Source: Fibrobacter sp. UWB2 (GTDB lineage Bacteria > Fibrobacterota > Fibrobacteria > Fibrobacterales > Fibrobacteraceae). From it: DNA of 64,000 bases. Position numbers and translations under genes: made by a program. Below, in pieces: positions 1 to 64,000 of the stretch (its first letter is position 1; every line of letters starts with the position of its first letter). The notes under the pieces were generated by a model. It was not told the origin of the DNA. It did no database searches and was given only the letters and a program-made list of their open reading frames with translations. The stretch covers positions 62,001 through 126,000 of the forward strand of contig NZ_MWQK01000005.1 in assembly GCF_002210425.1 (NCBI RefSeq). The letters run 5' to 3'.

Positions 1-14
1 CGCGGAGCTCAATC

Positions 15-563
15 ATGAAAATGCAATCGGTATCCATACTCGGGGCCATCACCCTTTCCCTCGCTCTCCTTTCTGCTTGCGGAAGCAAGGAAGAAAAAAC
101 GGAACCTAAAGCAGCCGAAGTAAAGCCCGCTACCGAACAACCGGCTCCTGTACAGGAAGCCGCTCCGGAACCGGCTCAGGAAGAACCGGCATTGGTCCCT
201 ATCCAGTCTCTTAGCGAAGAAAAGGCAGCTCCGGCAGAAGCTCCCGCCGCTCCGGTCTCCGCCGTCGAACAGGAATCCTCCGGCCCGTTCGTCATCCAAG
301 TGAGCATCCAGGCCTCCAGAAGAGCCGCAAATAACGTTGTAAGCAAGCTTTCTGACCAGGGCATCAAGGCATACGTCGCCGAAGTTGAAAATCCAGGCGA
401 ACTCGAAGGCACGTTCTACCGCGTACGTGTCGGATACTTCTCCACAATCGCAAACGCCCAGCAATTTGGCAAGGAAGTCCTCGCTCCGCAGGGTTACGCC
501 GGTTGGGTGGACAACCGCAAGAACGACCGCATTGGCCAGCCTGGCGCAAGCGAAGACATGTAA
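15..563 (+). CDS. SPOR-domain lipoprotein
   Basis: Probable envelope lipoprotein that binds septal or denuded peptidoglycan through a C-terminal SPOR domain. The N-terminus is a lipoprotein signal with lipobox LSAC (Cys near residue 22). A long Pro/Glu/Ala-rich spacer (roughly residues 25-90) would span the periplasm. The last ~85 residues begin at GPFVIQVS and contain YRVRVGYFST, as in SPOR domains (family knowledge). GGAG lies 7 nt before the ATG, which supports this start. A hairpin terminator follows the stop, and the next gene converges from the other strand. The promoter lies outside the window. The family call is good; the cellular role is inferred. Confidence 0.85.
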   Translation: MKMQSVSILGAITLSLALLSACGSKEEKTEPKAAEVKPATEQPAPVQEAAPEPAQEEPALVPIQSLSEEKAAPAEAPAAPVSAVEQESSGPFVIQVSIQASRRAANNVVSKLSDQGIKAYVAEVENPGELEGTFYRVRVGYFSTIANAQQFGKEVLAPQGYAGWVDNRKNDRIGQPGASEDM

Positions 564-588
564 TTTTACAAAAGCAACGAACTGTTAA

Positions 589-616
589 AGGCCCCGCACT
601 TGCGGAGCCTTTTTAA
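589..616 (+). terminator. Rho-independent terminator after the SPOR lipoprotein
   Basis: GGCCCCGC and GCGGAGCC form an 8-bp stem with one mismatch, followed by TTTTT. It lies 26 nt after the stop, between convergent genes. Confidence 0.8.
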
Positions 617-639
617 TTTGAAAGCTTTAAACTAAACGA

Positions 640-1089
640 TTAGTCTTCAAATTCACCAGATTCAACAGCCCTACGAGCAACTTCGCAGATACCATTGTAA
701 TCGTCTTCAATTTCTTCCAAATCGGCATCATCGCTATAATCGTACACCGTAACGGTCTTGCCTTCGCAAACGACGCGATGGGAACCATCATGCCAGTGAG
801 AGGCTTCTTCACGCCAATCTTCGCAAGCGTCATCGGCAGCGTAAGCAGTCGGATACGATTCCTTGGTTACAATTTCCGTGTAGTAGTAACCATCATCGCC
901 CAGCTTGACGGTAGACGTTTCATCATAAACCATACCCATCAACGTTTCATAGACATTGACCGAGTTATCCGTGCGGGTAACTTTGCAGCTGAAGCCGTAA
1001 TCGACCTTGCCACTAGAACTAGAGCTCGTGCTCGTTTCGCAAGCAGTCATAGCAAGCATAATTGCCGAAGCAAGAATAAGCTTTTTCAT
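640..1089 (-). CDS. small lipoprotein of unknown function
   Basis: Short secreted lipoprotein (149 aa) that I do not recognise. The N-terminus MKKLILASA runs into lipobox MTAC, followed by a Ser/Thr run typical of Fibrobacter lipoprotein linkers. The mature part is acidic with several Cys and aromatic residues and no motif I can name. An upstream in-frame start at 1104 exists, but GAGG lies 9 nt before the ATG at 1089, so that start is preferred. A -10-like TACATTAT lies upstream on the minus strand. It converges with the SPOR gene and is divergent from rimO. Confidence 0.75.
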   Translation of the reverse strand: MKKLILASAIMLAMTACETSTSSSSSGKVDYGFSCKVTRTDNSVNVYETLMGMVYDETSTVKLGDDGYYYTEIVTKESYPTAYAADDACEDWREEASHWHDGSHRVVCEGKTVTVYDYSDDADLEEIEDDYNGICEVARRAVESGEFED

Positions 1090-1208
1090 AATGGTAATCC
1101 TCATGTTAAAGAACTTAAGAATAATGTAGCAAAGTTTTTAACAAATTCAACTATCATTATGAGCAGATTTCGCGGCCAACAGGTTAGCACCCCTCTTGCC
1201 CCAAATTC

Positions 1209-1216
1209 TATATTTG
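1209..1216 (+). promoter_or_regulatory. TAnnTTTG promoter element for rimO
   Basis: TATATTTG matches the Bacteroidetes -7 consensus TAnnTTTG exactly and ends 5 nt before the rimO ATG. Transcription from it would start at or next to the start codon, giving a leaderless mRNA. No Shine-Dalgarno is present. No clear -33 TTTG partner was seen at the usual spacing. Confidence 0.5.
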
Positions 1217-1221
1217 TGGGC

Positions 1222-2535
1222 ATGCCTACAAAAAAGCCAAAAGTCTTTGTCGTGCATCTCGGATGCGCAAAAAACCAGGTCGACGCAGAAAACCTCGTCG
1301 GCGAAATGCTCCATGCGGGTTTTGTGACCTGTGATACCGCCGGGAAGGCGGACTACATCCTCGTGAACACGTGCGGGTTCATCGAAGCCGCCAAGGAAGA
1401 ATCCATCAACGCGATTCTCGCACAGGCGAAAGCAAAGAAGGCCAAGCAGAAACTGATTGTTTCGGGCTGCCTGAGTGGCCGCTATGGCGAAGAGCTGATG
1501 AAGGAACTGCCCGAGGTGGACTACTGGGTCGGCACGTACAAGCCGGGCGAACTTTTGAAGAAGATGGGCATCGTCGCTCCGCAGAGCTGTGACGCCGAGA
1601 ACCTCCCCCGCATGAACCTGGGTGGATTCAGCCATCACGCTTATCTGAAAATTGCAGAAGGCTGTAACCGCCGTTGCGCCTACTGCGCCATCCCGCTGAT
1701 TCGCGGCAAGCAGGATTCCCGTTCCATCGATGACATCGTCGCTGAAGCAAAGGACCTCGAAGCCCAGGGCGTCAAGGAAATTACTTTGATTGCACAGGAC
1801 ACGACTTACTTTGGACGTGAAAAGGGCAAAAAAGGCGGCACGCTTGTTGATCTTTTGCGAGCCCTTTTGGACAACACGAACATTCCGTGGATCCGCATGC
1901 TTTATTGGTACCCAATGTTTGTGGACGATGAACTTCTGGACTTGATGGCCAAGGAACCGCGCCTCGTGAAGTACGTGGACATGCCTATCCAGCATGCAAG
2001 CGACAAGATGCTCAAGAATATGAAGCGCAACTACCGCAAAAAGGAACTTGTCGATCTTTTGCACAAAATCCGCGAACGAATCCCGGGCGTGACGCTCCGC
2101 AGTACGGTGCTCGTCGGGTTCCCCGGTGAAACGCACGAAGATTTTGAAGAGCTGATGGAACTTTTGCAGGACGTGCAATTCGACCACCTGGGCGGATTTG
2201 TATTCAGCCCCGAAGAAGGCACTCCGGTGATGGAAATGGACCTCCCCGCCGTGGACGAAAGCGATGCCCGCGCAAGGCTCGAAGCGGTCACGGATTACCA
2301 GGAAGAGCTCGCCGCCGAATATGCCGAGAACATGATCGGAAAGACGGTAAAGATCATCATCGACCAGGTTGCCGAAGAAAGCGAATACCACTTCTACGGC
2401 CGCACGGAAGGCAACTCGATGGAAAACGACGATATCGTGAAAGTCATCGAAGGCGATGGCGACGTGGGTGAATTCCATAACGCACTCGTCGTAGACGCCG
2501 AGCCGCACGAACTCGTAGTTAAATTGATAGACTAG
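1222..2535 (+). CDS. rimO: Ribosomal protein S12 methylthiotransferase RimO
   Basis: Radical SAM methylthiotransferase that modifies the conserved Asp of ribosomal protein S12 (family knowledge). The 437 aa are normal for RimO. In order: UPF0004 domain starting VFVVHLGCAKNQ with Cys15, the radical SAM CxxxCxxC signature CNRRCAYC near residue 148, and a C-terminal TRAM domain. The frame is open far upstream (to 778), but homologous sequence begins at MPTKK, and the 5' extension lies antisense to the upstream lipoprotein. The start is therefore 1222, just after a TAnnTTTG element and without a Shine-Dalgarno. A tRNA-Arg follows 43 nt downstream. Confidence 0.95.
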   Translation: MPTKKPKVFVVHLGCAKNQVDAENLVGEMLHAGFVTCDTAGKADYILVNTCGFIEAAKEESINAILAQAKAKKAKQKLIVSGCLSGRYGEELMKELPEVDYWVGTYKPGELLKKMGIVAPQSCDAENLPRMNLGGFSHHAYLKIAEGCNRRCAYCAIPLIRGKQDSRSIDDIVAEAKDLEAQGVKEITLIAQDTTYFGREKGKKGGTLVDLLRALLDNTNIPWIRMLYWYPMFVDDELLDLMAKEPRLVKYVDMPIQHASDKMLKNMKRNYRKKELVDLLHKIRERIPGVTLRSTVLVGFPGETHEDFEELMELLQDVQFDHLGGFVFSPEEGTPVMEMDLPAVDESDARARLEAVTDYQEELAAEYAENMIGKTVKIIIDQVAEESEYHFYGRTEGNSMENDDIVKVIEGDGDVGEFHNALVVDAEPHELVVKLID

Positions 2536-2578
2536 GAAAAGGCCTTTTTACTATATTATACCCGCCTTAAAGGCTCAG

Positions 2579-2650
2579 GCCCGTGTATCACAATGGATAG
2601 TGTCCTTCCCTCCGAAGGAAGGTATTCCGGTTCGATTCCGGACATGGGTA
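2579..2650 (+). tRNA. tRNA-Arg (anticodon CCG)
   Basis: A cloverleaf can be drawn by hand: acceptor GCCCGTG/CATGGGT with G-U pairs, 3-bp D stem, anticodon stem CTTCC/GGAAG with loop CTCCGAA (anticodon CCG, reads CGG), and T arm TCCGG-TTCGATT-CCGGA. The discriminator is A; CCA is not encoded. A strong terminator follows. Confidence 0.93.
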
Positions 2651-2666
2651 TTAAAAGCAAACAAAA

Positions 2667-2698
2667 AGCCCGCCGTTCTTTGAACCGGCGGGCTTTTT
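2667..2698 (+). terminator. Bidirectional terminator after tRNA-Arg
   Basis: AGCCCGCCG pairs with CGGCGGGCT around a short loop, flanked by A-run and T-run. It can terminate the tRNA transcript on the plus strand and the outer-membrane gene on the minus strand. Confidence 0.9.
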
Positions 2699-2715
2699 AG
2701 CAAGCTTGAGCGCTA

Positions 2716-3702
2716 TTACTTGGAAGAAGCCTTGCGTTCCTTTTCACGCTGACGGCGACGCTTTTCGGTATCATCCGGGAAGAATTCCGGGAAGGAGTAA
2801 CCAATCGTAATGCCAAACACGATGCCAGTCTTGCTCATACCGTTCTTGTTCACGACACGGGATGCGTAAGTATCGACAGCTTCGGTTCTGGAGTCCAAGG
2901 TCTTCTTGTAGCTCGGGTTGTTTTCCGGGGCCTTGCCAAGATCCGGAGCGTAGTACATACCGAAGGAGAACTGGAGGTAGTACCATTCGTTCGTGAGGTA
3001 GGCAATCAACACGTCAAACTGGAAACCATTAACAGAAATCAGCTTACGGACATTGTTTTCCGGTTCCATATCGTGGTCAAAGTAGACCGTACCGTAAGAA
3101 GCGGACAAGCCCAAATGGATAGGAATCTTCGGGAAGAAGTAATAGTTAAGGCCAACCTTATAGCCCGTACCGCCCTGGAGTTCCCAGTATTCAAATTCGC
3201 TGTCCTTGACCTTCGGCAAGAAGCCGTAAGATGCATAGGCACCAATATGCCAACGGGTAATGTATTCGGCACCAATGCCAAAGCCCATACCCATGCCAGA
3301 TTCGCCCATGAACGGCATACGAGAACCAAGGCCCATTTCGAAAATCAAGCGGTCCTTGAGCCAGTCACGACGGCGTTCGGAGTTTGCATATTCGTCCAAA
3401 CGCTGTTCTTCTTCAAACTTTTTACGGGTGAGGAAATCCCTTCTCTGGGCGGCAGTCATGCCAGCCGTGGAAACTTCGACATTTTCGTCTTCGTCGTCAT
3501 CTTCAACAGCAGCCTTGGCAGGTGCGGCAGATTCAGAAACGGACATGAAACCATCATCGGATTCAGCCGCTGCAGCAGGAGCTTCAACCGTTTGTTCTGC
3601 TACAGGAGCAGCTTTTTTAGACTTCGCTTTACGCGCTTTTGCAGGGGCAGCCCATGCAACCAAACTCGACAGACACAACAGCAACAACAATTTTTTAAGC
3701 AT
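2716..3702 (-). CDS. putative outer-membrane beta-barrel protein
   Basis: Exported protein of 328 aa. The signal peptide is MLKKLLLLLCLSSLVAWA. A Lys/Ala-rich low-complexity stretch follows (about residues 20-95, including SKKAAPVAEQ), with an acidic DDDEDE patch. The C-terminal ~210 residues alternate glycine and aromatic residues in short strands (GIGAEYITRWHIGAYASYGF), typical of a small barrel similar to OmpA/OprF-type porins. No family could be named with confidence. It ends in a basic tail. The bidirectional terminator at 2667-2698 lies just downstream. Confidence 0.7.
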   Translation of the reverse strand: MLKKLLLLLCLSSLVAWAAPAKARKAKSKKAAPVAEQTVEAPAAAAESDDGFMSVSESAAPAKAAVEDDDEDENVEVSTAGMTAAQRRDFLTRKKFEEEQRLDEYANSERRRDWLKDRLIFEMGLGSRMPFMGESGMGMGFGIGAEYITRWHIGAYASYGFLPKVKDSEFEYWELQGGTGYKVGLNYYFFPKIPIHLGLSASYGTVYFDHDMEPENNVRKLISVNGFQFDVLIAYLTNEWYYLQFSFGMYYAPDLGKAPENNPSYKKTLDSRTEAVDTYASRVVNKNGMSKTGIVFGITIGYSFPEFFPDDTEKRRRQREKERKASSK

Positions 3703-3825
3703 TAAAAACGCCTCGGATAAATAACCACGCTTGGAATATAACTTTTTATAGAAGTTTTTTTCGAAAACTTCATGTAAAACTTGTTTTTTCGTTTGATTTT
3801 ACAATTTCGTAAGTTTATAGTAGGG

Positions 3826-4722
3826 CTATTTGACCTTTGTCAGCGTCGCTTTTATGCTTCCGAGCTTAATTTCGCACTGCATGAGCACCGGAATTCGCTT
3901 TTCGTCATCGGTAAACCAGATGAAAATGCGGCCACTGGAGTTGAAAATGCCGTCGCCATCGAGTACCGGTTCCACCTTAACGGTCTTAAACGAGCCCAAA
4001 TCCGTCTTGATGGTTTCGCGTTTGTGAGTAATCACCTTGAGTTCATAGCGTTTTTTACCGCTTACGGCGGCAAAACGGGAGGTCGCCCCTTCCTTAAGCG
4101 GGAGGGTTCGCACAAGATAGAAAGCCGACATGATACTATGTTCGAGGCCATCGATAGTCACAGACGTATCGGCAGAGCGCTTGACATAGTGCTTGACGGG
4201 ATCCTTGAAGACCGTATCGGAAAGGACTGCCTTTTTGTCATCGCGATTGAAACGGATAAGCGACTTGTTGTGGAACGTGCCCTCGTGGAGGGACTTGCGG
4301 AAGACATCCGTCATGAGGCCCCTTTTGTGAACAAGCGTATAGACGGTATCATGGACCGGATAGAACTTATTGACAGTCTTGTTGGCGGTCGCATAAGTCT
4401 CGAATTCCACCTTGCCATCCTTGCGCGGCTTGACTTCGAGCGTGGCGTAGCCAGCCGTCACAAAGCCCCAGCTGAGTTCGTATTCCAGACGTTCGCCTTT
4501 CATCCACGGGGCGTTGATTTCGGGAAGGGTCTGCCACTTGGAGAGCGGCTTAGCAGGGACACTAGCACTTGAGGACGACTGGACGCTTGGAGATGTCGAT
4601 TCGAGAGTCGCCGCGCTTTTGGACTGCGCGGACGAGGACGAAGCCAGAGACTCCGCCGCCATAGACGAAATCGACAAAGTAAGCGCAAACAGCAAAACAC
4701 TTTTCAAAGCACGATAAAACAT
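3826..4722 (-). CDS. DUF3108 domain-containing exported protein
   Basis: Exported protein of 298 aa. A signal sequence is followed by a Ser/Ala-rich linker (about residues 20-55), then a DUF3108-like domain beginning near GERLEYELSWG and running to the C-terminus, with FIWFTDDEKRIPV near the end. Family members are predicted periplasmic or outer-membrane beta-rich proteins without a settled function. A TTG start 9 nt upstream is possible; the ATG at 4722 gives the cleaner signal peptide. It lies downstream of purE on the same strand but is separated from it by a hairpin, so it is probably a separate unit. Confidence 0.8.
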   Translation of the reverse strand: MFYRALKSVLLFALTLSISSMAAESLASSSSAQSKSAATLESTSPSVQSSSSASVPAKPLSKWQTLPEINAPWMKGERLEYELSWGFVTAGYATLEVKPRKDGKVEFETYATANKTVNKFYPVHDTVYTLVHKRGLMTDVFRKSLHEGTFHNKSLIRFNRDDKKAVLSDTVFKDPVKHYVKRSADTSVTIDGLEHSIMSAFYLVRTLPLKEGATSRFAAVSGKKRYELKVITHKRETIKTDLGSFKTVKVEPVLDGDGIFNSSGRIFIWFTDDEKRIPVLMQCEIKLGSIKATLTKVK

Positions 4723-4777
4723 AAGCCCCAATACTCTTTGTAGTGAATAAAATTTAAGATAAGGACAATATATAAAA

Positions 4778-4806
4778 GAACGCCCGCGGAAACCGCACAG
4801 GCGCTC
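4778..4806 (-). terminator. Terminator downstream of purE
   Basis: CGCC/GGCG and GCGG/CCGC arms form an interrupted stem. T-rich sequence lies on both sides, so it could act in either direction. It separates purE from the DUF3108 gene. Confidence 0.6.
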
Positions 4807-4836
4807 TGTTTTTTATTCTAGATAGGAATAAATGGC

Positions 4837-5316
4837 TTAGCCTTCGATGTCACCGAGGCCCTTGCGGTAAGCGATGAGCTTTTCCTTGACGATTGCGTCA
4901 GAGAGGGCGACGATGTGGACGGCGAGGAAACCGGCATTCTTGCCGTTGCCGATGCCGACTGTGGCCACCGGGATTCCCGGGGGCATCTGCACGATGGAGT
5001 GCAGTGCATCGACGCCGTTGAGCGGGCCGCCCGCGCAGGGGAGACCGATCACCGGAAGAATCGTGTGCCCTGCGAGCACGCCCGGAAGGGCTGCAGCGAG
5101 GCCAGCAACACCGATGAGGACCTGGAGGCCTCGCCCGGCGGCTTCACGAGCATACTTCGCGGTCGCATTCGGGGTGCGGTGTGCAGAGAGGATGTTGTAT
5201 TCCCACGTGATGCCGAACTGGTCGAGCACAGCGGTGATCTTGTCTACAGTTTCCTGGTCGGACTTGCTACCCGCAACGATACCAACCTTTGCATTCGGAA
5301 CTTCATTAATTTGCAT
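4837..5316 (-). CDS. purE: N5-carboxyaminoimidazole ribonucleotide mutase PurE
   Basis: Purine biosynthesis enzyme that converts N5-CAIR to CAIR in the class I reaction (family knowledge). The 159 aa fit the family. GSKSD at residues 16-20 binds the phosphate and SAHRTP at 44-49 carries the catalytic His. AGLAAALPGVLAG and SIVQMPPGIPVATVGIGN follow the class I pattern. An in-frame extension to 5418 exists, but AAGGA lies 7 nt before the ATG at 5316 and homology starts there. It lies 14 nt after purD on the same strand, consistent with a purD-purE operon. Confidence 0.95.
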   Translation of the reverse strand: MQINEVPNAKVGIVAGSKSDQETVDKITAVLDQFGITWEYNILSAHRTPNATAKYAREAAGRGLQVLIGVAGLAAALPGVLAGHTILPVIGLPCAGGPLNGVDALHSIVQMPPGIPVATVGIGNGKNAGFLAVHIVALSDAIVKEKLIAYRKGLGDIEG

Positions 5317-5330
5317 TTTCAATTCCTTTT

Positions 5331-6623
5331 TTATTTGCCCATTTTCGCAAGACGGGCGAGTCCCTTCTTGCCGATATCCTTGCGGTAGAACTTGCCTTCG
5401 AACTGAACTTTTTCGCAAGCGGCGTAAGCGATGTTCAATGCTTCCTGGAGCGTTGCACCGTGACCGACCACGCCGAACACGCGACCACCGTTGGTCACCA
5501 ACTTGCCGTCCACCATCTTGGTACCGGCATGGAGCACCTGTGCACCGTTCTTTTCGGCTTCTTCGATACCTGTAACAACCTTGCCCTTTTCGTAGGAGCC
5601 CGGATAGCCAGCGCTAGCAAGCACGACGATAGCGGAGCTGCCCTTCGGAGCCTTCGGGGCGCCGAGCTTGGCAAGTTCACCCTTTTCAGCAGCGTCGAAC
5701 AAGGCGAGCACGTCGCCGTCATAGAGCGGGAGCACAATCTGGCATTCGGGGTCACCGAGGCGGCAGTTGTATTCCACGACCTTCGGACCCTTGCTCGTGA
5801 CCATGATGCCCACATAGAGCACGCCCGTGTAGGGCTTGCCTTCGGCGGCCATACCCTTGAGGGTCGGTTCGATAATAGTCTTCTTGACTTCGTCGAGGAG
5901 AGCGTCGGTCACAACCGGAGCCGGGCTGTAAGCACCCATTCCACCCGTGTTCGGGCCCTTGTCGTCGTCAAAGACGCGCTTGTGGTCCTGGGCGGAGGAG
6001 AGAATCACGTAGTCCTTGCCGTCGCAAACCACGAAGATGGAGGCTTCTTCGCCGTCCATGAATTCTTCGATCACGACCGTCTTGCCGGATTCGCCAAACA
6101 CGGCCTTGTCGCCGAGCATTTCTTCGACAGCGTCGTTAGCTTCCTTGTCGGTCATACAGACGATAGCGCCCTTGCCTGCGGCAAGGCCCGACGCCTTCAC
6201 CACGATCGGAGCCGGGTGTTCAGCGAGGAACTTCTTGGCGGAGGCGAGATCGGTGAAGGTCTCGAAGGCTGCCGTCGGCACGTTGTACTTCTTCATGATA
6301 TCCTTGCTGAAGGCCTTGGAGCCTTCGAGCGCGGCAGCAGCAGCAGTCGGGCCGAAAGCGCGGAGACCGCGAGCGCGGAATTCATCCACCACGCCAGCGA
6401 CGAGCGGGATTTCGGGGCCGATAATCGCAAGGTCAATTTTTTCTGCAACGGCGAGGTCAGCGATTGCCTTCGGGTCGGCCACATCGACCGGCACGCACTT
6501 GCCGAGGTTAGCCATGCCCGGGTTGCCCGGAGCGCACACGAGAGTGTCGCACAGCGGCGACTTCTTGACTGCAAGAGCGATGGCATGTTCGCGACCACCG
6601 CTACCAACGACGAGAATATTCAT
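5331..6623 (-). CDS. purD: Phosphoribosylamine-glycine ligase PurD
   Basis: GAR synthetase: ligates glycine to phosphoribosylamine with ATP in purine synthesis. The 430 aa are typical. It begins MNILVVGSGGREHA (N domain). The ATP-grasp core holds LEGSKAFSKDIMKKYNVP and VVKASGLAAGKGAIV, and GGMGAYSPAP and YNCRLGDPECQ follow. The reading frame extends 18 codons upstream, but AAGGA lies 7 nt before the ATG at 6623 and the family starts there. First gene of the purD-purE pair. A TACATTTT element upstream on the minus strand is a candidate promoter. Confidence 0.96.
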   Translation of the reverse strand: MNILVVGSGGREHAIALAVKKSPLCDTLVCAPGNPGMANLGKCVPVDVADPKAIADLAVAEKIDLAIIGPEIPLVAGVVDEFRARGLRAFGPTAAAAALEGSKAFSKDIMKKYNVPTAAFETFTDLASAKKFLAEHPAPIVVKASGLAAGKGAIVCMTDKEANDAVEEMLGDKAVFGESGKTVVIEEFMDGEEASIFVVCDGKDYVILSSAQDHKRVFDDDKGPNTGGMGAYSPAPVVTDALLDEVKKTIIEPTLKGMAAEGKPYTGVLYVGIMVTSKGPKVVEYNCRLGDPECQIVLPLYDGDVLALFDAAEKGELAKLGAPKAPKGSSAIVVLASAGYPGSYEKGKVVTGIEEAEKNGAQVLHAGTKMVDGKLVTNGGRVFGVVGHGATLQEALNIAYAACEKVQFEGKFYRKDIGKKGLARLAKMGK

Positions 6624-6716
6624 AAGCGAGTCCTTATCTTTGTACGGGGGAAAATGTAGAAAAAAGAACGAATCCACGCAGACGGAGTCCTCACCTCGCC
6701 GCCTTAATCTCAGCTT

Positions 6717-7166
6717 CTATTTCTTTTCCATGGAAATCCACGTGTGACCATTTTCGAAACGTTCAGTGTTGAATGTGCGAAAACCTTCACGCTCGTAGAA
6801 CGAAACGATACGTTGGACTTCACCACAGGTAAACAGCCATGCACGATTGTGCGGCATTCTCTTCTGAATCTCGCGAAACAGGATTTTGCCGTATCCGCGC
6901 CCTTGACATTCCGGCAGAACCATCAGGCGGCCAATGTAAAGCGAGCCATCTTCAACGCGTCCACGAACAGAGCCAACAATTTTACCATCGTCAGAGAGCA
7001 TCTTTAGCGTCATGTATTTCGGAAAGTCTTCGCAGGCTTGCTCCAGAGATTCCTTCAAACCGGGAGCATCGAGCCAATCTACTTCTGCAGCAATAGCAAA
7101 GAACGCCCTATCATGCAGCTCCATGAGTTCGGGAATATCATTGGTTGTCGCGATTTCAATTTTCAT
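6717..7166 (-). CDS. GNAT family N-acetyltransferase
   Basis: Acetyl-CoA-dependent acyltransferase of 149 aa with unknown substrate. The GNAT fold is clear: MKIEIATTNDIPELMELHD opening, beta4 with YIGRLMVLPECQGRGYGK (the Q/RxxGxG/A acetyl-CoA loop), then FYEREGFRTF near the C-terminus. It is divergent from another, unrelated GNAT gene at 7227. The 60-bp gap between them contains a 6+2+6 palindrome that could be a shared operator. The small-molecule target cannot be told from sequence. Confidence 0.88.
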   Translation of the reverse strand: MKIEIATTNDIPELMELHDRAFFAIAAEVDWLDAPGLKESLEQACEDFPKYMTLKMLSDDGKIVGSVRGRVEDGSLYIGRLMVLPECQGRGYGKILFREIQKRMPHNRAWLFTCGEVQRIVSFYEREGFRTFNTERFENGHTWISMEKK

Positions 7167-7189
7167 TTAGTTTTCAAGATAAAATTTCG

Positions 7190-7217
7190 TGACAGCACTG
7201 TCAACATGTTATATTTA
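7190..7217. promoter_or_regulatory. Palindrome and promoter between divergent GNAT genes
   Basis: TGACAG-CA-CTGTCA (7190-7203) is a perfect 6-bp inverted repeat. Next to it is TATATTTA (7210-7217), a near match to TAnnTTTG, ending 9 nt before the plus-strand ATG. A TATCTTG-like element for the minus gene lies on the other side. Operator function is inferred. Confidence 0.4.
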
Positions 7218-7226
7218 AATGCAATT

Positions 7227-7631
7227 ATGGCTATCTCATATAAAACAATTCATGATTTTTCGGAGCAAGATTTAAAAGATTTGTTCCTTTCGGTGGAATG
7301 GTCTTCGGGGCATTTCCCTGACAAACTTGTTATCGCCATGAAGAATTTCAAGACGGCCATTTCAGCATGGGACGGCGACAAGCTTGTCGGTATGATTTGC
7401 GCAATGGACGACGGCATCATGAATGCGTATGTTCATTATTTGCTTGTACGCCCGGAATACCAAGGAAAAGGCATCGGCAAGGCTCTTGTCGAAAAGGTCA
7501 AGGACGTGTACAAGGATTACTTGCGTATTGTCGTCGTGGCATACGACAAGGAAATAGACTTTTACGAATACTGCGGATTCAAGAAGGCAACTGACGCAAG
7601 CCCAATGTTCATCACAAGCTTGTGGACGTAA
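7227..7631 (+). CDS. GNAT family N-acetyltransferase
   Basis: Acetyltransferase of 134 aa. It begins MAISYKTIHDFSEQ and has VHYLLVRPEYQGKGIGKALV (acetyl-CoA loop RPEYQGKGIG) and FYEYCGFKKA near the end. The open frame extends upstream into the divergent gene region, but the promoter-like TATATTTA at 7210-7217 places the start at 7227. There is no Shine-Dalgarno. It resembles short bacterial GNATs of unknown target, and its pairing with the divergent GNAT gene is positional only. Confidence 0.87.
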   Translation: MAISYKTIHDFSEQDLKDLFLSVEWSSGHFPDKLVIAMKNFKTAISAWDGDKLVGMICAMDDGIMNAYVHYLLVRPEYQGKGIGKALVEKVKDVYKDYLRIVVVAYDKEIDFYEYCGFKKATDASPMFITSLWT

Positions 7632-7708
7632 TCTTTAGAACCGCTGCATCATAGCAACAAAATGAAATCATACAAATATATTTTGGCTTTTAAATATTTG
7701 TGCATTCC

Positions 7709-8662
7709 ATGGAAAAGAAATTTTTTAGAAACTTGAAAACCGCGCGCCTTTTCACCGCTATAGCTTTGCTAATCGCGATGGCGAGCTTGACCTCTTGCGG
7801 AAAAACCGAAGACACCCCTGTCAAGCCGATAAAATACAATTTTAACGCAATCCCCCAAAAAGCCTTGTGGCTGGACGTTGCCAAAAGTCGATTTATCGTC
7901 GCAGGAACTTTTCAAGTTGACACAAATAAGCTAAAGGAAATCATAGAAACAGAATCAGGCTACCTCAATTTTACTCTTTCCATAGATTCTGTTTTAAAAG
8001 GAGAACTTCAAACAAAAGAATTAAATATTGCAAAATATATTTTTAGTAAAAAAGATAAATCACATCGCTCTAACGATTCAAGCCTGTTTTTACTCAACGG
8101 AAAAAAAACTATCGATTTTTTAATTGAAAGCCCCGCTAGCACCGAATCACTCTTTATGTTGGGCAATATAGACAACTCTTTAACGTCAAAAACAGAAGAT
8201 ACCATAAAAGTCATAACCAACGAAGTAAAACAGCAACAAGAAATCACTGACGATAAAACATTCTTTTCCATCTGCCCGAACGACAAAAATTCAGCTAGAG
8301 TAAAAAGACTCATTGCCGATATGCACAACGGGGCAAAAGCCAATGACGCCTATATTGAGCTCGAAAAAATGGGATTTGACGCCGTCCCCAGTATGATTTG
8401 CCAAATGGACGACCGACGAGAGCTCGCTCAAAAGCACATTTCTCTAGAAAACAAAAATCCCAAAGCCTGGGAAGCATATAGACATTATAGCCCAAAGGTT
8501 GTTGTCGATGTTCTTGAAGCTATTTTGAACCAGATAACCGGACAAAGTTTTGGTTTCATTGAAAATGGCGGTACTGAAGAAGAACGAGCAAACACCGTTC
8601 GTGGCTGGAGAACTTATTTATGGCACGCCGCTAACGACAGCTTGGAACAAAAAAGTCCGTAA
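7709..8662 (+). CDS. lipoprotein carrying a module shared with the 10171 gene
   Basis: Lipoprotein of 317 aa, signal ending in lipobox LTSC. The whole mature part (residues ~45-310) aligns with the C-terminal ~265 residues of the RDD protein at 10171. Shared blocks include GTFQVDTNKLKEI, SIDSVLKGEL, NDSSLFLLNGKK, ICQMDDRREL and EEERANTVRGWRTYLW. The first half (VAGT...VLKGE pattern) recalls NTR-like beta domains. The second half (MGFDAVPSMICQMDDRREL, then WR..LW) recalls HEAT-like helical repeats. Both comparisons are inference. GTG at 7700 is an alternative start; the ATG at 7709 fits the signal better. Function unknown. Confidence 0.75.
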   Translation: MEKKFFRNLKTARLFTAIALLIAMASLTSCGKTEDTPVKPIKYNFNAIPQKALWLDVAKSRFIVAGTFQVDTNKLKEIIETESGYLNFTLSIDSVLKGELQTKELNIAKYIFSKKDKSHRSNDSSLFLLNGKKTIDFLIESPASTESLFMLGNIDNSLTSKTEDTIKVITNEVKQQQEITDDKTFFSICPNDKNSARVKRLIADMHNGAKANDAYIELEKMGFDAVPSMICQMDDRRELAQKHISLENKNPKAWEAYRHYSPKVVVDVLEAILNQITGQSFGFIENGGTEEERANTVRGWRTYLWHAANDSLEQKSP

Positions 8663-8666
8663 TGTC

Positions 8667-9146
8667 TTAGAATCTGCGAGAATGGCGGCAATACTCTTCG
8701 TATTCTTCGCCGAAGTCGCGACGGAGGCGTTTTTCTTCGCTTAGCACCTGCACCATCATAATCGCAAAGAAGGCGACGAATACAGCGCAAGATTGCCAGG
8801 TCCACAGCCACACAGCGGCACCCATGAGATAAACGAGAGTCCCCGTCAGCATCGGATTGCGGTTGATTTTATACGGACCATCGACCATCAAGTGCTGCGT
8901 ACGCGGGGCCACTTCGTGGCCGAAAGCATCCATCGGATTTCCTTTGCCACGATTGCGCATGTAGACGATAGTCCAAATACTCAGCACAAGGCCCACAAGC
9001 ATCACAACAGGCGCCACAATGCAGCGCCAAGTATCAACCGGCCACAGCGCGGGCATTCCAGATGCAAGCCACATAATTGTCGGGATGAGCATCACAAAGA
9101 GAATCCCGCCCAACAAGTAACCGATAAAATCACGAAAGCGTTTCAT
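8667..9146 (-). CDS. isoprenylcysteine carboxyl methyltransferase-family membrane protein
   Basis: Integral membrane SAM-dependent methyltransferase-like protein of 159 aa (ICMT/PEMT superfamily). It has four likely transmembrane segments (around residues 8-28, 42-62, 95-112 and 113-135). The family signature is VDGPYKINRNPMLTGTLVY, and the C-terminal EEKRLRRDFGEEYEEYC segment carries the conserved acidic/basic pattern. Substrate unknown; prokaryotic members methylate diverse lipophilic acceptors. It converges with the lipoprotein at 7709, with 4 nt between stops. Confidence 0.85.
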   Translation of the reverse strand: MKRFRDFIGYLLGGILFVMLIPTIMWLASGMPALWPVDTWRCIVAPVVMLVGLVLSIWTIVYMRNRGKGNPMDAFGHEVAPRTQHLMVDGPYKINRNPMLTGTLVYLMGAAVWLWTWQSCAVFVAFFAIMMVQVLSEEKRLRRDFGEEYEEYCRHSRRF

Positions 9147-9169
9147 TTTTCCTCCCGGATGACGGGGTC

Positions 9170-9703
9170 TTAAAGACTTTGTCCTAACTCAAAAGCTTTT
9201 TGGAGCGAATCGCCGTTCTTGACATCGCCTTTATCTTTTGCACAGCGCACAAGCACCTGGCCCATGTCTTGCAACTTGAAGAAATTTAGGCAAAGCTCGT
9301 ACTGCGTAAGGATGCCGTCGAACAGATCCGGGAGCGATGCTGCCCCCACCAAGAGGAGTGCCATCTTATGGATATGAAACGTATCGCGAATCGAATTGTG
9401 GAAACGATCGATGACCGCTTTCAGCTGGGCGCTCAGTCCATAGAAATACACAGGCGATGCAATCACGAGCATTTCAGCCTTGGCCATTTTTTCGTAGACA
9501 ATTTGCATATCATCTTTTTGGCAGCATTTGTGGTCTTCGCGGGCAAAGCACGAATTGCAACCGATGCAAGGATTGACTTTATAATCGTGAACCGAAACGA
9601 CCTCAACTTGGTGTTTTTGCGAAGCACCCTTCACGAACGATTCCACCAGCAAATCCGTATTACCGCCCTTGCGCGGGCTCCCAGAAAGAACAAGAATATT
9701 CAT
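9170..9703 (-). CDS. iron-sulfur flavoprotein / NADPH-dependent FMN reductase
   Basis: Flavodoxin-fold protein of 177 aa. It starts MNILVLSGSPRKGGNTD, the phosphate-binding loop of the FMN reductase family. PCIGCNSCFAREDHKCC gives CX2CX2CX7C, close to the compact cluster motif of archaeal iron-sulfur flavoproteins, followed by KDDMQ and SPVYFYGLSAQLKAVIDRF. It likely carries out redox chemistry with FMN and a 4Fe-4S cluster. The open frame reaches 9790, but homology and the FMN loop place the start at 9703. A related gene lies at 35716. Confidence 0.88.
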   Translation of the reverse strand: MNILVLSGSPRKGGNTDLLVESFVKGASQKHQVEVVSVHDYKVNPCIGCNSCFAREDHKCCQKDDMQIVYEKMAKAEMLVIASPVYFYGLSAQLKAVIDRFHNSIRDTFHIHKMALLLVGAASLPDLFDGILTQYELCLNFFKLQDMGQVLVRCAKDKGDVKNGDSLQKAFELGQSL

Positions 9704-9792
9704 ACCTAAACCATTGCCATATAGTTTGTTGCTATAATCTATAAAAATAAACTCAAAACTGCTAAGCGGTCTCGTCCATCGACAATACATTC

Positions 9793-9800
9793 TATATTTA
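9793..9800 (+). promoter_or_regulatory. TATATTTA promoter-like element for the TSCPD gene
   Basis: TATATTTA is one base from TAnnTTTG. It is followed by AAAGGA, a Shine-Dalgarno 5 nt before the ATG at 9817. This supports translation starting upstream of the repeat-derived segment. Confidence 0.4.
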
Positions 9801-9816
9801 AAGTAAAAGGAAAATA

Positions 9817-10146
9817 ATGGATCCCGTCGCTACGTTCCAGGATGACAGGGGCGAGGATGACGAGATGCGCGAACATAACAAAAAAAACAACGAGTTTATT
9901 ATGGAAGAGACATTTAAGACAAAAGGCACATGCGCAACGACAATTCAGTTTACGCGTGACGGAGACATTATCCGCAACATCCGCTTTACAGGTGGATGCA
10001 ACGGGAACCTCAAAGCCATTGCAAAGCTTTGCGAAGGTATGAAGGCTGAAGACATTGCAGCCAAGTTGCTCGGAAACACCTGTGGTGGAAAGCCGACCTC
10101 TTGCGCCGACCAGCTCGCTCGCGCCGTTCTCGGGATGCAAGCTTAA
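9817..10146 (+). CDS. TSCPD-domain protein with repeat-derived N-terminus
   Basis: Small Cys-rich protein of 109 aa. From MEETFKTKGTCATTIQF onward it matches the TIGR03905-type TSCPD family (GGCNGNLKAIAKLCEGM, then TSCADQLARAV), a domain related to the C-terminus of some ribonucleotide reductases and of unsettled function. The family normally starts near residue 29 (nt 9901). The first 28 residues come partly from the 30-bp dispersed repeat at 9819-9848. AAGGA lies 5 nt before the ATG at 9817, whereas no Shine-Dalgarno precedes 9901, so the longer form may really be made. The next gene follows 24 nt later. Confidence 0.82.
   Translation: MDPVATFQDDRGEDDEMREHNKKNNEFIMEETFKTKGTCATTIQFTRDGDIIRNIRFTGGCNGNLKAIAKLCEGMKAEDIAAKLLGNTCGGKPTSCADQLARAVLGMQA
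9819..9848 (+). repeat. 30-bp dispersed repeat, copy 1
   Basis: GGATCCCGTCGCTACGTTCC plus AGGATGACAG. It matches positions 15988-16017 at 27 of 30 bases. Here it sits in frame just inside the TSCPD gene start. Confidence 0.8.
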
Positions 10147-10170
10147 TTTTTTACGAGAAGGAGAAAAAAA

Positions 10171-11958
10171 ATGGAAGAGACAACCGCAATAAAATTGGCC
10201 ACACGAAAGAGAAGACTTTTCGCGTTTTTGATAGACGCCTTGATTATCGGCGTATTCGGTTGGATGATCGGGTGGTCCTTTGAAGATGCCATTTTGCAAC
10301 TCGGGAATTTCGGGAGAGCCATCGGCGCCGTAGTTGTTCTGCTTTATTTCGGGATTTGCAACAGCAAGCTTATGAACGGGCAGACGCTTGGAAAGATGCT
10401 GTTAAATATTCGCGTTGTAGACAAAAATTCCAACTATATTTCTGTCGCGAAAGCAATTTTGAGAGCATTGCCATTTGCCCTTTACATTTTGCTAAACGGC
10501 ATGCCAGTTTCTGATTCCTCGGACCTTTATCCAAGCCTCATTCTCGGCACAATCCTATTTTCAATACCGGTTCTTGAAATTTACTTTGCCATAGCCAACA
10601 ACAAATCCTTGCAGTCCTTACACGACATGATAGCAAAGACTTACGTCGTCTCTGCCAAAAGTGAAGGTAGTATCGACTTTACCAACAACAAGGCAATTCT
10701 TTATGCAGGATTCGCACTGCCGATTTTAATTTTAGCAGTAGTCTTCGCAGGCAGTTCCGCAGTTTCAAACAAGCTTATATATGTTAAGGACATGCAAAAG
10801 ATTGTTAGCGTCGCAAGCCAAGAGCTCCCGATTTCAAGTATAACCATGTACCGTAACAAAACCGAAACCACAAATTTCAACGGAGAGACTACACAAACCA
10901 AGCTCATCCAAGTCTCCGCCACTAAGATAAACAAAGACGAAAACGACACATTACTAGCCGTAAAAATTGCAAAAATTATTTTCGACTCTGGATTTACATT
11001 TGAAGAAGACGAAAACCTATTCATCGCCATCACTTATGGTTACGACATCGGTATTGCAAGCAAATACAATTCAAGCAAATTCAACGATACTCCTAAAAAT
11101 TGGAAAGAAGCCGTCAAAGCGATTTCTATACTCGACAAGACCTCTCGCAAAAACAAACCTACTGTAGATATAAAAAGTGATTTTTGGCGAAACGTCGCAA
11201 ACGCCCAATACATTGTTTCCGGCACATTGAATGTCGATACAAACAAAATCCAAGAAATTAAAAAGAGCAAAGGCGATTATATCGAATTTAATTTTGTAAT
11301 TGACTCCGTATTCAAAGGAGACATCGAGAAAAAAGAAATTACCCTCAGAAAATTCATCTGCGACATAAACGGAAAGGAAAATCGTTGCAATGATTCGAAC
11401 CTGTTTACGCTCAACGGCCAAAAAGTTATCGCACCTTTAGTCAAAAGCCAACGAAAGCCTGGCCAATACGCATTTATAAAAAGTTCCGTAAAGGGATTGC
11501 AACTTGCTACCGAAGAAAACGCAAACAAAGTCTCTAACGAAGTCAAATTGCAAAAAGAAATCATCGAAAGCAAATTCTACACAGAAGTTTGTCCTTACAC
11601 AAAGCTCGCCGATAGCGTCAAGACTCTCATCGAAGATATGCTTGTAGCCTCCAAAGCAGAAAGCGCTTACGTCAACTTGGAAAGACTGGGGAAATCAGCC
11701 ATTCCAACCATCATCTGCCAAATGGATGACCGAAGGGAACTCGCCATAAAAAGCATCACGTTCAAAAATAAATCCCCCGACGGCACAGAAAAAACTTGGC
11801 ATTACACCCCACAAGTTGTTACAGACGCCCTTGCGGCCACTTTAAATTTTGTCTCCTGGAACAGCTTCGGGTACATTTTCGATGGAGCAAGTGAAGAAGA
11901 GCGAGTTTCAGTAATCAATGGCTGGAGAATATTTTTGTGGTACCTGATAAACGGGTAA
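10171..11958 (+). CDS. RDD-family membrane protein fused to an undescribed module
   Basis: 595-aa fusion. Residues ~8-155 form an RDD domain: RRLFAFLIDALIIGVFGW (Arg-Asp pattern), QTLGKMLLNIRVVD, and LHDMIAKTYVV, with three or four membrane segments. A further membrane segment lies near 172-192. A middle region (~195-330) is unassigned. The C-terminal ~265 residues are paralogous to the lipoprotein at 7709 (VSGTLNVDTNKIQEI, NDSNLFTLNGQK, ICQMDDRREL, EEERVSVINGWRIFLW). AAGGAG lies upstream of the ATG, and the TSCPD gene is 24 nt away, suggesting co-transcription. Transport or anchoring role unknown. Confidence 0.8.
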   Translation: MEETTAIKLATRKRRLFAFLIDALIIGVFGWMIGWSFEDAILQLGNFGRAIGAVVVLLYFGICNSKLMNGQTLGKMLLNIRVVDKNSNYISVAKAILRALPFALYILLNGMPVSDSSDLYPSLILGTILFSIPVLEIYFAIANNKSLQSLHDMIAKTYVVSAKSEGSIDFTNNKAILYAGFALPILILAVVFAGSSAVSNKLIYVKDMQKIVSVASQELPISSITMYRNKTETTNFNGETTQTKLIQVSATKINKDENDTLLAVKIAKIIFDSGFTFEEDENLFIAITYGYDIGIASKYNSSKFNDTPKNWKEAVKAISILDKTSRKNKPTVDIKSDFWRNVANAQYIVSGTLNVDTNKIQEIKKSKGDYIEFNFVIDSVFKGDIEKKEITLRKFICDINGKENRCNDSNLFTLNGQKVIAPLVKSQRKPGQYAFIKSSVKGLQLATEENANKVSNEVKLQKEIIESKFYTEVCPYTKLADSVKTLIEDMLVASKAESAYVNLERLGKSAIPTIICQMDDRRELAIKSITFKNKSPDGTEKTWHYTPQVVTDALAATLNFVSWNSFGYIFDGASEEERVSVINGWRIFLWYLING

Positions 11959-11984
11959 CGCGCCACAAAGATTCGAAAAAGAGC

Positions 11985-11992
11985 TATCTTTG
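11985..11992 (+). promoter_or_regulatory. TAnnTTTG promoter element for the cupin gene
   Basis: TATCTTTG fits TAnnTTTG and ends 8 nt before the ATG at 12001. No Shine-Dalgarno is seen, so the mRNA may be nearly leaderless. Confidence 0.45.
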
Positions 11993-12000
11993 CAAACGAA

Positions 12001-12366
12001 ATGGAACTGATTAAAAAGTACGACATAACGGTTTTGTGCAACCCCGGAGTGGAGTCTGCACAATTGCTCACGCCCGAGAACAGCAGGTCAGAAAAGGTTT
12101 CGGTCACGAAAGTTTCTGTAATGCCGGGTGCAGAACAGCCGCGTCATAAGCATTATACGTCGGAACAAGTGTGGGTCGCGGTTCAGGGCCGTGGCGTTCT
12201 CTTGCTCGCCGACGATAAGGAAGTTCCGTTTGAAGCAGGCGACGTCGTGCGCTTTGCAGAGAAGGAAATTCACGGGCTGCGCAATATGGGGCCCGAGATT
12301 TTCGAATACATTTGCATCAGTACGCCGCCGATGAATTTCGCGTACGCATACATGCAGGCAAGATAA
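12001..12366 (+). CDS. cupin domain-containing protein
   Basis: Small single-domain cupin of 121 aa. The first cupin motif is PGAEQPRHKHYTSEQVWVAVQGRG (His residues and Glu as likely metal ligands); the second runs through GDVVRFAEKEIHGLRN. It could be a metal-dependent enzyme or a sugar/ligand sensor; the sequence does not decide. A TAnnTTTG element sits just upstream and a symmetric terminator follows the stop, so it is probably monocistronic. Confidence 0.88.
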   Translation: MELIKKYDITVLCNPGVESAQLLTPENSRSEKVSVTKVSVMPGAEQPRHKHYTSEQVWVAVQGRGVLLLADDKEVPFEAGDVVRFAEKEIHGLRNMGPEIFEYICISTPPMNFAYAYMQAR

Positions 12367-12371
12367 AAGAA

Positions 12372-12396
12372 GGCGGCCGAAGCCGCCATTTTTTAT
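12372..12396 (+). terminator. Bidirectional terminator between cupin gene and rseP
   Basis: GGCGGC-CGAA-GCCGCC, followed by ATTTTTTAT on the plus strand and TTCTTTT on the minus strand. Confidence 0.88.
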
Positions 12397-13775
12397 TTCA
12401 AGAAGAGCGAGATTTTCCCAAAATCGAGAATCGTGATAAACACGAAGAAGCTGATGAAGAATGCCGCAGCGACGTTCTGGATTACAGATTGCGTCTTGAG
12501 ACTCAGAGGCTTGCCACGCACTTTTTCGATGCCAAGGAACAGGAGTAGACCGCCATCGGTAATCGCAAGCGGGAGCAAGTTCATCACGCCAAGGTTAATG
12601 CTGATAAGCGCAAGGAGCATGAGAAAGTCCTGGAAACCGCTCATCCACACGTTGCCCATCACGGCGACAATCGAAACCGGGCCGGAGAATGCATCGACCT
12701 TCACCTGGCCTTGGAACAAACGCTTGAAATAGCGGAAGATGCTCGTCGTCATTTTCCAGCTCGTAGCACAAGTCTTTTCGAACGCTTCAATCGGACCGCG
12801 ACGCACAAGATGCGTTTCGCTGAACATCACGTAGCCCATTTGGATTCCTACGATGTAGCGCTTCAGTTCTTCATTGTAAGCAGGCGTCATCTTCACATTG
12901 GCTTTTTCGCCATTACGCAAAAGCGTCACGTTGACTTCGGCACCTTTGGAACCGTCAATCAGGCGGACAACATCTTCATAACGGGAAATGTGTTCGCCAT
13001 TAATTTCAAAAATTGTATCGCCCTGCGCAATCCCTGCTTTTTGAGCAGCAGTACCTTCTTTAGGCGGAAGGCGGACAATCACGCGGTTGCGCGGGTAAAT
13101 GCCGATATCGCCAATTCCCATCTTGATGGGTTCAGAAGTCGAATCGGCCGCCGGAATCACGAGTTCTTGCGGAACGACCTTGATGGCAAGCGGTTCACCG
13201 CCGCGATGCACTTCGAGCATCACATCCGCACCGAGGCTCACGCCGATCTGTTCACGGAAATCTTCCCACCCTTGCGTTTCCTTGCCATTGATAGCCGTAA
13301 TTGTATCACCCGGCTGGATACCTGCAATTTCGGCAGAAGAATTCTTAGCCACAAAACCGATGATAAGGCTCTTATTGTCGGGTTCCTGAACGCCGACCAT
13401 ATAAAGGAAAATCAAGAGGACAAAAGCAAAAACAATATTCACAAATGGGCCCGCAAAAGCAATCGCGGCACGAGCGCCCACCGACTTTCCCAAAAAATCA
13501 TCTTGCGACGGGAGTTTCCCCTCTTCAATGCTATCCGGATTTTCGCCAGCCATGGCGACATAACCGCCAAACGGAATCGCCGAGATGCAGTATTCCGTCT
13601 CGCCTTTCTTGAAGCGGAAAAGCTTTTTGCCAAAGCCCACCGAGAACGTATTTACGCGGACCTTATTCCATTTGGCAACGATAAAATGACCCAGTTCGTG
13701 AATCGTCACGAGGAAGCTCAACGCCAAGAGCCCCAAAATAAACATCAATAAATTATTCAAAATACTCGAAATCAT
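12393..13775 (-). CDS. rseP: RseP site-2 intramembrane metalloprotease
   Basis: Site-2 protease that cleaves transmembrane substrates such as anti-sigma factors and leftover signal peptides (family knowledge). The 460 aa are standard. The zinc motif HELGH is at residues 26-30 in the first membrane helix. Two PDZ domains occupy roughly 115-290 (GIQPGDTITAINGKE and GIAQGDTIFEINGEH). The second catalytic motif, LLPLAITDGG, lies near the C-terminus. TAAATTG ends 5 nt before the ATG, so the mRNA may be leaderless. It follows the GH9 terminator. Confidence 0.95.
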   Translation of the reverse strand: MISSILNNLLMFILGLLALSFLVTIHELGHFIVAKWNKVRVNTFSVGFGKKLFRFKKGETEYCISAIPFGGYVAMAGENPDSIEEGKLPSQDDFLGKSVGARAAIAFAGPFVNIVFAFVLLIFLYMVGVQEPDNKSLIIGFVAKNSSAEIAGIQPGDTITAINGKETQGWEDFREQIGVSLGADVMLEVHRGGEPLAIKVVPQELVIPAADSTSEPIKMGIGDIGIYPRNRVIVRLPPKEGTAAQKAGIAQGDTIFEINGEHISRYEDVVRLIDGSKGAEVNVTLLRNGEKANVKMTPAYNEELKRYIVGIQMGYVMFSETHLVRRGPIEAFEKTCATSWKMTTSIFRYFKRLFQGQVKVDAFSGPVSIVAVMGNVWMSGFQDFLMLLALISINLGVMNLLPLAITDGGLLLFLGIEKVRGKPLSLKTQSVIQNVAAAFFISFFVFITILDFGKISLFLK

Positions 13776-13780
13776 ACGGT

Positions 13781-13787
13781 CAATTTA
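13781..13787 (-). promoter_or_regulatory. TAAATTG promoter-like element for rseP
   Basis: On the minus strand TAAATTG is followed by ACCGT and then the rseP ATG. The same 5-nt gap is seen at rimO and at the gene at 35716. Confidence 0.4.
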
Positions 13788-13788
13788 G

Positions 13789-13817
13789 AAAAAAACGGTG
13801 CCCCGGATGGAGCACCG
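13789..13817 (-). terminator. Terminator of the first GH9 gene
   Basis: On the minus strand CGGTGC pairs with GCACCG around a short loop, followed by a run of at least six T. The flank (TGCATTCTATGAATATG on the plus strand) is repeated after the second GH9 gene. Confidence 0.85.
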
Positions 13818-13844
13818 CTTTGCATTCTATGAATATGAGAGAAT

Positions 13845-15872
13845 TTACTTGATACGATGGCCCTTGAGGTCAAAACGCTTGCCATTCTTTTCGATGAAGA
13901 CTTTCTGGTCATCGAAGCGGAGGCGTGGCTGCGTCGAACGCATGGTCTTGTAATCCACCGGAGCATGAATTGCAATCGTGCCCTGAGAACTGGAGGATTC
14001 TACGTTCGCAAAAGAGCTAGAGGAGCTTGCGGGCTCCACAGAAGACGAGGAGTTGCCAGAAATTGCGGAGGACGAACTGCTTGCAACTTCGGAGGAAGAA
14101 CTCTGCGGAGCGCTCGAAGAAGAGCTTGCGGGAGCTTCGGAAGAGCTCGATGCAGGTACATCCTGTTTTGCAACGCCAGCGGCGGCAAATTCAGGAGCAT
14201 AACCAGAGTTGATAGCTTCGATAGCGCCAGCGAGGTATGCGAGCGGAGCATTCCAGTTGATAGCGACTTCGTTCGTGGCATAGCTGCAGCGCTGATCGGT
14301 GTAAGCGGTAGCGGCCTGACCCTTGCGATAATCAGCGCACTTCCATTCGGCGGCAGAACCAACGTCTTCGCCGCCAGGCTGCGGGCCACCCACTAGCATA
14401 CCCGGGATCGGTTCTTCTACGTTATCCGAAGTACTCGGGCGGTGGTGCGGCATTTTCGGAGACTTGGTGCCGTAACCAGTTACAAAAGACATGTCAAGCG
14501 GGTTCTTGCCAAGGAGGTAATCAAGAACCTTGACGGCAGCCTTGTAATACTTCTGTTCGCCCGTGAGGTAGTAGGCATGCAACAGCCAAACGCCCTGATT
14601 GGAGGCAACCGCATTGGAACCCCATACAAAGTCATCCTTTGCCATCACGACGCCAAAGCCAGATTCAGCGCGGTTCACAAACTTGTCGGCGGTACCCAAA
14701 ATTTTCTGCTTAGCTTCGTTTGCATCGCCACCAAATTGCGCCTGATGCGTAGCCTTTTCGTACGTGGCAAGGCCCATGACATCGCCCCAGTAAGAGACGT
14801 ATTCCGATGAGCCGGACTGCTTGTAGGATGCGTCACCCGTCGTGATGTAGAGTTCTGTCCCGGCAAGAACCTTTTCGTCGTTCGGATTGTCGTTTTCGTA
14901 GGCGCCCGTCGAAACATCAGACGGATTGGCGAGATAGTTGCGGCTCGGGTTCGAGAGGCCCCAAGCGTAAGCCTTCTTGGCAGCTTCGAGGCACTTGGAA
15001 GCGTAAGTTGCATCGAACGGCTTGTAAATGCGGGATGCCATTGCCATCACGGCTGCAAAGTCAAACGTACCCGCCGTGCTCTTGCCGATAGCATAGAGCT
15101 TAGAATTGTCCGCGGCTGGCATCACGTCGCCCGGGAAGCCGAGAGAGGTAAGCTTGTGGTAGACACCGCCATCGGACGCCTGCATGGTGAGCATCCAGTC
15201 AAGATTGTACTTGATTTCGGCAAGCAAATCCGGAAGGGAGCCTTCGGACGGGATGTTCCACTTGAGCGACTTGAAATACTGCGGGAAGTGTTCGTAAAGA
15301 GAGAGGAGCGTGTAGGTCGTGATGCCCGAGTTCACAATGTAACGACCGTAGTCGCCAGCATCGTACCAGCCCTTGGTCGAATTGATCGTGCCCGAAGCAC
15401 CCGTAGAATTGTGGAGTTCAGCGGTCGGATTCGTGTGGCCGGCAGCGCGGGCCCACTTGCCTGCGTACTGGCTTTCGAGAGCCATGGAAGCGCGCTGGTA
15501 GTAGAACCACTTGATGGAAGCCTTGACGATTTCTTCGTAAGTTTTGGATTTCACGACGAGGTCGGAACGGAGCACATTGCCGTTCACCTTGATGCTGTAC
15601 TTGCCCGCTTCAGCGAGCTTGGAGAAATCGACGAGCTGGACATTCTGACCGCTCGCATCCCAGTAAGAGGCGGCCTTCGGAGTCACGGAGAGAACGACCT
15701 GGCCAGCGGCATTCACGAAATCCACGCTGCCGTTAGCATCGACCAAGGCGAGTTCCTTGAAATCGCCCGGACGGTAGCCGATCTGGTTGATGTAGGCAGT
15801 CGCTGCGAAAGCAGGGGCTGCGACGAGCGCGGCAAGCGCTACGGATTTTAACGCATGATTCTTCACAAACAT
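13845..15872 (-). CDS. GH9 endoglucanase with Ser-rich linker and basic C-terminal tail
   Basis: Secreted cellulase of 675 aa. In order: signal peptide ending AAPAFA; N-terminal Ig-like CelD_N domain (TAYINQIGYRPGDFKELAL); GH9 catalytic domain with GWYDAGDYGRY (catalytic Asp, near residue 170), HHRPS (near 476) and NEVAINWNAP (catalytic Glu, near 534); a ~60-residue Ser/Ala linker; and a terminal RLRFDDQKVFIEKNGKR segment, likely an export or attachment signal. The paralog at 16128 is adjacent and lacks the linker. GTG at 15878 is an alternative start. A TATATTATAT promoter-like element lies upstream. Confidence 0.95.
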   Translation of the reverse strand: MFVKNHALKSVALAALVAAPAFAATAYINQIGYRPGDFKELALVDANGSVDFVNAAGQVVLSVTPKAASYWDASGQNVQLVDFSKLAEAGKYSIKVNGNVLRSDLVVKSKTYEEIVKASIKWFYYQRASMALESQYAGKWARAAGHTNPTAELHNSTGASGTINSTKGWYDAGDYGRYIVNSGITTYTLLSLYEHFPQYFKSLKWNIPSEGSLPDLLAEIKYNLDWMLTMQASDGGVYHKLTSLGFPGDVMPAADNSKLYAIGKSTAGTFDFAAVMAMASRIYKPFDATYASKCLEAAKKAYAWGLSNPSRNYLANPSDVSTGAYENDNPNDEKVLAGTELYITTGDASYKQSGSSEYVSYWGDVMGLATYEKATHQAQFGGDANEAKQKILGTADKFVNRAESGFGVVMAKDDFVWGSNAVASNQGVWLLHAYYLTGEQKYYKAAVKVLDYLLGKNPLDMSFVTGYGTKSPKMPHHRPSTSDNVEEPIPGMLVGGPQPGGEDVGSAAEWKCADYRKGQAATAYTDQRCSYATNEVAINWNAPLAYLAGAIEAINSGYAPEFAAAGVAKQDVPASSSSEAPASSSSSAPQSSSSEVASSSSSAISGNSSSSVEPASSSSSFANVESSSSQGTIAIHAPVDYKTMRSTQPRLRFDDQKVFIEKNGKRFDLKGHRIK

Positions 15873-15987
15873 CCTCACTTAAAAAGTGCAAGTTTTAGCC
15901 CATATAATATAGAGCCGTTCAAGTACTTTTTCTACCCGTGCAAACGTCATTTTTAATAGAAGTGTTGCAAGTGTTTTGTAAAAAAAT

Positions 15988-16017
15988 GGGTCCCGTCACT
16001 ACGCTCCAGGATGACAG
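15988..16017 (+). repeat. 30-bp dispersed repeat, copy 2
   Basis: 27 of 30 bases match 9819-9848, differing at positions 3, 11 and 17. It directly abuts the terminator of the second GH9 gene. Confidence 0.8.
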
Positions 16018-16045
16018 AAAAACGGCGTCCCGGGAGGGGCGCCGT
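16018..16045 (-). terminator. Terminator of the second GH9 gene
   Basis: On the minus strand ACGGCG pairs with CGCCGT, followed by TTTTT. The T-run abuts repeat copy 2. Confidence 0.8.
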
Positions 16046-16127
16046 CTTGCATTCTATGAATATGGATTTTTGAGGTTCGTTTTCGCGGAATCTCGCGATT
16101 TTCACAATCTTGGTTTTTCCGCAAATA

Positions 16128-17990
16128 TTACTTCAGGTGGTTGCCCTTGAGGTCAAAGCGCTTGCCGCTCTTTTCGATGAACACCTTCTGATCATCAAAG
16201 CGGAGGCGCGGTGCATTTTCAACAGACACGCGGTTTCTCGTGACAAAAGGCTTGATCGCCGAAGTACCACCCTTTGCAACACCCGGTGCTGCAAAAGACG
16301 GAGCGTAGCCAGCGTTCAAAGCTTCGAGAGCGCCCGCAATGTATGCGAACGGAGCATTCCAGTTGATGGCGACTTCGTTCGTGGCATAGCTGCAACGGTC
16401 ATCCGTGTAAGATGTCGCCGGTACGCCAGTCCTATAATCCTTGCATTCCCAAGATTCCGATCCAATATCTTCGCCACCCGGCTGCGGGCCCCCCACAATC
16501 ATACCCGGAATCGGCGGAGTCACCTTGTCGGCCGTACTCGGACGGTGGTGCGGTTTCAGCGGAGACTTCGTTCCAAAGCCCGTCAAGAAGGACATATCAA
16601 GCGGGTTTTTGCCAAGCAGGTAGTCAATCACCTTCTTTGCAGCTTCGTAATACTTCTGTTCGCCCGTGACGTAATAAGCGTAAAGGAGGAACACGCCCTG
16701 GTTACCGGCAACAGCGTTAGAGCCCCAGACAAAATCTTCGTTCGACATCACGACGCCAAAGCCTGTCGTTGCGGCATAGGCAAATTCATTGGCATATTGC
16801 AAAAGCATCGACTTGGCCGTTTCGGCATCGGCCCCCAATTCTGTAGCGTGGGTTGCAGCGGCATAAACCGCAAGGCCGTACATTTCGGGCCATGCCGGGA
16901 CTATGCTAGTCTTGTTCGGGTCAATCGTCGGCTTATAAGAAGCATCTCCCGTGGAGATGAAGAGTTCCATGCTAGCAAAAGCCTTTTCATCAGAAAGTTC
17001 GCCATCGCTATAGGAACCCGTAGCGACATCGGACGGGTTGGTAAAAGTCTTTTTCGGATTCTGGAGGCCCCAGGCATAAGCCTTCTTAGCCGCTTCGAGG
17101 CACTGTGCGGCATAAGTCGCATCGAACGTCTTGAACACGCGATATGCGGCAGCCATCACGCCCGCAAAGTCAAACGTTGCGGCAGAGCCTTTACCGATAA
17201 CATAAAGCTTACCCGTATCCTTCGCAGGCATCACGTCGCCAGGGAACTGGAGCGTCGAAAGCTTGTGGTAAACACCACCGTCCTCCGCCTGCATCGTAAG
17301 CATCCAATCAAGGTTGTACTTGATTTCGGCAAGCAAATCCGGCAAAGTACCTTCTGCCGGGATGTTCCACTTGAGCGTATTGAAATATTCAGGGAAATGT
17401 TCGTAAAGCGAAAGGAGCGTGTATGTGGTAATACCCGAGTTCACGATATAGCGGCCATAGTCACCGGCATCGTACCAGCCCTTGCTCGATTCAATCGTAC
17501 CCGAAGCACCCGTAGATTTATGGAGATTCACGGTCGCATTCGTGTGGCCTGCATCGCGCTTCCACTGACCTGCATAAGTTTCTTCAAGAGCCATGGAGGC
17601 ACGCTGATAATAATACCACTTGAGAGCCGCCTTTGCGACATCTTCAAAAGTCTTGTCGGCAATCTTCAAGTCAGAACGCAGCACCTGACCGCCCTGCTTG
17701 ATGGAATAAGTTCCGGGAACCGTCAACGCCGTAAAATCGACAAGCTGAACATTCTGGGTGCTCGGAGCCCAATAAGAAGAAGCCTTCGGAGTCACCTGAA
17801 GCACCGTCTGGCCAGCGGCATTGACAATTTCGATATCGCCCGTGCCATCGACAAGCGCAAATTCCTTCGGGTCTGCCGGACGATAGCCAATCTGGTTAAT
17901 ATAGGCCGTAGCAGCAGACGCCACCGTAGCAAGCGAAAGCACCGTAGCGGCGAATGGTATATACTGTTTTAAGCCAAACGTGAGCTTCAT
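16128..17990 (-). CDS. GH9 endoglucanase with basic C-terminal tail
   Basis: Secreted cellulase of 620 aa, paralogous along its length to the neighbour at 13845. Signal peptide ends near ATVASA; CelD_N Ig-like domain (TAYINQIGYRPADPKEF); GH9 catalytic domain with GWYDAGDYGRY (near residue 173), HHRPS and NEVAINWNAP. The linker is short and not Ser-rich, but the last residues repeat the RLRFDDQKVFIEKSGKR tail. AGGAG lies 6 nt before the ATG and TATATTATAT lies upstream. Each gene has its own terminator, so the two are probably separate transcripts. Confidence 0.95.
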   Translation of the reverse strand: MKLTFGLKQYIPFAATVLSLATVASAATAYINQIGYRPADPKEFALVDGTGDIEIVNAAGQTVLQVTPKASSYWAPSTQNVQLVDFTALTVPGTYSIKQGGQVLRSDLKIADKTFEDVAKAALKWYYYQRASMALEETYAGQWKRDAGHTNATVNLHKSTGASGTIESSKGWYDAGDYGRYIVNSGITTYTLLSLYEHFPEYFNTLKWNIPAEGTLPDLLAEIKYNLDWMLTMQAEDGGVYHKLSTLQFPGDVMPAKDTGKLYVIGKGSAATFDFAGVMAAAYRVFKTFDATYAAQCLEAAKKAYAWGLQNPKKTFTNPSDVATGSYSDGELSDEKAFASMELFISTGDASYKPTIDPNKTSIVPAWPEMYGLAVYAAATHATELGADAETAKSMLLQYANEFAYAATTGFGVVMSNEDFVWGSNAVAGNQGVFLLYAYYVTGEQKYYEAAKKVIDYLLGKNPLDMSFLTGFGTKSPLKPHHRPSTADKVTPPIPGMIVGGPQPGGEDIGSESWECKDYRTGVPATSYTDDRCSYATNEVAINWNAPFAYIAGALEALNAGYAPSFAAPGVAKGGTSAIKPFVTRNRVSVENAPRLRFDDQKVFIEKSGKRFDLKGNHLK

Positions 17991-18136
17991 AAGACACTCC
18001 TTTCCTTAGTTCACACTATATAATATATCCCGAAAAGGTTGAAACGCTCCTCGTTTAAAGAGAAAACTGGTTACATCTGTACCCAGTGTGCGATTTTTCA
18101 ACCTCCCCCACCCTTGCGTTATATTTTTGTTACATT

Positions 18137-18144
18137 TAACTTTG
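18137..18144 (+). promoter_or_regulatory. TAnnTTTG promoter of the ugd operon
   Basis: TAACTTTG matches TAnnTTTG. A TTG lies 20 nt upstream (18114-18116), close to the Bacteroidetes -33/-7 spacing. A 33-nt leader with AAGGA precedes the ATG. Confidence 0.55.
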
Positions 18145-18177
18145 TATATTAATTCCAAAAATATCTTAAGGAATCTT

Positions 18178-19524
18178 ATGAATATTGCGATTGTTGGAAC
18201 CGGTTATGTAGGCCTTGTGAGCGGCACATGCTTTGCCGAAATGGGCGTCAATGTGACATGTGTCGATGTGAACCAGGCTAAAATTGAATCTCTCCAGAAA
18301 GGCGAAATTCCCATATACGAACCGGGTCTCGACGAAATGGTGCTCCGTAACCAGCGCGAAGGCCGTCTCAACTTCACGACCGACCTCGCCAGCGTCCTCG
18401 ACAATGTCGAAATGGTATTCAGCGCCGTGGGTACGCCCCCCGACGAAGACGGTTCCGCCGACTTGCAGTACGTGCTCGCTGTGGCACGCACGTTCGGCCA
18501 GAACATCAAGAAGTACACCGTTCTCGTGACCAAATCTACCGTCCCGGTCGGCACCGCCAAGAAGGTCAAGGCAGCCATCCAGGAAGAGCTTGACAAACGT
18601 GGCGTGAACGTTCCGTTCGACGTCGCAAGCAATCCGGAATTTTTGAAGGAAGGCTCCGCCATCACGGACTTCATGAAGCCCGACCGCGTTGTCGTCGGTG
18701 TGGAAAGCGAACAGGCCAAGGAACTCATGACCCGCCTGTACCGCCCGATGATGCTCAACAACTTCCGCGTGATTTTCACGGACATCCCGAGCGCCGAAAT
18801 GATCAAGTACGCTGCAAACTCCATGCTCGCAACCCGCATCAGCTTCATGAACGACATCGCAAACCTCTGCGAACTCGTGGGCGCCGACGTGAACATGGTC
18901 CGTAAGGGCATCGGTAGCGACACCCGCATCGGCAGCAAATTCCTCTACCCGGGCTGCGGCTACGGTGGAAGCTGCTTCCCGAAGGACGTGAAGGCCCTCA
19001 TCAAGACCGCCGAAAAGAACGGCTACAAGATGGGCGTTCTCAAAGCTGTCGAAGAAGTCAACGAATACCAGAAGACGGTGTTGTTCAACAAGCTCGCAAA
19101 ACGCTTCGGTGGCGAAGCAAACCTCAAGGGCAAGACCATTGCCATGTGGGGTCTCGCCTTCAAGCCCGAAACTGATGACATGCGCGAAGCCACCGCCCTC
19201 GTGCTCATCGACCTCTTGACCAAGGCAGGCGCAACAGTCCGCGTCTATGACCCGGTCGCCATGAACGAATGCAAGCGCCGTATGGCAGCACGCCCTGATG
19301 CCGCAACAATCGCAAAACAAATCGTCTACAGCAACGACATGTACGAAGCTTTGCTCGATGCCGACGCATTGCTGCTCGTCACCGAATGGAAGCAGTTCCG
19401 CATGCCGAGCTTCGGCGTGATGAAGAAGTCCATGAAGAACGCCCTCATCATCGACGGCCGCAACATTTACGACGCCAAGGAACTCGCCGAAGCGGGATTC
19501 GAATACAGCGCCATCGGCTGCTAA
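18178..19524 (+). CDS. ugd: UDP-glucose 6-dehydrogenase, bacterial type
   Basis: Oxidises UDP-glucose to UDP-glucuronate with 2 NAD+. 448 aa. Rossmann motif MNIAIVGTGYVG at the N-terminus, GTPPDEDGSADL, VTKSTVPVGTA, SNPEFLKEG, and the catalytic Cys in GGSCFPKD near residue 265. The open frame runs 30 codons further upstream, but AAGGA lies 5 nt before the ATG at 18178 and the family starts there. The next gene begins 9 nt later and would use the product. A second, dissimilar UDP-glucose dehydrogenase lies at 59310. Confidence 0.95.
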   Translation: MNIAIVGTGYVGLVSGTCFAEMGVNVTCVDVNQAKIESLQKGEIPIYEPGLDEMVLRNQREGRLNFTTDLASVLDNVEMVFSAVGTPPDEDGSADLQYVLAVARTFGQNIKKYTVLVTKSTVPVGTAKKVKAAIQEELDKRGVNVPFDVASNPEFLKEGSAITDFMKPDRVVVGVESEQAKELMTRLYRPMMLNNFRVIFTDIPSAEMIKYAANSMLATRISFMNDIANLCELVGADVNMVRKGIGSDTRIGSKFLYPGCGYGGSCFPKDVKALIKTAEKNGYKMGVLKAVEEVNEYQKTVLFNKLAKRFGGEANLKGKTIAMWGLAFKPETDDMREATALVLIDLLTKAGATVRVYDPVAMNECKRRMAARPDAATIAKQIVYSNDMYEALLDADALLLVTEWKQFRMPSFGVMKKSMKNALIIDGRNIYDAKELAEAGFEYSAIGC

Positions 19525-19533
19525 GGGAACCAA

Positions 19534-20610
19534 ATGCTGGATAAGAACGTCAACCTCAACGGAAAAACAGTCCTCGTCACCGGAGCCGCCGGATTCATCG
19601 GCTGCAACCTCTGCAAGAAGTTGCTCACCGAATACAACTGCGCGGAAATCGTCGGGCTCGACAGCATCACCGACTACTATGACGTGAACATCAAGTACGA
19701 GCGCCTCAAGGAAATCGAAGCCCTCGCGACATCGACCGGCAAAAAGTGGACATTCGTCAAATCGAACCTCGCCGACAAGGCCGCCATCGACAGCCTCTTC
19801 GAGAAATACCACTTTGCCGTCGTCGTGAACCTCGCCGCCCAGGCCGGCGTCCGCTATTCCATCACGAACCCGGATGCCTACATCCAGAGCAACCTCATCG
19901 GATTCTACAACATCTTGGAAGCCTGCCGACACTTTGAAGTCGAGCACCTCGTGTACGCGAGCTCCTCCAGCGTGTACGGCAGCAACAAGAAGATTCCGTA
20001 TTCCACCGACGACAAGGTCGACAATCCGGTCTCGCTGTACGCCGCCACCAAAAAGAGCAACGAGCTCATGGCCCACGCCTACAGCAAGCTCTACAACATC
20101 CCGAGCACGGGGCTGCGCTTCTTTACCGTCTACGGCCCCGCTGGCCGCCCGGACATGGCCTACTTCGGCTTCACCAACAAGCTCAAGGCCGGCAAGACCA
20201 TCCAGATTTTCAACTATGGCAAGTGCAAGCGCGACTTCACATTCGTCGATGACATCGTCGAAGGCGTTGTGCGCGTTATGCAGCACGCCCCCGAAAAGCA
20301 AAACGGCGAAGACGGTCTCCCCCTCCCACCGTACAAGGTCTACAACATCGGCAACAACCACCCGGAAAACCTGCTTGACTTCGTGACAATCCTCCAAGAG
20401 GAACTCGTCCGTGCGAAGGTGCTCCCCGCCGATTACGACTTCGAGGCGCACAAGGAACTCGTGCCCATGCAACCCGGCGACGTGCCCGTGACCTATGCCG
20501 ACACGACCGCCCTGGAGAATGATTTCGGATTCAAGCCCGCAACACCTCTCAGGGAAGGGCTCAGGAAGTTCGCAGAATGGTACGCGGAGTATTACGGGAA
20601 GGGAAAGTAG
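19534..20610 (+). CDS. UDP-glucuronate 4-epimerase
   Basis: SDR-family nucleotide-sugar epimerase of 358 aa, probably interconverting UDP-GlcA and UDP-GalA. It has GAAGFIG (NAD loop, residues ~18-24), YASSSSVYG, catalytic YAATK (Tyr/Lys), and RFFTVYGPAGRPDMA, typical of the GalE-like glucuronate epimerases. It lies 9 nt after ugd, whose product is the substrate, so the two probably form an operon. Other UDP-sugar epimerase activity cannot be excluded. GC-rich codon use matches the core genome, unlike the next cluster. Confidence 0.88.
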   Translation: MLDKNVNLNGKTVLVTGAAGFIGCNLCKKLLTEYNCAEIVGLDSITDYYDVNIKYERLKEIEALATSTGKKWTFVKSNLADKAAIDSLFEKYHFAVVVNLAAQAGVRYSITNPDAYIQSNLIGFYNILEACRHFEVEHLVYASSSSVYGSNKKIPYSTDDKVDNPVSLYAATKKSNELMAHAYSKLYNIPSTGLRFFTVYGPAGRPDMAYFGFTNKLKAGKTIQIFNYGKCKRDFTFVDDIVEGVVRVMQHAPEKQNGEDGLPLPPYKVYNIGNNHPENLLDFVTILQEELVRAKVLPADYDFEAHKELVPMQPGDVPVTYADTTALENDFGFKPATPLREGLRKFAEWYAEYYGKGK

Positions 20611-20693
20611 CAGTTAAAAGAAGTGCTATAAAATTGTGTAAATATATTATAAAGATGTTTGGTTACTATATTGTTAAGAATTAAAAAAAAGGA

Positions 20694-20720
20694 ATGAGTG
20701 TAAACGAGGAGAATTTCTAA
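20694..20720 (+). other. possible leader mini-ORF before the polysaccharide cluster
   Basis: In the 140-bp AT-rich leader before the first glycosyltransferase there is an ATG after AAAGGA that opens an 8-codon ORF. It ends 30 nt before the next ATG, which has no Shine-Dalgarno. TATATT-like promoter boxes (TACTATATTG, near 20664-20673) lie upstream. It may be chance; no attenuation structure is clear. Confidence 0.2.
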
Positions 20721-20750
20721 GTTTAAGAATCTCTAGCGTGATGTAATCTT

Positions 20751-21527
20751 ATGTTTGACTTGTCTTTGGCCATTGTTAGTTACAATAATAAGCATACCAT
20801 AGAAGAATGCCTTGATTCGCTGTATAAAACACAATCAGGCAAACTAACGCTGCAGGTATTCATTGTAAACAACAGCCTGACTGAACGTTGCGAGGACCTC
20901 GAAAAAAAATATCCCGTAAAAGTGATCCAACTTCCCCAAAATGAAGGGTTTGGCAAAGGACATAATGCGGTATTACCCTATCTCAACAGTAAATACCATG
21001 CTATAGTCAACCCTGACATCGTTTTCACTGATAATATTCTCGAGAAGCTAATCGAAGCTTTACAAAACAATCCAGAAGTCGGATGCGCCGCCCCACTTAT
21101 GTTCAACGAAAACGGTATTCAACAGGACGTTTATCGCAGAGAATTAACCGTTATTGATTTATTGGCCCGATACGCCCCTAAATTTTGCCAATCATTTCCT
21201 TTTATAAAAAAACATAATTATTTGCATTTAATGAAAGATGTTTCCAAAGATAAGCCATTTGAATGCGAATTTATACAAGGGTCATTCCTCGTTGTTCCAA
21301 CGCAACTTCTAAAAAAATTAAACGGCTTTGACGATAGATACTTTATGTACGCAGAAGATGCCGATCTTTGCAAACGCATTCGGCAAACTCACAAAGTAAT
21401 GTGTTTCCCCGAATGCCAAATTATCCATAAATGGGAAAAAGCAAGCCATAAGAATTTCAAACTTTGCAAGATCCATTTTGCATCACTTGTTAAATATTTT
21501 TGCAAATGGGGATGGCGAGTATGGTAA
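20751..21527 (+). CDS. GT2 glycosyltransferase (rhamnosyltransferase-like)
   Basis: GT-A fold sugar transferase of 258 aa. Opens MFDLSLAIVSYNNKHTIEECL; has NEGFGKGHN, the DxD-like NPDIVF, and FDDRYFMYAEDADLCKR near the C-terminus as in WbbL-type enzymes. It likely adds one sugar to a lipid-linked oligosaccharide on the cytoplasmic face. First gene of the AT-rich cluster. No Shine-Dalgarno is visible before the ATG. The end, KYFCKWGW, corresponds to the usual family end, but the stop overlaps the truncated epimerase that follows. Confidence 0.85.
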   Translation: MFDLSLAIVSYNNKHTIEECLDSLYKTQSGKLTLQVFIVNNSLTERCEDLEKKYPVKVIQLPQNEGFGKGHNAVLPYLNSKYHAIVNPDIVFTDNILEKLIEALQNNPEVGCAAPLMFNENGIQQDVYRRELTVIDLLARYAPKFCQSFPFIKKHNYLHLMKDVSKDKPFECEFIQGSFLVVPTQLLKKLNGFDDRYFMYAEDADLCKRIRQTHKVMCFPECQIIHKWEKASHKNFKLCKIHFASLVKYFCKWGWRVW

Positions 21528-22405
21528 AGAAAAATATCATCGCAGACCTTTTAGCAGATGGTTCGACGCATTCACAAAAAGTTGATGTCCGTAACCCGAT
21601 TGAGTTGCAAGGAGAATTTGGCAAAAACACGTTGATATTTAACTTTGCAGCAATCCATCGCACTCCGGGGCACCCCGATTATGCCTATTTCGAAACGAAT
21701 ATTCGCGGCGCCGAAAACGTATGTGAATTTGCTCGTAAACACGGCATCGAGAATATTGTCTTCACAAGCAGCATTGCACCATATGGAGCAGCCGAAGACT
21801 TAAAGACAGAAGAAACATTGCCCACCCCTAATACCCCATATGGCATTTCCAAGTTGGTGGCTGAAAGAATTCACCGCGAATGGGCCGCAGAAGATTCAAA
21901 CCGTAGACTTTCAATTGTGCGCCCAGGTATCGTATTCGGCACTGGTGAAAATGGCAACATGACGCGTCTCTATAAAGCACTCAAGAAGCACAAATTCGCA
22001 TACGCAGGCCGCAAGGATACTATCAAGGCTTGCATTTATGTGAAGGACCTCGCTTGTGTAATGTTGTCCATGGCAGAAAACGAAAATGCTGACCACATCC
22101 AGTTGCATAATTGTTGCTATTATCCATCGTTCACCATTGAACGAATTGCAAACACAATGCTCAAGGCGACCGGAATGAAACGCAGGATTCCCTTTATTCC
22201 GCATAAGCCTATGATGGCTGCGGCAACTATATGTGGTTTGCTTGGCGGACTAGGACTTGGCATTTGCCCGGCACGAGTAAAGAAACTGATGATCAGCACA
22301 AATATCGATGGTCAAAAACTCGCAAAGAACTATCCGCTTTCTTATTCGTTGGAAGAAGCCTTCCGCGATTGGTACAAGGACTGTGAACAAAAGGAATTGA
22401 TTTAA
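21506..22405 (+). CDS. NAD-dependent epimerase/dehydratase, N-terminally truncated
   Basis: SDR-family nucleotide-sugar enzyme lacking its first ~35 residues. The ORF begins near IIADLLADGSTHSQKVDVRN, which in relatives follows the GxxGxxG NAD loop and second strand. The rest is intact: NFAAIHRTPGH, FTSSIAPYG, catalytic YGISK, RPGIVFGTGENG. An in-frame stop at 21491 rules out a longer ORF, and upstream sequence codes for the end of the GT2 gene. A deletion joining the two genes is the simplest reading. Without the NAD loop it is probably inactive. Possible starts are at 21506, 21512 and 21521. Confidence 0.75.
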   Translation: MGMASMVKKNIIADLLADGSTHSQKVDVRNPIELQGEFGKNTLIFNFAAIHRTPGHPDYAYFETNIRGAENVCEFARKHGIENIVFTSSIAPYGAAEDLKTEETLPTPNTPYGISKLVAERIHREWAAEDSNRRLSIVRPGIVFGTGENGNMTRLYKALKKHKFAYAGRKDTIKACIYVKDLACVMLSMAENENADHIQLHNCCYYPSFTIERIANTMLKATGMKRRIPFIPHKPMMAAATICGLLGGLGLGICPARVKKLMISTNIDGQKLAKNYPLSYSLEEAFRDWYKDCEQKELI

Positions 22406-23323
22406 GTGAAGATAAGTCTCATCATACCGACACTCAATGCGGGCAAATTCATCGAGCCGTTATTGCAACGACTGAAGGAGCAAACAACTCCCATTGATGA
22501 AATTATTGTCGTTGATTCTTCTTCTGATGATGATACAATTGCAAAGGCGCAAAAGTTTGACGGAGTGAAGACAATTTCTATTGAACGCAAAAATTTCAAT
22601 CATGGCGGAACACGCGATTTCGCAATCCAGCAAACAACAGGGGACATAATTCTTTGTTTAACCCAAGATGCTTTGCCGTGTGACGCTCATTATGTGGAAC
22701 GCTTGATCGCCCCCTTTGTGGAGGATGAAAAAATTGCCATGGCGAGCGGACGTCAAGTCCCACGTGAAGATGCGAATCCAATCGAAAAGCTAACCCGCGA
22801 ATTCAATTATCCCGAAATATGCTTTGTTCGCAGCAAAGATGATATTCCCCGTTTGGGCGTAAAGACCTTCTTTGCCTCGGACTGTTGCTCAGCATACCGA
22901 CGCTCTGCTTATGACGCAATTGGAGGCTTTGACAAACATATTCTTATTAACGAGGATATGAAAATCGCGGCCCAGTTCATTTACGCCGGCTACAAAATCG
23001 CATATGTCGGGACTGCTGGCGTATGGCACTCGCATGATTACAGTTTAAAGCAACAGTACACTAGAAACTTTGATGTGTCTGCCTTCATGACTATGCATCC
23101 TGAATTATTTGCTAATATTTCGGCAACATCAGAAGGCATAAAGATGGTCAAATGGGTTGAAAAGAAGTTGTTGTCGCAAGGTCGCTTGTTTAGCGCAGCT
23201 TATTATATTCTTGAAAGTGGTGTAAAGTTCTTGGCGAATCGTAAAGGTCGCAAGTTTAAAAAGATGAGCTTAGCTCAGTTGCGTAAATCCTCTATGCATA
23301 AAAATTATTGGGTGACAATTTGA
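22406..23323 (+). CDS. GT2 glycosyltransferase
   Basis: GT-A fold enzyme of 305 aa. MKISLIIPTLNAGKFIEPLL opening, VVDSSSDDDT, the NHGGTRDFA motif typical of rhamnosyltransferase-like GT2s, and FASDCCSAYRRSAYDAIGGF. It starts with GTG directly after the epimerase stop (TAAGTG), indicating translational coupling. The C-terminal ~60 residues are basic and could contact the membrane. Donor and acceptor are unknown. Confidence 0.86.
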   Translation: MKISLIIPTLNAGKFIEPLLQRLKEQTTPIDEIIVVDSSSDDDTIAKAQKFDGVKTISIERKNFNHGGTRDFAIQQTTGDIILCLTQDALPCDAHYVERLIAPFVEDEKIAMASGRQVPREDANPIEKLTREFNYPEICFVRSKDDIPRLGVKTFFASDCCSAYRRSAYDAIGGFDKHILINEDMKIAAQFIYAGYKIAYVGTAGVWHSHDYSLKQQYTRNFDVSAFMTMHPELFANISATSEGIKMVKWVEKKLLSQGRLFSAAYYILESGVKFLANRKGRKFKKMSLAQLRKSSMHKNYWVTI

Positions 23324-24429
23324 AAATCTTGTATTTGTCTGCGGATTTACGGAACGTTGGTCCAACCCGTCAAACTCTGAATATCATAAAATATTCGGGA
23401 GTAAAAGAAAATTGCGTAGTTCTTACGCTTTTTGAAGAACCTGATGAAACGCTAATAGATGAGTATCGAAAAGACGGAATTCCTGTAAAATGTCTTTCTT
23501 TAAGTAGGAAATTCTTTTTTTTAAATGGTGTTTCAAAGATTGTTGAATTCTGTAAAGAAAACTCTATTGAATGTATTCATTCTAATGGTGTTAAGCCTGA
23601 TATCATAGCTCATTTTGCGGCTAAAAAGGCAAATGTTAAGCATGTCATCACTTTGCGAAACTTTCCGATGGAAGATTTATCGGGCAGAATGTTTCCTTGG
23701 ATTGGAAAAACTATTGCTCAATTCCACTTGTTTGCTCTGAAACGTTGCATGTATTTGGTTGCTTGCAGCAAAACAATTGCCGATAAAATGCGTAAAGCAT
23801 ACGGGGTGAACATCACGGCAATTCAGAATGGCGTGGATACGGAAAAATTCCAATGCCAGAAAACGCAATCACGAAATGATTTGTATTCTCAATTTGTGTT
23901 GAATGAATCGACAAAATTATTCATTTGTACCAATTCTTTCATTCCAAGAAAACACAATGATGAAATAGCAGATGCTTTTATTCAAGCGAAACTTGAGAAT
24001 GTCGCTTTGGTATTTTTGGGTGATGGACCTTTGTTGAATGATATAAAGGAAAAGTTTAAGGATTGTTCTAACATTCTGTTCTTAGGGAAACAGAAAAATG
24101 TAGCTGCATATTTGCAGAATGCGGATTTCTTTATTTCGGCAAGTGATTCAGAAGGGTTACCCAATGCTGTAATCGAATCGCTTGCTTGTGGTTGCCCTGT
24201 TATCTTGTCTGATATTCCTCAGCATCGAGAAATTTTGGATGTTATGCCAAGTTGTGGTCTGCTATACCCATTGCATGATGGTGAAGCATTAAAGGCTTGT
24301 TTGAAACAATGCATGAGCAAATCTTTTGCAGACTCTAATGCTGCGATATCCCAGTCTCCTTTTACAATGCAAAAAATGGGTGAGTCTTACAAAATGTATT
24401 ATGAGAAGGTTCGTAACAATGTTTTTTAA
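23320..24429 (+). CDS. GT4 glycosyltransferase
   Basis: GT-B fold transferase of 369 aa. LKILYLSADLRNVGPTRQTL begins the acceptor domain; the donor domain has AIQNGVDTEKF, SFIPRKHNDE, LGDGPLLNDIK and SASDSEGLPNAVIESLACG (the E-x7-E nucleotide-sugar motif). A TTG start at 23320 overlaps the previous stop by 4 nt; a TTG at 23308 is possible. Codon use shifts to very AT-rich here. Cytoplasmic assembly of the repeat unit is inferred from context. Confidence 0.85.
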   Translation: MKILYLSADLRNVGPTRQTLNIIKYSGVKENCVVLTLFEEPDETLIDEYRKDGIPVKCLSLSRKFFFLNGVSKIVEFCKENSIECIHSNGVKPDIIAHFAAKKANVKHVITLRNFPMEDLSGRMFPWIGKTIAQFHLFALKRCMYLVACSKTIADKMRKAYGVNITAIQNGVDTEKFQCQKTQSRNDLYSQFVLNESTKLFICTNSFIPRKHNDEIADAFIQAKLENVALVFLGDGPLLNDIKEKFKDCSNILFLGKQKNVAAYLQNADFFISASDSEGLPNAVIESLACGCPVILSDIPQHREILDVMPSCGLLYPLHDGEALKACLKQCMSKSFADSNAAISQSPFTMQKMGESYKMYYEKVRNNVF

Positions 24430-25282
24430 AATTCTTTTGTATAAGTATTTGTTGCAGTGGATTCCTGATTCTCTTTGGATTCGTATCCAGTTTCGTCGTA
24501 AAGTGGGGCGTTGGCCGAATTTAAAAAATCCTAAAACTTTCAATGAAAAATTGCAATGGCTAAAGTTGCACGACCGAAATCCTTTGTATACGAAGTTGGT
24601 GGATAAATACGAGGTTAAATCGATCGTCGCAAAGCAAATAGGTGAGGAATATATCATTCCGACTTTGGGTGTTTGGGATAAATTTGATGATATTGATTTT
24701 GGTAAACTCCCAAACCAGTTTGTTTTAAAATGTACTCATGATAGTGGAGGACTTATTGTTGTTAAAGATAAGTCAACATTGGATATTGCGGCCGCAAGAA
24801 AGAAGATAAATGCATGCTTAAAAATGAATTACTATTGGACTTTGCGTGAATGGCCTTATAAAAATGTAAAGCCGCGTATTATTGCAGAAAAGTATATGGA
24901 AGATGAATCTGGCTATGAGTTAAAAGATTATAAGATTTTTTGTTTTAACGGTGAACCGAAGGCTCTGTTTATTGCTACAGATAGAGGTATCCATGAAACG
25001 AAATTTGATTTTTTTGATGTTGATTTAAATCACTTGCCGATGAAGCAACATTATCCAAATAATCCCGATATTAAAATTCCAGATCCCGCGGGAATAAAAA
25101 AAATGTTTGAGTTGGCGCATGTTTTGACCAAGGACTTTAAGCATTGCCGGGCTGATTTTTACGATATAAACGGAAAAATATATTTTGGCGAATTAACGTT
25201 TTCTCATTTTAGCGGAATGCAACCAATGGAGCCTGCTGAATGGGACGAAAGATTTGGTTCTTGGTTGGATTTGAAAAATTGA
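24419..25282 (+). CDS. TupA-like ATP-grasp protein
   Basis: 287-aa member of the TupA-like ATP-grasp family, named after a teichuronopeptide synthesis protein of alkaliphilic Bacillus. Diagnostic segments: LKNPKTFNEKLQWLKLHDRNP, FVLKCTHDSGG (ATP-binding Lys), PRIIAEKYMED, DYKIFCFNGEPK, and CRADFYDINGKIYFGELTF (metal-binding Asp/Glu). ATP-grasp enzymes form amide-type bonds via acyl phosphates, so it may attach an amino compound to a sugar acid. GAAGG lies 9 nt before the ATG, and it overlaps the GT4 gene by 11 nt. First of three ATP-grasp genes in a row. Confidence 0.85.
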   Translation: MFFKILLYKYLLQWIPDSLWIRIQFRRKVGRWPNLKNPKTFNEKLQWLKLHDRNPLYTKLVDKYEVKSIVAKQIGEEYIIPTLGVWDKFDDIDFGKLPNQFVLKCTHDSGGLIVVKDKSTLDIAAARKKINACLKMNYYWTLREWPYKNVKPRIIAEKYMEDESGYELKDYKIFCFNGEPKALFIATDRGIHETKFDFFDVDLNHLPMKQHYPNNPDIKIPDPAGIKKMFELAHVLTKDFKHCRADFYDINGKIYFGELTFSHFSGMQPMEPAEWDERFGSWLDLKN

Positions 25283-25292
25283 GGGATATGGA

Positions 25293-26438
25293 ATGAAACA
25301 ACTTGTAGAAAATTTGATAAATGGTTTTGTTGCAAAGGTAAAAAAGGCGATTTATTTAAAGCAAGGAAAATCTTGGTGTAAAAAAGCTAAGGTTAATGGA
25401 TGCAGACTATATAAACCGAACAATAAACTGTATAAAAAATATCAGGAAAAGTGGGGCTTGCTTGAAACACCTGTGATGCGTGAGTATTTAGAGGTGTTCT
25501 GTGCGTATTTGCAAAATGATGAGGATCGTTTAAATATTGTTCCTGAAAACATATGCCATAATGTAATTGAACCGGTATTGAATCCGTTTCGTTATAGAGT
25601 TTTTTTTGAAGACAAGAATTACTTTGCAAAAATTCTTGGCAAAGATATTCTGCCGAATGAATTTCTACGTTGTATAAATGGAACTTTTTATGATGGTGAC
25701 TACAATTGTGTTGCTACTGAAGATTTGCCTAAAAAAATGGGCGAAATCGCGGCGATTGCTCCACATATTATCGTGAAGCCTACAGTTGATTCTTGTTCTG
25801 GAAATGGAATTCACTTTTTTAAGTGGAATGGTCAAAAATTTGAAAATGATAAGGGAAATTCGTTTGAACAGATTCTCTTGAATGGAAAAATTAAAAATTT
25901 TGTAGTGCAAGAAGTTCTTAAACAATCTGATTTTATAAGTCAGTTTGGGCCTACTTCGGTCAATACACTTCGTATTGTGACATATAAAAGTGTGAAAGAT
26001 GAATGTGTTCATATTCCAGCAATGCTTTTGCGCATTGGAAAAATTGGAGCAAATGTGGACAACGCACATGCAGGAGGCTTGTTTGTTGGTATAAATCCTG
26101 AAACAGGAGAACTTGGAAAATATGTAAGTGACCAATATGGCAAAACTCAGTCTGTTTTTAATGGAATAGACTTTTCGAATTCCAATTACAAAATCCCGAA
26201 TTTTGACAAAGTTTTGGCTTTTGCTAAAAAAGTACATTCTGTAATTCCATACCATAGATTATTGGCTTTAGATGTTGTCCTCATGGGGAATGGCTGTAAA
26301 TTGATTGAATATAATATTAGTGCTTTTAGTACATGGTTATTTCCGTTTGTTGGCCAAACCCCATTCGGTAAATGGACGGATGAAATTATAGAATATTGTT
26401 CTGAAAAAAAACAGTTGCAGAGATTTTGGTTGGTATAG
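25293..26438 (+). CDS. ATP-grasp protein, sugar-transfer-associated type
   Basis: 381-aa ATP-grasp enzyme of the kind found in capsule loci (ATPgrasp_ST-like). A basic N-terminal ~110 residues precede the core, which has PHIIVKPTVDSCSGNGIHF (nucleotide loop), FVVQEVLKQ, TLRIVTYK, DNAHAGGLFVGIN and LIEYNISAFSTW (E-x-N metal ligands). It begins 10 nt after the TupA-like gene. Acceptor and amine are unknown. It is similar in plan to the next gene but divergent in sequence, so it is not a recent duplicate. Confidence 0.82.
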   Translation: MKQLVENLINGFVAKVKKAIYLKQGKSWCKKAKVNGCRLYKPNNKLYKKYQEKWGLLETPVMREYLEVFCAYLQNDEDRLNIVPENICHNVIEPVLNPFRYRVFFEDKNYFAKILGKDILPNEFLRCINGTFYDGDYNCVATEDLPKKMGEIAAIAPHIIVKPTVDSCSGNGIHFFKWNGQKFENDKGNSFEQILLNGKIKNFVVQEVLKQSDFISQFGPTSVNTLRIVTYKSVKDECVHIPAMLLRIGKIGANVDNAHAGGLFVGINPETGELGKYVSDQYGKTQSVFNGIDFSNSNYKIPNFDKVLAFAKKVHSVIPYHRLLALDVVLMGNGCKLIEYNISAFSTWLFPFVGQTPFGKWTDEIIEYCSEKKQLQRFWLV

Positions 26439-26474
26439 ATAAAGCTTCAATTTTATTTTCATTGGGAGATAACT

Positions 26475-27491
26475 ATGAAAAAAATACTTGACATGATAAA
26501 AAGGGCTTTGTACTACAATTCAGTTGTAAAAAAAATATCGGGAAAATCACATTTTTTTGACATATTCCTTTCAAGAATTATAATCGGAGTGCCTTTTGAT
26601 AGGTATGTTGATTTCTGTTTTTATGATAAGCCATGGAAAGTGCGTCGTGAATATTTGTTTAATGAGTGGAAGTATTATGTCAAATATAATCCTGGGGTAA
26701 CTCGTGGCAATCACGATGACAAAAGTGATATTTTCTCTAAGTGCTTGCCTTATTTGAAACGAGAAGTTTTGAAAACGCATAATCTTTCTTTAGATGCTTT
26801 TAAAGTTTTTGTTCAAGGGAAAAAAAGTTTTTTTTATAAACCGCTAGATGGAGATAGTGGGCGAGGTGTTGAAAAAATACTTGTAACAGGTGATATTGAT
26901 ACTCTTTATACGGAGGTGTTAAAGAAAGGTGTAGGTATTCTAGAAGAAACGGTAATTCAACATAAAGACATGAATAGGATGAATCCTAATTTAGTGCAAA
27001 CAATAAGATTCTTTGTTTGCAAAGGCTCGGCGCAAACAAAAATTGTGTTTACCGCATTAAGAACATCTTTGAAGGATAATGTTTGTGTTGATAATGCGGG
27101 CTTTGGTGGTGCCTTTGCTAATGTTGACCTAAATACCGGAATGATTTCTACTAACGCCTTTAGTGAAATAGCTGCGTTAAAGGGTGATTTTGATGTTCGT
27201 CTTGTGAATGATGCTGGGCTAGTAAAGCATCCTGTTACAGGAACAATCTTTAAAGGGTTTAAAATACCATTTTTTGATGAAGCTTCTGCTTTTGTTCTAG
27301 AAATTTCAAATAAAGTAGATTTTTATGGAAGGGCACTTCTTGGATTTGATATTGCTATATCAGAAAAAGGTCCTATATTAATTGAAGTGAATGCTAATAG
27401 ACCGGGAATAAGTGAATTGTGGCAAATTCCTTTGAAATATAAACCTTTGAGAAATGAATTTGAAAAAATACTCAAGGATAGTGGCTTGTAA
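26475..27491 (+). CDS. ATP-grasp protein, sugar-transfer-associated type
   Basis: 338-aa ATP-grasp enzyme, third in the series. FFYKPLDGDSGRGVEKI is the nucleotide loop; TIRFFVCKG, DNAGFGGAFANVDLNTG and LIEVNANRPGI (E-x-N ligands) follow the same order as the gene at 25293. GGGAG lies 6 nt before the ATG. The stop overlaps the next start as TAATG, so translation is coupled. Very low GC (A/T-rich third positions) suggests transfer together with its neighbours. Confidence 0.82.
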   Translation: MKKILDMIKRALYYNSVVKKISGKSHFFDIFLSRIIIGVPFDRYVDFCFYDKPWKVRREYLFNEWKYYVKYNPGVTRGNHDDKSDIFSKCLPYLKREVLKTHNLSLDAFKVFVQGKKSFFYKPLDGDSGRGVEKILVTGDIDTLYTEVLKKGVGILEETVIQHKDMNRMNPNLVQTIRFFVCKGSAQTKIVFTALRTSLKDNVCVDNAGFGGAFANVDLNTGMISTNAFSEIAALKGDFDVRLVNDAGLVKHPVTGTIFKGFKIPFFDEASAFVLEISNKVDFYGRALLGFDIAISEKGPILIEVNANRPGISELWQIPLKYKPLRNEFEKILKDSGL

Positions 27492-28474
27492 TGAAAAATA
27501 AAATCGCTTTTATTATCCCTTATTTTGGAAAATTCCCGGAATATTTTAATTTCTGGTTGAGAACAGCGGGTTGTAACAAGAACATTGACTTTCTTATTTT
27601 TACAGATGATCAAAGAAAATTTGACTATCCTTCCAATGTGAAAGTTCATTACATGTCTTTCGCAGAAATGAAAGATTATATACAAAAAAAATTCCCCTTT
27701 AAGATTTCTTTAGAGCATCCGTACAAATTGTGTGATTTTAAGTTGGCTTATGGGTTTATATTTGAAGATTTTTTGAAGACCTACGACTTTTGGGGGCATT
27801 GTGATTTAGATGTCGTTTGGGGTGATGTAAGACATTTCCTAACAGATGACATTTTGGACAATTATGACAAAATCTTAGAACATGGTCATTGTGAATTGTA
27901 TAGAAATACGGAAGATATAAATAGACGCTTTATGAAAGATAATCATCCGTTTGTATCTTACAAAGAGGTGCTTTCTACAAATGCTTCATTTTGTTTTGAT
28001 GAAAAAACATCGCCGATGAATCGAAATTTATGGAAAGATATAAAATGCTATTCGAATAACAAATTATTTGTCAACATTAGTTTTAATGATTATTCAGGCT
28101 TTTTTAAAGATTTTAATTCTGGTAAAATAGGTTATCTTTGCTGGAATCAGGGACTATTATCGTACTTGTCCAAAGAACATGAAATACAATATGTCATGTA
28201 TGCTCATTTCCAGTACAGAAATCCATCTACGCATGTTGATGAAAATGAATCAGGTTTCGTATTAATGCCAACAGGTTTTTTCCCAAAGGAGAAAAAAACT
28301 GCAGTAAATCAATTTCTATTTGGTCACAATATAACTGCCCAAAAAAGTATCATTAAAAATTATATCTACAAAATTTTGTATGTTTTAGGCTTTAATCGAG
28401 ATTTTAAAAGAATGTTTATGATTCCTAGCCACTTCACTTATAAAAAATATTGGAAGGGGGAATTTGTAAAATGA
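27491..28474 (+). CDS. DUF6625-like putative glycosyltransferase
   Basis: 327-aa protein of a family seen in capsule loci, here assigned as DUF6625-like from memory. KIAFIIPYFGKFPEYFNFWL starts a GT-A-like fold; FLIFTDD and FWGHCDLDVVWGDVR supply a DxD-type metal site. The C-terminal third (ITAQKSIIKNYIYKILYVLG onward) is basic and hydrophobic, suggesting membrane association. Start and stop overlaps with both neighbours indicate a coupled operon. The transferred sugar is unknown. Confidence 0.7.
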   Translation: MKNKIAFIIPYFGKFPEYFNFWLRTAGCNKNIDFLIFTDDQRKFDYPSNVKVHYMSFAEMKDYIQKKFPFKISLEHPYKLCDFKLAYGFIFEDFLKTYDFWGHCDLDVVWGDVRHFLTDDILDNYDKILEHGHCELYRNTEDINRRFMKDNHPFVSYKEVLSTNASFCFDEKTSPMNRNLWKDIKCYSNNKLFVNISFNDYSGFFKDFNSGKIGYLCWNQGLLSYLSKEHEIQYVMYAHFQYRNPSTHVDENESGFVLMPTGFFPKEKKTAVNQFLFGHNITAQKSIIKNYIYKILYVLGFNRDFKRMFMIPSHFTYKKYWKGEFVK

Positions 28475-29373
28475 AAAAAAATATATCTGTTGTAATGGCT
28501 GTATATAACGGCGAAAAATATTTACGTGAGCAACTTGATAGCATTTACGCACAAACCTTAAAACCGTATGAAGTAATAGCCGTTGACGATTGTTCCACAG
28601 ACAGTTCTTTTGCCATTCTAAAGGAGTATGCAGCAACAAAAGGTTTACGTTGCATCTCTAATGAAAAAAATCTTGGTGTAAATGCCTCTTTTGCCAAAGC
28701 TATATCTCTCGCCACTTGTGAATTCATTGCTATTAGCGATCAGGATGATGTTTGGTTTGATTGCAAACTTGAACGATTGTATCAAGAATTATCAACAATG
28801 CCTGATAATGAACCAAATCTGGTGACATCGGCGGTAACCGATGTTGATTCTGATTTGAATGTTGTTTACAAAAAAAATATATCCTTGCATCCAGCTTCTT
28901 TTTATGACTTTGTCCCAGACTTGTTTATGCAGGGCTCTACTCAATTATTTAATAGGAAAGTAAAAGATCTTGTGGTTATAGCACCTAAAGGTACGTATGA
29001 TTTGCAAATTTCCACAACAGTATCGTTGTGTGGAAATAGAAAATTTGTAACTGAACCTCTTGGCTATTATCGGCATCATAATAAAAATGTAGCTGCTTCT
29101 TGGAATTATTCAAAATTTGGGCGTTTTTTACGCCATATTTTTAGAAAATATATTTTAGATTATGGAATATCAAAAGCATATATAACACTTTTTTTAAAGC
29201 CCAAATATGACGAATATAAATCAAGCATTTCTATTAACCGGAGCAATTTCTTCGAAAAAATTACACATATTAATGAAAATATTTTCTGTTTATTGGCAAT
29301 TAAGGAGTGGAGCCTTGTAAAACGAATTAGAGTTTTTTTAGGAACAATAATTTTGAAAATGCTTAAGAGATGA
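28471..29373 (+). CDS. GT2 glycosyltransferase
   Basis: 300-aa GT-A enzyme. MKKNISVVMAVYNGEKYLREQ opening, VDDCSTDSSF, NLGVNASFAKAI, and ISDQDDVWFDCKLE (the DxD-equivalent QDD of this GT2 subgroup). GYYRHHNKNVAAS occurs in rhamnosyl- and related transferases. A GGGGG tract lies upstream of the ATG, which overlaps the previous stop (ATGA). Specificity not decidable. Confidence 0.86.
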   Translation: MKKNISVVMAVYNGEKYLREQLDSIYAQTLKPYEVIAVDDCSTDSSFAILKEYAATKGLRCISNEKNLGVNASFAKAISLATCEFIAISDQDDVWFDCKLERLYQELSTMPDNEPNLVTSAVTDVDSDLNVVYKKNISLHPASFYDFVPDLFMQGSTQLFNRKVKDLVVIAPKGTYDLQISTTVSLCGNRKFVTEPLGYYRHHNKNVAASWNYSKFGRFLRHIFRKYILDYGISKAYITLFLKPKYDEYKSSISINRSNFFEKITHINENIFCLLAIKEWSLVKRIRVFLGTIILKMLKR

Positions 29374-29381
29374 AATAGCAT

Positions 29382-30692
29382 ATGAATGTTTTTCTTTTTG
29401 TTTCCATTCCAATTTTGTTTTTTTCCATACGAAATTATCATAAGGCATTTTTGTGGTATTTCCTTTTTCGATTGTTTTTATCGAACTTTGTACCCTTTTT
29501 AGCCATTGTTGGAATACCTCAAATTCGATTGAGCTTGGTTTGTGACACGTGGTTTATCATTCTACCGTTGTTGATGCATATAAAAGAAAAAGGTCTTTTT
29601 AAGGTCCCTAAATTACCATCTGAATTAAGACCCTTTGCATGGATGATTTTCTTGGTGATTTTTTCATCAACGATTTCCGTATTGCCTCTTTTTAATTCTT
29701 TGAGTTGTGCGTTCTTGGAGTGCGTCAGTTCATATATATTTCCTCTGCTTTTTTTTGCAAAAATAAAACATCCTTCAGATCTAAAATTTATCATTACAGG
29801 GTTGATGATTATTTCCGTAATTGCCGCGATATATGCTTATTTGGAAGCATTTGTTTTCGGCTATCAGAATCCCTTGATTATGTACGAGCAATCATTAAAT
29901 CCCAATATTACAGAAAATATGTGGTCTTATAGTTTTTTTGACAGAGGTGGGCGTGGGCGTATTTCTTCAATATTTGCTCACGCTATTGGTTGCGGATGCA
30001 CGATGTCAATTTTTGCTGTGTTTTTTTTGTATGTTAAAGGGGCGTTTAATTCCTATATCGTTTCTAATAAACTTTATTATATTTCTGTTTTTTCCGCCGT
30101 ATTTTTAGTAGCCCTATGCAATTCACGTTCTCCATATCCTTTAATTTTCATTTCACTTCTAGCTTTAATAAAGTCTAAATCATTCCTCAAACTCGCCAGT
30201 GTTGGCGTTGTTTTGATATTTATTTTTCAGTCAGAACTAGCGACATTTATTGACGTTTTATTAAGTATTTTCGACAAAAACATTGAGGAACATTTGGGGG
30301 GAGGTTCAAATATAGAAATGAGAATGGAACAATTTGAAGCTCTATTAACAGCCTGGTTGTCCGGCAACCCTATATTTGGTGAGGGTGCTTATGCAACTCG
30401 TTTTTGGTTAGATAAAAATATTGGTTTAATGGGAGGAGAATCTATATGGATTAATCTTTTGTTAAATACGGGCTTATTGGGATGTGTTTTTTACTTGAAC
30501 ATTATGAAAGGTTTAGTTATGCTAGGGAAGGGATATGGAAAAAAAACAATCTTTTTCTTTGTAGTAGGTTGGATTGTCATGAAATCCGCCTCATCAACGC
30601 CCGGATTAGATACATCGCTGTTTTTTATGGTGATGTTTTGTATAGCTAAATTGAATATGTTGAGCAATGAAATTAACTCAAAAAATGAATAG
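29382..30692 (+). CDS. Wzy-like O-antigen/capsule polymerase
   Basis: 436-aa polytopic membrane protein with about 11-12 hydrophobic helices and a large periplasmic loop around residues 165-205 (SYSFFDRGGRGRISSIFAH). A second conserved region, FGEGAYATRFWLDKN then GGESIWINLLLNTGLLG, is typical of the O-antigen ligase/polymerase family. It would join repeat units on the periplasmic side. It sits directly before the flippase gene, the usual Wzx/Wzy pairing. A second such protein is at 53568. Confidence 0.8.
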   Translation: MNVFLFVSIPILFFSIRNYHKAFLWYFLFRLFLSNFVPFLAIVGIPQIRLSLVCDTWFIILPLLMHIKEKGLFKVPKLPSELRPFAWMIFLVIFSSTISVLPLFNSLSCAFLECVSSYIFPLLFFAKIKHPSDLKFIITGLMIISVIAAIYAYLEAFVFGYQNPLIMYEQSLNPNITENMWSYSFFDRGGRGRISSIFAHAIGCGCTMSIFAVFFLYVKGAFNSYIVSNKLYYISVFSAVFLVALCNSRSPYPLIFISLLALIKSKSFLKLASVGVVLIFIFQSELATFIDVLLSIFDKNIEEHLGGGSNIEMRMEQFEALLTAWLSGNPIFGEGAYATRFWLDKNIGLMGGESIWINLLLNTGLLGCVFYLNIMKGLVMLGKGYGKKTIFFFVVGWIVMKSASSTPGLDTSLFFMVMFCIAKLNMLSNEINSKNE

Positions 30693-30703
30693 GTTTAGCG
30701 ATC

Positions 30704-32251
30704 GTGTCTTCTTATGCGGAAAATAACAAGCGAATAGCCAAAAATACGTTGTTGCTATATTTCAGAATGCTCATCACAATGGCGGTAAGTCTATATACGA
30801 GTCGCGTTGTTCTGCAGGCTCTCGGCGTTGAAGATTTTGGAATATACAATGTCGTTGGAGGAGTTGTCGTTCTAATCACTTTTTTAAACAATTCATTAAC
30901 AGGCGCAACGCAACGATTTTTAAGTATTGGTTTAGGTACTGCGCATATATGTAATTTGTCAAAAATTTTTAACACATGTATTTTTGTTCATAAAATATTA
31001 GCCATTGTCATTCTTTTGTTTTCTCAATTTATTGGTTTATGGTTCATTGACAATAAACTGCAAATTCCTACCAATCGGGCTGTTGCTGCTTTTTGGGTAT
31101 TTCAAGCTTCGGTTTGTTCGATGGTGGTTATGATTTTGAGTGTTCCTTACAATGCCCTTATAATAGCTTACGAGCAAATGAGAGCGTTTGCATACGTATC
31201 TATTATTGAGGTTTTCTTTAAATTGCTGGTTGCGTTGAGCTTAAAAATAATCATCTTTGACAAATTGATTTATTACGCGGTGTTAATTGTTTTTGCACAA
31301 ATAGTTGTAAGAATGATTTACCAGTGGTATTGCCATAAAAAATATAGCGATATTGTTTCTGAATCTAAATATGATAAAAAAACAATGGTTGAAATATTAA
31401 AGTTCGCATCATGGACTATTATAGGGAATCTAGCAAATATACTGTCAAGTCAGGGCTTAAATATTTTGCTTAATATTTTTTTCGGGCCTATAGTAAATGC
31501 TTCGCGTGGTTTAGCTGTACAAATTCAATCCGCATTGCAAAGCTTTGTTTCAAACTTTCAAACATCAATAAATCCACAAATATTCAAGACGTTCGCGGCA
31601 CAGCAAATAGATTATCATCGAAAATTAGTTATATCTAGCGCACGTTTTTCTATGCTATTAATGGGTTTTTTGTCAATACCTTTTATTTTTGAAGCGGAAA
31701 TTATTCTAGACCTTTGGTTGGGGAATGTTCCCGCTTATGCTGCAAATTTTCTTCGATTAACTCTTGTTATTGTAACCCTCGACGCGTCTGTCAATGCTCC
31801 AGACATGTCGATAAATGCTACGGGAAAAATAAGGACATATCAACTGACAACATGTGGCATTATGCTTTTGACGGTGCCGATTTCGTATCTTTTTTTAGTA
31901 AATGGATGTAAGCCCTATGTTGTATACTACATTCATTTTGCGGTAATTGTATTTTCACAAATGATGAGACTGTTACTTGATGCTCGTTACACTGGACTGT
32001 CGTTGAAAGATTTTTTTTTAAAAGTATATCTGAAAAATTTGATTTCAATATGCCTTATGTCAATCATTCCTTATATAATATTTATTTCTGTTCAACAGGG
32101 AATTTTAAGGCTTATGTTAACAATGATTTTTTCTTATTTAGGCGGACTATTAATCATTTTTTTCGTTTCGTTTAATTCAAATGAGCGGCAGCTTGTCTTG
32201 GATTTTCTAAAAAGGAAATTAATGGGTGGCATAAACAAGAAAAAAGCTTAA
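30704..32251 (+). CDS. Wzx-like polysaccharide flippase
   Basis: 515-aa MOP-superfamily transporter with about 12-14 helices. RIAKNTLLLYFRMLITMAVS, LYTSRVVLQALGVEDFGIYN and VVGGVVVLITFLNNSLTGATQ mark this flippase type, common in capsule loci of Bacteroidetes-like organisms. It would translocate the undecaprenyl-linked unit across the inner membrane. The start is GTG (30704); no ATG fits the frame. The next gene, an acyltransferase, follows after 67 nt. Confidence 0.85.
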   Translation: MSSYAENNKRIAKNTLLLYFRMLITMAVSLYTSRVVLQALGVEDFGIYNVVGGVVVLITFLNNSLTGATQRFLSIGLGTAHICNLSKIFNTCIFVHKILAIVILLFSQFIGLWFIDNKLQIPTNRAVAAFWVFQASVCSMVVMILSVPYNALIIAYEQMRAFAYVSIIEVFFKLLVALSLKIIIFDKLIYYAVLIVFAQIVVRMIYQWYCHKKYSDIVSESKYDKKTMVEILKFASWTIIGNLANILSSQGLNILLNIFFGPIVNASRGLAVQIQSALQSFVSNFQTSINPQIFKTFAAQQIDYHRKLVISSARFSMLLMGFLSIPFIFEAEIILDLWLGNVPAYAANFLRLTLVIVTLDASVNAPDMSINATGKIRTYQLTTCGIMLLTVPISYLFLVNGCKPYVVYYIHFAVIVFSQMMRLLLDARYTGLSLKDFFLKVYLKNLISICLMSIIPYIIFISVQQGILRLMLTMIFSYLGGLLIIFFVSFNSNERQLVLDFLKRKLMGGINKKKA

Positions 32252-32318
32252 GTAAATCTCTTGAACTATTTGTTTATAAAAACTAACCAACAATCGTACG
32301 TATGGGATTGGTATAGAC

Positions 32319-33312
32319 ATGAAATTCAGAAACGAATCTATTGAATTTTTGCGCGTCATCGCCATGCTATTTATCGTTATGTTGCATGTGTCGGGGGCAT
32401 TTGCAAACCTAGAAGCTGATGGAACGTTTGAAAATGCTTTGCATCATTCTTTTAGGTCAGTGTGCTTCACTGGAGTTACCATATTTGCCTTTATTTCTGG
32501 ATATTTTGGTGTAAAATGGAACGGCAAGAAGTTCTTTGATTATGAGATGATGGCTATATCATTTGAAATACTCGTTTTTATTTTCACGATTCTTTTTGTT
32601 TCCTCGTTTAACATCAGTGTTTCTTTAAGAAGTTTGTTCCCCATAGCTGGAGGATGCCACTGGTATTTTTCAGCATATATGATTTTTATGTTACTAGTAA
32701 AGTTTTTGCCCCCCAGCAAAAGTTGTGCCCAAAAGTAGGCTAATTTTGATGATATTGCTTTTCATTACATATGCAGTCCAGTTTTTAAACAAGACTAATG
32801 GAACCACATTTTTGATGTTTGTTGAAATATATATGATAGGAAGATGTCTCCGTTTAAATCCAATTTTATGGATCGAAAATCATTGTGGAAAAATAATGAT
32901 GGTGACATTGCCTTTGAATGCCGTTCTATTCTTTTTGGCCGCATACTTCAATTTTTTGAACGGCAAACTTTTGCAAATCTTGGCAAATAATCATAATCCC
33001 TTAATTTTTATTTCTGCAATCTGTCTTTTTTATTTTTTCAAGAACCATTCTTTTAATACTAGTTCCGAGATTTTTTGCAGGTTAGCTTCCTATATGTTTT
33101 CAGTATATATCGTTCACTGCGCATTTTTTGATGAAGGTTGCTTGAAAGTGTATATGAAACAAAATTTGATTTTGAACAATATTTATGTGTCTTTCATTTG
33201 CTGGTCTGCCCTGATGTTTGTTGCCCCTGTTTTTCTAGAAATGATTCGGCGAAAAATTTTTTCTCAACTAAATGACAAAGTATTTTGTTGGCTTTTGAAA
33301 AAAGAAGGATAA
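32319..33312 (+). pseudogene. acyltransferase 3 family gene, frameshifted at a poly-C tract
   Basis: Membrane O-acyltransferase (acyltransferase_3) interrupted by a frameshift. Frame one (32319-32738) gives SIEFLRVIAMLFIVMLHVSG with the catalytic-type His and runs to LLVKFLPP, then shifts to a stop. The remainder (to 33312) continues in the +1 frame from KSRLILMILLF to the end. Six C at 32709-32714 mark the shift; with five C the gene would be one ORF of 330 aa. It may be a dead gene, a slippage-controlled gene or an assembly error. If whole, it would acylate the polysaccharide. Confidence 0.85.
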
Positions 33313-33316
33313 ATAC

Positions 33317-34471
33317 ATGAATATCTTGTATATGATGCGATATTGGCCTGTCTATGGCGGAGGAGAAACTATTACCGTTACTTTGGCAAACGAATTTATT
33401 CGTCGAGGGTACAAAGTTTTTGCGTCCTATTTGTATTACAAAACAATTAATCCAATGCCATATCAATTAAACGAATCAATCGGCACAATTGAAATTTCAT
33501 CGTACGATGTAAATGATTCCATTTCACTGAAATTGTATCATGATTTTTTGAAAGAGCATAATATTGATTTGATTATAAATCAATGGGGCGATACGTCCTT
33601 TGCCCGTAAGGCGATTGGTAATTTACCTGTGAAATTAATTCGGTGTTGGCACCAAGAAGTCATTCCAAAATTTGATGATAGACATAGCAAAATAAAGAAT
33701 TTCTTCAATGATCACATTCATCCAATATATGCATGGAGGGAAAAAAGGAACTATCTCCGAATGCATAAAGAAGAAATAAACATAAGCGATGAATATATTT
33801 TTCTTGCAAATTCTTTTTTGAATGATTTTAAACATTTGTCTCATAACTACAAGGTACATAAATTGGGTGCTATTTCGAATCCTCTGACATACACTGATTT
33901 TTTTGACATGGCAAATTATGAAAAAAAGGAAAAAATGGTCCTTTTTGTAGGCCGAATGTTAGAACATCATAAGCGCATGTCTTATATGCTAAAAATATGG
34001 AAAGAGATTTGCGTAGATTCAGAATTTTCGGATTGGAAACTCGTCATGGTTGGTGACGGGCCGGATTTTTCTAAAACAAAAGAAATGGCACAAAAGATGG
34101 GATTAACAAATATTGTGATGAATGGTAAATTTGAAAATCCCAGACCTTACTACAACAAGGCTTCGGTCTTTTTGATGACTTCTGCTAGCGAAGGTTTTGG
34201 AATGACTCTTTTAGAATCCCAACAATATGCATGTGTACCTATGGCAATGGACACATATGGAAGTTTACATGAGATTATCAAGGACGGATACAACGGATTG
34301 ATCATCAAGGATAACGATTTTGAAGCCTATGTAAATCAGCTGAAGGAATTGATGAGGAACAAAAAATGGAGAAGATCCCTTGCAGGAAACGGACTTGAGA
34401 GTTCTCGTGAATTTTCTCTCCCTAAAATTGCTGACAAATGGGAAGAATTGTTTCGGAGCTTGGTTAAATGA
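33317..34471 (+). CDS. GT4 glycosyltransferase
   Basis: 384-aa GT-B enzyme. MNILYMMRYWPVYGGGETITV carries the Gly-rich N-terminal loop; LFVGRMLEHHKR, MVGDGPDFSKTK and SASEGFGMTLLESQQYA (E-x7-E region) form the donor domain. AAGGA lies 7 nt before the ATG, which is 4 nt after the split acyltransferase. It overlaps the next gene by 4 nt (ATGA). Cytoplasmic. Confidence 0.87.
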   Translation: MNILYMMRYWPVYGGGETITVTLANEFIRRGYKVFASYLYYKTINPMPYQLNESIGTIEISSYDVNDSISLKLYHDFLKEHNIDLIINQWGDTSFARKAIGNLPVKLIRCWHQEVIPKFDDRHSKIKNFFNDHIHPIYAWREKRNYLRMHKEEINISDEYIFLANSFLNDFKHLSHNYKVHKLGAISNPLTYTDFFDMANYEKKEKMVLFVGRMLEHHKRMSYMLKIWKEICVDSEFSDWKLVMVGDGPDFSKTKEMAQKMGLTNIVMNGKFENPRPYYNKASVFLMTSASEGFGMTLLESQQYACVPMAMDTYGSLHEIIKDGYNGLIIKDNDFEAYVNQLKELMRNKKWRRSLAGNGLESSREFSLPKIADKWEELFRSLVK

Positions 34472-35640
34472 AAAAGAATGCTGTAATTATTGACCCGTAT
34501 TCTTATGGAGCATATCACGAAGTCATCAACCAATCTTATTTGATGATGATTTCCGAATTGTATGACCATGTAACTTATGTAGCAGACGGATCATCCTGTG
34601 ATAACCTAAAGACGTTAATGAGCAAATGCAACTTTGATTATTCAAACGTCAAATTCGTTTATAAAAAAACAAAATCACATATTGTCAATTTGAAATACGG
34701 AAGTCTGAATCATTTCCAAAAAATACTAATAGTTTCCTGGTTGAATTTTATTTGGACAAAAGAATATGCAAAAAAAGATTGCGATGTTTTTTTTAATGGG
34801 AATATCTTCTTAGCATTATGGTTATTACGTTTTTTTGATTACAGACAGAACAATCTCTATATAATGTGCCATAGTGAAATGGAAGGTATTGACAAAAAAG
34901 AAAATACGGCTTTAGTAAATAAACTTTTTTTTGAACCATTCCTTAGAACATCTTTCCGCCATATGAATATTCCTTCAAGGTTTCACTTTATTCTATTATC
35001 TTCTTTTATGGAGAAATATTTCAAAAGTAGAATTTCGGAAAGAAATAAAAACAAAATCTATTCGATAGATCATGCATATATAAGACCTCCTGTTGATTAC
35101 TCATTGACTGATGAATTGACGTCCAATGGTTTATTGGTTGGCATTCCGGCAGCAATCAATAAAGGCCGAGGCCTAAATGTTTTAAAGGATATTCTCAAAA
35201 AAGATATATCGAATTCGGTTTTAATACAGTCTATAAGCTTTATAACTGAAAAAATAAATTCGCCACATTTCAAATCCTTGAATGAAACAGGCAAACTTTT
35301 GCCATTTGAAGAGTACAATCGATTTGTAAATAAAATGGATATTTTGCTGTTTCTATACGACAAAGGATCGTATAAATTAACAGCAAGTGGTGCTATATTG
35401 GAGGCAATTTGGAATCAAAAACCAATAATAGCTTTACATAACTATTATTTCGATTATATATTTGAAAAATTCGGGAACTTGGGCTTTTTATGCGATTCGA
35501 CCGATGAATTGGTTGATAAAATAAATGAAATTGCTTTAGACAGAAAAATTTTGAATCTGTTCTCTGATAATTTGAAAAAAGCAAAAGAAGCTTTGCTTCC
35601 GCAGAATGTAAAAAAACAATTGGAAGCAATCATCTGTTAA
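34468..35640 (+). CDS. putative GT-B type glycosyltransferase
   Basis: 390-aa protein without a family I can name firmly. The order of elements is GT-B-like: VIIDPYSYGAYHEVINQSY in the N-domain, YIMCHSEMEGIDK in the middle, then VGIPAAINKGRGLNVLKDIL and FLYDKGSYKLTASGAILEAI before NQKPIIALHN in the C-domain. The last gene of the AT-rich cluster, coupled to the GT4 gene by a 4-nt overlap. No terminator is evident after it. Function inferred from context and fold pattern only. Confidence 0.65.
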   Translation: MKKNAVIIDPYSYGAYHEVINQSYLMMISELYDHVTYVADGSSCDNLKTLMSKCNFDYSNVKFVYKKTKSHIVNLKYGSLNHFQKILIVSWLNFIWTKEYAKKDCDVFFNGNIFLALWLLRFFDYRQNNLYIMCHSEMEGIDKKENTALVNKLFFEPFLRTSFRHMNIPSRFHFILLSSFMEKYFKSRISERNKNKIYSIDHAYIRPPVDYSLTDELTSNGLLVGIPAAINKGRGLNVLKDILKKDISNSVLIQSISFITEKINSPHFKSLNETGKLLPFEEYNRFVNKMDILLFLYDKGSYKLTASGAILEAIWNQKPIIALHNYYFDYIFEKFGNLGFLCDSTDELVDKINEIALDRKILNLFSDNLKKAKEALLPQNVKKQLEAIIC

Positions 35641-35702
35641 AGTCAAGCATCAATCCGCAACAAATCATCCCCTCCGCGATACAAACCTCTCCCCAATTTT
35701 TC

Positions 35703-35710
35703 TAAATTTG
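35703..35710 (+). promoter_or_regulatory. TAnnTTTG promoter element
   Basis: TAAATTTG matches TAnnTTTG and ends 5 nt before the ATG at 35716, the same spacing as at rimO. There is no Shine-Dalgarno. Confidence 0.45.
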
Positions 35711-35715
35711 CGCGC

Positions 35716-36471
35716 ATGGCAGAGAAAAAGAAAATCCTCGTAATGGTCGCAAGCCCGAAGAATGAACGCAGTGGCACTCTCATCCCGACGAAGGCTTTTG
35801 TCGAAGGGCTGGAGCAGAACGGCGACTACGAGACCGAGTACATTTTCATCGACAGGATGCACATCAAGCCGTGTCGCGGTTGCCTCAGCTGCTGGGGGCG
35901 CGAGGACGGTTCGTGCTTCATGAAAGACGACGACGTGCCGATGATCCGCGAAAAGCTCATCAATTCGGACATTGTCATCTGGAGTTTTCCACTATTCCTG
36001 TTCAGCATCCCTGGGCAGATGAAGGTCCTGATGGACCGTATCGTGGGCATGGTCCACCCGTACATGGGACAGAAGCTCAAGGAAGGCGCCAACGCGCTGA
36101 ATTCGCACTTGCACGGGTTGCAGTTCCAGAAGGAAGGGCAGAAGATTATTCTGCTTTCGAGCTGCGCCTGGATGGACATCGACGTGGTCTACGAACCGAT
36201 CCGCAAGCAGTTCGACATCATTCTCGGACACGAGGGCTACACGCTTATCGCCTGCCCGCAGATGCGCGCGCTCGATCACCGTGGCGGTCCGCGCCGTTTG
36301 AACATGCTCCGCGAAAAATATCGTAAGGGCGGTGCCGAACTCGCTACGACGGGTAAGCTTTCGCAGGAAGCGATAGACATGATGCAGAAGCCGATTTTCA
36401 GCGAAGACGCTTACGTGACGCTTGTGACGGAATTCGTGACACACATGTTCGACCGCGACGATAATTTCTAG
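35716..36471 (+). CDS. iron-sulfur flavoprotein-like NAD(P)H oxidoreductase
   Basis: 251-aa flavodoxin-fold protein. KKILVMVASPKNERSGT is the FMN loop; KPCRGCLSCWGREDGSC gives CX2CX2CX7C, a compact cluster motif, followed by KDDDVPMI and FPLFLFSIPGQMKVLMDRI. Related in plan to the protein at 9170 but with a longer C-terminus. GC-rich, core-like codon use marks the end of the transferred cluster. The likely role is flavin-dependent electron transfer; the partner is unknown. Confidence 0.85.
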   Translation: MAEKKKILVMVASPKNERSGTLIPTKAFVEGLEQNGDYETEYIFIDRMHIKPCRGCLSCWGREDGSCFMKDDDVPMIREKLINSDIVIWSFPLFLFSIPGQMKVLMDRIVGMVHPYMGQKLKEGANALNSHLHGLQFQKEGQKIILLSSCAWMDIDVVYEPIRKQFDIILGHEGYTLIACPQMRALDHRGGPRRLNMLREKYRKGGAELATTGKLSQEAIDMMQKPIFSEDAYVTLVTEFVTHMFDRDDNF

Positions 36472-36482
36472 CGCCTTCGGCG

Positions 36483-36512
36483 AGTTACTAGTTAATAGTT
36501 ATTAGTTACTAG
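36483..36512. repeat. AGTTACTAG direct repeats
   Basis: Two identical copies of AGTTACTAG (36483-36491 and 36504-36512) flank TTAATAGTTATT, itself made of similar TAGTTA units. Confidence 0.6.
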
Positions 36513-36550
36513 AAATTTGTTAAAAGACGCGGCTTTGCCGCATGTGTCAT

Positions 36551-36582
36551 GCCCCGCTCCGACGGGGCTTCTTCTTTTTTTT
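36551..36582 (+). terminator. Terminator of the flavoprotein gene
   Basis: GCCCCG and CGGGGC pair around a 6-nt loop and are followed by a T-rich run (TTCTTCTTTTTTTT). Confidence 0.85.
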
Positions 36583-36595
36583 AAGCACAAAAGCC

Positions 36596-36622
36596 GATCC
36601 CGGAACAGAGTCCGGGATGACG
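36596..36622. repeat. Hairpin repeat related to the 30-bp element
   Basis: GATCCCGGA-ACAGAG-TCCGGGATGACG. It shares GATCCC at one end and GGATGAC at the other with the 30-bp repeats, but its middle forms a perfect 6-bp stem. The relationship is inferred from this partial match. Confidence 0.45.
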
Positions 36623-36680
36623 CAATGGGAGGCGCAGAGTCTCGCAAAAAGCAAAACGTGCCCGAACCGCATAAATACAG

Positions 36681-36707
36681 AAAAACCCTGGCAGATGCCA
36701 GGGTTTT
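36681..36707 (-). terminator. Terminator of the rplM-rpsI operon
   Basis: AAAACCCTGGC and GCCAGGGTTTT form an 11-bp symmetrical stem with loop AGAT, T-run on the minus strand. Located 22 nt after the rpsI stop. Confidence 0.9.
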
Positions 36708-36728
36708 CCGTAAAAGCAAAATCGCAGA

Positions 36729-37133
36729 TTAGCGCTTGCTGAACTGGAAGTGCTTACGAGCCTTCTTGCGGCCGAACTTCTTACGTTCAACGGCACGTGC
36801 GTCACGAGTCATGAGGCCTTCCTTCTTGAGAGCCGGCTTCACTTCTGCGTCGTTAGCAACGAGTGCGCGGGAGATGCCGAGACGGACAGCGCCCATCTGG
36901 CCAGCGATGCCACCGCCACGAGCGGTAACTTCGACGTCCCATTCTTCAGCGTTGCCAAGGATGGCGAACGGAAGATTTGCAATCATGTCCTGCACTTCAG
37001 AATGGAAGTATTCCTTGAAATCACGACCATTGATAGTGCGCTTGCCGGAACCCGGCTTCAGAATCACAGCGGCGATGGCGTTCTTGCGACGGCCAGTGCC
37101 GCGGTAGATCTTCTTATTCTTTGCTGTAGCCAT
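36729..37133 (-). CDS. rpsI: 30S ribosomal protein S9
   Basis: Small-subunit ribosomal protein, 134 aa, normal length. YRGTGRRKNAIAAVILKPG, GGGIAGQMGAVRLGISRAL, RDARAVERKKFGRKKARKHFQFSKR-type basic tail (ends in the conserved SKR that reaches the P site in other bacteria). It lies 18 nt after rplM, the usual L13-S9 operon. Confidence 0.98.
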   Translation of the reverse strand: MATAKNKKIYRGTGRRKNAIAAVILKPGSGKRTINGRDFKEYFHSEVQDMIANLPFAILGNAEEWDVEVTARGGGIAGQMGAVRLGISRALVANDAEVKPALKKEGLMTRDARAVERKKFGRKKARKHFQFSKR

Positions 37134-37151
37134 AGTTTTCTCCGTTCTAAA

Positions 37152-37580
37152 TTAAAGTTCTACGACTTCGGGTTTCTGGGCAGCGAACGGATGTTCGGCA
37201 CCTGCAAAAATCTTGAGCTTCTTGATCATCTTGTGGCCAAGAGCGCTGTGCGGGAGCATGCCCCAAATGGCAGCTTCGAGCGGAGCAGTCGGGTTCTTTG
37301 CCAAGAGGTCAGCAAAGTTGATCCAACGTTCACCGGCGATGTGGCCAGTGTGGTGGAAATACTGCTTCTGGAGAGCCTTGTTGCCAGAAACGGCAACCTT
37401 TTCAGCGTTGATAACAACCACGAAGTCGCCAGTGTCGACGTTCGGGGAATAGATGGCCTTGTGCTTGCCCATGAGGAGACGAGCAACTTCGCTTGCAACG
37501 CGTCCCATCGGCTTGTCAGCTGCATCCACAAGCTTCCACTTGCGGGAGACAGTCTTCGGGTTTACCGTAATGGTCTTCAT
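37152..37580 (-). CDS. rplM: 50S ribosomal protein L13
   Basis: Large-subunit ribosomal protein, 142 aa. RKWKLVDAADKPMGRVAS, GDFVVVINAEKVAVSGNK, KQYFHHTGH and PLEAAIWGMLPHSALGHKMI match L13. First gene of the rplM-rpsI operon. The 190-bp upstream spacer contains a GC hairpin close to the start that could be a regulatory leader. Confidence 0.98.
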   Translation of the reverse strand: MKTITVNPKTVSRKWKLVDAADKPMGRVASEVARLLMGKHKAIYSPNVDTGDFVVVINAEKVAVSGNKALQKQYFHHTGHIAGERWINFADLLAKNPTAPLEAAIWGMLPHSALGHKMIKKLKIFAGAEHPFAAQKPEVVEL

Positions 37581-37605
37581 GTAAATCCTCTAGTGAGTGA
37601 AATTC

Positions 37606-37623
37606 CGGGGCAAAGGCGCCCCG
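37606..37623 (-). promoter_or_regulatory. Hairpin in the rplM leader
   Basis: CGGGGC and GCCCCG (6 bp, 6-nt loop) lie 26 nt upstream of the rplM ATG, inside the expected 5' leader. L13 represses its own operon through its leader in E. coli; similar control here is inference. Upstream sequence is very AT-rich and likely holds the promoter. Confidence 0.35.
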
Positions 37624-37771
37624 AGAAAAGCAGAGTAAATTTAGATGATTTTTCGCAAGGGTTCAAGGGTAAAAAGGTGTAATTTTTGAAAAAAGTAGTA
37701 TTTTAGCGGTTTAAACATTCTATTAATTGATAGAATTATATTAATTAGTATAGTAAATTAAAAGATTTTCC

Positions 37772-38830
37772 TTACTGTCTACTTTTCTCCTTGCGCATGG
37801 AGGCGAGCGCCTTGGACTTGCGGCGGGCGGTTTCCTGGAGGTTCACAGCCACATCAAATTCATCGACGATTTCGCGACCGAGGATTTCTTCGAGCACGTC
37901 TTCGAGACTCACGATGCCCGCAATCGCTCCAAACTCGTCAACAACACCCACCATGTGTCCGCGCTGTTTGAGGAATCGCAACAACAACTTGTCAGTCATA
38001 AGGCTATCCGGCACAAGCTGCATCGGGCGCATGAGCTGGCGGAGTTTCACATCGCGGTGGCCTTCGGCAAGCTGGTTGTATGCATCGCGGCGGAGCACAA
38101 TCCCAATCCAATTGTCCTTTTTACCATCGTAAAGCGGCACACGCGAAAACGGCCAGTTGCCGCGCTCGTCAAGAGTCTCTCCAATCGTACTGTCGGCAGG
38201 GAGCGTAAACACGACCTGTCGCGGCGTCATCACGCGGCGCACCGGGAGCGACTTGAGCGAAAGGATGTTCTTGATGACAAGAGCCTGCTGGCGGTCAATC
38301 ACATCTTCGCGAAGCCCGAGACTCACAAGGCTGTTAATGTCCTCGATGCTCACGTCCTTCTTTTCTTTGTCTTCGTGCGTCCAGTGCTTGGTCAGCGTGA
38401 GGCAAAGCCAGATGATTCCCGTCCAGCTGAGGATTTTCGTGATATAATAAAACGGCACAGCCACAAGCGGCGCACAGACTTTCGCCTGCTTCACACCGAG
38501 CGTCTTGGGAGTGATTTCGCCAAAGAGCAAAATGAGAATCGTGAGTATCACCGGCAAGAGCATCGCCGCCGAAGGCGACAAGCGCTTCACCGCCAAGGCT
38601 GTCGCCAAGGACGCGCCCACCGTATTTGCAACCGTATTCACCACAAGCACCGAAGCAATGTAGCGGTCAATGTTATCCTTCACATGCTTCAGGTAACGCG
38701 CGGTAAATTTCTTTTGTCGCTCCAGGACTTCCACCGTTGAAGGCGGGACGCTGTAGAACGAAGCTTCGGTCACAGAGCAGAACGCCGAAGCACCAAGACA
38801 AGCAAGAACAGTAATTACAATTTCGAACAT
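37772..38830 (-). CDS. CNNM/CBS-domain membrane protein (CorC/hemolysin C-like)
   Basis: 352-aa membrane protein. An N-terminal CNNM (DUF21) domain with about four helices starts MFEIVITVLACLGASAFCSVTEASF and includes VLVVNTVANTVGASLA. A CBS pair follows (VRRVMTPRQVVFTLPADSTI and GVVDEFGAIAGIVSLEDVLEEIL). Family members are linked to magnesium or other cation efflux. GGAGG lies upstream of the ATG at 38830; the frame opens further but the extension overlaps the sppA end. It lies 24 nt after sppA on the same strand. Confidence 0.9.
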   Translation of the reverse strand: MFEIVITVLACLGASAFCSVTEASFYSVPPSTVEVLERQKKFTARYLKHVKDNIDRYIASVLVVNTVANTVGASLATALAVKRLSPSAAMLLPVILTILILLFGEITPKTLGVKQAKVCAPLVAVPFYYITKILSWTGIIWLCLTLTKHWTHEDKEKKDVSIEDINSLVSLGLREDVIDRQQALVIKNILSLKSLPVRRVMTPRQVVFTLPADSTIGETLDERGNWPFSRVPLYDGKKDNWIGIVLRRDAYNQLAEGHRDVKLRQLMRPMQLVPDSLMTDKLLLRFLKQRGHMVGVVDEFGAIAGIVSLEDVLEEILGREIVDEFDVAVNLQETARRKSKALASMRKEKSRQ

Positions 38831-38854
38831 ATTTTCGCGCCTCCGGCGCATTTA

Positions 38855-41149
38855 CTAAAGACCATCAATTAAAGTCGGCTCTATCGCCCAGAACTGGGTG
38901 CGTTCCATATCACGAATAAAGTCACCAAACGATTTCGTATTCACAAACGGCACCACAAAAGAATCCTCTGTATTCAACTGCATCAGTTCAATTTCCGTAG
39001 ATTTCGGGATATCGGCAAGTTTGCGGACTTCATCAAGAGCGTCGTCAAATCCGCCCAAGCTATGCACAAGCCCCGCCTCTTTAGCCTTCCAACCGACCAT
39101 CACGCGGCCACCGCCATAGACGGAATCGACCACAGCTTGGTCAATCCCAGTCGCCTGCGAAACAACACCCGTAAAGCGATTGTAGAAGTCGTCCATATAT
39201 TCCTGGAGCGCCGCTTTTTCAGTATCCGTCCACGGGCGTGCAAACGAGCGAGCATCCGAATAATCATTTGTCTTCACAGGCTCATTGCGCAGTCCGACTT
39301 TCTGCATCAAGCCAGACGCATCAATCTTACCACCATAAATTCCAATACTTCCCACAATGGCAAAAGGTTCTGCAATTATCTTGTCTGCACCACACGCAAT
39401 GTAATAGGCACCCGACGTTCCCGAGCTCCCGATACTTGCGACAATCGGGATGTCAAAACGCTTCAAGTTCTTGAGCGCACCCCAGATTTTGTCGGACGCA
39501 ATGGCGCTACCACCCGGCGAACTAATCCGCACAAGCAAAGCCTTCACGCCCATACCAGGCAGCCTGCGCAAGTTATCAAGCACAGATTCTTCCATGCGAG
39601 AATCAATCGTTCCGTTAATGTTCAACAGCGCCACTTTTGTGCGATGATTCCAGCTTTCGTCAAAGATTTTGGTATTTGACGGAGCCCACGTTCTAAAGCC
39701 TGCATAAGGCGCATCAAATCCAAAGAACGTTTTTAACGCGTACGCAGGCACCTGGTCGATGTAAAGCAGCGTATCAGCAAGGCCTACCTTCTTGGCGCCA
39801 ATCGCAGTAATCACAGGCTTTTGCGCAAGTTCATCCAGCTTTTCGGCATTGATAGTCGCAGTCCCTGATTTTAAGCGCCCGGCAAGATGCATACGGACAA
39901 GTTCCCAAATGTCTTTGTAAAGCGTTTCAATGTTTTCACGGGCGTTCACCGACATGGAATCAGCCGTGTAAGGCTCCACCGCCGACTTGTACGCACCATG
40001 ACGCAAAAACTCGACCTTGATACCTAGTTTGTCCAAAAGCCCCTTGTAGAAAGTAATTCCACCACCAAGCCCAAGCCATGTAAAATGGGCCGATGGCTCC
40101 ACAACAATGCGGTCTACATTTGCAGCAGCCATCAACACCGATGGACGAACATCATCCATATATGCAATCACAAGGCCGCCACGAGCCTTAAGTTTTTTCA
40201 CGTAACGGTTGATTTCTTCAGAAATCGCCAAATTGCCGTTATAGCCCGAGAAGTCAAGAACGACAAGGCCAGCCGCCGGGTCACGCAACAAGTGTTCGAA
40301 TAAATTGCGCAACTTCATAAGTCCAATAGAAGACGGCGCAAAGAACAAGAACTTCTTTTCGACTTCGGAAACTTCCATATTGAGCGGCACACGCACAATC
40401 TGCGCCGAGCGCGATGCCCTCGGATTGCGAGCCGCATGGAAACCAACGCTACCGCCCTTCGGCAAATAATCGTCAAACATTTTGACAGAAGCATCGACAT
40501 AGCCACCCAACGAAGCGGACAACGTCAGCGAATATTCGTCATCGCCACCATATAGCGGCACCTTAAAGCCAAAACGGAAACCGACGAGAGAAAGCTCCAG
40601 AAGCAAGCGGTGCTCTTTCCAATTTTCCACATCGTAACTAGCGCTTAAGAAATCTCCCATGCGAAGAGTCGCCCCCGCATTATGGACACGCTTCATCGAC
40701 GCAGGGCCAAGATACAGTAAGTTATCGCAAGAATAGCCCAGCGAAAGCATGCGGAAAGGACGAATCAAGATACCCGGAGAATACGTCCACTCCGTCCCCT
40801 TGAAATCCGCACTGCGGAAGGCCGTAATTCGCCCACCCCAGAACACGCTCCGGTCAAAAAGCGGAAAACCGTGCGTCAAGTTCCAACGGGACTCATCCAT
40901 CCCCTCGCCATTAAAACGGTATTCAAAGCCCGCCCCGATACGATCCAGGTTGCCGCCAACGCGGAATTCCGTAATGCCGTCATCGTACTGGTACGAAGCA
41001 AGCGCCCCCCTGGAATCGAGAGCCGAAAGCCCCGCCGGATTCCCGAAAATGCCGTGTGCCCCCTCGAGCGAAACAAAGCTGGATTCGCCAGGAAGATAGG
41101 CAAAAGCCGACGCGGCCATTGCAAATAGCGATATAACAAGTTTTTTCAT
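38855..41149 (-). CDS. sppA: SppA-type signal peptide peptidase fused to an N-terminal barrel-like domain
   Basis: 764-aa exported protein. After a signal peptide ([17 protein letters not shown]), residues ~20-240 look like outer-membrane beta strands ([20 protein letters not shown], the GNPAGL pattern of OM porin-like proteins, then alternating aromatic strands). Residues ~270-760 are two S49 domains: [11 protein letters not shown] near 385 carries the catalytic Lys, and [11 protein letters not shown] then [12 protein letters not shown] near 580 carries the Ser nucleophile. Usual long SppA has a membrane anchor instead of a barrel. The open frame reaches 41230, but the signal peptide places the start at 41149. 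Confidence 0.88.
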
Positions 41150-41220
41150 CAATGATATAATAGAAAAATTGCTATTTTGCTTCACGAGTGTAGGAACAAT
41201 TTTAACATAGTGGTGGTTAT

Positions 41221-43320
41221 ATGGCTGCATCTTCGAAAAAAGAAGAAACGGACCTTTTTGACTTGTTGAAGGATCTAGCGAAAAACTGGAAGATCATGAT
41301 TCCGTGTCTGATCGTATCCGCAATTATCGGCGTATTCGTCGCCATGTGGATTAGGCCAATTTATCAGGTCGACGCCCTGCTTCAGATTGAATCCAAGAAT
41401 AACAAAAGCATGGGCATGACAGGCGGACTCAGCAGCCTTTTTGCAACAACAAGCCCCGCAGAAACAGAAATTGAACTCATCGGAAGCCGTCAGATCATTG
41501 GCGAAGCCGTCGAAAAGATGCATTTGCAGTATGTCGCCATACCGACCAACAAACTTGACCGCCTAATGCACCGCGAAGGCCGCATGGAACTCAGTCTATT
41601 TGAATTTCCATGGAAAACCATTCCAAAAGAAAAAAGAAAAGGCTCGTGGACAACGGAAGCGCTTGACAGCACAACTCAATACAACCTGTATGACAACAAA
41701 AAACAGAAAGTTTTATCGGGGATTGTCGGCAAGACGTATCATGTACCATATTTAAGCGATACACTTACTTTTAGAATTGAACGAATGGAAGCTGCCCCTG
41801 GCCAAAAATTTAAAATAGGCAAGATGGAGCGCCTTGACGCAATCGAAGCATTCAAGGGCGCCTTTAATATTAAAGAAAGAGGTAAAAAAACTGGGATACT
41901 TGAATTCAGTTATCAAGACATCTATCCTGATCGAGCCACTAAAGTCCTTAATGAAATCGCAACTTCCTATTTAAGGCAAAACGTCGAACAGCGCAATGCA
42001 GAAGCACAAAAAACGCTAGAATTTTTGGAAAAGCAACTCCCCATTGTCAAAGCACAAATGGATAGCACGTTGCTCAAGTACAACACGTACCGCAATAAGG
42101 TCGGTTCTGTAGACATTTATGCAGAAACAAAACTTGTTTTGGAAAAGCGCAATAAGCTACAACAAAGTTTACTAGAACTCCAACAAAAGAAACAAAGCGC
42201 TATTCGCTTGTTCCAACCAGAGCATCCGACAATCAAGACTCTTGAAGAACAAGAAAACAACCTAAAACGCGAATTGGCCAACAACACTGCGGCAACAAAA
42301 AAACTTCCGAACACCCAACAGGAAGTGCTTAAGTTGACAAACGAAGTAGACATGAGCAAGTTGATGTACACAACAATGCTCAACAACATCCAGCAGCTCA
42401 AGCTCGTATCTGCAGGTGAGGTCGGTTCCGTTCGAATCATCGACTTTGCAGAAGAAGTTTTTCGCCCCATAAAGCCGAAAAAAAGCTTAATCGTATGTAT
42501 AGCACTATTCCTAGGATTCCTTATCGGCGCAAGCATTTCGACTCTTAAAAGCAAAATCAGCAACGGAGTCCGTGACGCCCACTTTATCGAAAGAGAAACT
42601 GGCTATAGCGTCTATGCCAAGGTTCCCAAAGGCAATCCCAAGGGCACCAAAGGAACTCGACCGCTTGCAGTCGTCGAACCCGACGATGTCGCGGTCGAAT
42701 CGCTCCGCACATTACGCAGCTCACTCGAATTCAGCATGGACGAGAGTTCGAATTCAATCATCGGAGTCAGCGGTCTTATCCCCGGTGTAGGCAAGAGCTT
42801 TGTTTCAGTAAACCTCGCCGCTCTTTATGCTGGCCTCGGAAAGAAGGTTCTTCTCATCGACGCAGACCTTCGCAAGGGACGTCTCCACAAGGAATTTGGC
42901 ATCAAGCGTGGCAAGGGTCTTTCCCAGATTCTCTTGCACACAGCAACGGCTGAAGAAGTGATTAGCTCAACGGAAGTCGAAAACCTTGACATAATTCCTT
43001 GCGGAATGGTTCCAAGCAACCCGTCCGAGCTCCTTGGTTCTAAGCGCTATAGCGAATTGATTGAAGAACTCAAGAGCAAGTATGACTTAATCATCGTTGA
43101 CACGCCGCCAATCATGCTCGTGACAGACGCTGCTCTTGCTTGCCGAGTTGCCGCACAAATCGTTATGGTCATCGAATATAACAAGCACAGCATTGAAGCC
43201 ATCCAGGATGGTATGAAGCAATTGCTCAAGGGTAATACATCCGCTCATGCAAGCTTTGTTATCAACAAGTACGAGCACGGCCACAACGATGGATACGGCT
43301 ATAAATACGGGAAGTATTAA
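41221..43320 (+). CDS. Wzc-like polysaccharide co-polymerase with BY-kinase
   Basis: 699-aa inner-membrane tyrosine autokinase controlling chain length and export of capsule-type polymers. Wzz domain between two helices (~29-47 and ~437-457), with a long coiled-coil (~245-395) and a PIKPKKS proline motif before the second helix. Cytoplasmic kinase: Walker [11 protein letters not shown] near 517, A' [11 protein letters not shown] near 543, Walker B LIIVDTPP near 622. Tyr-rich tail YGYKYGKY is the expected autophosphorylation cluster. Divergent from sppA with a 71-bp shared spacer. No Wza or phosphatase is adjacent. Confidence 0.92.
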
Positions 43321-43333
43321 CTTACACCCAACA

Positions 43334-43945
43334 TTAAATATCAAACTTATAGATAAATCCCACAGACACCCGAGTAAATTGGGTTTTCCAACTTGTTGGA
43401 GACGAGATTTCACAATCAACAATCAAATCGTCTTTGGCAATAGAAAACCCAGCACTTAGTCGGCGTTCTACCATTCTATACTCAGGAACATTCTTGAAAC
43501 CTAAAACAAAGCTCGTCCCTTTTACGGCGGGAGTTCGCATCCTAACTAAATAGCCCAAAAAGTTTCCCATTTCACTATCATAGAAAGGCTGTAACATCAT
43601 CTCTAAATTTATCCCCTGATCCAATCCTACGACAACGAATGCCCTTGTTCCTAAATCCCAGAAAGACTGATCATATTTCACGCCCCCATAAATCCAATAA
43701 AGTCCTTTAAGATATCTCCCCCCATACCATTGATAGAAAGACCCTATTCGGATGTACTGTTGTTTCAAATTTATCAGCATATCAGGGTCATTCATCAAAA
43801 TAGAATGTTTTACATACACGCCAATCTTTTCATTAAATTCCAGCCCTAGAATAATATTTCTTGTATTAGGCATGCCAACAAAAAACTCTGTACTAGCAAA
43901 AGCCAGTCCTACTAAAAACAAAATCAGCCGAACGCAATTTTTCAT
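43334..43945 (-). CDS. exported beta-barrel-like protein, unknown
   Basis: 203-aa protein with signal peptide (MKNCVRLILFLVGLAFA) and strand-rich body (FFVGMPNTRNIILGLEFNEK, VSVGFIYKFDI at the end), ending in a hydrophobic strand like outer-membrane barrels. No family recognised; a role in glycan export would be a guess. Its start overlaps the SGNH gene stop by 4 nt (ATGA), so the pair is translationally coupled. It is tail-to-tail with the BY-kinase gene, 13 nt apart. Confidence 0.6.
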   Translation of the reverse strand: MKNCVRLILFLVGLAFASTEFFVGMPNTRNIILGLEFNEKIGVYVKHSILMNDPDMLINLKQQYIRIGSFYQWYGGRYLKGLYWIYGGVKYDQSFWDLGTRAFVVVGLDQGINLEMMLQPFYDSEMGNFLGYLVRMRTPAVKGTSFVLGFKNVPEYRMVERRLSAGFSIAKDDLIVDCEISSPTSWKTQFTRVSVGFIYKFDI

Positions 43946-44559
43946 ATTTCACCACCTATTATACGGCTCAACAATTCATAGCCTTCTTGACTTGGATGCA
44001 ATCCATCCGAAAACAAATCATTATTAATGCTATATCCTTCTCGCAAAAAATAAGGGAATGCATTTATATACTTGTAATCCACACCTGCAGTATCAAGAAA
44101 TCTTCTTATTCGATTATTTAATATTTCAATTTGTTCATTCACAAGAGTCGGTTGCCGACCATCCTCATTGCGAGGCAAAACAGATACAGCAATAAAAGGA
44201 GTCGCTTTCAATCGGTGAACCAACCCACCATAATATTTAAAGAAATAATTATAAAACGAATCCTCTAAAGGTTTTTCATCAGCATTAGAGGCAATATTAT
44301 TAGTTCCGATTAATACAACCGTCTTTTTTCCGATACAATCGTCAATATTCCATTTTTCGATATTCTCTATTCTCGTTCCACTCACACCATGTTTCACAAT
44401 ATTTTTGTCAGGGAAATAATACTCTAAATCCCATAAAAAAGTTATTGAATCACCAATAAAACAAATTTCTGAGGATTCAGCGGTATTAACACACGAAGTC
44501 AATTCGCCCAAACAAAAGATTAATACGCAAAAGATGACTTTTTCTATATTTTTTCTCAT
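43942..44559 (-). CDS. SGNH/GDSL hydrolase-like lipoprotein
   Basis: 205-aa lipoprotein (lipobox LTSC). SGNH blocks: ICFIGDSITFLW (Ser nucleophile), GVSGTRIENIE (Gly), VLIGTNNIAS (Asn) and SDGLHPSQEGY (Asp-His). Such enzymes remove or transfer acyl groups on sugars or lipids; in this locus a glycan deacetylase or acyl transferase is plausible. GGA lies 6 nt before the ATG at 44559; a TTG start at 44577 is the alternative. It is divergent from the acyltransferase at 44580, 20 nt apart. Confidence 0.82.
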   Translation of the reverse strand: MRKNIEKVIFCVLIFCLGELTSCVNTAESSEICFIGDSITFLWDLEYYFPDKNIVKHGVSGTRIENIEKWNIDDCIGKKTVVLIGTNNIASNADEKPLEDSFYNYFFKYYGGLVHRLKATPFIAVSVLPRNEDGRQPTLVNEQIEILNNRIRRFLDTAGVDYKYINAFPYFLREGYSINNDLFSDGLHPSQEGYELLSRIIGGEI

Positions 44560-44579
44560 CTTGTTTCCAGGGAACAAAT

Positions 44580-45638
44580 ATGCCTAATATTAGAATTTTT
44601 TGGCTCGACTCTGTAAAATTCATCTGCATTATGTTCGTCATGCTATCCCATCTAGATAGCAGAACTTTTATACAATACCTTTTTTATGATCCGTTCTTCT
44701 TAACTTGCTTTTTCTTTGCTTCAGGTTTTGCCTACAAACATCAAAATAATTTTAAGACCTTTGTTTACAAGAAATTTCGAGGTCTTTTCATTCCTTGGTT
44801 CGTTTTCAGCAATATAAACATACTATTATCACATTTGATTTCGTTCAATTCTCATGAAGACATCACAAAAGAATTCATTTTAAATCTAGTTCAACTTAGA
44901 GGCCACGGCGATGGCGTCTGGTTTGTTGCAGCCCTATTCATAGCGTTTATTCCATTCTACTACTTCATTCAATACCACCAAAATTCAAGAAGTCCCCATA
45001 AAACAGGAAAGCTTCTTTTTGCATCTTTCATTCTATCTCTAGCGAGCGTATTGTTTGAGAAATATGCCGACCCCCAAATATTCCCATGGAATGAGGCAGT
45101 TCTTCCTTGGCATGTTGAATACATTTTTCAAGCAAATTTCTTCATGATTCTAGGTTACTTATATAAAGCTCATAATTTTGATGAACGTTTTGCATCGTTG
45201 TTTCGACCAGCTCCATTACTATTGGGTTGGAGCTTTTATATTGCCATCATATACATTCCCTACTACGCCCATTGCAGTATTGCATCCACAGCAAGAATCC
45301 TTGTAAGTTATGCAATCAGTTTATTAGGTTGCATTCTAATCATAGGCACGTCAAAAAAGATTCCCTATAACCGCTATGTAGCCTTTATAGGGCAAAATAC
45401 TTTGATTTACTTTGCACTTCATGGAAAATGTTATTCTGTTTTGCAAACATTAGCCGACCGATTTTTTCACGATTATTACCAAACGATTTTGAACAATGAA
45501 CTATACTCTTCACTATTTGCCATTGCATTGACATTATTACTTTCGTTAATTCTCATAATTCCCGCATTAATAATCAATAAATATTTCTACTTCATTATCG
45601 GAAGAAAGAAAGTTACATCAAAGAGTCAAGAAAAATGA
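44580..45638 (+). CDS. acyltransferase 3 family membrane protein
   Basis: 352-aa O-acyltransferase with about 10 helices. Opens IRIFWLDSVKFICIMFVMLSHLD (His and the conserved start of the family), then FFFASGFAYKH and KFRGLFIPWFVFSN. It would transfer acetyl or another acyl group to a lipid-linked sugar at the membrane. Intact, unlike the two other acyltransferases in this window. It overlaps the next gene by 4 nt (ATGA) and is divergent from the SGNH lipoprotein, which could act on the same acyl groups. Confidence 0.86.
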   Translation: MPNIRIFWLDSVKFICIMFVMLSHLDSRTFIQYLFYDPFFLTCFFFASGFAYKHQNNFKTFVYKKFRGLFIPWFVFSNINILLSHLISFNSHEDITKEFILNLVQLRGHGDGVWFVAALFIAFIPFYYFIQYHQNSRSPHKTGKLLFASFILSLASVLFEKYADPQIFPWNEAVLPWHVEYIFQANFFMILGYLYKAHNFDERFASLFRPAPLLLGWSFYIAIIYIPYYAHCSIASTARILVSYAISLLGCILIIGTSKKIPYNRYVAFIGQNTLIYFALHGKCYSVLQTLADRFFHDYYQTILNNELYSSLFAIALTLLLSLILIIPALIINKYFYFIIGRKKVTSKSQEK

Positions 45639-46789
45639 TACAGCATCAAGTACTTGTAATCGGAGGAATCCACCACAATATTCTAGGTGTTATCCGCAGT
45701 CTCGGCTTTGCCCGTATACCCGATATAAAAGTCATTTTGGTCGGCAAAGAACCCGATTTTGTTTCTCGTTCAAAATACATAAAAAAGAGAAATATTGTCA
45801 AGATTGCATCCGACAATCTTTTGCTGGAAGCCCTGTTTAAAATAGGCCGTGAGGCACAAGAAAAACCAATCGTCATTTGCTCAAGCGACACTAGTATCAG
45901 CATTATCGACCAGAACTACGATGAGCTCTCAAAATTTTTCATTTTACCGAACGCGCAAAACAAGCAGGGCGAAATAAACCGGCTAATGAGCAAGAGTGTA
46001 CAATGCCAAATTGCTGAGCAATGCGGGTTAAACGTTCCACAATCAATTTGCACCAATGATGCAACCAATCTAGAAAAATGGAATATTTTCCCTTGCATCA
46101 TCAAGCCCTCCGAAAGTATCAACGGCAGCAAAAGCAATATCAAAATTTGCCACACACCCGAAGAACTCGTATGCGCAACAAAAGAATTTAAAGGCAATGA
46201 ATTCCAAATTCAGCAATTCATCGAGAAAGATTCCGAATTCCAGCTTATCGGGTGTTCCCTCAATCACGGGAAGGATGTCACTATCCCTGGATACACAAGC
46301 ATCATCAGGCAACCGGACAACACCAATACAGGTTACCTGCAATACAAGGGCATCGATTCATTTATTTCAGATTCATTCTTGACAAAAGTGAAGAAGTTCC
46401 TACAAACAACTGGATACGAAGGCCTTTTCAGCGTTGAATTTTTGCGGGATAAAAAGGGGCAAGACTACTTCCTAGAAATAAACATGCGTAACGACGGGAA
46501 CTCCTTCTGTGTTACTGTTGCCGGAATAAACCTACCCTGCCTTTGGTACCAAAACGGAACCGGGACTCAAGTCACTGGAGACACGTCAAAAGTCCGTCCT
46601 GTATACTTTATGCCGGAAATTGAGGATTTACGCGAAGCCGTCCACCAAAAGGTAGGCTTGTTCACTTGGTTGATGCAATTTTTAAAAACCGAAGCACACG
46701 CAGTTTTCTATTTTAGGGATCCTGCACCTTTCATATATAGGCTATTTGCAGAATTTAAAAGAATCTTCATAAAAAAATTAAAGCATTAG
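45635..46789 (+). CDS. ATP-grasp carboxylate-amine ligase-like protein
   Basis: 384-aa ATP-grasp enzyme, the fourth in the window. QHQVLVIGGIHHNILGVIRSLG is a preATP-grasp Rossmann-like start; FPCIIKPSESINGSKSNI is the nucleotide loop; FSVEFLRDK and FLEINMRNDGNSF supply metal ligands. Similar proteins are annotated as D-Asp ligase-like or carbamoyl-phosphate synthase-like. In glycan loci they may join an amino acid to a sugar acid; this is inference. Coupled to the acyltransferase by overlap. Confidence 0.82.
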   Translation: MIQHQVLVIGGIHHNILGVIRSLGFARIPDIKVILVGKEPDFVSRSKYIKKRNIVKIASDNLLLEALFKIGREAQEKPIVICSSDTSISIIDQNYDELSKFFILPNAQNKQGEINRLMSKSVQCQIAEQCGLNVPQSICTNDATNLEKWNIFPCIIKPSESINGSKSNIKICHTPEELVCATKEFKGNEFQIQQFIEKDSEFQLIGCSLNHGKDVTIPGYTSIIRQPDNTNTGYLQYKGIDSFISDSFLTKVKKFLQTTGYEGLFSVEFLRDKKGQDYFLEINMRNDGNSFCVTVAGINLPCLWYQNGTGTQVTGDTSKVRPVYFMPEIEDLREAVHQKVGLFTWLMQFLKTEAHAVFYFRDPAPFIYRLFAEFKRIFIKKLKH

Positions 46790-46802
46790 CATTTTTACGA
46801 CA

Positions 46803-47711
46803 ATGAAACTGAAGCAGATAAAAAGATTGCTGGAAGAATCCGAGTGGAAACTCGGAATCCTCTTGAATGGCTTTGATGACCTGAAAGAAAACCGAGTCAA
46901 ATGGATTAGCAACGGCATCTATAAAAACAAGTGGTTCGCAGACCCGTTCATTCTCGACTTCGATGACAAACAAGTAAAACTACTTGTAGAAGAATTTGAC
47001 TATTCAATCCATCGCGGACGTATCGCAAAACTTGTTATCGACCGAGAATCTTGGACCATAACCGACAGCAAGATCATTCTCGACCTAAAAACGCACCTTT
47101 CCTTCCCCATGATTTGGAGAGAAAACGAACACGTATACGTATGTCCCGAGAACTACCAATCCGGCGGATGGAACCTATACGAGTACAAGGAGTGCGCGAA
47201 CTCACTAGAATTTATCAAACAAATCCTGCCCGAAAAGCTTACCGACGCGACAATTTTTAAGGATGGTACAGATTATTACGTGCTATCTACATATGAGCCA
47301 ACACCGAACGGGAGCAAACTCACCCTCTGGAAATCGGACTCTTTATTCGGTGATTTCTCGAAAATAGAAGAAAAGTCATTCTCCGAAAATATAGCCAGGA
47401 ACGCAGGAGCAATATTCAGCCACGAAGGTAAACTCCTCCGCCCTGCACAGGAATGCAACAAGTCTTACGGCCATGCAATTTCATTCCAAACCGTATCTAT
47501 AAACAAAGGCCAATTTGAATTTCAAGAGGAATTCAGATACTATTCTACACACCCCAAATACCAGCGTGGCACCCATACGTTCAATACATACAAAGGGCTT
47601 GCCGTCATTGATGTACACAAATTGAGATTCTCTTTCTTGGGCGGGCTGTATGTCAGCTTTAAGAACCTTCTCGTGAAACTCCACCTGAAAAGACCTTTCG
47701 AGATTAAATAA
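46803..47711 (+). CDS. GINT1-like beta-propeller glycan protein
   Basis: 302-aa protein resembling the N-terminal domain of glucosamine inositolphosphorylceramide transferase 1 and GH43-like propellers. Repeated blade signatures: WFADPFILDFDDK, LLVEEFDYSIHRGRIAKL, HLSFPMIWRENEHVYVCPENY, LTDATIFKDGTDYYVLST, LLRPAQECNKSYGHAI. Enzyme or glycan-binding role unknown. The stop overlaps the next start (TAATG). Confidence 0.72.
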   Translation: MKLKQIKRLLEESEWKLGILLNGFDDLKENRVKWISNGIYKNKWFADPFILDFDDKQVKLLVEEFDYSIHRGRIAKLVIDRESWTITDSKIILDLKTHLSFPMIWRENEHVYVCPENYQSGGWNLYEYKECANSLEFIKQILPEKLTDATIFKDGTDYYVLSTYEPTPNGSKLTLWKSDSLFGDFSKIEEKSFSENIARNAGAIFSHEGKLLRPAQECNKSYGHAISFQTVSINKGQFEFQEEFRYYSTHPKYQRGTHTFNTYKGLAVIDVHKLRFSFLGGLYVSFKNLLVKLHLKRPFEIK

Positions 47712-48736
47712 TGAACATAGCACACATCGTATGGGGGCTAGGCATTGGCGGCGTGGAGTCCATGTTGGTTGACATCGCCAACTATCAGGCGCAATCACAC
47801 ACAGTAAGCATCATCGTCATCAATGACAATATTGACCCGTCACTGTCAAGCAAGCTAGACTCTAGAATAAAGCTCTATCCGTGCAAGCGAAAAGTCGGTT
47901 CCAAAAACCCCTTGCCCATCATCCGCCTTAACCTGGACCTGTTCCAAATCAAGCCCGACGTCATCCACGTCCATATGGAGGGAATTGTCAAGCTAGTCCG
48001 CATTAAGCGCAAGGCAACCATCGTCCGTACCATACACAACATAACCAGCACACCGAACGAATATCCAAAATTCGACAAGCTTTTTGCCATCAGTAAGGCT
48101 GTGCAAAAAAGAACCAAGAACCAAGGCTTCGAATCAGAAGTCATTTACAATGGCATTCACTTCGACCAGATTAAAAACGACTCGCATACCCAAAGCACGC
48201 ATTTACGCATTGTAAATGTCGGCCGTCTAGAAAACGACAAAGGTCAGAAAATTCTTATTGAAGCGGCAAAGATTCTAAAAGAACATGGTATAGATTTCTC
48301 TATTGACTTTATCGGAAACGGGAAAAACAAAAGCGAGCTCAAGGAACTCACTAATAAATACCATATAGAAAGCAATATCAACTTTCTTGGATTCCAATCT
48401 AGAACTTATGTTTACGAGAACCTATGCCATTACGATCTATACGTGCAACCATCCATTTTCGAGGGATTTGGGCTCACAATCGCAGAGGCAATTGCAGCGA
48501 AGGTGCCCGTGATAACAAGCGACCTGGAAGGTCCCATCGAGGTTATTGATGGCGGGCACTACGGGATTCCATTCCTATGCGGTAATGCAAATGATTTAGC
48601 CAATAAGATTATCCAATTCTACAACAATACAATCAACATAGACACAGACACAGCATGGCTCTATGCTCATGAGAATTTCAATATAGAAGCAACAGCACAA
48701 AAATATTTAGATGAATACGCTAAGCTTTTATTTTAG
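47711..48736 (+). CDS. GT4 glycosyltransferase
   Basis: 341-aa GT-B enzyme. MNIAHIVWGLGIGGVESMLVD (Gly loop), HVHMEGIVKLVRIKRKA, IVNVGRLENDKGQKILIEAA and PSIFEGFGLTIAEAIAAK (E-x7-E). Last plus-strand gene of this half. Its 3' end overlaps the minus-strand flippase gene by 17 bp, tail-to-tail. Confidence 0.88.
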   Translation: MNIAHIVWGLGIGGVESMLVDIANYQAQSHTVSIIVINDNIDPSLSSKLDSRIKLYPCKRKVGSKNPLPIIRLNLDLFQIKPDVIHVHMEGIVKLVRIKRKATIVRTIHNITSTPNEYPKFDKLFAISKAVQKRTKNQGFESEVIYNGIHFDQIKNDSHTQSTHLRIVNVGRLENDKGQKILIEAAKILKEHGIDFSIDFIGNGKNKSELKELTNKYHIESNINFLGFQSRTYVYENLCHYDLYVQPSIFEGFGLTIAEAIAAKVPVITSDLEGPIEVIDGGHYGIPFLCGNANDLANKIIQFYNNTINIDTDTAWLYAHENFNIEATAQKYLDEYAKLLF

Positions 48737-50159
48737 ACTTAGCGATATTCAAAAGTTGCTCCATAGATTCCATGTGCAATAATTTGGCAATTCCCAAATA
48801 CAACACCATACCCACAAGAATCCCTAAAATTAACAGAATTCCATAGTTTAAGTCCATTAAAGTCACTGAATAAGAAGCACCAGCCATCAAGAAAGACAAT
48901 AGCATTGACGGTAAAATCAGTTTCACTTGTCCCAAAATTGACAAATCAATAAAGCTTTTTGTATATGTCATATTTAGCGTTGTCGCAACGACACCATAAA
49001 TAGCACGCCCTGTACAAAGTCCTACAAGCCCAAAAGGAAGCGACAAAACCAATATAATCACCGCTATCGTCTTTTTAATAATTTCTAATTTAAGGACCAA
49101 ATCAGAACGCCCCTTAACATACAACAAATTCAAATTAATACTACAAATCGGATCTAGCATTAACGCAAAACAAAGGATTTGCAGCAATAATACAGACGTC
49201 ATCCATTTTTCCCCTAGCAATAATATAATGAGAGGTTTTGCAAGTGCTGCAAGCCCCATCATCAATGGGAAAACGACAAAACAAGAAATCTGTAAATATT
49301 TCACATAGATAGATCTCAATCGTTTGCAATCGTCTTGTAGCTGAGAGAGAATAGGGAATGTTACTCTTGATAAAATACCGGAAACATTTTGCGATGGAAA
49401 GTTTCCTAAAGATTCGGCTCTTGTATAAAAACCCAGATTACTTGCAGAATATTGTTTTCCAATTACAATATTATATAAATTGGAATAAATTGACGAAATA
49501 ATACTAGCTACTAAAAGTTTAGACCCAAATCCAAAAAGTGACCGAAAAGATTCTTTGCTAAAAACGAAACTCGGAAACCATTTTAAACCAGCAACCAACA
49601 AAACAAAATTTAACAACGAATTACAAACAGCTTGGTAAACCAAGCTCCAGACGCCAAAGCCTTTATATGCAAGAACAATCCCAAGTATTCCAGAAAACAA
49701 AGCAGCACAAAAAGAAATCTTAGATTGTGTTTTAAAATCAACATTTCTTGTCAATCTTACTTTGTGGATCGTAAACAAGGCATTTATAATCAAAGTCACG
49801 GCAAACACCCTCATCACAGGTTGCAACTCAGGCATTTTATAAAAAGATGCAACAAAGGGAGCCACACAAAACAATACAAAAAAGATCAAAACGCTAATAG
49901 AAAAATTTACAAGAAAAGCAGTTCCATAATCCTTAGAAGAAGCTTTTTTTAAGCGAATCAGAGCATTTGAAAAGCCACAATCAATTAATGTCTGAGACAC
50001 GCTCATAAATATTGAAAGCATGCCAATCATACCAAAATCTGACGGAGACAACAACCGAGCCAAAACAATTCCAATAAAGAATTGCACACCCTGCAAAGAG
50101 AACCGTTCTACAGCACTCCAAATAATCCCATGAATTGATTTCGAAGCTATTGATGACAT
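48720..50159 (-). CDS. WzxC/TuaB-like polysaccharide flippase
   Basis: 479-aa MOP-superfamily flippase with about 12-14 helices. GIIWSAVERFSLQGVQFFIG, VLARLLSPSDFGMIGMLSIF and LGFYTRAESLGNFPSQNVSG are hallmarks of the WzxC/TuaB subgroup. A second flippase, of a different subgroup from the one at 30704, implies a second repeat-unit type. AT-rich codon use. Preceded on its strand by a split acyltransferase. Confidence 0.87.
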   Translation of the reverse strand: MSSIASKSIHGIIWSAVERFSLQGVQFFIGIVLARLLSPSDFGMIGMLSIFMSVSQTLIDCGFSNALIRLKKASSKDYGTAFLVNFSISVLIFFVLFCVAPFVASFYKMPELQPVMRVFAVTLIINALFTIHKVRLTRNVDFKTQSKISFCAALFSGILGIVLAYKGFGVWSLVYQAVCNSLLNFVLLVAGLKWFPSFVFSKESFRSLFGFGSKLLVASIISSIYSNLYNIVIGKQYSASNLGFYTRAESLGNFPSQNVSGILSRVTFPILSQLQDDCKRLRSIYVKYLQISCFVVFPLMMGLAALAKPLIILLLGEKWMTSVLLLQILCFALMLDPICSINLNLLYVKGRSDLVLKLEIIKKTIAVIILVLSLPFGLVGLCTGRAIYGVVATTLNMTYTKSFIDLSILGQVKLILPSMLLSFLMAGASYSVTLMDLNYGILLILGILVGMVLYLGIAKLLHMESMEQLLNIAKSKIKA

Positions 50160-50165
50160 TCTAAT

Positions 50166-51192
50166 TTACGATTGAAAAAAATATGAATCAAACTTAGCCA
50201 ATACTTTATTAAAAGCATAAGCTAATAATAAAGTAGCAAAAAAACAGAAAACAAAATAAAGATAAATATTGGTTTCATTCCAATGCATATACTTTCCAAA
50301 ATTCATTGAAAGTCTTTGCAATATATATTCCAAAAACTTGACCACCAAACCAAGAAAGTATCTTACTTTTAACCCATACACGCATTGAAATCAGCAAAAT
50401 CAGAACTACCATAGAGGCCATAGCTAGCTGACTATTTATATAAAAATTGCTAATAATACCTTTTTTCATTCCAATCAGCACAATAAGACTTAAAGCAAAA
50501 AAGAAGCCCCAAGCCAAATGATTCCTCACATTTATTTTATCCTTATATAAAGAAACAAAGCAACCTAAAGGAAACGACAAAACTGTATCAAACCAATATC
50601 CAGGTTTAAATCGAGAAACAACCACCACATATAAAAAGCATAATAAGCCTATTAAAATCAATGATTTAAACAAATCCCCTTTAAATATCAACAAACTTAC
50701 ATACCCGAACAGATAAACACAAATAATTGCAAAAATAAACCAATTTGAATTACCTATGGAATCCCACGCAATTAACGAAAGCAGCACTTTTATCACAGAC
50801 AGGTTTTCAGGCATAAAAAAAACGTCATACAATAAAAAAAGCAATACTGCTAAATCAAAATGTAACAAGATCTTCAAAATTCTCTTTTTAGGGAACTCCT
50901 TAATATAAGAAATCCCTTTTTTCTTTACTGATTCAAAAATGCCATAACCTGAATAGAAAAGGAAGGGAAGCACCATTAATTGCCCTAGCCAATGACAATA
51001 CTGCAACAAAAAAACATCATACCATTTTTCAAAAACAACATAGGAACAAAAATGAGAAAAGAAAATCGTAACAACAAAGAATCCCTTTATCGACTGAGTT
51101 TGTTCAACAGATAATGCATAATTTGAATTATCCCGAAAAACAGACATCGACATAAGAAACAAGACTATTAAAATCAAAAGCACAACAACCAT
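50166..51192 (-). pseudogene. acyltransferase 3-like gene, frameshifted at an AT repeat
   Basis: Membrane acyltransferase interrupted near its 3' end. The first frame runs from MVVVLLILIVLFLMSM through SHFCSYVVFEKWY and WFGGQVFGIYI, then stops at 50275. The remaining residues (LQRLSMNFGKYMHWNET to the end at 50166) continue in another frame. The shift is at ATATATAT (50321-50328); one more AT unit would give IYILQRLS and a single 342-aa ORF, as in intact relatives. Upstream start codons to 51270 overlap the preceding gene. Loss of function, slippage control or assembly error are all possible. Confidence 0.8.
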
Positions 51193-51202
51193 TTTGCATA
51201 CC

Positions 51203-52453
51203 CTATAACGGAATTTTTTCAGCAAGAAAATCAACAACCCGCTTTGTCGATTGATTATCAACAAAAGCATGAATACGATGCAAGGCTAAATTTCTTTCAT
51301 TTTTCGCAGAATCTATATTTTCAGAGACTTCATCAACAAAACGCGTCAAATCCGAGACGTCGTTTAAATAAACGCCTTTTATCCACTCAAAGTAATCAAT
51401 GCTAAAGCCTGTACCTGCAGAGTATTCTTCAAAATCATCTATTGTTAAAGCTATTGGACGATTTAAAAGCAAATATTCATGATATATGGAAGAATAATCC
51501 GTTATTAAAGCATCAAATGATTTTATCAAGTCCATCATCGAAACATTCAATTTGCTCAACAAATCCTGTGGAATTATCTTGATATTTGAAAAATTGACCT
51601 TTGGAAAATCATCTAATTGAGCATGATGTATTTTTAACGCCAATAAAACACCTTTTTCTTTTAAAAAATCATTCAACTTTTCAAAAGCTTCTCTTTGATA
51701 CAATAAAGGAACGCCAAAAGGGAATTTTTTTGAACAATCTACCCTATGACCAAATTTGTGCCTACGAAAAGTAGGCATCCATCCAATAATTTTTTTATAT
51801 CGTACATTATTGCAGTCATACTCCCATGGTCTTATGACAGACTGATCCAGAGGAATAAACAATCTATCATTATTAGGATAACCCAATGGAAGGAATTGTT
51901 CACGATCTAAGCCGGCGCCCTTATACACAACAGACGATTCCAAACAAGCCATTTCACTCGACAATGAAAGAATATAATCTATCTTACCAATAGCATGTGA
52001 ATACTGATCAACTCTTTTCAGCGTTCCCCCATGTCTTGTATGCAAACGAAATGTTTTTAGACTAGTTTTTTCAATATACCGGTTACTATCAATAATAAGT
52101 TTCGTGATCACTTTATAACGGAAGCGTCTAAAACGGTCATAAAGAGATATATTTCCAAAAAAAGGAATACATTCTATTTTTTTGGGGGGAACAAGAGATT
52201 TATCAACAGCCCATACCAACCGATATTTTTTTTCATATCCTCGATTTTTCAGTTCCTGATAAATCATCCAAGGGGAACCATCAAAATCCGGATACGACTC
52301 GAAAAGAATTATTTGTTTAGAAAAAGCGCCCAAAAATTCAAAAAAAGCCAACACACCTAATTTTATTTTTCGAACAAATCTTTTTTTCAATTCGGTAATC
52401 ATTGCAGCACATAAATCCTTTTCCTCAAAAATAGAAATTTTGCAAATTTTCAT
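51203..52453 (-). CDS. CDP-glycerol/ribitol glycerophosphotransferase-like protein
   Basis: 416-aa (from the ATG at 52453) TagB/TagF-type polyol-phosphate transferase. IILFESYPDFDGSPWMIYQEL, HTRHGGTLKRVD (catalytic His region), WMPTFRRHKFGH and DALITDYSSIYHEYLLLNRP match the family. It would add glycerol- or ribitol-phosphate, or a related group, to a glycan. The start is uncertain: 52402 (MITELKKRF) has an AAGGA some distance upstream, 52453 and 52480 are longer options. No CDP-glycerol synthesis gene is seen in the window. Confidence 0.85.
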   Translation of the reverse strand: MKICKISIFEEKDLCAAMITELKKRFVRKIKLGVLAFFEFLGAFSKQIILFESYPDFDGSPWMIYQELKNRGYEKKYRLVWAVDKSLVPPKKIECIPFFGNISLYDRFRRFRYKVITKLIIDSNRYIEKTSLKTFRLHTRHGGTLKRVDQYSHAIGKIDYILSLSSEMACLESSVVYKGAGLDREQFLPLGYPNNDRLFIPLDQSVIRPWEYDCNNVRYKKIIGWMPTFRRHKFGHRVDCSKKFPFGVPLLYQREAFEKLNDFLKEKGVLLALKIHHAQLDDFPKVNFSNIKIIPQDLLSKLNVSMMDLIKSFDALITDYSSIYHEYLLLNRPIALTIDDFEEYSAGTGFSIDYFEWIKGVYLNDVSDLTRFVDEVSENIDSAKNERNLALHRIHAFVDNQSTKRVVDFLAEKIPL

Positions 52454-52519
52454 CACAACAATCATCGTAAACCGAATCAATCCTGCAGAGACAGTTCAAA
52501 CAATTGAGCAACGTTTTTT

Positions 52520-52527
52520 TATTTTTG
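52520..52527 (+). promoter_or_regulatory. TAnnTTTG promoter element
   Basis: TATTTTTG fits TAnnTTTG, 24 nt before the ATG at 52552, with GGAG as Shine-Dalgarno. It lies in the spacer divergent from the phosphotransferase gene. Confidence 0.4.
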
Positions 52528-52551
52528 CATTGCCTTCTTGGAGCTTTTAAA

Positions 52552-53580
52552 ATGCCTAAAGTTTCTGTAATCATCCCCGTTTATAACGTCAGTATCAAGT
52601 ATCTCAAGGAAATGATCAGTTCTCTGTCATCACAAGCGATGAGTGATGCGGAATTTCTAATTGTTTTTGACGGAGACAATGAATCTTTAGAGGCTCAATG
52701 CAAGGATCTCATTAGCCAAGATAATCGTTTTACTATTATCAAAAAAAGACATAGTGGTGTTTCTGATACTCGAAATTTTGGAATTCAACACGCTCAAGGA
52801 GAGTACATATCATTTGTAGATGCGGATGATTGGGTATCATCAGACATTTACCCCAAAGCCTACCAAATTGCCAAGGCAAACAACAGTGACATTGTTTTTT
52901 GGGACATGGCATCCGTTTACGACAATGGGCAAATCGAAAAGGAATTTTTCGAAAACGAATCCATTCCATCAATTTCTGATGAGCAAAAAAAACTTATAAT
53001 GCCTCAATTCGTTTGGGTACAGCACGGGAAATACGCACCCATTATTTCTGTATGTTGCAAGCTCATTAAAAGAAGTTTTCTCGAAACTAACAAAATTAAA
53101 TTTAATTCGCAACTAGCTATTGGCGAAGACCGAATATTCTTTTTTGAAGCAATAACTAAAGCAAAAACGATATCATACTTAAACGAATGCGGATATTTTT
53201 ATCGTCAAAACCCATCATCTGCAATGCACAGGTACCATACGGGAGGACTTCCCTACTTAATTCAATATCTAGATGCTTTTGATCGAGATTTTTACCAAGC
53301 AAATCGTCCCATTTTTGGAAGGGAAGCATATCGTTTATTTGCCTTAAGCTGGGAGCTAACATACATGAACCCCCAAAATCCTGAATCGTATCTGCGAAGA
53401 ATGATTCAACTATCCAAAGAAATCAAGCAAAAATACATTCAGGATTATTTGCAATATGTCGATACAAAAGGATTGCCCCTTGTAAAAATAATCGATTTAT
53501 TTTTGTTCAGACACAAAATCACCCTATCATTATGGATTCGCGGGTTGATCAGGCTTATGAAAAAAATTTACGCATCCTGA
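52552..53580 (+). CDS. GT2 glycosyltransferase
   Basis: 342-aa GT-A enzyme. MPKVSVIIPVYNVSIKYLKE, HSGVSDTRNFGIQHAQGEYI and SFVDADDWV (DxD site), with YRQNPSSAMH in the C-half. GGAG lies 8 nt before the ATG. The only plus-strand gene inside a minus-strand block, with its own promoter-like element. Its 3' end overlaps the Wzy-like gene by 13 bp, tail-to-tail. Confidence 0.88.
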   Translation: MPKVSVIIPVYNVSIKYLKEMISSLSSQAMSDAEFLIVFDGDNESLEAQCKDLISQDNRFTIIKKRHSGVSDTRNFGIQHAQGEYISFVDADDWVSSDIYPKAYQIAKANNSDIVFWDMASVYDNGQIEKEFFENESIPSISDEQKKLIMPQFVWVQHGKYAPIISVCCKLIKRSFLETNKIKFNSQLAIGEDRIFFFEAITKAKTISYLNECGYFYRQNPSSAMHRYHTGGLPYLIQYLDAFDRDFYQANRPIFGREAYRLFALSWELTYMNPQNPESYLRRMIQLSKEIKQKYIQDYLQYVDTKGLPLVKIIDLFLFRHKITLSLWIRGLIRLMKKIYAS

Positions 53581-54821
53581 GAACTTTCTGTATTTGCATC
53601 GCCATAAATTTCATGCAATTTTTTTATGATCATGCAAATAATAAAAAAGTAGTTTATTTCCAATCCCAAAAATGTAGACAAAGTATATCCAACAGCAATT
53701 GCCAACGGGAAAAAGCAGGCTTTTTTCCCGAAATACGGTTTTAAACACTTGACCATATATATTAAACAAGCAATATAAGCAATAGCGCCAAGAGCTCCGT
53801 AATCAACAAGCAACTGCAACCAAATACTCTCCGCCCCAAGAATATCCGCATCGACTTCCTTAACAAAGGTCCATGTAAAGCCATAGCCATTTCCCCATAT
53901 TGGAGAATTAAAAAAGAACGGTAGAATAACGAGATATTGCATCAGTCGCATATCCATACTACTTCCTGTCACTGCGGTATCAGAATGAATAAAAGAATCC
54001 ACTAAGGTCATAACCCAACCACCGAATAAGAAAATTCCACCACCAATCAATCCTATTTTCAATAATGCAAATCGGTTTCCTTTTAGGTAATCATATAATG
54101 CAGGCATTAACATTACAAGAACAGCTGCAAAAACAGATCTTGAGCCTGTTAACCAGGGCAAAACTAAACACAATGCCATCAAAATTCCTATGAAAAAATT
54201 ATTGTTTCTGTTTAGTTTCCAATAGTCAATAAGTAAATATCCAAAAGTCCCCATGGCCAAGCCCATTGACATCGGCGTATCAAAAATACTTTGCAATCGT
54301 TTAAACCCAAAACGAATTTCAGTATAATTCCACACATTAGCATTCACGATATCCAACTGTCTAATTGACTCAATTATCAAATTATCACCAAGAGCAAGTT
54401 CTATCAACGCATAGATGGTGCAGAATCCAAAATATATCATAAATAAACGGACCAACAGATTCAAGTCCTTTTCATCATCTAAGACACACCAAACAACAAA
54501 AGGAAAAACGTAAATTGTATTAAGAGTAAATACAGTACTAGGCCAATGTGATTCCGCAAATAAATTCGTAATTACGAACGAAAGCGCTACAACTATACTG
54601 GGAATAACAAAAGGATATGTTTTTATTTTGGGAATAAAACTACTTTTTATAGGCAGCAAAATAGTCAACCCTAGACAGCACAAATCCAAAATCGAAGTCA
54701 CTTGTCGGTCAATCGCAGGAAACATGTGCAAAAGCAACGATAACGGAGCCATTAATAAAACAGCTACACGAAAATTCACTAAAGCAAAAGCTAAATATGC
54801 ACCGACCAAATAAGAAATCAT
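53568..54821 (-). CDS. Wzy-like polymerase / O-antigen ligase family protein
   Basis: 417-aa polytopic membrane protein with about 11 helices. The periplasmic loop near residues 160-185 (YTEIRFGFKRLQSIFDTPMS) and IWGNGYGFTWTFV then GAESIWLQLLVDYGALG resemble the polymerase/ligase family. Pairs with the flippase at 48720 as the second Wzx/Wzy set. The start overlaps the GT2 stop by 4 nt (ATGA), so the two are coupled. Confidence 0.8.
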   Translation of the reverse strand: MISYLVGAYLAFALVNFRVAVLLMAPLSLLLHMFPAIDRQVTSILDLCCLGLTILLPIKSSFIPKIKTYPFVIPSIVVALSFVITNLFAESHWPSTVFTLNTIYVFPFVVWCVLDDEKDLNLLVRLFMIYFGFCTIYALIELALGDNLIIESIRQLDIVNANVWNYTEIRFGFKRLQSIFDTPMSMGLAMGTFGYLLIDYWKLNRNNNFFIGILMALCLVLPWLTGSRSVFAAVLVMLMPALYDYLKGNRFALLKIGLIGGGIFLFGGWVMTLVDSFIHSDTAVTGSSMDMRLMQYLVILPFFFNSPIWGNGYGFTWTFVKEVDADILGAESIWLQLLVDYGALGAIAYIACLIYMVKCLKPYFGKKACFFPLAIAVGYTLSTFLGLEINYFFIICMIIKKLHEIYGDANTESSQDA

Positions 54822-55828
54822 TTATTCCTTCTCACACCCTTCATATCAAAAAACCAATATGCTTTTCGAAATAAATAACGTATTTTCAGAACAATTCGAT
54901 ACGGAAATCCTTTTGCAATCATTTTCATGAAAAGCATATCCACTTTGTGGACATCTCCCCTTGGCATTAAATACGTACTTCCATTACGAATATCATTCAG
55001 CAAAGACGGTATTAAATCATCTAAATTTTCTGCAGAATTAGAATATATTTTTTCAAGAAACTTAAAACTCATTACTGCTAATTCGGCAGCGCTTTTTCCA
55101 TAATAAGGCTTCTGAGCAGCCATATCCACGATTTTCCGATTTTCTTCAATCAATACAAAATGAGAACGACGGACACTTGAATTCACAATGCTAGAAGATC
55201 TCTGTCTGTAATGATATAAAGCAGTTCCTGTAAAAGCGAGTCTTTCCAATTTAGGGTACAAATTTCGCGCTACAGGAATATCCTCATAAGCCTGATGCGG
55301 AAAAGACAAAAAATCAACAACATCCCTTTTATACAATTTATTCCATGCCCACGCTGTTATTTTTCCAATACAAAAATTCTCTTGTATTTCCAACTGATTC
55401 CAACAACGATTTTCTTTTTCAAATTCGGTACAGCTTGTAGGCCAACCATTTTCCCAATCAACCCATACATTACATGCAGAAACTAAAACATCAAACTTCA
55501 AACACGCATGAAGCAACTCTTCATACATACAGGATTCACACCAATCATCACTATCAACAAAGCCTATAAAATCACCTTTTGCTATCGCTAAGCCTGCATT
55601 TCGAGCATCTCCCAAGCCACCATTTTTCTTATGTACAACTTTTATTCGTGAATCTTTCCTAGCCCATGAGTCACACATTTCAGGACATTTATCTGGAGAG
55701 CCGTCATCAACTAGAATTATTTCTAGATTCCTATAAGTTTGAGCAACAATACTTTCAACACACTGATCGAGATATTTTTCGACCTTATACACAGGGATGA
55801 TCACCGAAATCAATGCTTGATGAGACAA
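54818..55828 (-). CDS. GT2 glycosyltransferase
   Basis: 336-aa GT-A enzyme. ALISVIIPVYKVEKYLDQCV, VDDGSPDKCPEM, NGGLGDARNAG and GFVDSDDW (DxD). Likely adds one sugar to the repeat unit. The start is a TTG at 55828 with GGAG 6 nt upstream; a TTG at 55840 is the alternative. It sits directly downstream of the GT4 gene. Confidence 0.87.
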   Translation of the reverse strand: MSHQALISVIIPVYKVEKYLDQCVESIVAQTYRNLEIILVDDGSPDKCPEMCDSWARKDSRIKVVHKKNGGLGDARNAGLAIAKGDFIGFVDSDDWCESCMYEELLHACLKFDVLVSACNVWVDWENGWPTSCTEFEKENRCWNQLEIQENFCIGKITAWAWNKLYKRDVVDFLSFPHQAYEDIPVARNLYPKLERLAFTGTALYHYRQRSSSIVNSSVRRSHFVLIEENRKIVDMAAQKPYYGKSAAELAVMSFKFLEKIYSNSAENLDDLIPSLLNDIRNGSTYLMPRGDVHKVDMLFMKMIAKGFPYRIVLKIRYLFRKAYWFFDMKGVRRNK

Positions 55829-55843
55829 ATTTTTCTCCAATCT

Positions 55844-57079
55844 CTACTTTTCAACAAGTTTATCAAAAAGTTTCATCAATTGCTCATAATGCATTTCAGG
55901 AGAATAAACCGTACATATTTTTTCATAGGCTTTTTCGCCCATCACTTTAACAGCATCAACATTTTCAAGAGCCTGTTTCAACTTAGATTTCAAATCTTCT
56001 GGAGAAGCGTATTTAAACAGGAATCCAGTTTTTCCATCTTCCACTAATTCAGGTAACGAACCAATATCAGTCGCAATCACCGGCTTTTTAAAGGCAAAGC
56101 TTTCCAAAATTGCATTCGGGAAATTATCATACCATTCAGAAGGTACAATAGTACACAAACAATTTTTCAAATAAGGTTCAATTTCACCGAAACTTTTTTT
56201 CCCAAGGAATTCAATATCACATTCCTTTCTTGACAAGTATTCTTTCAATTCATCTTCATAGCCATCATTGGAGAAACCAATAATTTTTAGTTTCATTGAA
56301 GAACCAACAAAAGCATTCACTAATGTCAATAGACCTTTCTGCTTTTCAATTCGCCCCACATACAAAAAATATGGTAAATAAGACACATCCGGTTCTTGCT
56401 TTAAGTTAAAGAAGGTCGGAATATGATTTAACTTATCCTCAGCAATACCATATTTTTTCAGTTTATTCAACGTAAATGTCGAGGGAACAACAAAGGCATC
56501 GATTTTCTCCGTCGTATGTAAAAAATCGTGCAATTTTTTAGCAGCAAGTTTTATTGCCGAATACACACGGGAGTTCATTACACACTTGTTCTTAACGCAA
56601 GACAAAGAACGGCTATTTAAGCAATCTTCACATATTCCCTTTCGTTCATTATAGAACAAAGCGTTCGGGCACATGTACTGGAAATCTGAAATTCTGTGAA
56701 CAACCGGAATATTTCTCGCTTTTGCAACATCAATGATGCTAGGAGAAATTTTGTTGTGATAATGGATGATATAGACAATTTCCGGTTTGTACTTATCCAA
56801 AAAACGAGCAAATGCTTTTTTCGCCTCAAAGGAATAAAACATTCTCGTAAAAGACTTCAAGACAACACGGAGAGTCTTCTTGCTTTGTGCAAAATAAGTC
56901 TGATCATCTACGGTATCCAAAAAATCTTCTTCGTACGGAGACGGAACATTCTTTGAACTCTTGATGCTAAACGGAATGACCTCATGTCCATTCCGTTCCA
57001 GCACTTCCTTGATATTGAACATGTACCGTTCCGGTCCACCGGAAACATAGTAGCGATAATTTACAAGAGCTATTCGCAT
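55844..57079 (-). CDS. GT4 glycosyltransferase
   Basis: 411-aa GT-B enzyme. MRIALVNYRYYVSGGPERYM carries the Gly loop; an inserted Cys-rich segment follows (GICEDCLNSRSLSCVKNKC, about residues 155-175). The donor domain has LYVGRIEKQKGLLTLVNAF and VPSEWYDNFPNAILESFAFK (E-x7-E). The Cys-rich insert occurs in several GT4s and may bind zinc. It lies 10 nt after the radical SAM gene. Confidence 0.87.
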   Translation of the reverse strand: MRIALVNYRYYVSGGPERYMFNIKEVLERNGHEVIPFSIKSSKNVPSPYEEDFLDTVDDQTYFAQSKKTLRVVLKSFTRMFYSFEAKKAFARFLDKYKPEIVYIIHYHNKISPSIIDVAKARNIPVVHRISDFQYMCPNALFYNERKGICEDCLNSRSLSCVKNKCVMNSRVYSAIKLAAKKLHDFLHTTEKIDAFVVPSTFTLNKLKKYGIAEDKLNHIPTFFNLKQEPDVSYLPYFLYVGRIEKQKGLLTLVNAFVGSSMKLKIIGFSNDGYEDELKEYLSRKECDIEFLGKKSFGEIEPYLKNCLCTIVPSEWYDNFPNAILESFAFKKPVIATDIGSLPELVEDGKTGFLFKYASPEDLKSKLKQALENVDAVKVMGEKAYEKICTVYSPEMHYEQLMKLFDKLVEK

Positions 57080-57089
57080 AGTGCGCTCA

Positions 57090-58184
57090 CTACTCTTCAA
57101 TTCTCAAATCGCCCTGACGCGGATCCTGACCGACATCGAACGTCGGGAAACAGGAGCAATCCACTTCCTTACCGAACAAGCTCTTGAGCTTGGCCTTAAG
57201 CACCCACGGAGCCACATGCGCAATATACTTCTTCATCACCGGAGCAGCGGTACCCACCATCCAGCAATTCTTGGGGCAGGTACGAACTTTTTCGCGAACC
57301 TTCTGAGCCTGCTCGCTGAACCAGATTTCTTCGAAGTTCTTAGCGTTGTGAATATTACCCATGCTTTCCTGCCAGTAGCGTGGCTCCAGGCCGTTGCAGG
57401 GGTAAACTTCACCCCACGGGTCAGTAAAGAAGTTCACGGAGCCAGCCTCACACGGCAGCATACGCTTGCCGCCCTGGATATACTTGATAAGTCCCAAATT
57501 GAAGAATGCACGGAACCAGGACTTCGGATGATTCTCTTTCAAGAGGCGGTTCACCAATTTACCAATATTCTCGCAGAGTTCTTCCTTGTTACTAATCTGA
57601 TTGTCTTCCTTGTGGAAATAGTAACTGTTGTGGAAAGCGGCGGTCGCAAACTCAAAGTTCATTGAGAGCGCAAGTTCGTAAAGCGGAATCAGATCATTGC
57701 TGTTCCAGTTACTAAGCGTCTGGCCAAAGCCGATATCCTTCACACCCATCTCGTGGAGAGTCTTGAGCGTGCGCATACCGCGTTCAAAGCCGTCATCGCG
57801 ACCACGCAAAAAATTATTCGTACCTTCAAGACCCTCGATACTCACGCGGATGCCAATATTCGGAAAACGTTCCGCCAGTTTTATGACGCGATCCACCCAC
57901 CAACCACTCGTACTAATTACAATACGCGGAGCCTTAGTGTAGAGAACCTCAACGATGTCCTCCAAATCCTGACGGATAAAGGGTTCGCCACCAGTAACAT
58001 TTGCGAACTTGAGTTGTGGCAAAATTTCCAAATCTTTCGCCTGGATCTCTTCGCTTTTCTTAGTCGGGTTCTTCCAAATGTTGCACATTTTGCATCGCAT
58101 TTGGCAACGATATGTCGTAATCACCGACACGTCCGTCGGCATCTGTATTTTACTAGAACCACAACTGCAGTTTGCACAACTCAT
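57090..58184 (-). CDS. radical SAM/SPASM-like protein
   Basis: 364-aa radical SAM enzyme. TTYRCQMRCKMCNIW holds the CxxxCxxC 4Fe-4S site (near residue 28); NVTGGEPFIR and ISTSGWWVD follow. A C-terminal Cys set (LPCEAGSVNFFTDPWGEVYP-CNG, then RTCPKNC) resembles SPASM or twitch auxiliary-cluster domains. The N-terminus MSCANCSCG and the C-terminal DCSCF are additional Cys groups. Codon use is GC-rich like the core, unlike the genes just downstream. Substrate unknown; modification of a nucleotide sugar or a peptide is possible. Confidence 0.85.
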   Translation of the reverse strand: MSCANCSCGSSKIQMPTDVSVITTYRCQMRCKMCNIWKNPTKKSEEIQAKDLEILPQLKFANVTGGEPFIRQDLEDIVEVLYTKAPRIVISTSGWWVDRVIKLAERFPNIGIRVSIEGLEGTNNFLRGRDDGFERGMRTLKTLHEMGVKDIGFGQTLSNWNSNDLIPLYELALSMNFEFATAAFHNSYYFHKEDNQISNKEELCENIGKLVNRLLKENHPKSWFRAFFNLGLIKYIQGGKRMLPCEAGSVNFFTDPWGEVYPCNGLEPRYWQESMGNIHNAKNFEEIWFSEQAQKVREKVRTCPKNCWMVGTAAPVMKKYIAHVAPWVLKAKLKSLFGKEVDCSCFPTFDVGQDPRQGDLRIEE

Positions 58185-58200
58185 AATGACCTCAAGTAAC

Positions 58201-59304
58201 TCACTTTACTAAAACCTGATACAACTTCATTGTACGATCCGCAATCACATCCCAATCATAGTAACGCAAAACAATTTGCTTAAAATCCCTTTCTATGGGA
58301 TTTTTCATAAAGTTCTGTATTTTTTCCGCCAATTCGTCCACATCACCCAATTCATAGAAACACTCAGCAGGAAGCGGGACTTCCATATTTGCCGGAATAT
58401 CACTAGCAATCACATTCCTGTTATAACCAAGAGCTTCCAACAATACTATCGGGAGCCCCTCGTGATAGCTCGGAATAACAAACAAAGATGCGTTTTCAAA
58501 GACCGCCTGAAGTTCTTCGCCGTGAATATATCCAGGAAGAATTGCACCGACTTCATTTGCGTCCGACTTCATCTTCTCGGCATACCCCGACTCGAAATCC
58601 GCAGAACCGGCAATCACAAGCGGAACATCCTTAAGATTAGCCTTCTTATAGGCCGCAATCAAATCATGGAAACCTTTTTCCTTAACAAAACGGCCTAATG
58701 CAAAAATATAACGTTTCCCTTTCAGCCCATACTTATCAAGCCACTTGTTAGCAACAAGCTGCGACAAAGTCGGCTGTAAAGTAACACCATTGTTGATACG
58801 GAACGTTCTCTTGCAATGGTACTTTTCTTGAAGCCATTTTTCGAGCAAATCCGAAATAACAATAACACAATTCGAAAAAGTCGTTCCGACAAATTCACTC
58901 AAACGAAGAACAGCCTTAGCAAACCATCCCCACTTAGCACGGTTATAATCTTGGCCATGATGGGTATAAACAACTTTAAGACCAAAAAGTCTAAAAAACG
59001 GAGCAACGAAAGACGGCCCGATAGCATGCAAATGCACAATATCAGGTTTCCAACGCAACACTTTCAAAAAGCAGCGGAACGTATGGACAAAAGTTTCTAT
59101 TCCCGCTATTTTAGGCGCATAAACAGGAACAACCTGTACACCCTTATATTCATAAGGCGTCTTTTGTGGGGTATATGCCTTTCGTGCAAAAATCACGACT
59201 GAAGCCCCCCGTTCAACAAGACGCGGATACAACTGCTGACAATGGGTTTCAATACCACCCATAATATCAGGGATCCCGCGAGTACCGACAACTGCGATTT
59301 TCAA
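58201..59304 (-). CDS. GT4 glycosyltransferase
   Basis: 367-aa GT-B enzyme. MKIAVVGTRGIPDIMGGIETH (N-terminal loop of a rhamnosyltransferase/DUF1972-like group), VVYTHHGQDYNRAKWGWFAK, RINNGVT, ALGRFVKEKGFHDL and IPSYHEGLPIVLLEALGYN (E-x7-E). It starts 5 nt after the UDP-glucose dehydrogenase stop, in the same operon. This end of the region is moderately AT-rich. Confidence 0.88.
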   Translation of the reverse strand: MKIAVVGTRGIPDIMGGIETHCQQLYPRLVERGASVVIFARKAYTPQKTPYEYKGVQVVPVYAPKIAGIETFVHTFRCFLKVLRWKPDIVHLHAIGPSFVAPFFRLFGLKVVYTHHGQDYNRAKWGWFAKAVLRLSEFVGTTFSNCVIVISDLLEKWLQEKYHCKRTFRINNGVTLQPTLSQLVANKWLDKYGLKGKRYIFALGRFVKEKGFHDLIAAYKKANLKDVPLVIAGSADFESGYAEKMKSDANEVGAILPGYIHGEELQAVFENASLFVIPSYHEGLPIVLLEALGYNRNVIASDIPANMEVPLPAECFYELGDVDELAEKIQNFMKNPIERDFKQIVLRYYDWDVIADRTMKLYQVLVK

Positions 59305-59309
59305 GATCT

Positions 59310-60680
59310 TTACTCCGCTTTGCCCTTACCGATGCTCGTCACTTCAAAGCCGATCTTGCGAAGGGCGTCCGCATCCAAAATATTGCGGCCATCAAATACA
59401 AATGCCGGTTTTGCCATCGAACTGTAAATGCGTTTCCAGTCGAGCTCGGCAAAGCACTTCCATTCCGTGCAAACGACAACGGCGTGGGCGTCTTCGGCAG
59501 CCTTGTACGGGTCTTCTTCGAACGAGACCTGATCAATCACGTCCTTGAGGTCGCGCTTTGCATCCGGGATAGCCTTCGGGTCGGTCACGACAGGCAGTGC
59601 ATGTTCGGCGAGCAAGTCACGCACAACGAGGTTCGCCGGGCTTTCGCGGGTGTCACCGGTATTGGCCTTGAACGCAAAACCGAACACGGCAATTTTCTTG
59701 CCTGCAATCGTATTGAACATGGTTTCGAGCATGCGGTCCACCACGCGGTGCGTCTGCCACTCGTTAATCTTCACGACGCTTTCCCAGTAAGCGGCGACTT
59801 CCGGGAGTCCGTAATAACCGCAAAGGTACACGAGATTCAGAATGTCCTTCTTGAAGCAACTGCCACCGAAACCGATGGAAGCCTTGAGGAACTTGGAGCC
59901 AATGCGGCGGTCCTTGCCCATCACATAGGCAACTTCGTCGACATCGGCACCAGTGCGTTCGCAGAGAGCGCTAATGGAGTTGATAGAACTAATGCGCTGT
60001 GCGAGGAAGGCGTTCGCCGTGAGCTTCGTGAGTTCGGAGCTCCAGAGGTTCGTCGTAAGGATGCGGTCACGCGGCACCCAGTGGGCGTACACGTCTACGA
60101 GCTTCTGGCAGGCTGCGAGGCCCGATTCTGTCTGGTGGCTACCAATGAGCACACGGTCCGGTTCAAACAAGTCGTTGATAGCCGTACCTTCAGCCAAAAA
60201 TTCCGGATTCGAGAGGACTTCAAAGTGGAGGCCCTTGTCGTTCGAATTCAGGATGCGTTCCATGGCCGCAGCGGTGCGAACCGGGAGCGTCGACTTTTCG
60301 ACGATAATCTTGCCTTCATCGGCAATTTCCAAAATGTTGCGGGCGGTCTTTTCCCAGTACTGCAAGTCAGAAGCCTTGCCAGCACCGTGACCAAACGTTT
60401 TCGTCGGGGTATTCACCGACACAAAGATGATATCCGCTTCCTTGATGGCGGCAGGAATATCCGTACTAAAGAACAGGTTACGGCCACGGGCGCGCTTTAC
60501 AACGTCGTCCAGACCTGGTTCAAAAATTGGGAGATTTTCGCTATTCCAGGCATCAATACGCGACTGGTTGATATCAACTACGGTAACCTTAACATCGGGG
60601 CACTTATCGGCGATAACGGTCATGGTGGGGCCACCGACGTAGCCAGCACCAATGCAAACGATTTTAGTTTCAAAACTCAT
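59310..60680 (-). CDS. UDP-glucose 6-dehydrogenase, eukaryote-like type
   Basis: 456-aa nucleotide-sugar dehydrogenase producing UDP-Glc[16 protein letters not shown] (NAD loop), [48 protein letters not shown], and [10 protein letters not shown] with the catalytic Cys near residue 275. The NTPTK-GxGAGKA-D signature is that of the plant/animal UGDH branch, which also occurs in some bacteria. It is clearly distinct from the enzyme at 18178. First gene of the minus-strand operon; its GC-rich codons match the core genome. Confidence 0.92.
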
Positions 60681-60767
60681 GATACTACAAGATAGAAATT
60701 AGAAAGCTATACGATGAACATCGCTTTCAAAACATAGGCTATTTATAAGGTTCTAGCGCTCTCCAGC

Positions 60768-63548
60768 CTATTTAAAGAGAGCAGAAACTTCACTGACGCT
60801 TTCCGGCAGAATCACTCGCGTGGGGTTTGTTTCGCCGTCACTCCAACCTACAAAAGTACTTCCCATAAGAGGCTCCGCGCTAAGCACCACCGGGAATCCC
60901 ATAAAGAAATTCACAGTCATTTCCGGTTCATCAACGGGGAGGTTGTGCACAAGAATCTTACCAGGGCCATTTACAGACAAGGTTACAGCCGCCTTTTTAC
61001 CGAGTGCAAAAAATTCCTGCAATTCGTCGTAAATAACACCTGGGCGGTCCATCGCAAAATTCTTGATGGCGTTAAGCTGTTTTGTCATTTTCGAAGCACT
61101 CAGCCCCCAGCGTTTTTGATCGCGAGGAATTTCCGACTGGATTTCCGCCATCATCTTTTCGATGCGTGCAAGCACACGCGAGCTTTCAAAATTCATTTGC
61201 AAGAGCACCGCCATTCGGTTGATAAAAGCCGCCTTGAAGCCTTCGTTTTCAAGCAGTCTTCGGAGCAACAACGTGAATTCAGGCCCGTTTGGCCAAGAAT
61301 CCCCATCTTCCGCTGTTGCAAATTCAAATATGTTATTCGTATATTTGCTGTAATCATTCCCGAAACCAAAATCAAGATCGTACAGGAACCATTTCCACAG
61401 AGTTTTGGGGCTTGTACTGCGCCACTTCTTGAGATTATTCGCCGGCCAGTCGCGGTTATTCGCAAAGAGCTCCGTATGCATGTAATTGATGAAATTATCG
61501 ACATCTATTTGCGATGCGATATAAGAGTAATTTTCCTCGTCATCCAAATTATTTGATTCCAGCCAATCCATCAACGCCACGTAATCGACAGCCGAACCCG
61601 CCGACACGGCATTATCCGCCTTGAGCAAATCTATTTTATCCGGATCAAGTCCGTAATGCGTTTCGAAATAGTCTGCCGTCGAGCGCTCACGAATGCTGTG
61701 GATACCGAAATATTCGCCGTTATAATACACGACTGCAAATCGCCCGCGCTGGTAATCAACGCCAAGCCCTTCGCTCACAGAACTTGCCAAGCGGTCGCGA
61801 ATGTAGTCGTTTCCGCAATTGCTCCCATTATTGCGCAGCAGGAACACCTTGAACTTGTTCAGCTCCGGGAATTCAGGGAACAGCGGATACTTCAGGTGAG
61901 AATCGCCATATTTTTCACGGAACGTAATCGCCACCGACTTCTTGTCTTTTTGCCTGCTGTAATTGCCAAAAATTTTGAGTCCTGCATTCTTCGCAAATGC
62001 AGGCGCATCCGTCCCTGGTTCCATCAATTCCACCGTCACGGGGATTTCCTTGTCAAGCCAGTAATTGGCGCCGTAATGAGGTTCCTTGCTCTGCGCATAC
62101 GGGCCTTCCACATAAATACCTGTATCCGGGTCAAAAAGCGAATTCGGGTCAGCCGCAAGGAACACCGCAGGCACAGCAGGCGCACTTTCGAAAACGTAAG
62201 TGCGAGTCACCACATCGCTCGGGAGGCTTTGCGGAGCGATTTTTGCACAGCGTATTACCGTCGTCTTGTCGATTAAAATACTCTTCTGAAATACAGTCTC
62301 TTCCGAAGGCAATTTGCCACCTGTTTCGCACACGGCATTATTCGTACTTTCAAGATTTAGAACAAAAGGTTCTGTATAAAATCCCGAAGGCGGGAACAGC
62401 AAGGTGTCGATACTCTCTTCACGAGTAAAAGTCAACGTACTTTCCGTATAGCCATACGGCGAAGGATCTGCATAGCCCCAGCCATTTGCATAGCTCCAAG
62501 TTTTCCCTAGAGGCAATTCCGGGTAAGATACAGAATCCACAATCGCCGTATCAGCATTCACCAAGTAAAGCGAGCCGCCTTTTTTTGAAAGCTTGAAACC
62601 CGCATGCGGTTCATGGCCGCGATTGCGAGTAATGTAGCTGAAAACCTTAAGAGTCACTTCTTGCGATTCATTCGCATCGGGGCTAAACCGCGTCCCGTAA
62701 ATATTCGCCAAATCAGGGAATGTCGTTCCCGTAGGGAGAGCCATGCGGTAAACCGTCGAAGAATCCCCCGTCCCTTCAAGGACCATTTCGTAACCTTTCC
62801 AATCGTCAATGTCGGGTTGTGCCAAGCGCACAGAAACTTTGCGACCTTTTGTAATGTACGCCTGCATCAAGATTTCATTGGCAGCCGAAATATCAAGCAC
62901 ATCCGAGGGGTCGGTGTTCCCCGTCCCAACAAAAAGCGAAATGGACGCCCATCCAAGTTCCTCGTTTTCGCCCAATTGCATCACCGAGCCTATGCGACGC
63001 TTTCCATTTTCACTAAAGCAATTTTTCTTGTATCCCGGCAACGGATCGGCATAGCTGTAACCCGGTGGGTCGCTTTCTGCATCCGTCCATGTCCAGCAAC
63101 CTGGCCCAATCATATCGATAGAATCATGCGGCATCACGTAATCGGGATAGTTCTTCCCCGACAAGAAAACGACCAAAAATGAGTTCGGCGCGATTTTCAC
63201 ATCGCCAAGTTTCCACTTGAAAGGTTCATCTTGCGAGTCCGTCAAGTACATCCCAGACAAATTCACCGTATCTGCAGAAGTATTGAAAAGTTCTACCCAG
63301 CCCGCGTCATCGCCTTCGTGATCTTTATAATCAATGTTAACCGGATCGACCTCCGTGAAAATCACAGGGCCACCCGCAAAAGGGAGGTTCGCGCCATCTG
63401 CATGACCATTTGCAGAAGAACTACTTCCCAAATCAAAATTCAGCGAACTTGGATTATCGTCTGAGCACGCAGACCAAAACAGAGCAACAATAAAAAGAGG
63501 ACCAAAAGTCCTACAGATCTGAGACGAAAGATCATTCCAACACACCAT
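60768..63548 (-). CDS. CotH-kinase-like lipoprotein with lamin-tail domain
   Basis: 926-aa lipoprotein (lipobox WSAC, Cys28). A Ser/Ala linker leads into a lamin-tail domain (~62-170: VIFTEVDPVNIDYKDHEGDD, WVELFNTSADTVNLSG). A second region (~385-450) resembles chitobiase/Fn3-like C-terminal domains. A CotH-type kinase fold (~520-800) has LRNNGSNCGNDYIRDRL, FGIHSIRER and WKWFLYDLDFGFG (metal-binding D-x-D). The last ~75 residues (SVNGPGKILVHNLP, GWSDGETNPTR) form an InlB_B2/repeat-like beta domain. CotH proteins phosphorylate secreted proteins in other bacteria; substrate unknown here. Confidence 0.88.
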   Translation of the reverse strand: MVCWNDLSSQICRTFGPLFIVALFWSACSDDNPSSLNFDLGSSSSANGHADGANLPFAGGPVIFTEVDPVNIDYKDHEGDDAGWVELFNTSADTVNLSGMYLTDSQDEPFKWKLGDVKIAPNSFLVVFLSGKNYPDYVMPHDSIDMIGPGCWTWTDAESDPPGYSYADPLPGYKKNCFSENGKRRIGSVMQLGENEELGWASISLFVGTGNTDPSDVLDISAANEILMQAYITKGRKVSVRLAQPDIDDWKGYEMVLEGTGDSSTVYRMALPTGTTFPDLANIYGTRFSPDANESQEVTLKVFSYITRNRGHEPHAGFKLSKKGGSLYLVNADTAIVDSVSYPELPLGKTWSYANGWGYADPSPYGYTESTLTFTREESIDTLLFPPSGFYTEPFVLNLESTNNAVCETGGKLPSEETVFQKSILIDKTTVIRCAKIAPQSLPSDVVTRTYVFESAPAVPAVFLAADPNSLFDPDTGIYVEGPYAQSKEPHYGANYWLDKEIPVTVELMEPGTDAPAFAKNAGLKIFGNYSRQKDKKSVAITFREKYGDSHLKYPLFPEFPELNKFKVFLLRNNGSNCGNDYIRDRLASSVSEGLGVDYQRGRFAVVYYNGEYFGIHSIRERSTADYFETHYGLDPDKIDLLKADNAVSAGSAVDYVALMDWLESNNLDDEENYSYIASQIDVDNFINYMHTELFANNRDWPANNLKKWRSTSPKTLWKWFLYDLDFGFGNDYSKYTNNIFEFATAEDGDSWPNGPEFTLLLRRLLENEGFKAAFINRMAVLLQMNFESSRVLARIEKMMAEIQSEIPRDQKRWGLSASKMTKQLNAIKNFAMDRPGVIYDELQEFFALGKKAAVTLSVNGPGKILVHNLPVDEPEMTVNFFMGFPVVLSAEPLMGSTFVGWSDGETNPTRVILPESVSEVSALFK

Positions 63549-63610
63549 AATGTGGAATATATATTATACTTGAGTATTTGGAATGCCGGGCTCGGAATAT
63601 AAGAAAAAAA

Positions 63611-64000
63611 CTACTTCTTATTTTCGAGTTCCGAAGCAACCACTTTCTTTCGGCGCGGTCTGCGAACAATAAAAAGACAGGCGCCAATCAGCACGAGCGA
63701 CACAGAAATCACCTTGCCCATCGGGAACGCTTCGTAAAAAACGAGAGCCCCCGCAAGCGTAGGTACTGCGGCACCGACCGCCGCGCTGAACGGGATGATG
63801 AACAGCGCACGTCCACGCGAGAACGACACCTGCGAATACAAAAAGGCAATGCCGTATGTCGCCACATAGCCAAGCGTTCTAAAGTCCATGAGCAAATTTG
63901 CCACTGACGAGAACTCGATATGGTCCAAATCAAAATCCATTGCGAGACTCTTGTAGAATGCCGCCGAGAGTCCAAAGCCAACCCCCATGATGAGCGAGTC
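63611..64000 (-). CDS. EamA/DMT-family transporter, partial (5' end outside window)
   Basis: C-terminal ~130 residues of a drug/metabolite transporter-like membrane protein. Four or so helices are visible (LGYVATYGIAFLYSQVSF, RALFIIPFSAAVGAAVPTLA, VISVSLVLIGACLFIV), ending in a basic tail. The frame remains open to the window edge (codons GAC TCG CTC ATC upstream of an internal ATG), so the gene continues beyond 64000. The substrate cannot be judged. Confidence 0.75.
   Translation of the reverse strand, partial: DSLIMGVGFGLSAAFYKSLAMDFDLDHIEFSSVANLLMDFRTLGYVATYGIAFLYSQVSFSRGRALFIIPFSAAVGAAVPTLAGALVFYEAFPMGKVISVSLVLIGACLFIVRRPRRKKVVASELENKK

Follow-up and report, generated by a model that had tools for sequence, protein, structure and literature searches.

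Paired TupA-type and sugar-transfer-type ATP-grasp genes in a variable surface-polysaccharide locus of Fibrobacter: candidate ligases for amide decoration of glycans

A gene pair encoding a TupA-type ATP-grasp ligase (TupA) and an ATP-grasp ligase of the sugar-transfer type (ST1) recurs in Fibrobacterota, Bacteroidota and Clostridia. In Fibrobacter sp. UWB2 it lies, together with a second sugar-transfer-type gene (ST2) and a DUF6625 gene, in a polysaccharide locus of the window analysed here (the whole 64,000-nucleotide stretch; Table 1). The locus is best read as one of a known decoration type, that of the capsule uronamide ligases, and an undescribed second enzyme may serve this known sugar decoration. 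The three ligases probably decorate acidic sugars with amino acids or comparable amines.

Table 1. Genes of the polysaccharide locus, in coordinates of the window.
Feature	Position	Strand	Evidence
UDP-glucose 6-dehydrogenase (UGD; UDP-GlcA supply), constant left flank	18175-19524	+	NDP-sugDHase above cut-off
UDP-sugar epimerase/dehydratase-type SDR, constant left flank	19534-20610	+	PF01370 1.6e-56
GT2, truncated SDR remnant, GT2, GT4, upstream of TupA	20751-24429	+	Pfam
TupA-type ATP-grasp ligase (TupA)	24419-25282 (24401 start also possible)	+	PF14305 ATPgrasp_TupA 3.9e-70
ST1, ATP-grasp ligase of TupA-partner clade	25293-26438	+	PF14397 ATPgrasp_ST 1.8e-34
ST2, ATP-grasp ligase, different deep lineage	26475-27491	+	PF14397 1.5e-30
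DUF6625 protein, possibly glycosyltransferase	27491-28474	+	PF20330 6e-85
GT2, Wzy-like membrane protein, Wzx-like flippase, split acyltransferase, GT4, unassigned protein	28450-35640	+	
FMN reductase and protein of unknown function (36750 gene), constant right flank	35716-37682	+	

That one TupA-type and two sugar-transfer-type ATP-grasp genes adjoin each other and are followed by a DUF6625 gene had already been noticed in a sequence-only reading of this DNA, and Pfam agrees: TupA scores 236.5 bits against a curated PF14305 cut-off of 25, while ST1 and ST2 score 119.7 and 106.8 bits against a curated PF14397 cut-off of 31.4. TupA is a free-standing protein of ~290 aa without a fused GT2 domain. 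The start given for it in that reading, 24419, is a better fit than 24401, since an SD-like AGAAGG lies ~10 nt upstream. All four genes are on the same strand, with gaps of 10 bp (TupA-ST1) and 36 bp (ST1-ST2) and an overlap of 1 bp (ST2-DUF6625), a spacing which suggests a single operon. In whole-genome profile searches, PF14397 matched exactly two genes and PF14305 one in the entire 3.53 Mb genome, all in this row; with the sole copies of both ATP-grasp families falling within 3.1 kb, their clustering is not a matter of chance.

The active sites of the three proteins look intact. Both ST1 and ST2 keep K108, K162, R227, R247, D327 and E339-x-N341 (ST1 numbering), the residues invariant in 15 aligned ST proteins from three phyla, and TupA keeps everything that is invariant in an alignment of 14 TupA proteins (K110, D176-Y-K178, R250, D252 and E264-x-T266). 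The E-x-N ligands previously attributed to all three are thus found in ST1 and ST2 only; the last TupA motif is E-x-T in all 14 aligned proteins and is normal for the family.

The TupA-ST1 linkage was recovered with a profile built from ST1 only, TupA not being part of the query, which yielded 14 loci from ~85,000 bacterial and archaeal genomes. A TupA gene lies on the same strand within 1.6 kb at 9 of 11 ST1-clade loci, in most of them directly adjacent; these belong to Fibrobacter UBA1765, Muribaculaceae, Bacteroidales, Alistipes, Ruminococcus flavefaciens, Anaerostipes and three other Clostridia MAGs. ST1 and TupA are also adjacent in a second locus of Parabacteroides (L130). In the tree, ST1 falls into a clade with support of 99/97, 12 of whose 16 rows lie near a TupA. 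Counted by locus, TupA is nearby in 11/14 ST1-clade as against 1/21 other ST loci (Fisher p = 9e-6), although the two sets differ taxonomically and the counts include short contigs and some related loci; when Bacteroidota alone are considered, the figures are 4/7 and 0/14 (p = 0.006). TupA is always on the same strand as the neighbouring ST1-clade gene. The family itself is present in 40 of the 168 Fibrobacterota genomes and exceeds the cut-off in 6 of 295 sampled Bacteroidia genomes. Literature searches by accession and name, with many subscription papers out of reach, returned no paper on PF14397 or PF14305, no description of a TupA-ST1 module and no role for PF14397 as a TupA partner; the pair is apparently an undescribed two-ligase module. 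Three Clostridia loci (L080, L082 and L083) each carry two or three TupA genes and one ST1; in such Clostridia, polymers may commonly undergo several TupA-type steps.

The window holds a second polysaccharide locus, at 41-60 kb. It encodes a fourth, unrelated ATP-grasp protein (45635-46789; carbamoyl-phosphate-synthase-like, with a weak ATPgrasp_Ter match) and a radical SAM/SPASM protein (57090-58184) that is kept in loci L065 (90%), L070 (68%) and L078 (57%). In genome G150 (L065, 1-8883), a homologue of positions 54818-59304 of this second locus (GT4, radical SAM/SPASM and GT4 at 66-90%) has TupA-ST1 directly behind GT4, at the point where the window's second locus runs straight to the next GT2. 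In this respect the pair behaves as a cassette.

ST2 and DUF6625 stand apart from this linkage. ST2 shares 21% identity with ST1 and sits on a long branch outside the TupA-partner clade; an origin as a tandem duplicate of ST1 was rejected on account of this low identity and of the different clades, and ST2 is, judging from its sequence, an independent addition to the locus. A search for plasmid carriage of ST2 gave weak distant matches only. The DUF6625 protein, which carries a DxD-like CDLD motif and may on that ground possibly be a glycosyltransferase, was found in 2 of the 168 Fibrobacterota genomes, the second of which (L070) shows no ligase over its 12.7 kb; it was consequently rejected as a member of the conserved ligase set. 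The conserved co-occurrence of the four genes, which the sequence-only reading had proposed to look for, therefore holds for TupA with ST1, with ST2 and DUF6625 falling outside it.

This raises the question of whether only TupA and ST1 work as a unit, ST2 being a recent passenger with an unrelated or unused modification and there being no three-step series. The lineage of ST2 differs, its other members rarely occur near a TupA, and TupA-ST1 is found without ST2 in G150, L078, L080, L082 and L083. Yet ST2 keeps every invariant catalytic residue and belongs to the same operon-like row, and a Muribaculaceae locus (L075) likewise has the order ST-ST-TupA, even if the first of its two ST ORFs appears short or split. 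We regard the passenger explanation as a serious contender that nonetheless falls somewhat short of being probable. The reading that we prefer, and consider reasonably likely as a whole, is that all three ATP-grasp proteins are carboxylate-amine ligases decorating the repeat unit, with TupA, ST1 and ST2 each performing a step.

From its sequence, the region 18175-37682 is recognisable as a serotype-like variable polysaccharide locus of the genus (also represented by L146-L157). UGD and the SDR are 94-99% identical in a dozen congeneric genomes, with different glycosyltransferase and flippase sets behind them. Taken singly, UGD shows 95-99% identity in relatives bearing other cassettes, and the SDR 95-97% in 12 other genomes of the genus. 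The FMN reductase and 36750 genes, at 93-99% identity, close other cassettes in L148, L149, L152 and L153. The GC3 of the measured flank genes is 0.58-0.83, compared with 0.24-0.46 for the ligase and other cassette genes (~0.30 where measured in the part downstream of DUF6625). Of 13 related cassettes, some of which run into contig ends, three have a TupA gene, namely the present one and its counterparts in G105 and G117. UGD matches the TuaD model at 2.1e-161, though under that model's cut-off, and the SDR, for which no NCBIfam equivalog scored above cut-off, is probably a UDP-GlcA 4-epimerase. Within the cassette, GT4 overlaps TupA by 11 bp, counted from the 24419 start; the Wzx flippase (30704-32251) exceeds the PF01943 cut-off (31.6 vs 28.2 bits), and the Wzy-like protein (29382-30692) has no Pfam or NCBIfam match and is 25% identical to the Wzy-like protein of L065.

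Also within the cassette, a frameshift in a stretch of six C divides the Acyltransferase_3 gene (32319-33312), which is either decayed or possibly phase-variable. The SDR remnant at 21518-22405 lacks the N-terminal Rossmann glycine motif and looks 5'-truncated, because its homologue in G063 (L149; 84% identical, 332 aa) has the motif. A perfect sigma70 consensus at 26557-26584, within the ST2 gene, is probably a chance occurrence, since the region has no excess of promoter-like sites (57 found vs 55 expected).

The UDP-uronate genes upstream, to which the sequence-only reading had pointed, are indeed there, but they are not particular to the ligases and do not identify the substrate. UGD and the epimerase were rejected as ligase-specific genes because they form a constant flank, present with or without ligases; a uronate is thus available, which is compatible with, and not specific evidence for, uronate as the ligase substrate.

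The closest functional precedent is Cj1438C of Campylobacter jejuni, whose TupA-like ATP-grasp domain has been shown experimentally to be an amidoligase acting on glucuronate: within the growing capsule chain, it amidates glucuronate at the C6 carboxylate with serinol-phosphate or ethanolamine-phosphate, and the next glycosyltransferase requires the amide (PMC11800379, PMC11800397). UDP-GlcA is not a substrate, the enzyme acting once GlcA is in the chain (PMC11800397), and an assay with UDP-hexuronates could accordingly mislead as a first test of the ligases. Compared by its description, Cj1438C, the HS:2 capsule amidoligase, resembles the window TupA in being a TupA-like ATP-grasp protein of a surface-polysaccharide cluster. 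It differs in being fused to GT2, whereas the window TupA is free-standing and paired with ST1, and in being served by a dedicated serinol-phosphate/ethanolamine-phosphate pathway and a HAD phosphatase. The scan of the locus proteins revealed no pathway of this kind, and those of 18088-37682, a few of which had no Pfam match, yielded neither a HAD phosphatase nor a PLP enzyme.

PMC10609480 records amides of uronates with Ala, Lys, Ser, Thr, Gly, Glu and further amino acids. The same paper provides, from a different phylum, a chemical precedent for two different amino acids amide-linked to the uronates of a single polymer: in the O28 O-antigen of Proteus mirabilis, Ser and Lys both form amides with GalA (PMC10609480, ref 54). 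In the literature that we found, an enzyme for uronate amidation is named in one system only, that of the Campylobacter TupA-like ligase, and our search found no paper on a Fibrobacter surface polymer. The namesake of TupA is the teichuronopeptide of Bacillus C-125, a polymer joining glucuronate and glutamate. It is a Gram-positive cell-wall polymer, whereas the window has a Gram-negative Wzx-like locus with no indication of a glutamate polymer. For the glucuronate moiety of teichuronopeptide, the source is reference 20 of PMC2824669.

The ligases might instead place an amino acid or short peptide on an amino sugar, by N-acylation, or on a non-uronate carboxylate, with the uronate genes supplying another sugar. 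Amino sugars with N-linked amino acids are common (PMC10609480); the genes for UGD and the epimerase flank the cassettes whether or not these contain ligases; and in G061 (L066) a GlmS-like amino-sugar enzyme is encoded near ST1. Nevertheless, the sole experimentally known TupA-like glycan ligase that we found uses the GlcA carboxylate, and UGD homologues recur in TupA/ST1 or ST loci (L076, L077, L079 and L080), adjoined in L079 and L080 by SDR homologues at 74-76%. We consider this alternative unlikely, and retain uronate amidation as the preferred reading. The uronate-amide polymer envisaged by the sequence-only reading is partly supported, being favoured by the Cj1438C precedent, the uronate amides on record and the TupA-ST1 linkage. 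Its details fared less well: ST2 and DUF6625 are outside the linkage, the uronate genes are a constant flank and UDP-GlcA is not the substrate in Campylobacter.

Structural comparison is consistent with ligase chemistry. The AlphaFold models of ST1 (pLDDT 88) and TupA (pLDDT 90) identify both as ATP-grasp folds when compared with the PDB, ST2 being assigned to this fold by Pfam only. The best matches of ST1 are ArgX/LysX and RimK (VIA Z 14.9-14.2, with 14.9 to ArgX and 14.8 to RimK; rmsd 3.0-3.8 A over 221-227 residues), and those of TupA are D-Ala-D-Ala ligases (VIA Z 14.7, rmsd 4.1 A, 211 residues). Sequence searches returned no close solved relatives of ST1, ST2 or TupA. LysX/ArgX, RimK and the D-Ala-D-Ala ligases are all ATP-grasp ligases joining an amine to a carboxylate. 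LysX/ArgX and RimK, which add amino acids, are 14-18% identical to ST1 and act on protein acceptors, whereas ST1 sits in glycan loci. Carboxylation and other ligations are also run by ATP-grasp folds, and for this reason the ligase reaction is not proven by the shared fold alone. That the proteins are sugar or phospho-sugar transferases performing no ligation, as the mention of sugar transfer in the name of PF14397 might imply, is highly improbable, given that the models match ATP-grasp ligases over most of their length, that the catalytic residues are kept and that the locus has separate GT2 and GT4 genes.

Four related loci have amino-acid or amine enzymes beside or between their ligase genes. 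In Bacteroidales (L077), ST1 and TupA enclose the gene of a saccharopine-dehydrogenase-like protein; in G057 (L064), a member of the alanine-dehydrogenase family is encoded between TupA and an ST that belongs to another lineage; in Clostridia, the gene for an alanine/serine racemase-like protein overlaps TupA (L084) and a class I/II aminotransferase gene adjoins a second TupA (L082). This points to amino acids, sometimes modified or in the D-form, as the amine donor. In the window cassette we identified no gene for making an amine, and the whole genome yielded no AlaDH/PNT family gene; an amine supply of the opine-dehydrogenase type was rejected for this strain on the latter ground. A common amino acid is therefore the likeliest amine here.

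From these comparisons we infer the ligase chemistry, the uronate acceptor, the amino-acid amine, the groups added and the order of the steps. The repeat unit would be decorated in the cytoplasm by TupA, ST1 and ST2. TupA would convert the C6 carboxylate of a uronate that the growing lipid-linked unit already carries into an acyl phosphate, and so activate it for coupling to an amino acid or a comparable amine. ST1 would then perform a second, dependent ligation, giving a dipeptide-like extension of the amide or a group on a second carboxylate, and ST2 would add a further group. If the Campylobacter analogy holds, the next glycosyl transfer may depend on prior amidation. Far more tentatively, we propose that TupA and ST1 constitute a dedicated module of two ligases, which bacteria of the gut and rumen in three phyla inherit and exchange as a unit. 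In two obligatory ATP-dependent steps, the module would furnish polysaccharide uronates with an amide-linked substituent, either a dipeptide or an opine-like group. PF14397 would thereby be an uncharacterised glycan ligase family, and ST2 would add a third group in this strain.

The TupA-ST1 pair, together with the amino-acid and amine enzymes that neighbour it in some relatives, offers a testable function for the PF14397 family. The prediction that follows is that surface glycans of rumen and gut bacteria, among them a major fibre degrader, are rich in amides and possibly zwitterionic. If this is true, the structure of surface polysaccharides would become more readable from genome sequence.
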